A stretch of 32,971 bases of DNA from a virus. Shown here piece after piece: positions 1 through 32,971 of this stretch. The notes below the pieces were generated by a model that saw nothing but the letters and a program-made list of their open reading frames with translations, was not told the DNA's origin and searched no databases. How positions within the stretch are numbered: position 1 is the stretch's first letter; each line of letters begins with the position of its first letter. The position numbers were made by a program, and so were the translations under genes. The stretch covers positions 1 to 32,971 of IMG/VR virus record IMGVR_UViG_3300018839_000004; one strand, 5' to 3'.

Positions 1-691
1 GGGCCTGGCCGGGGGTGATTTCAATGAAGCCGGTGAGGGTGGTACCGGTGGCCAAACTCACCACCAGCTCAAACCGGTATTTGCCCGCTTTGTCGAGCTT
101 GTAGGCCGGCATACTCTCCAGCTCCCCGGGCACGGGCAGAACCTGGCTGCTGCCGGGCTCATACACCCTCCAGCCGTAGCCGGTCACGTTGGGCAGGGCC
201 ACAACGCCGCGGGCCATCCGGTACGCGGCGGCCAGGCTAATGGTATCCCCCACCAGGGGCGTGCCGGCGCCGGCGTAGGAGAGGGCCAGCGTAACGTCCG
301 GGGAGTAGGCAAAGAACAGGGTTACCCCCCCGCTGCTGGCCTCCAGTCCATCGTTGTACGTGGCCAGGTCGGCCGGCTTGACGTACCAGTAAAGGCTGGG
401 CTTTTCGGTACCGTAGGCGTCCAGCAGGATGCCATTATAGCCGGCTTCGAAGTAGGAAAAGTTTCGGATGATCGCGGCGGCCAGGCTCTCCAGGGAGGCC
501 TGCATGGGGGCCAGGTTGCCGGGCGTGTAGACGTAGCCGGCAGGGGTGGCCAGGAACTCGGTGGCCGTGCCGGCAGGGTTGGCAGAGGCCACCAGTTTGA
601 TGCCGTTGATGGTCAGAAAGGCGCCGGCCGGCAGCTCGGTGGCGCCCATCACGTTCCATTTACGGGAACTGTTGGGGAGGATGATCAGCAT
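1..691 (-). CDS. Tail-region structural protein, C-terminus cut by window edge
   Basis: An open frame of 230 codons runs from an ATG at 691 to the left edge with no stop, so the protein is at least 230 residues and its C-terminus is missing. It starts with MLIILPNSSR and is followed by Gly/Ala/Thr-rich, beta-strand-like sequence with a LPAGAFLTINGIKLVA segment. There is no signal peptide, membrane segment or catalytic motif that I recognise. It begins 12 bp after the stop of the preceding late gene (704-1180), so it is probably co-transcribed with it. The position after connector, lysis and tail-type genes suggests a tail or adhesin component. That role is inference from place; the family is not recognised. 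Confidence 0.75.
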   Translation of the reverse strand, partial: MLIILPNSSRKWNVMGATELPAGAFLTINGIKLVASANPAGTATEFLATPAGYVYTPGNLAPMQASLESLAAAIIRNFSYFEAGYNGILLDAYGTEKPSLYWYVKPADLATYNDGLEASSGGVTLFFAYSPDVTLALSYAGAGTPLVGDTISLAAAYRMARGVVALPNVTGYGWRVYEPGSSQVLPVPGELESMPAYKLDKAGKYRFELVVSLATGTTLTGFIEITPGQA

Positions 692-703
692 GGCAGGTAG
701 GGT

Positions 704-1180
704 TTACTCAGTCCACTGGGAAAAATCGTGGCACACGTCGAGGGAGTCCAGGATATTGAACTCCGTGCGCCACCCGTACAGGTTGTCAACCCACAGCGGG
801 CTGATTGCCTCGGTAACTACCTGGTTAAAGTCAATGCGGAAATTCATTTGCCGGGCCTCCTTTTTCATGCGGGCCAAAAAGGCAAGGGTCCACTTTTGCG
901 TTTCCACCCACGCCCGATCCTGGTCCTGGGGATCATCGGTTTTGCACTGGGTGGCAATGATAAAAGCCCCCATTGGGGTGCCCACAATGTTGCCGGCCTG
1001 TTCCCCGAACTTAAAGCCGGGCGTCTCCAGCCAGAAAAATGGGTACTCTATTTCGCTCCGGGAATCGGCAATGATGCGTTCGCTGGGCCCGTGGGCAAAG
1101 TGCTTTATGGCGTTGTGTTTGCCGGCCAGGGTACGGAAGTAAGCCAGGTAGTTCTCCAGCAGGGTGAGGTGCTTATCCAT
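704..1180 (-). CDS. Conserved phage tail-completion-like protein, 158 aa
   Basis: A soluble protein of 158 residues with no membrane segment. It contains an ERIIADSRSEIEYPFFWLETPG stretch, shared in style with small Bacteroidota phage proteins encoded between the connector and the tail tube genes. Its size and position fit a tail terminator or completion protein, but I cannot name a family with certainty. It starts at the ATG at 1180, 21 bp after the stop of the 262-residue gene upstream, and is followed closely by the truncated gene at the window edge. All lie in the same late operon, which begins near 6374. Function is inferred from order only. Confidence 0.7.
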   Translation of the reverse strand: MDKHLTLLENYLAYFRTLAGKHNAIKHFAHGPSERIIADSRSEIEYPFFWLETPGFKFGEQAGNIVGTPMGAFIIATQCKTDDPQDQDRAWVETQKWTLAFLARMKKEARQMNFRIDFNQVVTEAISPLWVDNLYGWRTEFNILDSLDVCHDFSQWTE

Positions 1181-1201
1181 GAATCCAAATAGTCTAATTG
1201 T

Positions 1202-1990
1202 CTAGCTGTGAGTTTTCTCTAATTTTTTCAGTTCGTAATGCTGGTGCACCAGGTACATGAGCACCGTATGGATGGGGGTGGCCGATACCTTTTCGAAGTC
1301 GCCAAAGGCGCCACCGGTGGCCAGGTCGAAGATGATCGCAAACCAGCCCAGCCCGCTCTGGCCAGTGGGCTGGGAGGTGTTGGAGGACTTGCCGCTCTGG
1401 GGCTCCTGAAACAGGATTTTGAAGGATTCCACCACGTGGCGCTGCCGGCCCACCCAGTATTGGAGCACCACGATCCTGAGGCCCAGGGGCAGGCTCCTGA
1501 ATGCCTTTTGCCGGGCGTTGGCCGTGCCCTGGTTGTAGGCCTCCCGCACGTCGGCCAGGGAGTTGTGGCCGGCCGGCCGGCAGAGGGTGGCCACCAGCCC
1601 ATCCAGGGCCTGGGTATCGCCGGCGCTGAGGAACTTCCTTAGAAACGAATCGGCCACGGCGTACTCCCCCAGCGTGACGTGCTGGAGGTCGGGGGCCGGC
1701 AGGTGGTAGGTTTTGCCCTCATGCACAAAGTGCTCCACCGGGCAGGTGCTCATGGGCAGGGTCCAGAGCCATTCGATGGTTTGCAGCAAATCGTAAATCT
1801 GCCCCTCGGTGAGTTTCTTCAGCAGGCTCATGGGCGCCGGCACCAGGTGGCGGAACACCTGCCACTTTACGGCCGGGGTGAGTTGGGAGGCGTACACTAG
1901 CTGGGCCACGGCCAGGAGCTGGGCATCCGTGAGCTCCTCCCAGGTGCTGGGGCTCATATAATTGCGCTCACCAATGGTAATTTTGTGCAT
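1202..1990 (-). CDS. Conserved phage tail protein or assembly factor, 262 aa
   Basis: A protein of 262 residues, predicted soluble and mainly helical (WEELTDAQLLAVAQLVY near the N-terminus). Late-operon proteins of this kind in Bacteroidota phages resemble tail-assembly chaperones. The central SGKSSNTSQPTGQSG stretch (about residues 200-214) is a likely flexible linker before a C-terminal helical part. The start is the ATG at 1990; the purine run AAGG just upstream is only a weak ribosome site, which is usual in Bacteroidota. It lies between the coiled-coil gene ending at 2020 and the 158-residue gene. No enzymatic motif is seen, so the role is inferred from context. Confidence 0.65.
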   Translation of the reverse strand: MHKITIGERNYMSPSTWEELTDAQLLAVAQLVYASQLTPAVKWQVFRHLVPAPMSLLKKLTEGQIYDLLQTIEWLWTLPMSTCPVEHFVHEGKTYHLPAPDLQHVTLGEYAVADSFLRKFLSAGDTQALDGLVATLCRPAGHNSLADVREAYNQGTANARQKAFRSLPLGLRIVVLQYWVGRQRHVVESFKILFQEPQSGKSSNTSQPTGQSGLGWFAIIFDLATGGAFGDFEKVSATPIHTVLMYLVHQHYELKKLEKTHS

Positions 1991-2019
1991 GGACCTTAAA
2001 CAGTGTTTAATCTCTGGAG

Positions 2020-2481
2020 CTACTTTGCCAGGGAAAAGAGGGTAAGGAGCCCCAGGCTCACCCCCCCCAGGGTTTTTAAAAATCGGTTTTTGCCTTTGAG
2101 TTTGCGGATCTGCTCCCGCTGTTGCACCAGCACGGCATCCTGGGCCTGGAGCAGGGCCTGCTGCTCCCGGATGAGGGCCTCCCGGGATTTGGTCCGGTCC
2201 CGCTCCAGGGCCAGCGTTTGCTCCTTTTTCTCAACGGCCAGGGTCAGCTCCACCAGGCTGGCCTCATGCTGCTGGATGATGAGGGCCTGGCTGCTTACGG
2301 TGCGGTCCCTATACTGGAGTTGCGTGAGGCGTTTGAGGATCTGCTGGGCCTGGACCTGGGTAAATGCGTGTACCGTGTCGCCTTTGTAAAGCAGCTTCAG
2401 GGGGGTGAGGTCCACGTCCTGGGCCGCGCTGCCGGCCGCCGACAGCAGCAGCAGCAGCAACATGATCAGCGTTCTCATCAT
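2020..2481 (-). CDS. Exported coiled-coil protein with C-terminal TM, spanin-like
   Basis: A 153-residue protein with a clear signal peptide (MMRTLIMLLLLLLSAAGSAAQ; likely signal peptidase I cleavage after SAA). A long Gln/Glu/Arg-rich coiled coil (about residues 45-130) and a C-terminal hydrophobic helix (LGGVSLGLLTLFSLA) follow. There is no lipobox Cys, so it is not a classical o-spanin lipoprotein. Its ATG overlaps the stop of the upstream coiled-coil gene by four bases (ATGA), like nested Rz/Rz1 pairs. Together with the two genes before it, this looks like a lysis cassette acting across the periplasm. A tail-associated coiled-coil role is the alternative. Confidence 0.7.
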   Translation of the reverse strand: MMRTLIMLLLLLLSAAGSAAQDVDLTPLKLLYKGDTVHAFTQVQAQQILKRLTQLQYRDRTVSSQALIIQQHEASLVELTLAVEKKEQTLALERDRTKSREALIREQQALLQAQDAVLVQQREQIRKLKGKNRFLKTLGGVSLGLLTLFSLAK

Positions 2482-2930
2482 TTGAGCCCCCGGAAAAATT
2501 CGGTTATCTCATCGTTGTTCAGCGTGTCAATGCCGCGGAGGGCCTTTTTCTCACTTACCTGAAGCTGCCGGATTGCCTCTTTGAGCAGGCCCACCTGCCG
2601 GGCCCTTTCCTCACTCCTGGCCAGCAGGATCACCACGTCGGCATCCAGCTCCTGAATTTTCTTATCCCGCTCCCGGTCCTGCTCGGCAATGGTTTTTTTG
2701 AGGCTCTCCACCTGGTTGCGGAGTGTATCCAGGTTTTGCCCGGTTTGCTGCTGGCTGTTTTCCAGCTTGATGGCCCGGTACTCATGGCGTACAATCATCA
2801 CCAGGAACACCACCAGGGCCACGCCCAGGGCCAGGTGGGTCTCCACCCGGCTAAAGTCAATCATTCGTTTGATGCTCTCCCACCTCCTCAGCAGGAGGCT
2901 CAGCAGGAAATGGCGGATCTTGCTCATCAT
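2478..2930 (-). CDS. Membrane-anchored coiled-coil protein, Rz-like i-spanin candidate
   Basis: A 150-residue protein. One transmembrane helix (about residues 33-48, ALGVALVVFLVMIV) is followed by a long heptad-rich coiled coil (about 55-135) with no Cys. This is the architecture of inner-membrane spanin subunits, which link the inner and outer membranes in the last step of lysis of Gram-negative hosts. The reading frame begins 74 bp inside the upstream membrane-protein gene (2857-3363) in another frame, a strong overlap typical of spanin genes, and ends in an ATGA overlap with the next gene. A later start at the second Met makes no difference. The lysis role is inference from architecture and overlap. 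Confidence 0.7.
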   Translation of the reverse strand: MMSKIRHFLLSLLLRRWESIKRMIDFSRVETHLALGVALVVFLVMIVRHEYRAIKLENSQQQTGQNLDTLRNQVESLKKTIAEQDRERDKKIQELDADVVILLARSEERARQVGLLKEAIRQLQVSEKKALRGIDTLNNDEITEFFRGLK

Positions 2931-3363
2931 TTTTCTGTTTGTGTATGCTCGTTTTTACTTTACTCTCCATGAACTCAGCCAGTTGAGGAGTTACCCATCC
3001 CAGCTTACTCACGTACTTGGTGATCATTATGGCCAGGGTACCGAACAGCAAAGCCAGCACCCCCTGGGGCATCCAGAACAGCACGGTGGAAAACCTGGCA
3101 ATGCCGCTTGCCATGAACAACATGATCAGCGCGCCGGCAGTATTTTGCAGCACCCTCAGCGTTTTTTTGCGGGTCGAGAGCAGGGAGAACTGGCCGGCCT
3201 TCCAGTCGCAACCCAGCTCCAGGATGAGGCCCAGGTGGTACAGCGAAAACATAAACCAGATCATTTCGGGCTTGTCCCAAATGTAGCGTTCAATCAACCC
3301 GTTCAGGAGCACGTAAAGCCCCCCCAGAGCCACCCCCAGGCTGCTCAATTCGTGCGTTTTCAT
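2857..3363 (-). CDS. Multi-span membrane protein, holin candidate, 168 aa
   Basis: A 168-residue protein with about four hydrophobic segments (near residues 8-24, 34-52, 76-90 and 94-114) and a hydrophilic Pro/Glu-rich C-terminal tail. The first Met overlaps the stop of the connector gene (ATGA at 3360-3363). The size, topology and place directly before a Rz-like gene suggest a holin that permeabilises the inner membrane. I do not recognise a named holin family, so other membrane roles remain open. No partner endolysin lies next to it; the two candidate wall enzymes are far away at 14860-15360 and 18545-19141. Confidence 0.65.
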   Translation of the reverse strand: MKTHELSSLGVALGGLYVLLNGLIERYIWDKPEMIWFMFSLYHLGLILELGCDWKAGQFSLLSTRKKTLRVLQNTAGALIMLFMASGIARFSTVLFWMPQGVLALLFGTLAIMITKYVSKLGWVTPQLAEFMESKVKTSIHKQKNDEQDPPFPAEPPAEEVGEHQTND

Positions 3364-4343
3364 ACTCTGAATGATGGTTTATTGCTGTTGTCTTTGAGTT
3401 TGGTGGGCCGTAGCTGGCCGGGTTGCGGGGCTTCATAGGCCGGGCTCTGCTCAAACTCGGGGAGCTGGGCCACGTGCTGCTGGAGGTAATGCTTTGCCGT
3501 GGCCAGGTACTGGGTGGCCAGGGATAGGGCTTTGGTGTACCTCATGCGCCGCTCCTCCTCCTTTGTGTTGAGCCGCTCCCGGATGCCGTCATGATCAGCC
3601 AGCAGCCGGAACCCGGCGCCGTTGAGCTGAAGGGCCAGCTCGGGCAGGGCCTCCAGCATGGCATACTGGGCCAGGGCTTTGGCCAGGTGGCCGGCCGCGG
3701 TTTTGTACTCCTTCACGCCGTCGGGCGGGTCGAGGATTTTGTCCAGCAGATCCTGCCCGGTGAGGGGCAGAATGTAGAGATCCGTGGCGCGCACCAAGTA
3801 GGGCCTCAGGGCCAGGAATGCCCGGCGTGAGTTACTGATGGGAACGTGCTTATTGAGCTCACCGGTGGAGTTGATGAGCAGCTCCCGCGAGAGGGTAAAC
3901 TCATCGGAGGCCATCCACGTGGGAAACTCATCGGCGTAACGCTCCAGGTGCAGAAGGAACTGATCCAGGTAGGTGTCCCCGTTGGTGGCCGTGACGGTCT
4001 CCAGGTTGTAAAAATTCCACTGCCGTATGGGGGTGGAGTTTGTTATATCAACCTCCACCACGCCCAGATCACCGATTTGCACCACCAGGAACGGCAGGGC
4101 CTCCAGCAGGGCGTAATACGCCACCGACCGCTGGAGCAGGGTGATGGCCAGGGCCTGGTGCTCCTGGGCCGGCTCCTGGGCGGCCAGGGCCAGATCCCGG
4201 AGCTCCTCATAAAACTCCAGGCCTATGCTGGGGATAATGTACTTTGCGGCGGCCTGGTCCACGTAGGGCATAATGGTGCCCTCACTGAGCTTTTTCTGCA
4301 CCCCGGCCAGGTGTTTCTTTAGTTGGCTTACGTCTTTGAACAT
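3360..4343 (-). CDS. Head-tail connector-like protein (DUF6712-like), tandem duplicated
   Basis: A 327-residue protein resembling DUF6712-like proteins that follow the portal gene in Bacteroidota phages. Two halves look related: residues about 28-105 carry YIIPSIGLEFYEEL then YYALLEALPFLVVQIG, and residues about 190-265 carry LYILPLTGQDLLDKI then YAMLEALPELALQLNG. This suggests an internal duplication of a helical connector domain. The C-terminus (about 280-327) is polar and Pro-rich. It starts 6 bp after the portal stop and overlaps the next gene by four bases. The likely role is joining the portal vertex to the tail; this follows from position and family resemblance. Confidence 0.75.
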   Translation of the reverse strand: MFKDVSQLKKHLAGVQKKLSEGTIMPYVDQAAAKYIIPSIGLEFYEELRDLALAAQEPAQEHQALAITLLQRSVAYYALLEALPFLVVQIGDLGVVEVDITNSTPIRQWNFYNLETVTATNGDTYLDQFLLHLERYADEFPTWMASDEFTLSRELLINSTGELNKHVPISNSRRAFLALRPYLVRATDLYILPLTGQDLLDKILDPPDGVKEYKTAAGHLAKALAQYAMLEALPELALQLNGAGFRLLADHDGIRERLNTKEEERRMRYTKALSLATQYLATAKHYLQQHVAQLPEFEQSPAYEAPQPGQLRPTKLKDNSNKPSFRV

Positions 4344-4349
4344 GGCAGC

Positions 4350-5666
4350 TTATTGGTTTTGATTGGCCACCTTTTGCTGGCCGTTGGGGTTCTCCTCCAG
4401 GGTCGTGAGCTCCATATCCTCAAAGCCCACAAAGTGCTCAGCATTCCACTTGTTGAGTTTCTTCACCACCCGGTTGAGGGGCTCCAGCAGGATCTGCCGT
4501 TTGTTGGGAGTACGCAGGGCAATGTGGAGCTGGTAACTGATTCGCTTCTCACTGCCCGAACCGCCCAGCCGGCCGCCCGTGTCAATGGATGCCAGCGAGG
4601 GGTCAATGCCGTGCCCGCTTGTCTGGGCAATGTTTGCCGCTTTGTCCAGGTTCACGTATGCCTCATCACTCATATTGTTGGGGATGGCCGTGATCTTCCA
4701 GCCGGGCATGGGCTTGCCCATTGAATCGGTGGCGTACTTGGAAATAAATGCCTTGTCGGGGTTTTCCACGCCGGCCAACCATTTATTGAAATCTGCCATG
4801 AGCTCCTCCTCGGCCTCCTGCTGCTTCTCGGGCTCACCGAACTGCTCAAAGTAGGTAAGCGGAATTTCAATGTGGTACTTGATATTGTACCCGTTCTGGA
4901 GCCCGTTGATGTGGAAAATGGGGATGAGGTTAGATACTTTCGTCCAGGCCTCCGTGCCCCACCAGGGGGGGGTGGGATAGTAGATTTGCCCGGGTACCTC
5001 CTCCCGGGAGTGATAGATGAAATCCCCGAATTTAGCCGGGTCCCGCGGGTCGAATGCCGGCAGGGTGATGAGCTCGGACACACTCCGGTAATTCTCCCAA
5101 TCGGCGTGCAAGTAGTATTTTTCGATCCGGCTCTTGCCTTTGGCAATGCGCTGGGCGCGCACGTCCGTACAGTCGTGGCAAAGCAAGGTTTCCACCTTTT
5201 TGTTAGGGGCCAGGCCGAACTGGGCAAACGCGGAAAAGAACATTTCCAGGTTATAGCTGGCCCGCCTCATGTACCTGGTGGCGTCGAGCATTTCCAGATC
5301 CTCCTCTATTTGGGCATCCAGCACGGGCTCCAGTTGAATCTTTGGCCGGCCGTTTTTGGGGTCGGTGGTGATGGCGCGTTTGAACACGCCCAGCCGGCTG
5401 CCCAGCAAAAAATCCCTGCTGGTGTAAATGAGCTGGGGCTTCAGGTGGTTGGCGGCCACCAGGCGGAGCATACGCTGGGGTTTGAGGTTGTCCTTTCCCC
5501 ACTTTGCTATATCCACCTCCCCGGTGCTGGTGCCATCGGAGGCCTCCCCGTCTATCACGTCCCGGCGCTGGCCACTGGTGAGCTCCACCACGGCGCCGGC
5601 GCCTTTGAGCACGTACCACCGTTTGCCTTCATGGTTGATTTTCTGCACTCCGTTGAGCTCAGCCAT
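4350..5666 (-). CDS. Phage portal protein
   Basis: A 438-residue protein of the length expected for a portal. Features are an N-terminal KWGKDNLKPQRMLRLVAANH segment of the type that opens Bacteroidota phage portals, a CHDC-containing central region, and a C-terminal GIDPSLASIDTGGRLGGSGS motif (about residues 355-375). The dodecameric portal forms the DNA entry channel at one capsid vertex and docks the terminase. It starts at the ATG at 5666, overlapping the end of the methyltransferase gene by 8 bp, and is followed at 6 bp by the connector gene. No frameshift or missing part is seen. The order methyltransferase-portal-connector supports the call. Confidence 0.85.
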   Translation of the reverse strand: MAELNGVQKINHEGKRWYVLKGAGAVVELTSGQRRDVIDGEASDGTSTGEVDIAKWGKDNLKPQRMLRLVAANHLKPQLIYTSRDFLLGSRLGVFKRAITTDPKNGRPKIQLEPVLDAQIEEDLEMLDATRYMRRASYNLEMFFSAFAQFGLAPNKKVETLLCHDCTDVRAQRIAKGKSRIEKYYLHADWENYRSVSELITLPAFDPRDPAKFGDFIYHSREEVPGQIYYPTPPWWGTEAWTKVSNLIPIFHINGLQNGYNIKYHIEIPLTYFEQFGEPEKQQEAEEELMADFNKWLAGVENPDKAFISKYATDSMGKPMPGWKITAIPNNMSDEAYVNLDKAANIAQTSGHGIDPSLASIDTGGRLGGSGSEKRISYQLHIALRTPNKRQILLEPLNRVVKKLNKWNAEHFVGFEDMELTTLEENPNGQQKVANQNQ

Positions 5667-6093
5667 TGGCCACCTCCTTACTAAAAATTACCAGCATGGA
5701 GGGAAAGGGGGCGTTATTTTTGGAGCCGCCGAACTTCAGCCGGCCCTTGATAAATCGTACTTCAGCTTTGCCCAGGATGTAGTCATGGAACCACCGGGTA
5801 TCCGTACGTGCCGGCAGCAGGCAAACCACTTTGGCCCCCTCCAGGCTGGAGGTGTAGGCCTTTTTCACCCACTGGCCAATGGTGCGGCCGTAGGGGGGGT
5901 TCATCCAGCAGGTGCCCACCCAGGACTGCCTCAGGCCATCCACGGCCGGGGTATAGTAGTGCCGGCACTTGGCATTTTCCGGCAGCGCGCACACGTCAAC
6001 GGTAAAACCAAACTCAGCATTTACCTCATCAAAGTATTGCTGATCGGTGGCCCACTGGTCTGTATTGCTGGTAAAGAGTCCTTTGTTTAGCAT
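5659..6093 (-). CDS. dam: Phage DNA N6-adenine methyltransferase (Dam-like)
   Basis: A 144-residue protein of the short phage adenine-methyltransferase type. It has an N-terminal TDQWATDQQYFDEVNAEFGF segment, VDVCALPENAKC, and the catalytic MNPPYG motif (NPPY at about residues 65-68). A later LLPARTDTRWFHDYIL segment is also typical of the family. It would transfer a methyl group from S-adenosylmethionine to adenine N6 in DNA, commonly to protect phage DNA from host restriction or to mark it. A strong ribosome site (AAGGAGGT) lies about 9 bp before the ATG, and that ATG overlaps the preceding stop (TAATG). Its place between the terminase unit and the portal in the late operon is unusual. Confidence 0.9.
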   Translation of the reverse strand: MLNKGLFTSNTDQWATDQQYFDEVNAEFGFTVDVCALPENAKCRHYYTPAVDGLRQSWVGTCWMNPPYGRTIGQWVKKAYTSSLEGAKVVCLLPARTDTRWFHDYILGKAEVRFIKGRLKFGGSKNNAPFPSMLVIFSKEVANG

Positions 6094-6374
6094 TAGTGCC
6101 GTACCTCCTTACCGTTGTAATGGGTGATGAGGGCGATTTTTACGGCAAAGTGTTTTTCTCCCAGGTCGTCCCACAGCAGCAGCACCCCTTTCTCCTTCAC
6201 CTTGTAGCGGAACCCACCGGCGCCTTTGGTGGGCAGGGTGGTGCCGCTTTTGCGCACCCGCTGCTTTGCCCCGGGGGTACCGTCCGTTTTGACGTAGGCA
6301 ATGGAAAAGTAATGGGGCTGCCCATCCCGTACATCCTGGTTAATTTCGGCCAGCACGGCCCTCAGTGTGAACAT
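6093..6374 (-). CDS. Small hypothetical protein, first gene of fourth late unit
   Basis: A 93-residue basic protein, not recognised. It has a beta-rich, Lys/Gly-rich character (YFSIAYVKTDGTPGAKQRVRKSG, then VKEKGVLLLWDDLGEKHFAVKI). The start is an ATG at 6374 within CGCAATTGCCATG. The late-promoter motif at 6421-6436 lies 46 bp upstream, so this is the first gene of the unit that continues through methyltransferase, portal, connector, lysis and tail genes. Its stop overlaps the ATG of the methyltransferase gene. This tight coupling suggests a shared late function, but none can be assigned. Confidence 0.7.
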   Translation of the reverse strand: MFTLRAVLAEINQDVRDGQPHYFSIAYVKTDGTPGAKQRVRKSGTTLPTKGAGGFRYKVKEKGVLLLWDDLGEKHFAVKIALITHYNGKEVRH

Positions 6375-6420
6375 GGCAATTGCGTTTTACTGGGGGCAAA
6401 GCAAAGGCAATTGCTACCTG
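6375..6420 (-). other. 5' leader of fourth late unit
   Basis: This 46-base leader lies between the promoter motif and the ATG at 6374. It carries two copies of GGCAATTGC (6375-6383 and 6406-6414), each built around the palindrome GCAATTGC. No clear Shine-Dalgarno sequence is seen. The paired motifs could be an operator or could affect leader folding. Confidence 0.4.
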
Positions 6421-6436
6421 GAGAGTAGGACCAAAA
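6421..6436 (-). promoter_or_regulatory. Late promoter motif, copy A
   Basis: The minus strand reads TTTTGGTCCTACTCTC. The same block recurs at 9003-9020, 14806-14824 and 19170-19188, always in a gap upstream of a late transcription unit. This copy is 46 bp before the ATG at 6374. The TACTCTC part could be a variant of the Bacteroidota -7 element. Confidence 0.65.
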
Positions 6437-6623
6437 CGGCACCGGTGGCCAGGCCTGGAAATTGTGGGGCGTTTCGCATGGGCGGGAGTGGCAAGTGGCT
6501 CACCGTGAAGGAAAAAGGGTGGCAATTACCCCTAAAAATTCGCATTTGCGCACGTCGAGGTGCGCGCCCTTTACCAATTTGGCAATTGGAAACCGGCAAT
6601 TTTTGCTGAAAATATGAATCAGA

Positions 6624-6663
6624 GGGGTGGAGCACCAGGTGCGGGGGGTGGAGCACCACGTGC
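6624..6663. repeat. Two direct repeats, 21 bp apart
   Basis: GGGGTGGAGCACCAGGTGC at 6624-6642 and GGGGTGGAGCACCACGTGC at 6645-6663 differ at one base. Their starts are 21 bp apart, about two helical turns. They lie just upstream of the small plus-strand frame at 6705 and downstream of the large-terminase terminator on the minus strand. They may be protein-binding sites; nothing else is known. Confidence 0.55.
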
Positions 6664-6704
6664 ACGTGCGTGAGGCAATGGCTCACTTTGCTTAGCTTTG
6701 GGGC

Positions 6705-6788
6705 ATGGAGGACCTGGCAAACACTGTAATTGCCATCGTGCTGCTGGCCCTGGGGTGGCGCCTCATGCGCCGGGTGTTCAAAGTGTAG
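6705..6788 (+). CDS. Candidate 27-aa single-span membrane peptide
   Basis: A short frame on the strand opposite to the late genes encodes a peptide of 27 residues: an acidic N-terminus (MEDL), a hydrophobic helix (TVIAIVLLALGW) and a basic C-terminus (RLMRRVFKV). This topology resembles small toxic or regulatory membrane peptides, such as type I toxins, and small phage lysis peptides. An exact TAnnTTTG element (TAGCTTTG, 6693-6700) ends only 4 bp before the ATG, so any transcript would be nearly leaderless; no good -33 element is visible. No Shine-Dalgarno is seen. A chance frame is quite possible; the evidence is composition and isolation in a 583-bp gap. Confidence 0.35.
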   Translation: MEDLANTVIAIVLLALGWRLMRRVFKV

Positions 6789-6886
6789 CCCAGGGGGGCT
6801 GCTCACTGGGGTAGGCGCGCACGGCGGCCCGCTCGGTTTAGGTACCTTGTCCGGTTCGAGTCCGGCAGGGGCAGCTCCCCCCGGGC
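6788..6886 (+). ncRNA. Structured, tRNA-like element of unknown function
   Basis: GCCCAGGGGGGCTGC (6788-6802) can pair with GCAGCTCCCCCCGGGC (6871-6886), with an A-C mismatch and a bulged T, closing a stem of about 14 pairs. Inside are a D-arm-like GCTCACTGGGGTAGGC and a T-arm-like CCGGTTCGAGTCCGG (6851-6865); ACCA follows the closing stem. The T-arm is separated from the 3' end by too many bases for a normal cloverleaf, and no seven-base acceptor fits. It may be a decayed tRNA, a tRNA mimic or a folded RNA of the phage. The strand is chosen from the tRNA-like parts. Confidence 0.35.
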
Positions 6887-6897
6887 ACCAAAACAAA

Positions 6898-6938
6898 CAC
6901 CCCACCAGGTGCTGCACGTGGCAGCACCTGGTGGGGTG
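6898..6938 (-). terminator. Strong terminator after large terminase
   Basis: A perfect 18-bp stem (6898-6915 with 6921-6938, loop ACGTG) is followed on the minus strand by TTTGTTTT. It starts 20 bp after the large-terminase stop and ends the small/large terminase unit. Confidence 0.85.
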
Positions 6939-6957
6939 GGGGTAGGCGGCCGGCCGG

Positions 6958-8466
6958 TTACCTGCCCAGGAACCTAACTTTGTAGGGTATGGCCTGGCCG
7001 AACCGTGCGGCGTACTTACGGTACAGGATGTTATCAAAGCAATCAGAGAGGTGGGTGGCACGCTCCTGGGCAATGAGCTGGCTCTCGTTACGCTTATCCT
7101 TTTTCCAGTCGGGCAGGATGGGCGTACTCTCTATACTGATGATCACGTACTTGCACGTGTTCTGATTGAGCCGCACGATGGGCAGCCGCGGGTTAGTCTC
7201 GCCCAGGATCTCGTTTATCACCAGGTGCTTTAACCGGTGGTCAGGGTCCAGGCCCAGCTCCATGAGCTTTACCTTCCACCCTGCCTTTATGAGTTTGTCC
7301 TGGATCTGCTGGTAATAGGTTTTATCGTTGCCCGGGTTGCGGTTGTTGCCGTTGCGGTCCCCGTAGATGATGAGCTCCTTGCACTTATGGGAGGCGTAGG
7401 TGCTCACAAACAGCTCACAAAGGGCGTCCACCAGGTTGGTATTGGACTGTTTGACGTACAGGGCGTTTACCACGCGGAACTCCCGGCCGTGCTCCTGGCA
7501 GACGATCATGGAGGTGAATGCGGCGTTAAAGTCCCAACTCGTTTCCAGGGGCCGGCTGCTGTCGGTGTCGTTGTTGGTAGACAGCCAGAGGCCGGCAGCA
7601 TCATCATACTGGTAATAAAACGTGTTGAACCGGGCGTGTTTTTCGGCGCTGAATGCCGGGTAAAAGCAGTTTGGGAGCTTACGGAGGCGTTTGTTCAATA
7701 CCTCCACGTCAAACTCCAGTTTGCTCATTTCCTGCTGGAGGTCGAGGATGTACTCCTCCCCCAGGACCTCCAAATTATCGTAGGCAGTGGCCTCCTGATA
7801 GTAGTATTGCAGGGGCTTCTCCTTCATTAGCTCCTCAAAGTCGTAAACCCACTGCCCTGCCGGCAGCCAGGCCGCGGAGGTGTAGTAAGTGAAGGATTGA
7901 AAGAGGGGATGGGAAAACCGGTGTTTGTTGCCCCGGATCGAGGGCCTGAGAACCTTGCTGATCACCTCCTTTTTCATTAGGGCCGCCTCATCAATGTCCC
8001 CCCCATCATAATTCCCGCCCCGCGCCGTGTCCCCGCCCCGGTCCATGCTGAGCAGCTCCAGGGTGTAGCCATTTATGAAAGTAATGATGTTTTCGTAGTT
8101 GCGGGGCACCTGGTAGGGCTTCACCCAGTCCTCGGGTGGCCGGGTGCATACCACGTAATGCCCGGCCGGCTTTTTCTCCTTTTTGTTGTACTCCTTCAGC
8201 CCGATCTGGCTCCAGGCATCCATTGCGCTGGGCAGCGTCTTGGTGAGGAGCTGGTTATAGGTGAGCCCGGCCAGGAAACGCTTTGCCCGGGGCAGGTAGT
8301 TGGCGCAAAGTCGGTTGTGAATGCCCAGGGTGGTGGTTTTGCCCGAACCGCGGCCCCCCACCAGCCCTTTACGCTTTGCCGGGCTCTGCAAAAATTCCAG
8401 TTGTTTGGCGTTGACGTAGTGCTCCCGGGGAGCCCGTTGGCTACTCTGTTTCTTCGAACTCAACAT
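6958..8466 (-). CDS. terL: Terminase large subunit (ATPase-nuclease)
   Basis: A 502-residue packaging motor protein. The Walker A motif GGRGSGKT is at residues 37-44 and the Walker B DIDE at 157-160, forming the ATPase that drives DNA into the prohead. The RNase-H-like nuclease half has acidic residues at D312 (SWDFN), D370 (YGDRN) and D475/D478 (LSDCFDN). The length is complete. It starts 26 bp inside the small-subunit gene and is the last gene of a two-gene unit closed by the 18-bp hairpin terminator at 6898-6938. With the portal one unit downstream, the packaging role is secure. Whether packaging is cos or headful cannot be read from the sequence. Confidence 0.95.
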   Translation of the reverse strand: MLSSKKQSSQRAPREHYVNAKQLEFLQSPAKRKGLVGGRGSGKTTTLGIHNRLCANYLPRAKRFLAGLTYNQLLTKTLPSAMDAWSQIGLKEYNKKEKKPAGHYVVCTRPPEDWVKPYQVPRNYENIITFINGYTLELLSMDRGGDTARGGNYDGGDIDEAALMKKEVISKVLRPSIRGNKHRFSHPLFQSFTYYTSAAWLPAGQWVYDFEELMKEKPLQYYYQEATAYDNLEVLGEEYILDLQQEMSKLEFDVEVLNKRLRKLPNCFYPAFSAEKHARFNTFYYQYDDAAGLWLSTNNDTDSSRPLETSWDFNAAFTSMIVCQEHGREFRVVNALYVKQSNTNLVDALCELFVSTYASHKCKELIIYGDRNGNNRNPGNDKTYYQQIQDKLIKAGWKVKLMELGLDPDHRLKHLVINEILGETNPRLPIVRLNQNTCKYVIISIESTPILPDWKKDKRNESQLIAQERATHLSDCFDNILYRKYAARFGQAIPYKVRFLGR

Positions 8467-8962
8467 ATTCCCCCCCTTCGAAGTCGTTAGTCATTTGCTT
8501 TTTGAGTGCGGCCGGGTTGGTCGTGAAGGAAATGGGCACGGGAATGAGGAACGTTTTCGGGTCCACCCCGCCATCCTCATCCAGCAGCCGCTGGAGCTTG
8601 GTTACATTCTCCAGGGCCCGGTTGGCATTCATAAAATCCTCGGCCGCTACTGCCTTTCGGTGGATTCGCATGAAGTTCTCCACCATGATCTGCCGTAGGC
8701 CCTCTTTGTCGAGGCTGGCCAGGGCACCGTACAGGGCCACGGCGTCCTGCACAATGCGGTAAGCCTGGGATTCGCTCACCTCATACTCCCGGATGAGGCC
8801 GTGCACCACCTTTCGGTGAGAATAGCCTCCGGAGAGCCAGCCAAAGGCTTTGCGGAATTTCTGGAGCTGTTCCTGCTCCTTTTTGCGGAGTTTGGTGCCG
8901 CTGAAAAGATGATCGCGGTACCGGTCGAGCCGGTCACCCGCGGGAATGAGGTCGGTGCTCAT
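8441..8962 (-). CDS. terS: Terminase small subunit
   Basis: A 173-residue helical protein directly before and overlapping the large terminase. About residues 35-75 hold a helix-turn-helix-like region (HRKVVHGLIREYEVSESQAYRIV), expected for recognition of the packaging site; the C-terminus is acidic. An open frame extends upstream to 9064, but the late-promoter motif at 9003-9020 would leave that start outside the transcript. I therefore chose the ATG at 8962 (MSTDLIPAG), which lies 40 bp from the motif. Small subunits oligomerise and start packaging. The call rests on position, size and the DNA-binding-like segment. Confidence 0.85.
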   Translation of the reverse strand: MSTDLIPAGDRLDRYRDHLFSGTKLRKKEQEQLQKFRKAFGWLSGGYSHRKVVHGLIREYEVSESQAYRIVQDAVALYGALASLDKEGLRQIMVENFMRIHRKAVAAEDFMNANRALENVTKLQRLLDEDGGVDPKTFLIPVPISFTTNPAALKKQMTNDFEGGEYVEFEETE

Positions 8963-9002
8963 TAAAAAGGTGTTTCCCAAAGGTGGCACCGTGCCCAGTT
9001 GC

Positions 9003-9020
9003 GAGAGTAGGACCGAAAGG
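9003..9020 (-). promoter_or_regulatory. Late promoter motif, copy B
   Basis: The minus strand reads CCTTTCGGTCCTACTCTC. It matches copies A, C and D and lies 40 bp before the chosen start of the terminase small subunit, in a non-coding gap. Confidence 0.65.
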
Positions 9021-9044
9021 GGCAGGGGGGAGGGTCGAGGGGGG

Positions 9045-9169
9045 CCAAATTTTATTTCCTGCACCAGGTGGCAGTACTGCCTGCTGGCAGCTCCGCGGGC
9101 GGAATATTATTCGGCGCTGCGGGCGCTGTAGGCACCGGTACCCTGATCAGTGAGGTGCATAAAATTTGG
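9045..9169. repeat. Inverted repeat upstream of terminase genes
   Basis: CCAAATTTTAT at 9045-9055 (followed by TGCACC at 9060-9065) is mirrored by GGTGCATAAAATTTGG at 9154-9169. The arms enclose about 88 bp. The pair stands out as AT-rich in a GC-rich genome and lies directly upstream of the terminase promoter. This is a place where a packaging (cos/pac) site could be, but no direct evidence exists. Confidence 0.5.
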
Positions 9170-9180
9170 TGCTGCAACGT

Positions 9181-9211
9181 CGGCCGCACGTTACGGCCGC
9201 CGCGATCGCGG
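9181..9211. repeat. Hairpin and 12-bp palindrome
   Basis: CGGCCG-CACGTTA-CGGCCG (9181-9199) can form a hairpin. It is followed at once by the perfect palindrome CCGCGATCGCGG (9200-9211). Their role is unknown; they could be protein-binding sites in the terminase-proximal gap. Confidence 0.5.
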
Positions 9212-9225
9212 AATTAAATTTTGTT

Positions 9226-9311
9226 TACTTTTGAAGCCTCCCAACGGAGCCAGCCAGGTAATGGCTGAGAGCAGGGAGCCCGGCCGGGAGTGGCCGGGCA
9301 CTCCCGTTTAA
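9226..9311 (+). ncRNA. Candidate small RNA opposite to late genes
   Basis: An exact TAnnTTTG -7 element (TACTTTTG, 9226-9233) on the plus strand precedes a short stretch with two hairpins: AGCCA/TGGCT, and GGGAG + CCCGGCC pairing with GGCCGGG + CTCCC (stem-loop within about 9274-9305), followed by GTTTAAAGG. No worthwhile frame is present. No -33 element is visible, so transcription is unproven. Confidence 0.3.
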
Positions 9312-9329
9312 AGGGGGGGACACAAAAAA

Positions 9330-9352
9330 GGAGCCCCCAGGTGGGAGGCTCC
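9330..9352 (-). terminator. Terminator of the capsid unit
   Basis: The minus strand has a 9-bp stem (GGAGCC arms, one T-G pair) with a five-base loop, followed by TTTTTTGTG. It lies 29 bp after the stop of the zinc-ribbon gene at 9382 and closes the capsid unit. Confidence 0.85.
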
Positions 9353-9381
9353 GGCATTCAATTCACCTGTTCAACACTCAT

Positions 9382-9702
9382 TTAGATGGGCAGCAGGTAG
9401 CGGATCAGCCTGGCCGTTTTGAGGCCCAGGCTCACCAGCCACCAGTGGAGCCGGTACATTTTTGTAGCCCTCAGGAGCTTCATGGCAAAAACGGGGTCGG
9501 TGCGGATGCGGAGCTGCACCAGCCGATCATTGGGCCAGTCCTGGGAATGGAAAAAATTGCAGGTGGGGCAGTACGGCGTTTTGATGTGCTCCGGGTTGAA
9601 GCTAACCCGGTAACAGATCCAGCACTTTATGCCCTTTCGCCCCCGGTACCGGCCACCGGCGCCCGGGGTGTTGCTGCCCACCAGGTCAAACGTCCGTTTC
9701 AT
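9382..9702 (-). CDS. Small zinc-ribbon-like protein, 106 aa
   Basis: A basic 106-residue protein. It has four Cys in a CWIC ... CPTC arrangement (C-x2-C, 15-residue spacing, C-x2-C) near residues 27-49, expected to bind zinc. A Leu/Arg-rich C-terminal region ends in GLKTARLIRYLLPI. I use the ATG at 9702 (MKRTFDLVG), which overlaps the end of the preceding small membrane-protein gene by 17 bp; longer frames start inside it. It is the last gene of the capsid unit, before a terminator. Zinc ribbons of this kind often bind nucleic acid or stabilise small virion proteins. No family is recognised. Confidence 0.65.
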   Translation of the reverse strand: MKRTFDLVGSNTPGAGGRYRGRKGIKCWICYRVSFNPEHIKTPYCPTCNFFHSQDWPNDRLVQLRIRTDPVFAMKLLRATKMYRLHWWLVSLGLKTARLIRYLLPI

Positions 9703-9892
9703 TGCCCCGGTCTTTGTTGAATTGATCGAAAGAGGCATAAACCTGCTCCATATCACTCATCACCTGGATATGGTCCGCCCGGTACCGGCGCCGCTGGTAA
9801 AGCGTTTGCACGGCCATGCACAAGGCCGCCACCCCCAGAAAGAGGATGGCCAGGCCCTTATAAATCAAATCAATCCACTCGGCCCGGCTCAT
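9686..9892 (-). CDS. Small single-span membrane protein, 68 aa
   Basis: A 68-residue protein with one hydrophobic helix (about residues 11-29, YKGLAILFLGVAALCMAV). A basic patch (QRRRYRADH) and a polar C-terminus follow. Its ATG at 9892 overlaps the stop of the long coiled-coil gene by four bases, which supports translation. It could be a holin accessory or a virion membrane component, but nothing specific is visible. Confidence 0.6.
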   Translation of the reverse strand: MSRAEWIDLIYKGLAILFLGVAALCMAVQTLYQRRRYRADHIQVMSDMEQVYASFDQFNKDRGNETDV

Positions 9893-11109
9893 GCGTCGAG
9901 GGTTTTAAGTTTGGTCTCCACCTGCTCCAGCTCGGCCTCCAGTTGGGCCAGCTTCTGCTGTTTGCGCACGTCGTTTGGGTTCTTTTTGAGAGCCCCGCGA
10001 GCTTTGCTCACCTGGCTCCTCAGGTTGTTGCGGTCCTTCGTAAGTCCCTCTTTGTCGGCCGGCGCCTCGGCCGCCGCGGGAGCTGCCGGCTGGTCGGGCA
10101 GCCGGTTGTTTAACAGGATGTACTCCTTTTGGCTGTTGAGCTCATCCAGCTTACGGGCCAGCGTCTCAATATTATCAACCACCTTTTTGCGTTCGGCGTC
10201 CGTGGCCTGGTCGCGGAGGCTGTTGCTCAGCCGGGCTTTTTCCACGTACACCTGGCTGGCCTGCACGCTGAGGGCCTCCAGGGCACTGAGGACCTCCTGG
10301 GTGGGCTCCTGGCCGCTCTTGCTTACCTGCTCCCTAATCTGCTCCACCAGGCCGGGAAACTGCTCACGGGCCTGATTGAGGGCCTGCTGCACCTCCTCAG
10401 ATGCTCCCATCACTTTGCCCGGATCATCTATCAGCAGGTGGCCAGCGCGCTCCTGAGGGCCTCCCGGGGCCTGGATTGAGCCAACAGGTAGGCCGGCCAG
10501 GATGGGGTCGAACTTTTCAAGCGGTCCCCCGGGGTGGAATGCCAGTTGCATATCCCGATCCAGGGCCGCGGCCTCATCAGTCCAAACCTGTTCAATACCC
10601 AAACCGTTGCCGGCATTGCCCGGCTGGGCCGGAGCACCATCCTCAATAACAAAATCCGTGTTGGCGCCGTGCACCTCATCGGCCGGCGTCCTGATGGCCG
10701 GGGGCAAGCCAGAGCCGGGGAGCTGCTCCCCGTTGGCGCCGGCGCCCTCGGCCTGCTCAGTGGTACCATTTACCACCACTCCCTCAGGTCCTGGAGGGAT
10801 GGGCTGGGCCTGCTCTGATCCGGTGGCCCCTGCCTGCTCACCAGGTGCTCCAGTTTCTCCCGTACCTGCTGGCTCCGTGTGGGGGGGGGTGATGCCGGCG
10901 CCGTCGAGGCCGGCCGGCTGCTCATCGGGGAGAGCCGCCACCACTTTCTCCAGTTCATAACGTAGCTTTTGAGTATTGAACTGATTTTGCTTTTTTGAGA
11001 GGGCAGTAAGGAGCCCTTTGTTTGCACAGTGGGGCCTGAGCAGGGCCAGGCCCTGCTCATAATCGGGCGCCTCGTCGAGGAGCCACTGCTGTATTTTTAC
11101 TTTGCTCAT
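9889..11109 (-). CDS. Virion-associated protein: helical head, Pro/Gly linker, coiled coil
   Basis: A 406-residue protein with three parts. Residues 1-60 form a helical domain (KVKIQQWLLDEAPDYEQGLALL ... LRYELEKVV), of a kind I associate with head-region proteins of Bacteroidota phages. Residues about 65-220 are a low-complexity, disordered stretch rich in Pro, Gly, Ala and Glu. Residues about 230-406 are a coiled coil ending in LEAELEQVETKLKTLDA. The open frame extends upstream only through a TTG codon, so I chose the ATG at 11109. A terminator (11177-11205) and a promoter-like pair (11136-11165) lie upstream, so it may head its own sub-unit. The role is inferred, not known. Confidence 0.65.
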   Translation of the reverse strand: MSKVKIQQWLLDEAPDYEQGLALLRPHCANKGLLTALSKKQNQFNTQKLRYELEKVVAALPDEQPAGLDGAGITPPHTEPAGTGETGAPGEQAGATGSEQAQPIPPGPEGVVVNGTTEQAEGAGANGEQLPGSGLPPAIRTPADEVHGANTDFVIEDGAPAQPGNAGNGLGIEQVWTDEAAALDRDMQLAFHPGGPLEKFDPILAGLPVGSIQAPGGPQERAGHLLIDDPGKVMGASEEVQQALNQAREQFPGLVEQIREQVSKSGQEPTQEVLSALEALSVQASQVYVEKARLSNSLRDQATDAERKKVVDNIETLARKLDELNSQKEYILLNNRLPDQPAAPAAAEAPADKEGLTKDRNNLRSQVSKARGALKKNPNDVRKQQKLAQLEAELEQVETKLKTLDA

Positions 11110-11135
11110 GGGGTGCAACAAGGGGTTAACGGTAA

Positions 11136-11165
11136 GCAAGTTACGAACCCGGGCCAGCTACCAAA
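11136..11165 (-). promoter_or_regulatory. Possible host-type (-33/-7) promoter
   Basis: On the minus strand TTTG (11162-11165) is followed after 18 bp by TAACTTGC (11136-11143). This is near the Bacteroidota TTTG-19-TAnnTTTG pattern. It follows a terminator and precedes the gene starting at 11109. Confidence 0.35.
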
Positions 11166-11176
11166 AAGGGCAAAAA

Positions 11177-11205
11177 AAAAGGCACGTCCAATGAACGTAC
11201 CTTTT
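11177..11205 (-). terminator. Terminator downstream of 66-aa gene
   Basis: AAAAGGCACGT (11177-11187) pairs with ACGTACCTTTT (11195-11205) with one mismatch. On the minus strand the stem is followed by a run of T. It may be partial, allowing read-through to the 406-residue gene. Confidence 0.7.
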
Positions 11206-11245
11206 CCCCTTTATTACGCTTAAAAAATGAATACTTTACTTTGGT

Positions 11246-11446
11246 CTAGCTCACCAAATCCTTCACCGGCTGAGGGGCCCGGGGAGCCTTTACGGGCTCC
11301 ACTTTCTCCACGTACCTGCTGCCGCTGTCGAACAGGAATTTGGCTTGCTGCTCGGTGATGCCCACCAGTGCCACGGTTTGATCCTTGATCACTACCTGGC
11401 CCACGCCCTCATGGTTAACTAGGCGGTAATTTTTCAAATTTGCCAT
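11246..11446 (-). CDS. Small hypothetical protein, 66 aa
   Basis: A 66-residue protein in the capsid unit (begins MANLKNYRLVN). It has a compact beta/alpha pattern with VVIKDQTVALVGITEQQAKFLF, then a basic, Pro-rich tail. The middle resembles short modules that fold against a partner, such as head-joining proteins, but I cannot name it. I chose the ATG at 11446 over the GTG one codon upstream. It lies between the tail-tube-like protein and a terminator. Confidence 0.6.
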   Translation of the reverse strand: MANLKNYRLVNHEGVGQVVIKDQTVALVGITEQQAKFLFDSGSRYVEKVEPVKAPRAPQPVKDLVS

Positions 11447-11470
11447 CACTCAAAAGTTACGATATTAAAC

Positions 11471-12175
11471 CTACGGAACAGCTACCACGGGGATTTCTCC
11501 CTCGTAAAAAAACGGCTCGTTGGCCTGTCCTACCTTAAACGTAACGGTGTACCCGTTCTTATCGGTGAACACCTTTCCGCTGGAGTAGTCGGGCGTGCAC
11601 ATCATGCCCCGCTGCATGGTACCACCCACCCGCTTTTGCCCTTTGCCGTCTACTACAATGATTATACACCGTTGGTTAAGCATTGAGTTCATTACTTTGG
11701 CAATTGCCGGGTTAGAGCCCGGGATATAGCAGCTTGCCGTGATTTCCCAAGCCTGGTTGCCAGCCTCACCGATTGCTTTTACGTTGAGGTCTGAAGTATC
11801 TTCAGCAAATTCCCATTTGGCAAACGCTTTGCCAGGCTTTGGCACAATGGCGCCGGTGATCACCATATCCCCCTCCACGGCCGGGGCGGGAATGCTTTGC
11901 ACGTCCACGGCCCGGATCACGTAAAAGGAGTATTGCCCGCCCGGGTTGCTCCCGCAAAATTCGGGAATGCTGCCCACGGGGATACAGATACCCACCATTC
12001 CGCTCATCACCAGCAGGGCCAGCAGCGGGGCGGCCAGGGTGAGGAGCCGCGGGCTGATTTCCACGGAGAAAAACAGCACGATGAGCAGCCCCAGCACCAG
12101 GCAGAGGGCTGCTAATTTTTTATTGAGGGCGCCGGCCAGCAGGCCCGTGCCCAGCACTTTGGTAAGAGTTTTCAC
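11471..12175 (-). CDS. Virion protein with hydrophobic N-terminal extension, 234 aa
   Basis: Residues 1-65 contain two or three hydrophobic helices (KLAALCLVLGLLIVLFF; LLTLAAPLLALLVMSG). Residues 65-234 are a soluble beta-rich domain starting ICIPVGSIPEFCGSNPGG and ending NEPFFYEGEIPVVAVP, resembling tail-tube or head-decoration proteins of Bacteroidota phages. The frame starts with GTG at 12175; an ATG at codon 57 would give a 178-residue soluble form, closer to what I expect of the family. Either the membrane part is a true fusion or the virion protein starts internally. It follows the capsid gene after a hairpin. Confidence 0.65.
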   Translation of the reverse strand: MKTLTKVLGTGLLAGALNKKLAALCLVLGLLIVLFFSVEISPRLLTLAAPLLALLVMSGMVGICIPVGSIPEFCGSNPGGQYSFYVIRAVDVQSIPAPAVEGDMVITGAIVPKPGKAFAKWEFAEDTSDLNVKAIGEAGNQAWEITASCYIPGSNPAIAKVMNSMLNQRCIIIVVDGKGQKRVGGTMQRGMMCTPDYSSGKVFTDKNGYTVTFKVGQANEPFFYEGEIPVVAVP

Positions 12176-12217
12176 AATTGATAGCTGGAATTGAAGGATC
12201 GAGGAGGAGGAGGAAAA

Positions 12218-12248
12218 GGCGCCCCTGGGCAGTCGAGCCAGGGGCGCC
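12218..12248 (-). terminator. Hairpin after capsid gene, partial terminator
   Basis: GGCGCCCCTGG (12218-12228) pairs perfectly with CCAGGGGCGCC (12238-12248). On the minus strand TTTTCC follows. It begins 12 bp after the capsid stop and could lower expression of the genes behind it relative to capsid. Confidence 0.7.
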
Positions 12249-12260
12249 TCACTTTGCCGG

Positions 12261-13223
12261 TTATGCCCGGTTGTTTTGCCAGATATATTCGGGGAACGCG
12301 TAGTTCACGCCGGCGCGCCAATCGCCCAGCATTTTGAGCTCCCGGTTAAACTCCTGGAAGGTGAGCCGGCTCATATCCCCGTTGCCGGCAGCCATGTATT
12401 TGAAATTGTAGCGGGGGGTGATGATGATCCGCTGGGAGCCCTGGAGGCCCTCCTCCACTTCAAACTTGATGTTGGTACCATCAATGGCCTGCTTGGAAAA
12501 CCCGGTATTGTAGGGCAGCGCGCCGTGCGTGCTCCGGTAATCCTGGTTATAGTAGTCCATCAACGTGGGGGAAATGATGCAAACCATATCCCTCATGCGG
12601 AACCGGTCGGGCACCAGGCTCTTTACTGCCTCAATGGCATCCAGGGCATTGGCCGGCGTGATCACCAGGGCAGCCTGGTCCACGATTTGGGTACCCTTGA
12701 TGATGTTGGCGGCAATATCGTCGGCAATGATTTTGAGGAACCCGTGGTACATATCGGCCGGCTCACTGCCGGCAGAGTTGCGCACCCCGCGGTAAAGGGC
12801 CTCCAGTTGGTCGTCCTCCTTCAGTTGGGCCAGGATCAGCTCAATGAACACCTTTTGATAAGGCAAATCATTGATTTTCTCCGGGTTGCGGTTCTCCAGT
12901 TCGCCCAGGTAGGACTTCCAAAGGGCGTCCATGTCCTCCTCATCGAAGGCCAGATCCACCTTGCACTTTTCCACGTAGCCGTAACGGGGCTCGGGCTTCA
13001 CGGCGTCGGCTTTGGGGTCGAAGGTGTTTTTACCACCAGGCTGGGCAATCTTGCTCAGCTTGATTTTGTTGAGCACCACCCGATCCACCACGTCGGGGAT
13101 GAACTGCACGTAACTAAAGAAGCTGCGATCATCCTTAAACACTTGTTTGAGGATTTCGGGGTTTTTAACCACGTGCCGCTTCAGGTCGGCCGGCACGGCG
13201 GTAAAGTCGAGGGACTTGCTCAT
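12261..13223 (-). CDS. Major capsid protein (HK97-fold type)
   Basis: A 320-residue protein of normal size for an HK97-fold capsid subunit. It lies directly behind the protease-scaffold gene, the standard capsid cassette order. An N-terminal region (FTAVPADLKRHVVKNPEILK) is followed by the body. A late segment (ISPTLMDYYNQDYRSTHGAL ... GTNIKFEVEEGLQGSQRIIITP) fits the P-domain/A-domain style of Bacteroidota phage capsids, and the C-terminus ends in WRAGVNYAFPEYIWQNNRA. It is flanked by hairpins at 13271-13289 (upstream) and 12218-12248 (downstream). It should be the most abundant late product. Confidence 0.85.
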   Translation of the reverse strand: MSKSLDFTAVPADLKRHVVKNPEILKQVFKDDRSFFSYVQFIPDVVDRVVLNKIKLSKIAQPGGKNTFDPKADAVKPEPRYGYVEKCKVDLAFDEEDMDALWKSYLGELENRNPEKINDLPYQKVFIELILAQLKEDDQLEALYRGVRNSAGSEPADMYHGFLKIIADDIAANIIKGTQIVDQAALVITPANALDAIEAVKSLVPDRFRMRDMVCIISPTLMDYYNQDYRSTHGALPYNTGFSKQAIDGTNIKFEVEEGLQGSQRIIITPRYNFKYMAAGNGDMSRLTFQEFNRELKMLGDWRAGVNYAFPEYIWQNNRA

Positions 13224-13270
13224 TTTTAAATTGCTCGTTTTGACGTTTTTTTACTACTGAAAAAGGGGGT

Positions 13271-13289
13271 GGCTGCCGGGCCGGCAGCC
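13271..13289 (-). terminator. Hairpin between protease and capsid
   Basis: GGCTGCCGG-G-CCGGCAGCC is a perfect palindromic stem in the 87-bp gap. On the minus strand ACCCCCTTTTTC follows. It may weaken transcription or stabilise the capsid mRNA; the U-run is too distant for a sure terminator. Confidence 0.45.
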
Positions 13290-13310
13290 GGGCCGGGGGT
13301 ACCGGTGGAG

Positions 13311-14762
13311 TTATTTGCCCTTTGCTTTTTTGATGCGTTTTTGTTCTTCCAGGGCTGCGGCGGCTGCCCGTTCGTTGGCGCTGAGCCCTTCCTCACCCTC
13401 ATCCCACTTATTGCTCTCATCATCGGCTCGGGGGTCCACGGTCGAGTGCTCACGGCGCCACTGCTGGAGGGTGGCCAGTTCCTGCCGGGCCTCAGCCAGT
13501 TGGGCGGTGGTGGTGGTGTTGAGGGTGTTGGCCTCAGTGAGCTGCTGCTCCAGCTCGGCCAGGCGTTGATCACGCTGCTCCAGGGCTTGCTCGGCGGCCG
13601 TGAGGCTCTGCTCAGTTACTTCCTGGTTATCTTCGGCAGCCTGGGCGCCGGTTTTATCGGCAGCCTCGGCGCCGGCTTTAAAGCCCAGCAGGGCCGCAAT
13701 GCGGGGAAATTTCATATTGGAAAAGAAAGAGTTTGCAGGAGGGGGGGTGTCAGCTCCGGGGAGGGTCTCCGCGGAGGGTTTGATGGCAACCGCATGGGCT
13801 GGGGCCTGCTCCGTAGCTACGGGCAGGGTGTCATGGATGGCAGAGGGGCCTGCCACGGCCAGCCGGTGGGCCTCGTTCACGGCGTCCTCCAGGGTGCCCA
13901 CGGCATCCACCAGGCCCAGCTTTTTGGCCTCCTGGCCGCTGTATACCTTGCCCGTCCAGGGGTTGGCATCTTTGGCCAGCTTATCCCCGCGGCCCTTTTT
14001 TACCGCGGAAATAAATGTCTCGTGGATGGTGTCGAGCTGTTTGGTGTACTCGGCAATGAGCTCATCGGTAAGGGGCTCCACGCTATTCATGCGGGCCTTG
14101 TCCACGGCTTTGGAGCTTCTCAGGATGGTGATTTTCTGGCCCATCTTTGCCAGGAACTCCTGGGCGTTGGTGTGGGTGGCCAGCACCCCGATACTGCCCA
14201 CGTAGCCGGTGGTGAGGCTGTTGATGTAGAGTTTGGAAGCCTGGGAGGCCACCCAGTACGCCGCGGAGGCCACAAGTCCATCCCCGTAAGCCACAATGGG
14301 CTTTTTGGAGTTGGCCACCACGCGGGCCAGCTCCTCGGTACCGTCAACGGCGCCGCCCGGGCTGTCCACGTCGAGCACAATGCCCGAAATGTTGGGATCT
14401 GCATTAGCCTGCTGGATCATGCTGATCACCTCCTTAGTGCCCAGGGAGCAGTAACCCCCGTTTTTCAGCATCGTACCCTGGAGGGGGATGATGGCCACCT
14501 TTTGGCCGGTCTGGGGGGAGGCTTTGCCGCTGGCAGCCTGGCCGCTGCTGTACTCATCGGAGAGGGATGCCGGCGCCGGCACGGCGTAAAACATTTGCGG
14601 GAGGCCATCCTCCCCGTAGCGTTCACTACGACGGCGCGAAACCTGCCCCAATGCCGGCAGCAGCTCCTGCCCGGCGTGCAACCGGTCCAAAAGCACCGGG
14701 TACACCATTCCAAAGTATTTCGCTTCTAGCAGCCAGGCATTGGTGGCAAGGATTTCGAACAT
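13311..14762 (-). CDS. Prohead protease (S49/ClpP-like) fused to scaffold
   Basis: A 483-residue protein. Residues about 85-300 form an S49 (SppA-like, phage C-protein) serine peptidase: LDVDSPGGAVDG (SPGG at 134-137), then DGLVASAAYW with the likely nucleophile S166, GYVGSIGV, and a candidate catalytic Lys near 218. Residues about 375-483 are a Glu/Gln/Ala-rich coiled coil (ALEQRDQRLAELEQQLTEA), the form of an internal scaffold. The gene thus combines protease and scaffold as in lambda C/Nu3; a separate internal start for scaffold is possible. It is the first gene of the capsid unit, 43 bp downstream of promoter motif C, and precedes the capsid gene. It would cleave scaffold and capsid tails during maturation. 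Confidence 0.88.
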   Translation of the reverse strand: MFEILATNAWLLEAKYFGMVYPVLLDRLHAGQELLPALGQVSRRRSERYGEDGLPQMFYAVPAPASLSDEYSSGQAASGKASPQTGQKVAIIPLQGTMLKNGGYCSLGTKEVISMIQQANADPNISGIVLDVDSPGGAVDGTEELARVVANSKKPIVAYGDGLVASAAYWVASQASKLYINSLTTGYVGSIGVLATHTNAQEFLAKMGQKITILRSSKAVDKARMNSVEPLTDELIAEYTKQLDTIHETFISAVKKGRGDKLAKDANPWTGKVYSGQEAKKLGLVDAVGTLEDAVNEAHRLAVAGPSAIHDTLPVATEQAPAHAVAIKPSAETLPGADTPPPANSFFSNMKFPRIAALLGFKAGAEAADKTGAQAAEDNQEVTEQSLTAAEQALEQRDQRLAELEQQLTEANTLNTTTTAQLAEARQELATLQQWRREHSTVDPRADDESNKWDEGEEGLSANERAAAAALEEQKRIKKAKGK

Positions 14763-14805
14763 AACACCCCTTTTGTTTGCCCAAATTTGGCAGCCTGGGG
14801 AGGGG

Positions 14806-14824
14806 GAGAGTAGGACGTAAAAGG
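14806..14824 (-). promoter_or_regulatory. Late promoter motif, copy C
   Basis: The minus strand reads CCTTTTACGTCCTACTCTC. It lies 43 bp before the protease ATG at 14762 and directly behind the terminator of the preceding unit (14828-14853). Confidence 0.65.
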
Positions 14825-14827
14825 AAA

Positions 14828-14853
14828 GGGCCCCCGGGGTGGTCCGGGAGCCC
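14828..14853 (-). terminator. Terminator of the fibre/lysis unit
   Basis: GGGCTCCCGG and CCGGGGGCCC (minus strand) form a 10-bp stem with one G-T pair and a six-base loop, followed by TTTCCTTTT. It lies 6 bp after the stop at 14860. The T-run merges with promoter motif C. Confidence 0.8.
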
Positions 14854-14859
14854 TCTGGC

Positions 14860-15360
14860 TTACTTTCTGGAGGCTTTGAAATGCTGGGCCATATCGGTGG
14901 GGGCCTTTTTGTAGGCTTCAGCCAGCAGGTGCACCAGGGCCCAGTATTCGGAGCACGTGCGGGGCTTGTCGTAGGTTGGGCCGGCCCACCAGCCCGTGAG
15001 CCGGTACAGGGGATGCCAGAGCACCAGGCTCAGGTAATCATACCCCCCGTTCCACGCGTCCAGGTCCTCCCGGGTGATCACCGTGGCCGGGTCGCACGGC
15101 AGCACCTCATAAACCCGGTCGGGGGAACGCTCCAGCCAAATCTCCCACCGGGTGCTCCGGCGTGCTCTCCGCTTGCCTCCTCCCCTCATTTCCACCACCC
15201 GCACCACGCCCTGCTCATCCACGTGGATGCCGGCCCAGTGGTTCCAGTGGGAGCTGGTGGCCAGCCGGATGATCCAATATACCCAGGTCAGGGGCCGGCT
15301 CCAGTAAGCCGGGTTGTGCACGGCAATTTGCCAGCCGGTCCGAAAGTCTTTGGTTTCCAT
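14860..15360 (-). CDS. Permuted papain-like (NlpC/P60, YiiX-type) enzyme candidate
   Basis: A 166-residue protein. The order of likely catalytic residues, SHWNHWAGI (His41) with VVEM (Glu57) and, much later, TCSEYWALV (Cys136), matches circularly permuted NlpC/P60 hydrolases of the YiiX type, where Cys comes last. Such enzymes cut peptide or amide bonds in cell-wall peptides or act on lipids. The open frame reaches into the previous gene, but the ATG at 15360 lies 4 bp after that gene's stop and is the better start. It is the last gene of the unit that holds the fibre genes, before a terminator. A lysis or DNA-entry role is possible; the family call is by motif only. Confidence 0.6.
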   Translation of the reverse strand: METKDFRTGWQIAVHNPAYWSRPLTWVYWIIRLATSSHWNHWAGIHVDEQGVVRVVEMRGGGKRRARRSTRWEIWLERSPDRVYEVLPCDPATVITREDLDAWNGGYDYLSLVLWHPLYRLTGWWAGPTYDKPRTCSEYWALVHLLAEAYKKAPTDMAQHFKASRK

Positions 15361-15364
15361 CGTT

Positions 15365-15916
15365 TTACCAGTTGTCCCCGTAGACTGCCACAAATGCATC
15401 CGTAACCACAAAGTGATAAGGCTTATCAGAAAGGCCCAATTTTCGCCGGATGCCCTCCTCAATCATCTCCTCAATCCCGGGCCGGGGTTCGGGGTTGAGT
15501 TTTGAAAAATGCCACCAGAGCACGGCCTGGAGCTCTCCCACCGTGCGCTGCACCTCCACGGGCTCCAGCAGCGGGTGGGCATGGTGGGGGTAGGTGTCCC
15601 CGGTTTCGTCGGTAACCATCCAGAACAGGAGGTTTCCGGCCTCATCCCGGGCCTGCCGCATTTCCACCCGGGTGATGGGGGTAAAGGTTTCCGTGCCATC
15701 GGCTGCCACCTGCCGGTGCACGGCCGGCAGCCGGGTGGTATCATCCACCTGCATGGGTTTATACTTGCCCAGGTCTACGGTGGGGCTCATGCCTGGCTGC
15801 TCTACGCGTTCGTGCACGTGGATGAGGATATTGGCCTCCCCATCAAAATAAAGTTTGGCCGGCGAGGCAATAAAGGTGATGGCCTGGCCTTGCTGGGAAA
15901 TCGGTATTTTTATCAT
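15365..15916 (-). CDS. Hypothetical protein of the fibre region, 183 aa
   Basis: A 183-residue soluble protein starting MIKIPISQQGQ. The first half is beta-rich (AITFIASPAKLYFDGEANILIHVHE); a later VGELQAVLWWHFSKLNPEP stretch is helical. The ATG at 15916 overlaps the stop of the LamG gene as ATGA, so I prefer it to the longer frame from 15955. Its place right behind a LamG-type receptor-binding protein suggests a fibre chaperone or accessory virion protein. No family is recognised, so this is inference from neighbours. Confidence 0.6.
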   Translation of the reverse strand: MIKIPISQQGQAITFIASPAKLYFDGEANILIHVHERVEQPGMSPTVDLGKYKPMQVDDTTRLPAVHRQVAADGTETFTPITRVEMRQARDEAGNLLFWMVTDETGDTYPHHAHPLLEPVEVQRTVGELQAVLWWHFSKLNPEPRPGIEEMIEEGIRRKLGLSDKPYHFVVTDAFVAVYGDNW

Positions 15917-16749
15917 AACGTAATGATGGGATTGCGCGTAAAATGGTCGCACCAAGCGGTTTGCCCGCTTTGGGGCTGGCCGCCGGCCGCCACCTGGGCA
16001 TCGGTGTAATTAGTGAGGGAACCGTTTTGAAAAGTGGCAAGGCCCGGGTTGTAGGTGTTGGCGTAATCGTTGACCACCCGGCCGTTTTTTTCATTGAAAA
16101 ACCAATAGGCTTGTATGCTGCTCCAGGTAGATTCGGGAGGTGGGGCGCCGTTGCCGGAGTTGTAAAGGGCCGCCACCTGGGCATCGGTCAAACCCTGGTT
16201 AAAAACGATATAATCATCCAGGTACCCGTCAAGCGAACGGCCCAGCAGGAGGGCGGCCGTGTTGGTCATGTTGGGATCATTGATTACTCCCCCCTGAGGG
16301 TTCAATCGGAGTACGCCATTTACAAATAGCTTATAGGCGCCCGTGTTGCCGTTTGCTCCTGAGAGGCCCCGGGCAATTCCATCCCTGGAATAAACTAAAT
16401 GCACCCACTGATTGGGGGCAATGGTGTTTGATGCGTTTAAATCAAATAACTGATTACCATTGAAAATAACCCGGAAAAATGCCGCTCCCATTGCTGTGTT
16501 GGAGTTGCCGGCAATCAGGAAGTTGATACGTGCCTGAGTCGTAACGCCGGGGTCTTTAATGAGTAGATCATGGTTAAAGGTCACGGCGAGGGGATAGGCC
16601 CAAATGGAAAAGGCAAAATCCCCCACCCCAAAGTTGAATTTGCCGTTTTGGTTGATGCTCACGCTGGTGCTTTGCGACCTGAACAACCGGAGGCAATTCT
16701 CGAATGAGTAGAGGTATTTTGCCCGTTGGTAAACCCTTCTTTTTCTCAT
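15913..16749 (-). CDS. LamG/concanavalin-like adhesin, likely receptor-binding tail protein
   Basis: A 278-residue protein whose residues about 35-235 read as a LamG/laminin-G-like jelly roll: FGVGDFAFSIWAYPL, then PNQWVHLVYSRDG, KLFVNGVL, and GYLDDYIVFNQGLTDAQVAAL, the typical closing strand and helix. These domains bind carbohydrates or proteins and are common at phage tail tips. The last ~45 residues contain WSSIQAYWFFNEKNG and an NYTDAQVAAGG echo of the LTDAQVAAL motif, which may reflect a partial repeat. It follows the 409-residue fibre-type gene by 12 bp. It is a good candidate for host recognition; the ligand cannot be told. Confidence 0.8.
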   Translation of the reverse strand: MRKRRVYQRAKYLYSFENCLRLFRSQSTSVSINQNGKFNFGVGDFAFSIWAYPLAVTFNHDLLIKDPGVTTQARINFLIAGNSNTAMGAAFFRVIFNGNQLFDLNASNTIAPNQWVHLVYSRDGIARGLSGANGNTGAYKLFVNGVLRLNPQGGVINDPNMTNTAALLLGRSLDGYLDDYIVFNQGLTDAQVAALYNSGNGAPPPESTWSSIQAYWFFNEKNGRVVNDYANTYNPGLATFQNGSLTNYTDAQVAAGGQPQSGQTAWCDHFTRNPIITL

Positions 16750-16761
16750 GTTGGCGGCCCG

Positions 16762-17991
16762 TTAGTAAGTGAATTCTACCAGCACGTACCCGCGGTTTTG
16801 CCCCGCTTGAAAGACGACATTGGCCTCAATAGTGTAGTTGAGGGCCTGGGCCGCCGTTAGGGCAGCCACGGCCGCATTCAGGTTAGCCACCCCGGAAACG
16901 GGTGCCCCCCCGTTGATGTGAAAACTAACGGAGGCAATGGTGGCCCCCAGCGTGATGGCTGAGGCTGTTACGCGGCGGTTAAAGACGGTTCCCGCCGTGG
17001 TGGCAAGGCCCGCGTAATCGGTGGCCCACTCCCACCTGAGGCCCTCGGCCGCGTTGGCCACGGCATAGCGGGAGAGCTTGCCAAAGAGTTGGAGAAACGT
17101 ATCCGTGTGATGAGGCTGGCCCGGCAGGTTTACATCCAGGCCCGTGGCCGTTATGCCCCTGACCGTGGCGGCAATACCCTCCATAAACGCCTTTATTTTG
17201 CCAAATGCCTCTTGGATTGAATCCGTTTCCAGCAGCCCCCCCAGCAGATTGCCCAGGCCCGTAAGCCGCTTGCCCAACACGGCCGCCCGGGAGAGCACAA
17301 TGGCCGATAAGGTGCCCGACGCCTCACCCCCCACGGGGGGATCAGCCGGGGCAGTACTCCCCCCGGCAATGAGCACCCACCGGCCTGGGCCCGTGGTGGG
17401 GATGATCACTTCCTCATCATCGGCCACCTGGGCAGAATCCCGGTGGAGGGCAAACAGTTTTTTGAGCCCCTTTACGTAGATGAACCCACGATCCGGCCAG
17501 TCCTGGCTGGCCGTGGTGTCCAGGGCTTTGAGGCTGGCCAGGTCGTGGGTGGGATTGAACACCACCCCACGATCCATTTTGAGCAGGATCTGGCTCATGG
17601 CTGAAAAAATGGCATCGGCCGTAAGGGTGGCGCCGTTGGTGCGCCGGAGAGCCGTATCCGTGTTTGGCAGGTGGCTGGGGGAGAGTTCAAACCAAAAGGC
17701 ATTTTCTGCCGGCACCCTGTTGGCGTTGTCGTTTACCTTGCTCTGCCAGAACTTGCTGCCGTGCGTCACCTGGTCACCGGCCCCGTACACCAGGTTGGAG
17801 GCCCACGGTGCTATGGCATCGGCCTGGTCCTCCGGAAAGGGTATTTTGTCCTCCTGGATGTTCCAGGAGGAAATGATCAGTTTACGGATGATGTCCCGGG
17901 CCTGGGCCGGGGTTATCATTTCGGTGATGTTGTCCTGGAATATCAGATCAGCCAGGGCCAGCAGGGCCTGCCGGTTGAGTTGTTCGCTCAT
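16762..17991 (-). CDS. Tail fibre-like protein with carbohydrate-binding-like module
   Basis: A 409-residue protein. Residues 1-55 are a helical N-terminus likely to attach to the virion. Residues about 65-105 (WASNLVYGAGDQVTHGSKFW ... AFWFEL) have the W-x-Y-x-x-GD-x-V ... W spacing of chitin-binding-type CBM5/12 modules. The rest is Ala/Thr/Gly-rich with beta-strand and helical segments, ending in AGQNRGYVLVEFTY. The gene starts in an ATGA overlap with the 186-residue gene and is followed by the LamG gene. Together these form the receptor-binding end of the phage. The fibre call is inferred from composition and place. Confidence 0.7.
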   Translation of the reverse strand: MSEQLNRQALLALADLIFQDNITEMITPAQARDIIRKLIISSWNIQEDKIPFPEDQADAIAPWASNLVYGAGDQVTHGSKFWQSKVNDNANRVPAENAFWFELSPSHLPNTDTALRRTNGATLTADAIFSAMSQILLKMDRGVVFNPTHDLASLKALDTTASQDWPDRGFIYVKGLKKLFALHRDSAQVADDEEVIIPTTGPGRWVLIAGGSTAPADPPVGGEASGTLSAIVLSRAAVLGKRLTGLGNLLGGLLETDSIQEAFGKIKAFMEGIAATVRGITATGLDVNLPGQPHHTDTFLQLFGKLSRYAVANAAEGLRWEWATDYAGLATTAGTVFNRRVTASAITLGATIASVSFHINGGAPVSGVANLNAAVAALTAAQALNYTIEANVVFQAGQNRGYVLVEFTY

Positions 17992-18548
17992 CGTCTACGG
18001 AAACCAAAGGTGAAACCGGGGTTGAAAACTTTACGGGTGCCGGCCGGGGGCACTTCAAACATTCCGTAAAACAGGGCTTTGTGGCTGCATTCGCCGTTAA
18101 AAGTCAATTGGTGGCCATTTTTGCCACTTGCGCCCTGGCCCGTCTCCAGCTTGTGGGAGAACCTCAGGGGCTGCCGCTTGCTGCCGATCAGCTTGCAAAC
18201 GCCGTTACTGTCCATGTAGAGAGCCAGGCACCGGATGCCGGTTAACCGGTCCATCCAGTGCCCGGCGTCGGGCGTGTCACGGGGCACCCAGAGGGAAAGG
18301 CTTTGTTTGAGAAAGTCCCCGTGCTCAGTTTCCTGGTGCTGCTCCTCGTACCCCCCGGCGTCGGGTGCAAAGACAATATCCAGGTAATTGCTCCCGTCCA
18401 CCAGTTCCAGCTCCTGGAGCACGTTGTGGCGGGAGCTGGGGGGCATGGCCACCAGGTTCTCAGCCGGCAGGATACGCACGTAATCCAGGCCGCCCAAAAC
18501 GCCCCCGCACACGCCGTACAGGCCGGTGATGCCCCCCAGGTCGATCAT
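17988..18548 (-). CDS. Conserved hypothetical late protein, 186 aa
   Basis: A 186-residue, probably soluble protein. It begins MIDLGGITGLYGVCGGVLGG; later parts include LELVDGSNYLDIVFAPDAGG, FLKQSLSLWVPRDTPDAGHW and a C-terminus rich in aromatic and basic residues (KVFNPGFTFGFRRR). It looks like Bacteroidota phage structural proteins encoded between tail and fibre genes. Both ends overlap neighbours by four bases, so it is translated with the transpeptidase-like gene upstream and the fibre-like gene downstream. No catalytic motif is seen, and the exact role is unknown. Confidence 0.65.
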   Translation of the reverse strand: MIDLGGITGLYGVCGGVLGGLDYVRILPAENLVAMPPSSRHNVLQELELVDGSNYLDIVFAPDAGGYEEQHQETEHGDFLKQSLSLWVPRDTPDAGHWMDRLTGIRCLALYMDSNGVCKLIGSKRQPLRFSHKLETGQGASGKNGHQLTFNGECSHKALFYGMFEVPPAGTRKVFNPGFTFGFRRR

Positions 18549-19141
18549 GCCAGGTCTGCCTCCTCCAGCAGGGTATAACTGAACCGGTTGCGCCGTAGCT
18601 TTACGGAGGCCTGGCAGAGGGCAATTACTTTGCCGTAGCTCACCGGGTTTTGCACAACCTGGCAGCCGGCAGAGTAGGGGCCCACCAGTTCCAGCTCCAG
18701 GGTGGAGTGGGCCCGGTGGAACTCGATCCCGAACAAACCGGTAACCTCCTTTAGGGGGCCATCCAGCAGGGTGGTGTTTTTGTTGTTGTCCCTCCAGCCG
18801 CTCACCGGCGCCACCTGGTCCAGGGCCACGTACTTGCCTTTATGTGAGCCCAGGGCCCACAGGTCCAGGTGCTGGCCCGGCTTTAGGATGAACGTGCCGG
18901 CAGGGTCCAGGGGCTTTAACAGGTAGTTTGCCCCCGGGTCGGTGGTGCCTTTGTAAATTGAAAAAATTTGCTTGCCGGCATCATCCTTACAGGCAATGAC
19001 AAATAAATCATCGAACCGGTTAGCCTTTCGCTCCTTACTCCGAATGCCGATGATGTTTAAGTGATACGGGCGCCCATCATCAAACCACTGGTAGCCCTTC
19101 TTTGTGAGCACTTTCTGGATTCTTTCTAGCGTTGGTTTCAT
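18545..19141 (-). CDS. L,D-transpeptidase-like cell-wall enzyme, endolysin candidate
   Basis: A 198-residue protein of a type often seen in Bacteroidota phages. An N-terminal YHLNIIGIRSKERKANRFDD and a YKGTTDPG motif (about residues 63-70) precede a C-terminal catalytic-like set: IEFHRAHS (His142) and YSAGCQVV (Ser157, Cys160). This order His ... S-x-G-C resembles the YkuD L,D-transpeptidase active site, so a peptidoglycan-acting role is likely. There is no signal peptide, so export would need a holin. I chose the ATG at 19141: the longer frame would begin upstream of promoter motif D (19170-19188). It is the first gene of the first late unit. Confidence 0.7.
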   Translation of the reverse strand: MKPTLERIQKVLTKKGYQWFDDGRPYHLNIIGIRSKERKANRFDDLFVIACKDDAGKQIFSIYKGTTDPGANYLLKPLDPAGTFILKPGQHLDLWALGSHKGKYVALDQVAPVSGWRDNNKNTTLLDGPLKEVTGLFGIEFHRAHSTLELELVGPYSAGCQVVQNPVSYGKVIALCQASVKLRRNRFSYTLLEEADLA

Positions 19142-19169
19142 GGCTCGAATGTAAGCCGGGCCAGGGCCG

Positions 19170-19188
19170 GAAAGTAGGACCGGAAAGG
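19170..19188 (-). promoter_or_regulatory. Late promoter motif, copy D
   Basis: The minus strand reads CCCTTTCCGGTCCTACTTTC. It lies 28 bp before the ATG at 19141, between that gene and the terminator of the early operon. It is the only copy with TTTC instead of CTC and the only one with iterons beside it. Confidence 0.65.
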
Positions 19189-19203
19189 GGGGGGTATAAA
19201 CGT

Positions 19204-19240
19204 AAAAAAGTGCCTCCCTGCTTTGGAAAGGCACTTTTTT
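19204..19240. terminator. Bidirectional terminator between early and late genes
   Basis: AAAAAAGTGCCT (19204-19215) pairs perfectly with AGGCACTTTTTT (19229-19240). Both strands end in six T, so it can stop transcription from either side. On the minus strand it closes the early operon just before promoter motif D. Confidence 0.85.
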
Positions 19241-19242
19241 GG

Positions 19243-19320
19243 TGGACCCATTCGGGAGTTTTCCGGACCTAAACGGGAATTAATGGACCCATTCGGGAGA
19301 TTCCTGGACCCATTCGGGAG
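19243..19320. repeat. Four phased iterons, consensus TGGACCCATTCGGGAG
   Basis: Three exact copies of TGGACCCATTCGGGAG start at 19243, 19284 and 19305. A diverged copy (CGGACCTAAACGGGAA) is at 19264-19279. Start-to-start spacings are 21, 20 and 21 bp, about two helical turns, so bound proteins would face the same side. They lie upstream of promoter motif D and directly downstream of the gene at 19330-19791. Confidence 0.85.
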
Positions 19321-19329
19321 GTTTTTATT

Positions 19330-19791
19330 TTAGGCGGCCTGCCTGGCCAGGTCGCGGGCAATTTTCTCCTTTGCATCCCTCCAGACTTTGCGCAACGTCT
19401 CCAGGTCCATGTGGTCGGGGTTGAGCTGGTACCGGTCGTAAAACGTGTTGAGAGCATGGTTCTCATTACCGGTAATTTCGATCTGGCCCTTCACCCAGAG
19501 GATGAACTGCTGGCGAAAAAACTTGTCGAGGAAATTGCCCATTGCCCGGGCACTCTCGGGGGTGATGGTTTTGTACTTCAGGCTTTTGGGGAGGGTCACC
19601 TTCAGGGTGGTGAGGCCCTGGGTGTTGAGCTTTGGGGCGTCGAGCCGGTAAGGGCATTTCTCTGCATTCATTAGCAGCAGGGCGCCCATAAAGCTGGAGG
19701 AGTGGATGGCAATGGGCTCAGGGCCAAACTCGGCCAGCATGAAGGCCTTTACGTAGGGAGCCACAGGGATCTCCTTTGTATTCTTATTCAT
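19330..19791 (-). CDS. Last early gene, 153 aa; candidate iteron-binding late regulator
   Basis: A 153-residue protein starting MNKNTKEIPVAPYVKAFML. The middle has LTTLKVTLPKSLKYKTITPESARAMGNFLDKF, and the basic helical C-terminus (LETLRKVWRDAKEKIARDLA) could contact DNA. No family is recognised. I chose the ATG at 19791 over an upstream frame. It stands alone at the end of the early operon: 136 bp of non-coding DNA precede it and four iterons and a late promoter lie just behind it. That placing is typical of late-gene activators, but a replication or accessory role is equally compatible with the sequence. Confidence 0.65.
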   Translation of the reverse strand: MNKNTKEIPVAPYVKAFMLAEFGPEPIAIHSSSFMGALLLMNAEKCPYRLDAPKLNTQGLTTLKVTLPKSLKYKTITPESARAMGNFLDKFFRQQFILWVKGQIEITGNENHALNTFYDRYQLNPDHMDLETLRKVWRDAKEKIARDLARQAA

Positions 19792-19927
19792 AGTTTTAAT
19801 TGCTCGTATGGTCCTAATAAATAGACAGGTGAGCAATTTACCGCCCCTACCCTACTCAAAATTGTACAAATTATACAGGTATCTCACACGTATGATTTTG
19901 GGTCCGAAAAATTGGACCATCACCAGG
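19792..19927. other. Non-coding gap with GGTCC/GGACC inverted repeat
   Basis: This 136-bp AT-richer gap lies upstream of the gene at 19330-19791. It contains GGGTCC (19900-19905) and TGGACC (19913-19918), an inverted pair sharing the GGACC core of the iterons at 19243-19320. A lone GGTCC lies near 19813. The pair could be an operator for the same protein (autoregulation). Confidence 0.4.
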
Positions 19928-20299
19928 TTACCCACTTACCCCTTGGGCTCCTTTCCTCGCCCGCGTGTGGCTGGAAAGGTGGCCGTAGTACCTGGCAGCC
20001 TCAGTAAACTGCCGGCCGCACTCGGTGCACGTGAACCCAGGGCTTTGTGGGGGCGGTTCCGCCGATGGCGCCGGCGCCGGCGCTGCCGGCACGTCAGGGC
20101 CCTTGATCAGGTGCTGTATGTTGAGGTAATCCACCACCGGTACAAGCAACCGATTACAGTGGGGGATCATTTCGCGTACGTAGCCGTTGGCCTGCTGCAC
20201 TTCGCCGGCTGCCATTGCAGCTAGATAGAGGCCACGGATGCCCTCCAGCAGGTTAAGGCGCATTTGTCGTTCTGAGTTCATGAATTGAGTTTGGCCCAT
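19928..20299 (-). CDS. Small protein with a classical C2H2 zinc finger
   Basis: A 123-residue protein. Residues 1-65 are helical, 66-88 a Pro/Ala-rich linker, and residues 89-115 a full C2H2 finger: C91-x2-C94-x12-H107-x3-H111 (FTCTECGRQF ... GHLSSHTR), with the finger's aromatic and Leu core positions in place. The spacing is the classical eukaryotic type, not the shorter Ros type of bacteria. The start at 20299 has a strong ribosome site (GGAGGAGGTG); a second ATG at 20281 overlaps the upstream stop. It sits in the early operon and probably binds DNA or protein; its target is unknown. Confidence 0.75.
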   Translation of the reverse strand: MGQTQFMNSERQMRLNLLEGIRGLYLAAMAAGEVQQANGYVREMIPHCNRLLVPVVDYLNIQHLIKGPDVPAAPAPAPSAEPPPQSPGFTCTECGRQFTEAARYYGHLSSHTRARKGAQGVSG

Positions 20300-20553
20300 C
20301 CTTCACCTCCTCCGGAAACGGTTTGATGTACTGCCCGCATCCGTTCAAGGAACTGCTGGGCATTGTCCTCCCCATAGTCGTGGAGAGCTCCCTGGGCCAC
20401 CCACTCATCCCTGAAACTTAACTTTAACTCAACCTGAATCCCTTTTATACGGGTGGTCTGAATCAACTCATAAAAATCCTCATCATCATTGTACTCCACC
20501 ACCACCAGCACCTGGTGTTCGGAGAACGTGAATAGTTTGGCAAAGTGATTCAT
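20278..20553 (-). CDS. Small early protein, 91 aa, unknown
   Basis: An acidic 91-residue protein. A beta-rich first half (FTFSEHQVLVVVEYNDDEDF) is followed by a helical end (NAQQFLERMRAVHQTVSGGG). It is translationally coupled to the gene before it (TGATG at 20551-20555) and overlaps the zinc-finger gene behind it. No motif or family is recognised. Confidence 0.6.
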   Translation of the reverse strand: MNHFAKLFTFSEHQVLVVVEYNDDEDFYELIQTTRIKGIQVELKLSFRDEWVAQGALHDYGEDNAQQFLERMRAVHQTVSGGGEGWAKLNS

Positions 20554-20738
20554 CAGGCACCTCCCTCTGGGTTTGGTTTGTCCACCTGGGCCTCCAGGAT
20601 GGCATCAATCATGCGTTTCCAGCCAATATCCACCAAGCGGATTTTTACCTCCCCATCCGGCCGCAGCACCGTGATTGTCTCCCCTTTCACCAATGCCTCA
20701 AAATGCTCCCCATTGAGTAAAACCCGGATCTCACTCAT
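20553..20738 (-). CDS. Small early protein, 61 aa, unknown
   Basis: A 61-residue protein with a short beta sheet pattern (IRVLLNGEHFEALVKGETITVL) and one helix (GWKRMIDAILEAQVD). It overlaps the upstream gene by 8 bp and shares TGATG with the gene after it, so it belongs to the same operon. Size and place fit small anti-host or regulatory phage proteins; nothing more can be said. Confidence 0.55.
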   Translation of the reverse strand: MSEIRVLLNGEHFEALVKGETITVLRPDGEVKIRLVDIGWKRMIDAILEAQVDKPNPEGGA

Positions 20739-21021
20739 GGTTCCTCCCTTCCTGCTCCGGGCTGATAATGCGCAGTTCCATGCCGGTGCTCTGGAGAAAA
20801 ATCTCCTGCACCTGGCTGATGGTCTCGGCAGTAAGTTCCACGGGGCCCACCTGCTCCTCCCGAATCTTGATGGTGGCTTGAAGTGCCGGCCGCTGAAATA
20901 CTTGATTTGGAATCTCCAGGTTTATCAGCATGGCCACCTCATCATCCGTGAGGTGGGGCTTTGTTTTGGTGGTTTTGATCCGGCCGGATTCACTCACCAC
21001 TAGGTAGAACTTTGTTTTCAT
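20731..21021 (-). CDS. Small early protein, 96 aa, unknown
   Basis: A 96-residue protein (MKTKFYLVVSESGRIKTTKTKP). A strand-rich first part, then LTDDEVAMLINLEIPNQVF and a helical LTAETISQVQEIFLQ. Its ATG overlaps the upstream stop as ATGA. The pattern of short strands and a KTKP segment recalls small phage early proteins in Bacteroidota, with no assigned activity. Confidence 0.55.
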   Translation of the reverse strand: MKTKFYLVVSESGRIKTTKTKPHLTDDEVAMLINLEIPNQVFQRPALQATIKIREEQVGPVELTAETISQVQEIFLQSTGMELRIISPEQEGRNHE

Positions 21022-21428
21022 CGGAGGGGGTTAATCGGGTGAATCATGGGTAACGATTGATCAACTTTGCCCAGGGACGTGCGTAGTAAAATTGAGTCCC
21101 AGGGGTGGTAAAGGAGTATCTCCCGCAGAGCCGTCCACTCGGCAACGGTGAGGGTGACCTGGCCAGACGTTTGCCGCTTCGCACAGAGGGCTTTGTACCT
21201 CTGATTGAGTTTTTTACGAATAGCGTGCACCACCAGCAAGGTGATGGCACCATGCAAGAGTTTAGGGTGCTGATGGGCCGCCTTTAGGGTAAGAGCCCGG
21301 TCCATTTCCTGGAACTCCTGAGTCGAGAACTTTACCGAGTGGCGGGTGGCCAGGTATTGTATGTTGAGCAGGAGCTGCCCCTGCTCCTCGGTCGTAAGGT
21401 GGAAATTCGTGCCTTGCTTTACATCCAT
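21018..21428 (-). CDS. Early protein, 136 aa, unknown
   Basis: A 136-residue, helix-rich basic protein. It begins MDVKQGTNFHLTTEEQGQLL, and the middle holds AAHQHPKLLHGAITLLVVHAIRKKLNQRY, an amphipathic stretch. The C-terminus ends in RTSLGKVDQSLPMIHPINPL. The gene overlaps both neighbours, 10 bp with the gene before it and an ATGA with the one after. It is encoded soon after the replication initiator, so a role in replication or its control is possible. No family is recognised. Confidence 0.55.
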   Translation of the reverse strand: MDVKQGTNFHLTTEEQGQLLLNIQYLATRHSVKFSTQEFQEMDRALTLKAAHQHPKLLHGAITLLVVHAIRKKLNQRYKALCAKRQTSGQVTLTVAEWTALREILLYHPWDSILLRTSLGKVDQSLPMIHPINPLR

Positions 21429-21688
21429 ACCCCATTTTGAAACTTCATTATCACATCCGTTTTGCTGGGCTCCACCCGGTTGGGGTAGTGGTTTTTGTAG
21501 ATCACGGCCTCCTCCACCCGGTCCACCCGTTTGGCCACGTTGTTTTTGTGCCGCTTGATCTCCAGGGCCAGGCTGTACTCACCCAGCCGGTTTTTCCCTA
21601 GTCCAAAGAAGGGCACCGTGTTGCCATCCACGTAAGTGACTTTCATAACCGTTTTGGCCTTAACTTTCATTTCGTCGGTGATATTCAT
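21419..21688 (-). CDS. Small early protein, 89 aa, unknown
   Basis: An 89-residue basic protein (MNITDEMKVKAKTVMKVTYVDG, then LALEIKRHKNNVAKRVDRVEEAV). Its ATG overlaps the stop of the replication initiator (ATGA at 21685-21688), so the two are translated together. Location suggests help to the initiator, for example as a helicase loader, but it is much shorter than known loaders. No conserved motif is seen. Confidence 0.55.
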   Translation of the reverse strand: MNITDEMKVKAKTVMKVTYVDGNTVPFFGLGKNRLGEYSLALEIKRHKNNVAKRVDRVEEAVIYKNHYPNRVEPSKTDVIMKFQNGVWM

Positions 21689-23100
21689 GCGGTTGCAGTG
21701 TGTTGAGTGGGAGAATTGATAACAGTGGCACCAGTGCCCGGCTCCGGCTGTTCGCCGGCCTGGGTACAGTAAGCGAGGAAGGCGTTGAGGGCCTGCTCAT
21801 CACGTAGTTTCGAGATCCGGACGTGCCAATACTGGTAGAGCTGGAGCCGGCTCATGCTGCTACCGGCTTTGAGGCCCCGCGGCGCCTGTCCGGTTTCCAT
21901 CGAGGCCCGGGCTTTCTGGAGCTCCAGGCTTACGTGGTACTGTTGCCTGAGCAGCCTGGTGCGGAGCCACCACTGGTAAGTGCGTACAAAGCCGTGTTCG
22001 AACTTCGAATCAAAGTATTTCACCGGGTGGGGTATAAACCGGTCGGGGGACCGGTTCACGTATTGCCAGGCCAGTGTGATCCGGTCCTGGCAATTGTGAA
22101 AATATTGGTGCCACTCCTGATCCGTCCACTCCTGCGAATCAACCGGCCGGAATGAAGCAAATACATGGCGGTAAATGGTGTTTTTAGCCCTTCGCTCCTC
22201 CTCCGGGCTAAACGCATAGTGCTGGTACAGAGTCTTTTTGGCAAACTCCCATAGCAAAACCACGTAGGTGAGGTACTTCTGAGGGGCAGGCCCGGAACCA
22301 GACGACGCCTTGCCGGTGGCTAGTCGTTGGGGCGTTTCGTTGTCCTCTTTCGAGGATAACGGGTCTGGCTCCGGTTGCTTGCTTCCCATATCTTCAGTTG
22401 CGCCGGCCGGCCCGCCGCCCGCCCCGCGCAACCTCTGTTCTTGCTGTTCCTGCGGCAAATTTTCCTTCAAAAATGTTTGGGGATTCGCCAAAAGAGGGCT
22501 TGCTTCCCATGTTCCTGCCCCTATGTTCCTGGGCTGTTCTTGCTGTTCATGCGCCGGCGCCGCCAGGCCCGGCCGATGCCTTATATCCTCCTCCCCCTCG
22601 GCCACGCACGTGTCCACATCGCTATTAGTATTACCCCCTGTTCTTGTAGATTTAGGCGGTAAATTTTCCTCAGGAGGGGCCAAAATAAGCGAAATTGCCG
22701 GTTTTTGATCTTTCAAAAAATCGGTGGGGCACGGTTTAGCGAGTAGAATCCACTTAGGTATCAACAGCTCATAGGGGTTCGTGCGGCCCCTGAACCGTTT
22801 GCGGATCAGCCCGGCCTCCTGGAGCCGGAGCAGCCGGTTGTATGCCGTTTTTTCGCTGATCGTTCCTTTGCTGAGCCGGGTCCAATCACAGTTGGAGGCA
22901 TAGAGTGGTAGCCATTCATCACCCTCGGGGCTCACGCCATAGGTATACACCCGGCTGGCCCGAACAGCTATCCACCGGATCATATTTACCTGACCCTCAC
23001 GAATTTTGTTTGTTAAATTAACGTTCCAGTTCAGATCTTTGACGTGCTTTTCGAAGTTGGTGGCCACGATGTCCGGGACAATAGCGCGCTTTTTACTCAT
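21685..23100 (-). CDS. Replication initiator-like protein (winged helix, lambda O-like layout)
   Basis: A 471-residue protein. Residues about 35-125 contain a winged helix-turn-helix (MIRWIAVRASRVYTYG ... GTISEKTAYNRLLRLQEAGLIRKR), the form used by phage O/DnaD-type initiators to bind the origin. Residues about 140-270 are low complexity and poorly constrained (ENLP, EQQEQ repeats). Residues about 275-430 are a helical domain with WEFAKKTLYQHYAFSPEEERRAK. It is the largest early gene and precedes a row of small genes. No polymerase or helicase is present, so the phage would use host replication proteins. Repeats in its middle (22436-22670) may hold the origin. Confidence 0.7.
   Translation of the reverse strand: MSKKRAIVPDIVATNFEKHVKDLNWNVNLTNKIREGQVNMIRWIAVRASRVYTYGVSPEGDEWLPLYASNCDWTRLSKGTISEKTAYNRLLRLQEAGLIRKRFRGRTNPYELLIPKWILLAKPCPTDFLKDQKPAISLILAPPEENLPPKSTRTGGNTNSDVDTCVAEGEEDIRHRPGLAAPAHEQQEQPRNIGAGTWEASPLLANPQTFLKENLPQEQQEQRLRGAGGGPAGATEDMGSKQPEPDPLSSKEDNETPQRLATGKASSGSGPAPQKYLTYVVLLWEFAKKTLYQHYAFSPEEERRAKNTIYRHVFASFRPVDSQEWTDQEWHQYFHNCQDRITLAWQYVNRSPDRFIPHPVKYFDSKFEHGFVRTYQWWLRTRLLRQQYHVSLELQKARASMETGQAPRGLKAGSSMSRLQLYQYWHVRISKLRDEQALNAFLAYCTQAGEQPEPGTGATVINSPTQHTATA
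22436..22670. repeat. Repeats inside initiator gene, possible origin
   Basis: TGTTCTTGCTGTTC occurs at 22436-22449 and 22535-22548, with a partial TGTTCTTG at 22639-22646. AAATTTTCCT occurs at 22457-22466 and 22661-22670. They lie in the low-complexity part of the gene in an AT-richer patch, as in the lambda O gene. They also encode EQQEQ and ENLP peptide repeats, so coding repetition could explain them. Confidence 0.35.
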
Positions 23101-23129
23101 ATTTTGATTTTATATATAGTTAATTCACT

Positions 23130-23156
23130 AACCCCGGATTTTTTGAATCCGGGGTT
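23130..23156. terminator. Strong hairpin upstream of initiator gene
   Basis: AACCCCGGATT (23130-23140) pairs perfectly with AATCCGGGGTT (23146-23156). T-runs follow on the plus strand only (GGTTTTTC). It lies in the 133-bp gap before the initiator gene and could separate the two parts of the early operon or act as an attenuator. The rest of the gap is AT-rich (TATATATAG) with no gene. Confidence 0.6.
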
Positions 23157-23233
23157 TTTCATTGGCAAAAGGTTCCCTTACCCATTAAATGGGGGCGCTC
23201 CTATCAGAATAGTGCAAAAATGGGCAGCCCTTT

Positions 23234-23680
23234 TCAGGAACCGCCCAGTGCCGTTAGGTTGGTCGTAGCAAGTAGCTGCGCCACTGTTAGGTGGCCTTTT
23301 TCAATCAGTAACTGGAGGAGTGCCCCCTTAGCCCTAGCCTCTGTCGGGTGTGTATGCACCCCGACGGGGTACGTAGCAATTGAGCAAGTAAACAGGCCAT
23401 TATCCCGCTTCAAAGTTTGGTGCAAGGGGGGCAACATCATGCCCAGTTCCGTGCCGTTGTACGCCTTGTACTGCTTTAACTCCCGGTACCGGGAATTACC
23501 TGAGTATTGCATCCAGCAGTCACACAGATCCACGGCCGCCCATTGCTTTACCCCACGCTGCTCACTCACCTGGTCCCGGTCGAAAAAGGATAGCCAGAGG
23601 AACGTACTATGCAATTTGATGCCAACAGAGTCAAAAAATTGGGCCTGTTCGGGTGAACAAACCTGATCAGCTACCAGCAT
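23234..23680 (-). CDS. Conserved phage early protein, 148 aa
   Basis: A 148-residue protein (MLVADQVCSPEQAQFFDSVG). It contains a C-x-C-x3-Q pattern (DLCDCWMQY) and a HTHPTEARAKGALLQLLIEKG segment near residues 110-130, of a type I recognise from accessory proteins of Bacteroidota phages and mobile elements without known activity. It overlaps the Cys-rich gene before it by 14 bp and ends before the 133-bp gap ahead of the initiator. A role in early infection is likely from its place. Confidence 0.6.
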   Translation of the reverse strand: MLVADQVCSPEQAQFFDSVGIKLHSTFLWLSFFDRDQVSEQRGVKQWAAVDLCDCWMQYSGNSRYRELKQYKAYNGTELGMMLPPLHQTLKRDNGLFTCSIATYPVGVHTHPTEARAKGALLQLLIEKGHLTVAQLLATTNLTALGGS

Positions 23681-23909
23681 TCACACCTCCCTCCTCTTGA
23701 TCAACACAGAACGAACAAACCTGGCAAGATGCGTCCGCCCAGGAGCAGCCGCCCGAGCACGCATTTACCCAGGTACAACCACAATGCCGGCAGCGCCGGA
23801 GGCCACCGGTGGGCAGGATGGCGTGCAGAAAGTAGTGGTGCCCCCTTTCGATCAAAGAGAACAACAGCAGCGTTTTGGAGTGACGCCACCGATGGCGCAA
23901 ACGGCTCAT
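23667..23909 (-). CDS. Cys-rich zinc-binding phage protein (CGC...GCSW type)
   Basis: An 80-residue protein. Its C-terminal half has eight Cys in C-x2-CGC-x5-C-x3-GCSW-x4-C-x2-C-x2-C order (CRHCGC at 40-45, CSGGCSW at 51-57, CQVCSFC at 62-68). The CGCT...AC..GCSW core is a small metal-binding domain that recurs in phages and prophages, without proven function. The N-terminal half is basic and hydrophobic. The start overlaps the stop of the preceding gene as ATGA. Nucleic-acid or host-factor binding is a reasonable guess. Confidence 0.7.
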   Translation of the reverse strand: MSRLRHRWRHSKTLLLFSLIERGHHYFLHAILPTGGLRRCRHCGCTWVNACSGGCSWADASCQVCSFCVDQEEGGVNAGS

Positions 23910-24154
23910 ACTACACCCTCCTTTCCAGTATCTGCTGCCGGGCCTGGCACGGCCTTACGGTCCTCTGCCGGCAGGGCACGGCCCGCTTTAAGGCCGATAA
24001 TGAGGAGGGCCGCCGGCGAGGATGCCATCACGGTCACGGTGGCGCCCATGCCCGTCACGAGTACGTCTTTATGGGTCACCTCTGGGCTGCCGGTAATGGC
24101 TGCAATGAGTTTTTCGTACTCAGCAACTGAAAGATTAACTGTACACTTAACCAT
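23906..24154 (-). CDS. Small early protein, 82 aa, unknown
   Basis: An 82-residue protein starting MVKCTVNLSVAEYEKLIAAI. A central VLVTGMGATVTVMASSPAALLIIGLKAG segment is moderately hydrophobic and may be a membrane segment or a folded core. The start shares TAATG with the stop of the gene before it, and the end overlaps the Cys-rich gene. No family is recognised. Confidence 0.55.
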   Translation of the reverse strand: MVKCTVNLSVAEYEKLIAAITGSPEVTHKDVLVTGMGATVTVMASSPAALLIIGLKAGRALPAEDRKAVPGPAADTGKEGVV

Positions 24155-24408
24155 TACGCCACCGCTTTAAAGGTCTCACAAGTGCTAAGCCAGGTAGCCA
24201 CCTGATCCTGCTGCTCCACCAGGTGGCTGAAATTGTCCACAAAACCATCCTGCCGGCAGTAGTGAGGGCACCGTGAGAGTCTCCAAACCTGGAGAGCAAT
24301 GGCCCGGGCAATTCGTTCCTCCATAAGTTGTAAATCCTTAACACTGGGTTTGTTTTGGCTAGGCAAAGAGCTATCTTGCCCACCAGTAAAGGGGGGTACA
24401 TTTCTCAT
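24154..24408 (-). CDS. Small early protein, 84 aa, unknown
   Basis: An 84-residue protein (MRNVPPFTGGQDSSL; then LQLMEERIARAIALQVWRLSRCPHYC). A competing frame of equal size starts at 24401, but this frame is richer in charged residues. Its stop overlaps the next ATG (TAATG), which decides in its favour. It lies first after the terminator at 24477-24507, so a new transcript may start in the 68 bp between. No family is recognised. Confidence 0.55.
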   Translation of the reverse strand: MRNVPPFTGGQDSSLPSQNKPSVKDLQLMEERIARAIALQVWRLSRCPHYCRQDGFVDNFSHLVEQQDQVATWLSTCETFKAVA

Positions 24409-24476
24409 ACTTTTGAGATTTAGCGGTTTTTTTAGTTTGTGGGTGTTAAACCTTTTACTTCGTGTTGAAAAAATGC

Positions 24477-24507
24477 AAAAGCCAGCGCCTCGGAAACCCT
24501 GGCTTTT
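24477..24507 (-). terminator. Terminator after coiled-coil gene
   Basis: AAAAGCCAG (24477-24485) pairs with CTGGCTTTT (24499-24507). On the minus strand the stem is followed by GCATTTTTTC. It lies just behind the stop at 24513 and divides the early operon in two. Confidence 0.75.
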
Positions 24508-24512
24508 GCTCT

Positions 24513-25586
24513 TTATGTAGTCTCCTCCTGTCCCTCCGCTCCCTCCGCGGCATTAGCAGGTTGTGCCGAACGTTTAGGGCGCACAGCAGATTTTACCTGT
24601 TTGGCCACCTCCTCACGCATGAGCTCGGTGAGTTGCTTGATTACTTCCTCGGTATTGAGCTGCCCGGCTGCTTTGATTCGCTCCTGGAGAGTGATCACCT
24701 CTTTCTCGGCTGCCTCGGCCCGCTGGAGCAGTTCCTTTTTGGTCGCATCGAACTCCTCTTTCTCCTGCTGCAATACTGCCACCTCCTGATCAGCGTTCTC
24801 CCGGTTCTGTCTCTCCACGGCCAGCTCTCCCTCCAGGCGTACCCTGGCCTCAGATAGGGCATGAACCTCCTGCTCTGCCCTAGCCCGTTCCTGCTGCTGA
24901 TGGCTGGCTTTAATCAGCAGTTCCTTCATTTCGTCCTGGGCAGTGTGTAACTGATCAATCAGGCGGTTATGGTCCTCCTTTAGCACCCTAACCGTTGAAT
25001 CTTGCTCCTCACGTGCCTGATCCAACGTTGCCATTTGCTCACGCAGCCTTTTCTGCTCATTTTGCGCCGCCACCAGTTCCTGGCTCATCCGGCTGTTTTT
25101 GGCCCGGGCCTCCCCTAGCTGACTGCTAAGATCCCCGTTGGCGCGTTTAATGGCTTCATTTTGTGAATTAACTTCATTCATCGCACCGTGAAGTTGGTTC
25201 ACAGTTTCATTAAGTGAAGTCACTTCATTTTGTAGCATTTCAGCTAGTGCCAGGGCCGCATCCTTCTCCCCCACCATCTTATCCCACTCCTGGCCCATCC
25301 GCACGTAGTCGTTCATCACTTTGCTGAGGAAATAGGCCAGATCCTTGCCGTTGTACGTGTACAATGGGGCGGAATACTCAATTTGCAGCTCCTCACTAAA
25401 CAGGGGCACGTCTGTCTGCACCAAACGCAGGCCCAGCTCCGGGATCTCCCGCACGTGGAGTTTCCCATCCCGGATCTCGTTGGATACTTGCTGGAGGCTT
25501 TTGTGGGCCCGTTCCGCATACTGCTTTTGCGTACACTCCCGGTTAAGGTCAATTACAATCTGGTGGCTAGGGATTGCGTCTGTCAT
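24513..25586 (-). CDS. DNA-binding-like N-terminus with long coiled coil, 357 aa
   Basis: Residues about 15-60 (ECTQKQYAERAHKSLQQVSN ... GKLHVREI) look like a helix-turn-helix of the excisionase/MerR style. Residues about 105-320 are an unbroken heptad-rich coiled coil. The C-terminus is basic then acidic (VRPKRSAQPANAAEGAEGQEE). The layout recalls KfrA-like plasmid proteins, which bind DNA and form filaments, though no such homology is claimed. It lies in the early operon, starting 3 bp after the gene before it and followed by a terminator. Possible roles are DNA organisation, partition-like functions or regulation. Confidence 0.65.
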   Translation of the reverse strand: MTDAIPSHQIVIDLNRECTQKQYAERAHKSLQQVSNEIRDGKLHVREIPELGLRLVQTDVPLFSEELQIEYSAPLYTYNGKDLAYFLSKVMNDYVRMGQEWDKMVGEKDAALALAEMLQNEVTSLNETVNQLHGAMNEVNSQNEAIKRANGDLSSQLGEARAKNSRMSQELVAAQNEQKRLREQMATLDQAREEQDSTVRVLKEDHNRLIDQLHTAQDEMKELLIKASHQQQERARAEQEVHALSEARVRLEGELAVERQNRENADQEVAVLQQEKEEFDATKKELLQRAEAAEKEVITLQERIKAAGQLNTEEVIKQLTELMREEVAKQVKSAVRPKRSAQPANAAEGAEGQEETT

Positions 25587-25589
25587 GGA

Positions 25590-25988
25590 CTAGGGTTTTT
25601 TGGGGCGGATGATTAAGGACGTGCCATCACCAATGTTCCTTTTGGTGGCTGCTTGCTGAGGGGCTGGAAGTAGTTTCACTTTAACCTGGTGGGGAGGCTT
25701 GCCCTGCTGCTCGGGAGCATGGGTAACATCCTCGAAAGGCGTATCTACAGTATGCGGCCGGGAGGCGCCGGTGGCCCTGGTGCCGTCGAGGCCCAGCAGT
25801 CGCAAAAAGTTGGGGGCCGTGAGCTCCAGGTACATAAGGTAATTGTTCGAACCCTCGTACTTAGGATTGCTGCCACGCTGGGGTTTCCTCCAGGAGTCGA
25901 AAATATCAGGGTTATCCTTGCGGATCTGCTCCAGCTCCGGGAACACCTGCTCAAACTCATCTTCGGTACCTACCAGGCGTAATTTCAT
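25590..25988 (-). CDS. Early protein, 132 aa, unknown
   Basis: A 132-residue protein. The first 65 residues form a folded part (EDEFEQVFPELEQIRKDNPD ... NNYLMYLELTAPNFLRLLGL); the rest is a polar, Pro/Gln-rich tail ending RPKKP. Its ATG overlaps the previous stop as ATGA. A direct interaction with the neighbouring 310-residue protein is plausible from the tight coupling. No family is recognised. Confidence 0.6.
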   Translation of the reverse strand: MKLRLVGTEDEFEQVFPELEQIRKDNPDIFDSWRKPQRGSNPKYEGSNNYLMYLELTAPNFLRLLGLDGTRATGASRPHTVDTPFEDVTHAPEQQGKPPHQVKVKLLPAPQQAATKRNIGDGTSLIIRPKKP

Positions 25989-26917
25989 AAATCAGCACTT
26001 TGGGTTAAAACTTTGGCTGTCCGGGTGTAGCCGGTCTTTTGAAAGTCAGCAATCCAAGTCAACTTGCGAGGGCGCTGCTCCAGGGGTACTTCACGGGAGC
26101 CAGTTGGTACCAGGCGAAAGTGCCCCTTTACCCCGAAACCTTCCGACTTGACAAGAGTAGTGAACCAACGGGAGTCTATGAACTCCACCTTCACGTCGGT
26201 ATCATTAAGGTACTTTTCCCCGTTGAGCACCGTGCGCTTGCCGGTCGGGACACTGGGACCGGCAACTTTGGTTTCTACCTCCGCGAAGCGAAGGAACAGC
26301 AGGGTGCAGCCGACAAAGGCAATGAACTGCCCGGGCACGGTTTCCGTGTGCCAGTAGCCGTGATGCTCCAGCCGCTGGGGGCCACCGGCTGAAGAGTTGA
26401 GAATACCGCACTCAAAGCCGCAAACAAAGTCCTTGACCATGAACATGATCATCCAAAAGCGTGTGTCGGGCGGGAAACGGGGCAGGGTGAACAAGCTGCG
26501 GTCGGTTAGAAACACCTGGCTGCGCAACGGGTCTAAAATCATATAGACGTACTGAATGCCGCCTTTGGCCATGATGATGCCATTCTCGGAAGGCAGTTCG
26601 TGCACGAACGGCCAGAGCTTGTTGCGGATGTTCAGATCATCTTCAATCCTGTCGAAAATAGTATCGGCCAGGTAGTAACGCTTCTGGGCGGCATACCGCT
26701 TAGGGTCGAGCACGCCGCTGGCCAGTCTCTGCTGGTAGGTATCCCCTTTAAAGGGTTCGCTCAGCGTATACATTAAAAGCAGGTTCAGCAAGGGTGAAGA
26801 CTTGGCAAAGGCTCTGAAATCTTCGTCGCCATTGAATTCGAGCTTACCCCCTTTGCTCTTGCTCTTGGCATCAAACCAGCCCAGGCAGGGGAAATTTTTC
26901 TTATCAATCTTTGTCAT
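25985..26917 (-). CDS. Large early protein, 310 aa, unknown
   Basis: A 310-residue protein starting MTKIDKKNFPCLGWFDAKSK. Parts include PLLNLLLMYTLSEPFKGDTY, ENGIIMAKGGIQYVYMILDP and RFWMIMFMVKDFVCGFECG. The C-terminus has FIDSRWFTTLVKSEGFGVKG followed by a basic LVPTGSREVPLEQRPRKLTW, which could be a nucleic-acid-binding region. No membrane protein pattern or catalytic motif is certain. I chose the ATG at 26917, since the frame upstream starts only with TTG. It is the third gene of the early operon. Its function is unknown; the length makes it one of the main early products. Confidence 0.6.
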   Translation of the reverse strand: MTKIDKKNFPCLGWFDAKSKSKGGKLEFNGDEDFRAFAKSSPLLNLLLMYTLSEPFKGDTYQQRLASGVLDPKRYAAQKRYYLADTIFDRIEDDLNIRNKLWPFVHELPSENGIIMAKGGIQYVYMILDPLRSQVFLTDRSLFTLPRFPPDTRFWMIMFMVKDFVCGFECGILNSSAGGPQRLEHHGYWHTETVPGQFIAFVGCTLLFLRFAEVETKVAGPSVPTGKRTVLNGEKYLNDTDVKVEFIDSRWFTTLVKSEGFGVKGHFRLVPTGSREVPLEQRPRKLTWIADFQKTGYTRTAKVLTQSADL

Positions 26918-26922
26918 GGTGC

Positions 26923-27180
26923 TCAAAACATAGAGGTTTGAGTCTGTTTGCGTAGGCTCAGTATTTCAGCATCCTTATGCCGGATGAGGCTGGCCAGGTC
27001 GTCTACCTGGTTTTGGAGAGCCCTCTTGCCGTTGTTGTAAAACTCCAGTTCCAGGGGTGTACTGCCGGCAAACTTGGGGTAATCGAGCAATTGCTGCTCA
27101 ACGACCGCCTTTTGCTCCTCCAGGCCCTGGCGCTGCTCACGGGCCTGCTGGATAAGCGTCAAAATGTTCGGACCACTCAT
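26923..27180 (-). CDS. Small coiled-coil early protein, 85 aa
   Basis: An 85-residue protein, almost entirely helical (LIQQAREQRQGLEEQKAVVE, ALQNQVDDLASLIRHKDAEIL), broken by a short FAGSTPLELEFYNN loop. It is probably a dimer by coiled coil. It lies second in the early operon, 24 bp after the first gene. It may be an adaptor or anti-repressor-type protein, but this is a guess from size and place. Confidence 0.55.
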   Translation of the reverse strand: MSGPNILTLIQQAREQRQGLEEQKAVVEQQLLDYPKFAGSTPLELEFYNNGKRALQNQVDDLASLIRHKDAEILSLRKQTQTSMF

Positions 27181-27204
27181 AAGTTACTGGTAAAATTTGC
27201 CCCT

Positions 27205-27483
27205 TTACGCTGCCGGCTCAGCCTCGGCAGCTTTGATCTCCTCATACACTGCCTTCTTCATGGCAGTGAATTTACTGCTCAGGCTTTCGAATATGAGAGT
27301 AAGCCGCTCATCAACTACGGAGGTGTTCCTCACGTTACGGACCTTGATCCTGTCGTACTCCGGAAAGAGTTCGGTGATGATCTCCCCGTAATTCGATGGC
27401 AACAAAGGCTGACAGTTTAATACCCTCATTTTAAGGTCGGTCCGCTCCTTCCCCTTCAAATTTTTGTTGGCCGTGGCTTCCAT
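27205..27483 (-). CDS. First early gene, Cro-position regulator candidate, 92 aa
   Basis: A 92-residue protein (MEATANKNLKGKERTDLKMR). It contains PLLPSNYGEIITELFPEYDRIKVRNVRN near residues 24-54, a segment known from small Bacteroidota phage proteins that lie opposite the repressor, followed by a helix. It starts the early operon and diverges from the repressor gene across a 143-bp control region. This is the place of Cro or CII in lambdoid phages, so a DNA-binding regulatory role is likely. The frame upstream of the ATG at 27483 uses TTG and was not chosen. Confidence 0.65.
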   Translation of the reverse strand: MEATANKNLKGKERTDLKMRVLNCQPLLPSNYGEIITELFPEYDRIKVRNVRNTSVVDERLTLIFESLSSKFTAMKKAVYEEIKAAEAEPAA

Positions 27484-27491
27484 ATTCAATT

Positions 27492-27567
27492 ACCTTTGGT
27501 TATGTTTGGTCATTAACGGTGTTCATTAATACCATGAACTGCCGCAATAGTAACACACCTTTGGTTA
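27492..27567. repeat. Direct repeats ACCTTTGGTTA in the lysogeny switch
   Basis: ACCTTTGGTTA occurs at 27492-27502 and 27557-27567, 65 bp apart. They flank the inverted repeat at 27521-27539 and sit near both promoter regions. They are candidate operators for the repressor or the Cro-position protein. Confidence 0.55.
27521..27539. promoter_or_regulatory. Operator-like inverted repeat
   Basis: GTTCAT-TAATACC-ATGAAC is a perfect 6-bp inverted repeat with a 7-bp spacer. It lies just downstream of the early promoter -7 element (27545-27552), where a bound repressor would block early transcription. Confidence 0.6.
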
Positions 27568-27576
27568 ATTGTCAAT
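27545..27576 (-). promoter_or_regulatory. Early promoter (minus strand)
   Basis: The minus strand has ATTG (27573-27576), then 20 bp, then TACTATTG (27545-27552). This is a good match to Bacteroidota TTTG / TAnnTTTG with one change in each. It would drive the early operon from 27483 leftward. Confidence 0.5.
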
Positions 27577-27583
27577 ACTTTTG
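27576..27583 (+). promoter_or_regulatory. Repressor promoter -7 element (plus strand)
   Basis: TACTTTTG is an exact TAnnTTTG. It touches the -33 part of the early promoter on the other strand, so the two promoters compete for polymerase. No good -33 element lies 19-20 bp upstream. The repressor ATG is 43 bp downstream. Confidence 0.5.
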
Positions 27584-27626
27584 ATGAATTATTTTTTCTT
27601 TCACCCAAAAAAATCTTGAATTAGGT

Positions 27627-28160
27627 ATGGAGGAGGTATCTAAAAAAGCGATAAAAAGCCGATTCATGGCACTGGCCCATGAGATTATGCTAAAGCAGAA
27701 GATGCTGAAAGAGAGGGCTTTTGCTGAGAGTATTGGCATAAGTCCCAACCAATGGAGCAACATTAAGGGGTCAGAAGATAAGTATATCACTGCCGAAATG
27801 GTTGCTACTACACTAAGAGTGTATTCTTATGTAAATCCGGATTGGTTGCTTACTGGTCAGGGGCAAATGTTCAGATTGGAGGCGCCCACTGGGGCAGGCA
27901 AAACTGAGGCCGCGGCGGCACTGACAATTGAAAAAATCCAGAGCCTGGAGTGGGCTCAAAAGCTAATCGAAAGGTTAGAAAAAGAGAATGAAAGGCTCTG
28001 GAGTATAATCCAAAAAGCCGGGTTGGGAAAGATTAGGGGTGTACTTGCTGAGGCAGCATTAACAGACCAGGAAAAGGAACTATTAGTTTTTTTTCTCTCC
28101 AGGGATGTTAATTCGGGTACACCCTTTGCGCACGTAGCGCAATTAGCTGTAAGTGAATAA
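27627..28160 (+). CDS. Phage repressor (CI-position), helix-turn-helix
   Basis: A 177-residue protein. Residues about 12-60 form a helix-turn-helix of the phage-repressor type (LKERAFAESIGISPNQWSNIKG), followed by VYSYVNPDWLLTGQGQMF, a closing motif common in Bacteroidota repressors. A coiled coil (about 100-125) should dimerise it. There is no LexA-like S24 peptidase domain, so induction cannot be by RecA-driven self-cleavage in the usual way. It is the first plus-strand gene and diverges from the early operon. The 3' end contains an arm-type attachment repeat (28114-28124). It most likely holds the prophage state. Confidence 0.8.
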   Translation: MEEVSKKAIKSRFMALAHEIMLKQKMLKERAFAESIGISPNQWSNIKGSEDKYITAEMVATTLRVYSYVNPDWLLTGQGQMFRLEAPTGAGKTEAAAALTIEKIQSLEWAQKLIERLEKENERLWSIIQKAGLGKIRGVLAEAALTDQEKELLVFFLSRDVNSGTPFAHVAQLAVSE

Positions 28161-28175
28161 TTTACGGGTTAGAGG

Positions 28176-28197
28176 TTCAAATCCCTCTCTCTCCGCT
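28176..28197 (+). other. Attachment core resembling tRNA-Ser 3' end
   Basis: TTCAAATCCCTCTCTCTCCGC (from 28176) is what the T-loop, T-stem 3' strand, acceptor strand and discriminator of a bacterial tRNA-Ser look like. The bases to the left do not complete a tRNA (the T-stem is AGAGG rather than GAGGG, and a repressor gene ends just upstream). So this is only the 3' part, the usual identity segment of a phage that integrates in a tRNA gene. Confidence 0.7.
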
Positions 28198-28217
28198 TTA
28201 TTACTTCACCTACAGCT

Positions 28218-28243
28218 AACCCGCCCCCCAAAGCGGGTTTTTT
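28218..28243 (+). terminator. Terminator behind repressor and attachment core
   Basis: AACCCGC (28218-28224) pairs with GCGGGTT (28233-28239), loop CCCCCAAA, followed by a run of six T (28238-28243). It would end repressor transcription before the integrase gene. Confidence 0.8.
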
Positions 28244-28432
28244 CATTCCCTCCCAATCGTTTACATAGTTCATAAAATATAACCCGCGGGTGTACTGTAC
28301 CCTCGTGAAGTGTGTAAACACGGGTACACCCGAAAAGTGTACCCTTGAAGTAGATAAACTTACAAACTCAGTTTTCCGAAAGAGGTGATAAAATTTTCTT
28401 ATGGACAACTGTAAAAAATCCAACGAAACAGA

Positions 28433-29611
28433 ATGCACGTCTTGTTCAGACTGCGTAAAAATGCCCGGGACAAGCAGGCCCAGGCCGTCGTTTACTGCCG
28501 CATCACCGTCAACGGTGAACGCGCCGGCGGTGAGTTCTCCACGTTCGTAAAGGTGCTCCCTGATCAGTGGGACCAGCACGCCCAGCGGGTGAAGGGTAAG
28601 AGCCTCAAAGCCGGCGACGATAACGCGAAGTTAGACCAGATCCGTTCCAAACTCCGGGGCATCGAGTTGGACCTCACCAACAAAAACAGGCACGTAACGG
28701 CTGATATAATCCAGCAGTATTACCTGGGCCGGGCGGAGGAGCAACTCACTTTCCTCCAGGTGTATGATCGCTTTATTGAAAAGCAGGGCAAAAAAGTGGG
28801 CATAAGCATAGCTCAGGCCACTTTTGATATTTACCAGATCCGGCGCAAAAACCTGGAGCTGTACCTCCATTCGGTAAAGAGTGCCGGCCTCCCTCCTGCT
28901 GAGTTCAACAGCCGGCACGCGGAGGAGTTTGCCCTGTTCCTCCGGAGCAGTAAAAGCTGCTCCCAGGATTACACCATGAAGAACCTGCAAACCATTAAGC
29001 AGGTGCTCCGGTTCGCAGTGAGGCAGGAGATCCTGCTTAAAAACCCTATGGAGGGCTTTGAGTTCAAATTTTCGAAGGTCAAAACGCCGGCGTACCTCAC
29101 CGATGAGGAGGTGGCCAGGATCGCCGCTTACCCGTTCCCTACCAACTTCCTCCAGCGGGTGGCGGACCTGTTTTTGTTCCAGGTGTTCACGGGCTTTGCC
29201 TACGTAGATGCCGTTTCCTTCCATCCTGATCACCATATCCGGCTCTCAACCGATGGTAAGCCCTGGGTGTACAAGGCCCGGCAGAAGTCCACGGAGCAGG
29301 CCGTGCTGCCCTGGTACGGCCGGGCCTTCGAGCCGGCCAGGCTCATCCTGGAAAAGTATAACGGGCAGTTGCCGCGCATGACAAACCAGGTTTACAACCG
29401 GTTGTTAAAGGAGGTGGCCCAGATCGTGGGCATCCAGAAGCGGGTAAACTCCCACATTGCCCGCAAAACGGCGGCCAGCCGGTGGCTGAATGCCGGCGTG
29501 CCGGAGGCAACGGTGGCCCGGATGCTCGGTCATTCAACAACCAAACAATTAAAGGTTTACGCCCAGGTGCTGGAGCAAAAAATTGCCAAAGATGTGGAGG
29601 TGTTGGGATAA
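28433..29611 (+). CDS. int: Tyrosine integrase, Bacteroidota type
   Basis: A 392-residue site-specific recombinase. Residues 1-100 form an arm-binding domain (FRLRKNARDKQAQAVVYCRITVNGER), 105-205 a SAM-like core-binding domain, and 210-392 the catalytic domain. Catalytic residues visible are H341/R344 (HIARKT), H367 (MLGHS) and the nucleophile Y376 (LKVYAQV). The first box reads TGFAYVDAV, without the usual Arg, as in many Bacteroidota integrases. It lies 236 bp downstream of a tRNA-Ser-like attachment core with arm-type repeats, which it presumably uses. It ends before a hairpin at 29672-29695. Confidence 0.92.
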   Translation: MHVLFRLRKNARDKQAQAVVYCRITVNGERAGGEFSTFVKVLPDQWDQHAQRVKGKSLKAGDDNAKLDQIRSKLRGIELDLTNKNRHVTADIIQQYYLGRAEEQLTFLQVYDRFIEKQGKKVGISIAQATFDIYQIRRKNLELYLHSVKSAGLPPAEFNSRHAEEFALFLRSSKSCSQDYTMKNLQTIKQVLRFAVRQEILLKNPMEGFEFKFSKVKTPAYLTDEEVARIAAYPFPTNFLQRVADLFLFQVFTGFAYVDAVSFHPDHHIRLSTDGKPWVYKARQKSTEQAVLPWYGRAFEPARLILEKYNGQLPRMTNQVYNRLLKEVAQIVGIQKRVNSHIARKTAASRWLNAGVPEATVARMLGHSTTKQLKVYAQVLEQKIAKDVEVLG

Positions 29612-29671
29612 GAAAGTGGCAATTTTCGTGCGGTCGCTGATCATCCGCACCGGTTTTGATGAATCTGTTAC

Positions 29672-29695
29672 ATACCCCGGCTACAACCGGGGTAT
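29672..29695 (+). terminator. Terminator after integrase
   Basis: ATACCCCGG (29672-29680) pairs with CCGGGGTAT (29687-29695), loop CTACAA, followed by TTACTTC. The T-run is weak. The remaining 29696-29793 gap is AT-rich with no gene and presumably holds the promoter of the next gene. Confidence 0.6.
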
Positions 29696-29793
29696 TTACT
29701 TCTAAACCGTTAAATGAATAAACTACACGCCACGGGTAACCTACTCATTTGATGCTGTAAAACACAATTTAACAACTTTCCCCTTTTTCAATT

Positions 29794-30123
29794 ATGGGCG
29801 CTGTAGCCGGAATTTTAGCCTTTATTTTAGTTGCCATGCTGTATTTCCTGCCCACCATCCTGGGCTGGAATAAGCGTAACGTGGTTGCCATCTTCATTCT
29901 CAACCTGTTGCTCGGCTGGTCGGTGATCGGTTGGATTGTGGCCCTCATCTGGGCACTGGCAAAGGACTCCACCACCACCGTGGTGGTAAATAACAACAAC
30001 GGCGCCGGCAACGGTACCGGCCAGGTAACCGATGAGCTGACCAGGCTTGACGGTCTCCGGCAGCGGGGGGTAATCAATGATGGGGAGTTTGATCTCCAGA
30101 AAAAGCGGCTCCTGGGCGTTTAA
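29794..30123 (+). CDS. Superinfection immunity protein with SHOCT domain
   Basis: A 109-residue membrane protein. Two hydrophobic helices (about residues 4-24 and 30-54) carry the hallmark YFLPTILGWNKRN and IFILNLLLGWSVIGWIVALIWAL of the superinfection immunity (Imm_superinfect, T4 Imm-like) family. A polar Asn/Gly linker leads to a C-terminal SHOCT module (LTRLDGLRQRGVINDGEFDLQKKRLL, residues about 82-107). In the inner membrane it would block DNA entry by related phages. It stands next to the integrase on the lysogeny strand and ends before a strong terminator, as expected for a gene expressed from the prophage. The family call is confident, the phage-exclusion role inferred. Confidence 0.8.
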   Translation: MGAVAGILAFILVAMLYFLPTILGWNKRNVVAIFILNLLLGWSVIGWIVALIWALAKDSTTTVVVNNNNGAGNGTGQVTDELTRLDGLRQRGVINDGEFDLQKKRLLGV

Positions 30124-30143
30124 TTGCTCTTGCCTCCTAACGT

Positions 30144-30170
30144 AGCCCCTCAATTGAGGGGCTTTTTTTT
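30144..30170 (+). terminator. Strong terminator of lysogeny module
   Basis: AGCCCCTCAATTGAGGGGCT (30144-30163) is a perfect palindrome followed by eight T. It ends the plus-strand module and meets the minus-strand genes coming from the right. Confidence 0.9.
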
Positions 30171-30177
30171 GGCCCTA

Positions 30178-30561
30178 TCAAGCCAGAACCCTGAAAAATG
30201 GGAGGTTCGCCGGGAGCATATGCCAGGTGATTCTGGGCGTAAGCAGCTCCACCTTACCGATGGCCACGCCCAAGCTCATCAGTATATCAGCATGATGGAA
30301 CAAATCAGTCCAGGGAGATCCCCAGGAGGTGCGGAGGGCATTGAGAAAAGAGTAACCTCCCCCTGGCCGCACATTGGCCTGGAGTTCATCAGGGAGCTGC
30401 CGGAGAAAAGCCTCAATGGCCGGCCGGTGCTCCTCCAACTTTTCGGGGTCGAATCCAAAAGTTAAATACACCCCTTCCACAATCACGGCTTTATCAAACC
30501 GATCCCGTTCCACCAGGCAATCCTGGAAAACCTCGTTTAAATTCTTAACATTCAACCACAT
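30178..30561 (-). CDS. Conserved hypothetical phage protein, 127 aa
   Basis: A 127-residue protein (MWLNVKNLNEVFQDCLVERD). It has YLTFGFDPEKLEEHRPAIEAFLRQLPDEL and GGGYSFLNALRTSWGSPWTDLFHHADILMSLG, a conserved-looking pattern in Bacteroidota phage accessory genes. There is no membrane segment. It overlaps the resolvase gene by 17 bp and is the last gene before the convergent lysogeny module. Its function is unknown; DNA-related or anti-host roles fit its place. Confidence 0.6.
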   Translation of the reverse strand: MWLNVKNLNEVFQDCLVERDRFDKAVIVEGVYLTFGFDPEKLEEHRPAIEAFLRQLPDELQANVRPGGGYSFLNALRTSWGSPWTDLFHHADILMSLGVAIGKVELLTPRITWHMLPANLPFFRVLA

Positions 30562-31159
30562 GGCCGGTGCTTTCTTTGATGAGTTTTACGTATTTGTTGA
30601 CTGTCTTGTGTGAAATTTTGAGCTCTTTAGCCATCTGCCGGTTTGACTTCTCCTCTCCCATTAGTTTCTCCAACTTCCAAAGGATGTGCGCAGGCACTGC
30701 CTTACGGCCGCCCACCCGGCCCTCCTCCCGGGCCCTGTCGAGTCCTGCCTTTGTGCGCTCTGACAACCTGATCCGCTCCTGTTTGGCAAGGGTGGCCAGG
30801 ATCGAAATGATGGCTTCTTTGAAAATGCCGGTACTGTCCAGGTAGCCCTCCGTGAATGACTTAAATTGCACTCCGTAGCTTTCCAGGCGCTGGAGGTAGT
30901 TGATGGTTTTCACCGGTCCCTCCCGCGTCAACCGGTCGAGGCTCCAGAACAGCAGCAAATCAAATTTTCGCTTACTGGCATCCTCCCACATCCGGGCAAA
31001 GCCGGCCCGCTGCTGTTCCCCCTTCGAGCCGCTTACGTGGTCAACGTACTCGGCAATAACCTGGTAATTGAGGGCCGTGCACCAGGTACGTAACTGCTGG
31101 AGCTGGTTCTCGGCCGTTTGGTCCTTTGTGGAAACCCTAGCGTAAATGGCTACTCTCAT
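30545..31159 (-). CDS. Serine recombinase (resolvase/invertase type)
   Basis: A 204-residue serine recombinase of the small resolvase/invertase class. The N-terminal catalytic domain reads MRVAIYARVSTKDQ with the nucleophile S10; it continues with DLLLFWSLDRLTREG (arginines of the active site) and an E-helix (AIISILATLAKQERIRLSERTKAGL). The C-terminal helix-turn-helix (SNRQMAKELKISHKTVNKYVKL, residues about 168-190) binds the site. No inverted repeats that would make an invertible segment were found beside it. It may resolve phage dimers or invert a segment elsewhere. The gene overlaps its neighbours (ATGA with the one before). Confidence 0.9.
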   Translation of the reverse strand: MRVAIYARVSTKDQTAENQLQQLRTWCTALNYQVIAEYVDHVSGSKGEQQRAGFARMWEDASKRKFDLLLFWSLDRLTREGPVKTINYLQRLESYGVQFKSFTEGYLDSTGIFKEAIISILATLAKQERIRLSERTKAGLDRAREEGRVGGRKAVPAHILWKLEKLMGEEKSNRQMAKELKISHKTVNKYVKLIKESTGHVVEC

Positions 31160-31389
31160 CCGCGGCCGGGCTTTGGTTTACGCAAAGCATCCCTTTCCAC
31201 TTTACGCTCAGCGTTTTGGATGTTCTGTACAATGCTCAGGATAAAAGGGTTCTCACCCGCGGAGGTGATTAGTACCTGGCCGGTCTGCATATCCTCCGTG
31301 ATGAGGAGGAAACTTTTTGACTTTTGGAGATCCTCCTGGGCAGCCTGTTTTTGCTCCAGGTGGGGCACGTCGGTACGTTCTACTTTCAT
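31156..31389 (-). CDS. Small hypothetical protein, 77 aa
   Basis: A 77-residue, charged protein (MKVERTDVPHLEQKQAAQED). A central SFLLITEDMQTGQVLITSAGENPFILSIV pattern is strand-like. The end (KVERDALRKPKPGRG) is basic. Its stop overlaps the resolvase start as ATGA, so it may be a partner of the recombinase. Nothing firmer is visible. Confidence 0.55.
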   Translation of the reverse strand: MKVERTDVPHLEQKQAAQEDLQKSKSFLLITEDMQTGQVLITSAGENPFILSIVQNIQNAERKVERDALRKPKPGRG

Positions 31390-31433
31390 TGATAGGGGGG
31401 TTAAGTGTAGATTGAAGAAATGGGCCGAAAGAG

Positions 31434-31754
31434 TTAACCAATTGGGGGGCGGTTCCAGCCAGGCCCCCGGTTGGCTTTGAGGGCCTCCCTATGCTCCTGC
31501 ATGGTCTGCTCAAACTGCTCCCGGGCCTTAGCCCATAACTGGGCCATGCACTGCTCATACATGGGTACCGGCAGGGCCTCAATATCAGCTATCAGCCATT
31601 CATGTTCCCACCGGAGCCCGTTGAGGGGGTGGATCTCATCGGTTGGGCCCTCAACCCTTGTAACAAGCCGTTCGGGGCTGTTGGGTCCTTTAATTATGAT
31701 CCGTTGCCGGATGATCAGGCCCATCCGAAGCAAAGCCAGGTAATTCTCATCCAC
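31434..31754 (-). CDS. Small hypothetical protein, 106 aa, GTG start
   Basis: A 106-residue protein (LALLRMGLIIRQRIIIKGPN ... LRWEHEWLIADIEALPVPMY). The frame reaches 31784 only through a TTG. The GTG at 31754 has a good ribosome site (AAAGGGGGTG) and overlaps the preceding gene by 8 bp, so I chose it. The end has Glu/Gln-rich helices then PGWNRPPIG. No family is recognised; it belongs to the small-gene cluster upstream of the resolvase. Confidence 0.55.
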   Translation of the reverse strand: MDENYLALLRMGLIIRQRIIIKGPNSPERLVTRVEGPTDEIHPLNGLRWEHEWLIADIEALPVPMYEQCMAQLWAKAREQFEQTMQEHREALKANRGPGWNRPPIG

Positions 31755-32031
31755 GGGCACCCCCTTTCTGGTAGTGCTGCACAATGGCCCAAAGTTTCTT
31801 ATTTGCCTTCAGCTCGGCCAGGGCCTGGGGGGTGGCCGGCTCCAGCAGGAGCTGGGCATCATACTGGTTTATGGCTTTGCACCTGGTGCAAACCACCAGG
31901 GCGCCGGGGTAGGGCCTGCCACTCCTGGGCTCCTGACTGATCGAGGTGGCGCCACCGGCCGGCCCACCACAAAAGGGGCATTCGGCCAGCACGTTGCCCA
32001 TTGCCGATTTTAGGAATACTGTACTCATCAT
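31747..32031 (-). CDS. Small zinc-ribbon protein, 94 aa (Lar-like pattern)
   Basis: A 94-residue protein. It carries two CxxC pairs, CPFCGG (near residue 19) and CTRCKA (near residue 49), with a Gly/Ser-rich loop between them, like short zinc ribbons. The CPFCGG start resembles Lar-type restriction-alleviation proteins, but the resemblance is short and uncertain. Helical C-terminus: LELKANKKLW-type segment ending in QKGGARG. I chose the ATG at 32031, as the longer frame crosses a hairpin-rich gap with no ribosome site. Confidence 0.6.
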   Translation of the reverse strand: MMSTVFLKSAMGNVLAECPFCGGPAGGATSISQEPRSGRPYPGALVVCTRCKAINQYDAQLLLEPATPQALAELKANKKLWAIVQHYQKGGARG

Positions 32032-32266
32032 TAAAGGGTTTTGCGGCTGAAAAAGCGGAATCGTGGCGGTAAAAGCAGGTGGACACTGGAGGGAAATGGA
32101 CCGGTTATGTTCCACTTTTTGCAGCCCTCTAATTTCACCATTTTGCCCGAAAAACGGGCCACTTTTCAAAAAGGTTTGGGTTCCACCACTAACTCCGTTC
32201 CGGAGGGGCCACCGGCCGGCCCGGGTAGCCTGGCCAGCCGGGGGCACCAGGCCACACGGGCCGGCC
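32032..32266. other. Non-coding gap with hairpins
   Basis: This 235-bp gap contains GGCCGGCCCG (32214-32223) pairing with CGGGCCGGCC (32257-32266), a 10-bp stem next to the stop of the gene at 32267. Within the loop CCTGGCC and GGCC can pair further. A second small hairpin, GCCCGaaaaaCGGGC, lies near 32146-32160. The region probably ends one transcript and starts the next. No gene was found. Confidence 0.5.
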
Positions 32267-32602
32267 CTACTCATCCACAAAGGGAGGCCGGCCGTACGGG
32301 CTCTGGCCGGGCGGCCGGCCCAGGTCGTCCACGGTGGGCTGGTGGCCGCCAGTGTTGCGTCGAGGAGGAGGTGGTGGAGGGTTGCGGTACCCGGGCAAGT
32401 GGCCGGGCGCTGTGGGCACCAGCAGGCCGGGCTCCAGGTCGTTCATTAGGGCCCGCACCTTTGGCAGGAACCGGTGGGATGGCATCACCAGTGCGCCCAC
32501 CAGGTAGATGGGCAGCAGGCCGAAAAACCATAGGGAGGTGCCCAGCAGCCGGATGAGGAGGAACAGGGCCAGCCGGAGGAAAATAATCAGGTTTGTGAGC
32601 AT
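32267..32602 (-). CDS. Small membrane protein with Pro-rich tail, 111 aa
   Basis: A 111-residue protein. Two hydrophobic stretches fill residues 1-45 (LIIFLRLALFLLIRLLG; WFFGLLPIYLVGALVM), and the rest is a polar, Pro-rich tail (NPPPPPPRRNTGGHQP) ending PPFVDE. I chose the ATG at 32602 over the GTG one codon before. It could act at the inner membrane, for example in host takeover or conjugation-like functions, but no family is recognised. Confidence 0.6.
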   Translation of the reverse strand: MLTNLIIFLRLALFLLIRLLGTSLWFFGLLPIYLVGALVMPSHRFLPKVRALMNDLEPGLLVPTAPGHLPGYRNPPPPPPRRNTGGHQPTVDDLGRPPGQSPYGRPPFVDE

Positions 32603-32613
32603 CACGAAAGGGC

Positions 32614-32925
32614 TTATTTAGAGGAGGGAGGGAAACGGCTGGTAAGCATTCGGTTTGCCAGGTACGTGCGGATGGCCAGGGGGAGGGGCTCCACCACCTG
32701 CACCTGGCCCCGGTGGTTAAATTCGAGGTTGCCATCCGGCATTTTCTTTACCCTGAAACCCAATTCTTTGAGCCGTTCAAATTCCATTTCCCTGGCATCA
32801 TCCACGGCCTCCTGCACCACGTGCTCGGGCTTGCCGGCCAGTGCGGCGAAAAGGACAATCACTAAACGTTCCGGTACCATCTTTTCAATAAGTTGCTTAT
32901 TGATAACTGGCTGTAAAATAGCCAC
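32614..32925 (-). CDS. Small hypothetical protein, 103 aa, GTG start
   Basis: A 103-residue protein (MAILQPVINKQLIEKMVPERL if GTG at 32925 is used; an ATG at 32880 is the alternative). Residues about 20-58 are helical (VIVLFAALAGKPEHVVQEAVDDAREM); the end has strand-like FRVKKMPDGNLEFNHRGQVQVV. It lies next to the right edge, 11 bp before the membrane-protein gene. A GC-rich hairpin precedes it. No function is apparent. Confidence 0.5.
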   Translation of the reverse strand: MAILQPVINKQLIEKMVPERLVIVLFAALAGKPEHVVQEAVDDAREMEFERLKELGFRVKKMPDGNLEFNHRGQVQVVEPLPLAIRTYLANRMLTSRFPPSSK

Positions 32926-32971
32926 CCCCGGGCAAACGCCGGCCGGCGCCGCCCGGGGGTGGCAGGGGGGG

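Follow-up and report, generated by a model that had tools for sequence, protein, structure and literature searches.

The window, by which we mean the whole stretch of DNA analysed here, is a viral contig, 32,971 bases long. Open reading frames were called with a simple script. The record is probably incomplete, because the metagenome contig L005, 99.8% identical to positions 1-11067 of the window, runs about 3 kb beyond its first base. Four late units are encoded on the minus strand. Unit 1 starts with a gene for a 93-aa protein (6093-6374), upstream of a methylase gene and the portal gene (4350-5666; its product clusters with the Leef_1 portal protein). Unit 2 starts with the presumed small terminase gene (8441-8962), which precedes that of the large terminase subunit (TerL; 6958-8466), and unit 3 with the gene for the head maturation protease (13311-14762; phrog_53, 8e-64), after which comes the presumed major capsid protein (12261-13223; clustering with Leef_1 gene 42). 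The first gene of unit 4 (18545-19141), predicted to be leaderless, matches phrog_3000 and an endolysin family. Also on the minus strand is the gene of P1 (19330-19791), a 153-aa protein and candidate late activator with homologs in all the full-length box-bearing phages examined. Elsewhere are found a tyrosine integrase (28433-29611), an adjoining plus-strand HTH_19 protein (27627-28160) that is possibly a lysogeny repressor, and a minus-strand invertase-like serine recombinase (30545-31159). A tRNA scan of the window found none.

The block GTCCTACTYTC occurs four times in the window, only on the minus strand, always in an intergenic region and each time upstream of a late unit, and none of 100 shuffles reached four copies. 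When up to three mismatches are allowed, the longer form CTTTYNGGTCCTACTYTC is matched at exactly four places (6421-6438, 9003-9020, 14806-14823 and 19170-19187), all intergenic, on the minus strand and with no more than one mismatch each, while dinucleotide shuffles contained 0.29 matches on average and two at most. The 11-mer GTCCTACTCTC is confined to the same four sites at up to one mismatch and is found at four further places, elsewhere in the window, at two. The motif scan and the shuffles thus confirm the claim of the first-pass annotation that the block lies at exactly four intergenic minus-strand places, and the distances it gave to the first start codons, 46, 40, 43 and 28 bp, are exact (ATG at 6374, 8962, 14762 and 19141). 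Three of the terminators that it had placed between the units, all on the minus strand, are found by a hairpin scan, namely those after TerL (6898-6938), upstream of unit 2 (9330-9352) and immediately 5' of site 3 (14825-14856); the fourth, a terminator-like long inverted repeat immediately 5' of site 4 (19204-19240), is called only partly. Between this repeat and the end of the P1 gene, four GGACCCATTCGGGAG-like repeats are arrayed on the plus strand (19244-19320) at spacings of 21, 20 and 21 bp, or two helical turns, an arrangement that is operator- or iteron-like.

What had been missed is that each block is followed, at a fixed spacing, by a -7 box of the host type, always on the minus strand and matching five of the six specified bases of TAnnTTTG. 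At site 1, which heads the unit between TerL and the portal gene, the late box GGTCCTACTCTC (6421-6432) is followed 27 nt past its G by TTGCTTTG (6397-6404; predicted +1 at 6392). At site 2, heading the terminase unit, the same GGTCCTACTCTC (9003-9014) is followed after 28 nt by CACCTTTG (8978-8985; predicted +1 at 8973). The distance is again 27 nt at site 3, ahead of the protease/capsid unit, from CGTCCTACTCTC (14806-14817) to CAAATTTG (14782-14789; predicted +1 at 14777), and at site 4, ahead of unit 4, from GGTCCTACTTTC (19170-19181) to TACATTCG (19146-19153). The predicted +1 of site 4, 19141, is the A of the ATG, a leaderless geometry that had likewise been overlooked. A -7 box with at least five of the six bases within 1 nt of offset 27 has a chance of 0.0097 per position in the window, which for all four sites gives about 1e-8 if they are independent, although none of the four boxes is perfect and the spacing at site 2 is 1 nt off. 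Matches to sigma-70 TTGACA/TATAAT promoters in the window are near chance level.

Probable promoter geometry shared with related phages

Scans with single terminase and protease proteins recovered only L005, which is near-identical to the window and is therefore not counted as independent, and close database relatives by TerL are few. With a four-sequence TerL alignment, 28 loci were recovered from bacterial genomes and 80 from viral contigs; the TerL proteins of related phages with the same arrangement are 26-45% identical. When repeated intergenic words were sought de novo, with no seeding by the window motif, words of the TGTCCTATTTTA or TGTCCTTTTTTA type came out on top in 7 of the 12 relatives tried (L043, L045, L074, L011, Leef_1, L010 and L068), and GTCCTACTCTC of the window is a G+C-rich version of these words.

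From the relatives, 126 distinct plus-strand intergenic GTCCTWYT sites were stacked without gaps, with offsets counted from the first G. A second element stands out at offsets 27-34 (T 48%, A 90%, n, n, T 86%, T 98%, T 76%, G 66%), and by its sequence it is the Bacteroidota -7 box TAnnTTTG. Of the 126 sites, 83 match at least five of its six bases at offset 27, and no other offset between 10 and 51 has more than 4 such sites; with a cut-off of four bases the box is found in 110/126 sites versus 18/116 of the opposite-strand copies. Promoters of the Bacteroidota primary sigma factor consist of TTTG at -33 and TAnnTTTG at -7 (PMC9723704, PMC7366714). The phage sites share with them the -7 box and its distance to +1 and differ in having no TTTG at -33 (0 of 126 sites at offsets 0-4), where they carry a TGTC-type phage box instead. 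The first-pass annotation, which held that the block is not the host promoter and may define a late promoter class of its own, is therefore right in part: the -33 TTTG is indeed missing and the block is conserved in relatives, but the block is only the upstream half of the promoter, the downstream half being the host -7 box.

Because the -7 box of F. psychrophilum spans -12 to -5 (PMC9723704), offset 39 corresponds to +1. An ATG lies exactly there in 35 of the 126 sites, whereas in hosts transcripts with no leader or a very short one are rare, at 3.7% for B. thetaiotaomicron (PMC7366714) and 5.5% for F. psychrophilum (PMC9723704). In the sites that are not leaderless, A is also the commonest base at offset 39 (38/74). 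Across 17 phage genomes, the boxes head protease-capsid, terminase, portal and neck-tape measure units; those of the window head the first three and a fourth unit of its own. Even in MZ447863, where the units come in a different order, boxes are found at the head of the portal and protease units. A dedicated class of late promoters, conserved in relatives ahead of their capsid and terminase units, which is the check that the first-pass annotation had proposed, is thus strongly supported, and the arrangement, as judged from these genomes, is not peculiar to the phage of the window but common to dozens of Bacteroidota phages. MZ447863 itself (L007/L152) is deposited as Microcystis phage Mea-Yong924-1; its late promoters are of the Bacteroidota type and it encodes a homolog of P1 (QXN68052.1), and its true host is probably a member of the Bacteroidota living with Microcystis rather than the cyanobacterium.

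These results make it very probable that the block forms the upstream half of a promoter for late genes. In the layout that we propose, the G of GTCCT would be at -39 and the phage box at about -40 to -29, followed by a spacer of about 16 bp, the host -7 box at -12 to -5 and the start at +1, which often coincides with the A of the ATG. As the downstream half is the primary-sigma -7 box, the host RNA polymerase with its primary sigma factor is probably used, recognising this box, and only the -33 element would be replaced. Transcription would begin at the predicted +1 and would be late, and the hairpins preceding the boxes would keep every unit under its own box.

A block that is sequence-specific and lies near the -35 region could also be the -35 element of a phage-coded or host alternative sigma factor. 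We consider this quite improbable and have rejected it, since a primary-sigma -7 box makes up the downstream half, P1 has no sigma-like match, a Pfam scan of 20 window proteins, most of them encoded in the early region, matched no sigma family, and host chromosomes contain no regulon above control: the box pattern shows no excess there over the reversed pattern, and its matches cluster in prophages. Slightly less probable again is that the block, lying near the start of every unit, is a repressor's operator or acts as an RNA-level signal within the 5' leader. If +1 is at offset 39, the transcript begins downstream of the block and would in many cases have no leader; the block also occupies the place of the -33 element at a fixed spacing that a repressor site does not need; its position outside the transcript and its rigid spacing led us to reject both readings. 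The invertase-family recombinase encoded in the window might point to a recombination, inversion or packaging site, to which chance similarity may be added, but hardly any weight can be given to this explanation. The block is not palindromic, is oriented with the gene at its sites and is rigidly coupled to the -7 box and the start codon, and on account of this fixed geometry and orientation and of its recurrence in dozens of phages a recombination site was rejected as well.

P1 as candidate reader of the box

The proposed late promoter with a phage box and a host -7 box raises the question of what reads the box. Inside one phage the box is nearly uniform, and among phages it drifts, the variants including GTCCTTGTCCA, GTAATTTYTT and GTCACAAC, while the geometry remains constant. 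The closest full relative, L038 (TerL 41% identical), has five sites, four with GTCCTTGTCCA and one with GTCCTTGCTCA, and L065 has GTAATTTYTT and GTCATTT; the boxes are GTCCTTTTAA in Ingeline, CATGTCTTAAA in 6H, CATGTCACAAC in laban6-1 and GTCCCA in L079. Across these drifted boxes the distance to the -7 box is constant at 27 nt, except for 26 in 6H. Uniformity within and drift between phages is the pattern expected from a cognate reader specific to each phage. Since the -33 TTTG is missing, recruitment of the polymerase would require an activator, encoded by the phage, that occupies the box and is thereby held at a set position on the DNA; on the best reading, such a factor would be needed, and P1 is the specific candidate.

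P1 is an uncharacterised protein of about 155 aa encoded in all 21 genomes compared, its gene usually lying just ahead of the late module. Protein clustering of 17 genomes gave few universal families, and P1, present in 17/17, is the sole shared protein that is neither virion-like nor encoded in a box-headed unit. Although tblastn detected only close relatives, a profile search found P1 in 60 of the loci, and it is present in every searched viral record longer than 28 kb; records lacking it are fragments. It is found also in four phages of other groups, three Duneviridae and Bacteroides phage BT-TP2, each of the four with a box of its own. Homologs in named phages are gene 39 of Polaribacter phage Leef_1, gene 41 of Cellulophaga phage Ingeline, AGN89423.1 of Flavobacterium phage 6H (laban6-1 is likewise a Flavobacterium phage) and gp8 of BT-TP2, the last (L155, PQ571279) labelled 'transcriptional regulator' by its depositors, with no basis given. 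The unrelated Bacteroidota phages B40-8, 11b, P12002L and FCL-2 have no P1 (best E 0.026) and no TGTC box at the 27-nt-type geometry. P1-bearing loci contain on average 2.67 correctly spaced sites per locus versus 0.06 at shifted -7 spacings. Fewer than two recognisable boxes are found in 12 of 52 such loci, which points either to greater drift of the box in those loci or to a link between P1 and the box that does not hold everywhere; when P1-bearing loci lacking TGTCC were searched for an alternative box, no clear candidate emerged.

Searches of Pfam, PHROG and PDB with the P1 sequence gave no useful match. Two AlphaFold models are confident (pLDDT 89.8 for P1 of the window and 89.5), and neither matched a solved structure, the only significant viral fold match being the Leef_1 homolog; by sequence or fold, no likeness to DNA-binding families was detectable. 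By inspection only, the two C-terminal helices, which carry conserved F, E and R, resemble a helix-turn-helix. When the box type is mapped on the P1 and TerL trees, it changes three times on each and so does not discriminate between them, the P1 tree being poorly resolved. The pairing of P1 with the box is a correlational co-occurrence among related phages, from which we infer, with somewhat more confidence than doubt, that P1 reads the box and recruits the host RNA polymerase.

A less likely alternative, which we nevertheless take seriously, is that the same promoter is served by another phage protein, such as P2, a LuxR-like protein or the KilA-N early proteins, and that P1 has a different role. 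P2, a conserved protein of about 170 aa that is encoded beside P1 (the family of Leef_1 gene 40), is in nearly all genomes, and the LuxR-like protein is in 11; however, the proteins to which P2 is related have genes that follow the capsid gene, and in the window its own gene is part of box unit 4, while G010, G001, MZ447863, G017 and the window itself lack the LuxR-like protein. P1, on the other hand, is kept in MZ447863 even though its gene there is in the early region and no longer adjoins the late module. We therefore retain P1 as the most likely activator, which would be made ahead of the late units and then turn all of them on together. The full explanation, a late promoter with a phage box and a host -7 box that is switched on by P1, we regard as likely on the genomic patterns.

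Relation to known systems and significance

Temperate phages such as Mu and P2 have several late operons, each with a promoter that depends on an activator, C in Mu and Ogr in P2. By analogy, there are several late units here, each with its own predicted promoter; P1, having no useful similarity in Pfam or PHROG, is not a member of the C or Ogr families. At the middle promoters of T4, a system of sigma appropriation by MotA and AsiA, the host -10 element is kept but the -35 element gives way to a phage box whose centre is near -30 (PMC6755090). Here too a phage box replaces the -33 element at a fixed spacing and the host -7 box is kept, and P1 would play a part much like that of MotA. The two systems differ in phylum, in the genes served (late structural genes here, middle genes in T4) and in the box, which is unrelated; the candidate P1 has no sequence or fold match to MotA, and no AsiA-like partner is known. 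The promoter logic is therefore already known from T4 (PMC6755090), whereas the reader, the box, the phylum and the leaderless output have no precedent in the papers searched. How Bacteroidota phages control their late genes appears to be undescribed so far, nothing on it having been found in the same literature. We tentatively suggest, at slightly less than even confidence, that P1 may represent a new fold family of activators that seize the Bacteroidota primary sigma factor by replacing its -33 contact, across several phage families in which the box has diversified (TGTCCTATTTT, GTCCTTGTCC, TGTAATTT, TGTCACAAC, TGTCTTAAA) and the geometry has stayed fixed.

Bacteroidota phages are common in gut and marine viromes. 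For dozens of genomes, the geometry described here predicts start sites to the nucleotide and late mRNAs that are leaderless, and it comes with a named candidate activator, P1, that is present in laboratory phages. It also provides a means of marking late units and prophages in unannotated sequence, and the box promoters may be of use as inducible promoters for Bacteroidota.

Follow-up and report, generated by a model that had tools for sequence, protein, structure and literature searches.

The repeat array and its setting

The window analysed here is a linear IMG/VR virus record of 32,971 bp (IMGVR_UViG_3300018839_000004), in which almost every gene runs leftward. Read along the coding strand, the stop codon of gene 19330-19791 is followed by four iterons, a hairpin, late promoter motif D and an endolysin-like gene that begins at 19141 (Table 1). 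Exact copies of the 16-bp word TGGACCCATTCGGGAG start at 19243, 19284 and 19305; the fourth copy, CGGACCTAAACGGGAA, is diverged and occupies 19264-19279. The start-to-start spacings are 21, 20 and 21 bp. With up to three mismatches allowed, TGGACCCATTCGGGAG has four matches in the window, namely the three exact copies and an unrelated coding match at 4886; none of 100 shuffles gave four matches (shuffle mean 0.42). The four phased copies of the original prediction are thus confirmed well above chance, and so is their position beside motif D only, as the other late motifs at 6421, 9003 and 14806 have no such array. Across IMG/VR the exact iteron word was found in 25 stretches, with a single match in each and no arrays, and we take these matches as chance. 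A terminase search of IMG/VR returned one sibling contig (L008), which ends short of the array; its positions 11080-15325 add about 4.2 kb of phage past the left end of the window, including a fifth late promoter. No close relative spans the array, and a four-copy array was absent from every relative examined.

Table 1. Features of the early/late boundary and the late promoters (positions in the window)
Feature	Position	Strand	Description
Gene 19330-19791	19330..19791	-	conserved 153-aa early/late-boundary protein (PW family), proposed late regulator
Inverted repeat	19901..19918		GGTCC-N8-GGACC, a possible operator for autoregulation, upstream of gene 19330-19791
Iteron 1	19305..19320	-	exact; minus-strand core CCCGAATGGGTCCA; closest to the stop codon of gene 19330-19791
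Iteron 2	19284..19299	-	exact
Iteron 3	19264..19279	-	diverged; minus-strand TCCCGTTTAGGTCC; top promoter-like window site outside the training set
Iteron 4	19243..19258	-	exact
Terminator hairpin	19204..19240		12-bp perfect arms, A/T runs at flanks; between iterons and promoter D
Late promoter D	19146..19181	-	GGTCCTAC (19181-19174), 20 bp, -7-like TACATTCG (19153-19146); next-gene ATG at 19141
First late gene	18545..19141	-	endolysin-like (PHROG 33083, PHROG 3000)
Late promoter C	14782..14817	-	CGTCCTAC, 20 bp, CAAATTTG
Late promoter B	8978..9014	-	GGTCCTAC, 21 bp, CACCTTTG
Late promoter A	6397..6432	-	GGTCCTAC, 20 bp, TTGCTTTG
Late promoter E	sibling contig L008, outside the window		CATCTTCG

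Three other features of the window were recorded in passing. A 21-nt inverted repeat (16276-16296 and 30061-30081, 90% complementary) pairs an arm within the tail-side region with one close to a serine recombinase gene (30545-31159), and these arms are possible inversion sites. A perfect 18-bp inverted repeat with a 5-nt loop (6898-6938) lies directly past the end of the terminase gene, and a late-region gene (5659-6093) reads, from its translation only, like an N6-adenine methyltransferase with the motif NPPYG.

Motif D lies about 60-130 bp downstream of the array. The last iteron and the D site are 67 bp apart, or about 6.4 helical turns, which leaves the array in phase internally and out of phase with promoter D; an action of the array on promoter D through helical phase is therefore unsupported.

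The repeats are transcribed, between a stop codon and a terminator, and a 3-bp CCC/GGG hairpin is possible within each exact copy, as might be expected of an RNA element in the early transcript's 3' untranslated region. However, folding of the iteron stretch is not unusual (z 0.23), iteron 3 breaks the mini-hairpin yet keeps the GGTCC core, and there was no Rfam match, which makes an RNA element highly improbable.

Late promoters of the GTCCT class

The late motifs also emerged independently of the original prediction, as members of one repeat family (6421, 9003, 14806 and 19170). Each reads GTCCTAC on the coding strand and occupies the -33 position, in place of the TTG/TTTG box of Bacteroidota sigma-type promoters, which is absent from motif D and its siblings. 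Near-matches to the -7 box TAnnTTTG (four to five of six positions) follow 20 bp downstream in A, C, D and E and 21 bp downstream in B. The motifs called late promoters in the original prediction are thus -33 elements, each paired with a -7-like box. Start codons lie a few bases past the -7 box in D (window 19139-19153) and E (L008 14927 onward), from which we infer that late messages there are probably leaderless or nearly so.

The same arrangement recurs in our comparison set, which comprised Polaribacter phage Leef_1, 'Microcystis' phage Mea-Yong924-1 and about 80 terminase relatives from IMG/VR. Among unique late-strand GTCCTTT, GTCCTAT or GTCCTAC sites, 92 of 171 carried TAnnTTTG at a spacing of 20, with 0-3 at any other spacing, and the opposite-strand control gave 2 of 123. 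When the word was relaxed to GTCCT, 102 sites in the approximately 80 terminase relatives had TAnnTTTG at spacing 20, compared with 0-5 elsewhere. GTCCC-N20-TAnnTTTG accounted for 15 sites, counts for GTCCA and GTCCG as -33 words were near background in the relatives, and a T followed GTCC in 82% of the promoters.

When bacterial and archaeal genomes were scanned for TTTTGTCCTTT-N20-TAnnTTTG, most of the 80 stretches listed were from Bacteroidota. We also drew 148 Bacteroidota genomes regardless of the pattern and set aside one that was already known (G049); in the remaining 147 the promoter pattern showed no excess over a reversed-pattern control. The hosts thus apparently do not use the GTCCT promoter, which favours a phage factor. 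Bacteroidota housekeeping promoters (-33 TTG, -7 TAnnTTTG) share the -7 box and a similar -33 position 20 bp upstream, whereas the phage promoters have GTCCT as the -33 word, are clustered in phage late regions and are not enriched in unselected host genomes. The GTCCT-type late promoter, common to many Bacteroidota phages, is apparently undescribed.

Two of the phages showed features of separate interest. Microcystis phage Mea-Yong924-1 is syntenic with this Bacteroidota phage group and has GTCCTTT-N20 promoters, and it may actually infect a Bacteroidota bacterium instead of Microcystis. Another relative (L045) carries seven copies of an interspersed element, GAGAGTGGCAGCYGGCCTCMGTTAMCCCTGCCGAAA, at 13736-21517.

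The iterons carry a CCnnTTTnGGTCC-like core that is common to the late promoters. The pattern GGAC..[AT]{3}.GG, which we composed after the sites had been seen, has nine matches in the window: four promoters, four iterons and one coding site. We also trained a position weight matrix of 14 positions on promoters A-E only and scored about 65,900 window positions on both strands. Iteron 3 ranked third, on par with the sites used for training; the exact iterons, all three at rank 66, were a moderate match within the top 0.1%; the best score observed in the iteron stretch was reached by none of 2000 dinucleotide shuffles. The copy described as diverged does differ from the exact copies, and it is also the one most similar to the promoters. 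All four iterons lack a -7 box at promoter spacing (scores of two to three of six) and have A or G, rather than the T of the promoters, after GTCC. The iterons are thus not promoters, and recognition by the factor that reads the promoters would be at best partial.

The shared core bears on two other readings of the array. Iterons bound by a replication initiator, the alternative in the original prediction, would resemble this array in their tandem direct repeats and helical spacing, and a possible replication gene (21685-23100) is common to the window and one relative (G039). Yet there is no DnaA box in the window and no AT-rich unwinding stretch beside the array (the array region is 46-52% AT), cumulative GC skew has a maximum, not a minimum, at 19-20 kb, relatives have no comparable array at this place, and the core recurs in the late promoters. 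Although the tests are weak, they speak against an origin, which we consider very unlikely. Alternatively, the array might serve as a roadblock or terminator aid that keeps early transcription out of the late region, with late activation independent of it. Its location, after the stop codon of the last early gene and before a strong terminator, is suited to this role, but the terminator looks sufficient by itself and the core shared with the promoters would be left unexplained; taken as a full account, this is quite unlikely. It is compatible, as a sub-mechanism, with the array being a set of operators.

Gene 19330-19791 and its family

The product of gene 19330-19791 had no informative sequence match in Pfam, PHROGs or the PDB. 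IMG/VR contained no close relatives of this protein, the endolysin-like protein or the major capsid protein, and neither the phage collection nor a single-protein genome scan held a close relative of the 19330-19791 product. More distant members were linked by tblastn via a bridging homolog from one relative (G029). About 30 terminase relatives carry such a homolog, which in most cases maps no more than about 1.4 kb from the first late promoter. Of 11 family matches in 49 bacterial genomes that the promoter-pattern scan had picked out, 9 share contig and strand with promoter sites and lie at or near their front, a closer search placed family matches at three further promoter clusters, and in prophages the family gene is upstream of GTCCT promoters on the same strand. 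One prophage (G167) of the unselected Bacteroidota genomes, without a match to TGTCCTTT, was chosen by the family HMM alone, and GTCC promoters were predicted beforehand on its strand; GTCCTAA/GTCCTAT-N20 sites are present on that strand at 26317, 25749, 17703 and 13607. The family gene thus lies at the early/late boundary and co-occurs with late promoters, as expected of a late activator. For the remaining early proteins of the window, matches were confined to one relative (G039), but distant homologs were possibly missed, so the role of regulator could also fall to a host factor or to a different early protein.

GTCC sites also recur behind the family gene. A site is located within 70 nt past its stop codon in seven of nine relatives of the closer subfamily, mostly without a -7 box (P ~3e-7 from local word frequencies, in a test devised after the pattern was seen), and in the window four GTCC sites follow the stop codon, three of them within 70 nt. 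Upstream of the family gene, the relatives have no excess of GTCC sites (7 observed, 5.2 expected), which confines the argument for autoregulation to the inverted repeat of the window (19901-19918).

Many relatives have phage-specific clusters of 7-mers in both orientations, spaced by about 8-10 bp, 100-500 bp upstream of the family gene (L073, G040, L048, L009, L036, L056 and others), with words such as GTTCAAC, TGTGGAA and GATTACA. We rejected these clusters as homologs of the iterons on account of their two orientations and their place beside the integrase of Leef_1; they may be attP arm sites. A regex test for integrases neighbouring the clusters found none, even where an integrase is visible. 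That such short repeats lie directly upstream of the family gene in many relatives, and after the annotated integrase gene in Leef_1, could suggest that the array too consists of integrase arm-type sites or another recombination site. But the window integrase (28433-29611) is 9 kb distant, and the iterons have a single orientation, a 20-21 bp spacing and a position on the opposite side of the gene, which leaves this reading barely credible.

A confident AlphaFold2 model of the 19330-19791 product built with 24 homologs (pLDDT 89.8, pTM 0.82) predicts a beta-alpha-alpha-beta-alpha order followed by C-terminal helices, and the Leef_1 homolog matches this model at TM 0.81. The top Foldseek matches in the PDB are F relaxosome chains, which from chain length we take to be TraY, at a non-significant E of 2.2; annotated ribbon-helix-helix viral proteins scored E 1.4-2.5, and no ribbon-helix-helix family was among the Pfam matches of the product. 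A DNA-binding fold is plausible on the basis of the model, and the product is a predicted beta-alpha-alpha repeat protein that could be of the tandem ribbon-helix-helix type. TraY of the F plasmid holds a ribbon-helix-helix fold within one polypeptide and binds DNA as a train of monomers (PMC12117103). The predicted order of elements and the identity of the top structural matches are points of likeness to TraY, whereas the match is not significant in sequence or structure (E ~2) and the 19330-19791 product has extra C-terminal helices.

A candidate late switch

We propose that the four iterons together form an amplified array of operators for a late-gene regulator of the phage, probably the 19330-19791 product. 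We put the probability of this reading at roughly one half, since none of the close relatives extends across the array and the iterons depart from the promoters at a conserved position. The cooperative binding of a regulator suggested by the phasing gains indirect support from the core common to the iterons and all late promoters and from the conserved boundary family that adjoins the array.

The iterons could instead be operators of another DNA-binding protein, for example a repressor or the C2H2 zinc-finger-like product of the next early gene (19928-20299), with the GGTCC core partly coincidental. The weak zinc-finger match of that product, the modest rank of the exact copies on the promoter matrix and the failure of GTCCA to serve as a -33 element elsewhere would all fit. 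Against this, the score of iteron 3 resembles that of a genuine promoter, matches across the relatives were absent for every other early protein of the window, and GTCC sites recur after the same gene in the relatives; we regard operators of another protein as unlikely.

If the operator array belongs to the 19330-19791 product, this conserved boundary protein would build up as early expression ends and bind cooperatively to the four phased iterons that follow its own gene. It would also occupy the GTCCT -33 boxes of promoters A-E, and host RNA polymerase would thereby be able to work from promoters without the usual -33 TTG. In this scheme the array may play one of three roles that are equally compatible with the sequence: it could concentrate the regulator locally at the first late promoter, serve as a buffer and so set the threshold for the late switch, or block read-through from the early operon jointly with the terminator. 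More tentatively, gene 19330-19791 may represent an undescribed family of late regulators in Bacteroidota phages, possibly of the tandem ribbon-helix-helix type, that reads GTCCT 20 bp upstream of TAnnTTTG instead of the host's -33 recognition, with the array tuning the switch.

Phage Mu has several late operons with their own promoters and a common activator word, and the gene for its activator C adjoins the first late operon (PMC4461284). The multi-promoter late set with a shared word and the activator-like gene at the first late operon are thus common to both phages, whereas the protein family, the site and the -7 box differ. We know of no operator array beside the activator gene of Mu.

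For late-gene switching in Bacteroidota phages, we found no published account in the open-access literature. The promoter class, the candidate regulator family and the operator array make such a switch directly testable, and cultured phages such as Polaribacter phage Leef_1, in which a family member and GTCCT promoters are present, can be used for this. GTCCT promoters would also offer a sequence handle for late operons in uncultured Bacteroidota phages, and the system is a possible phage-specific transcription switch for Bacteroidota genetics.
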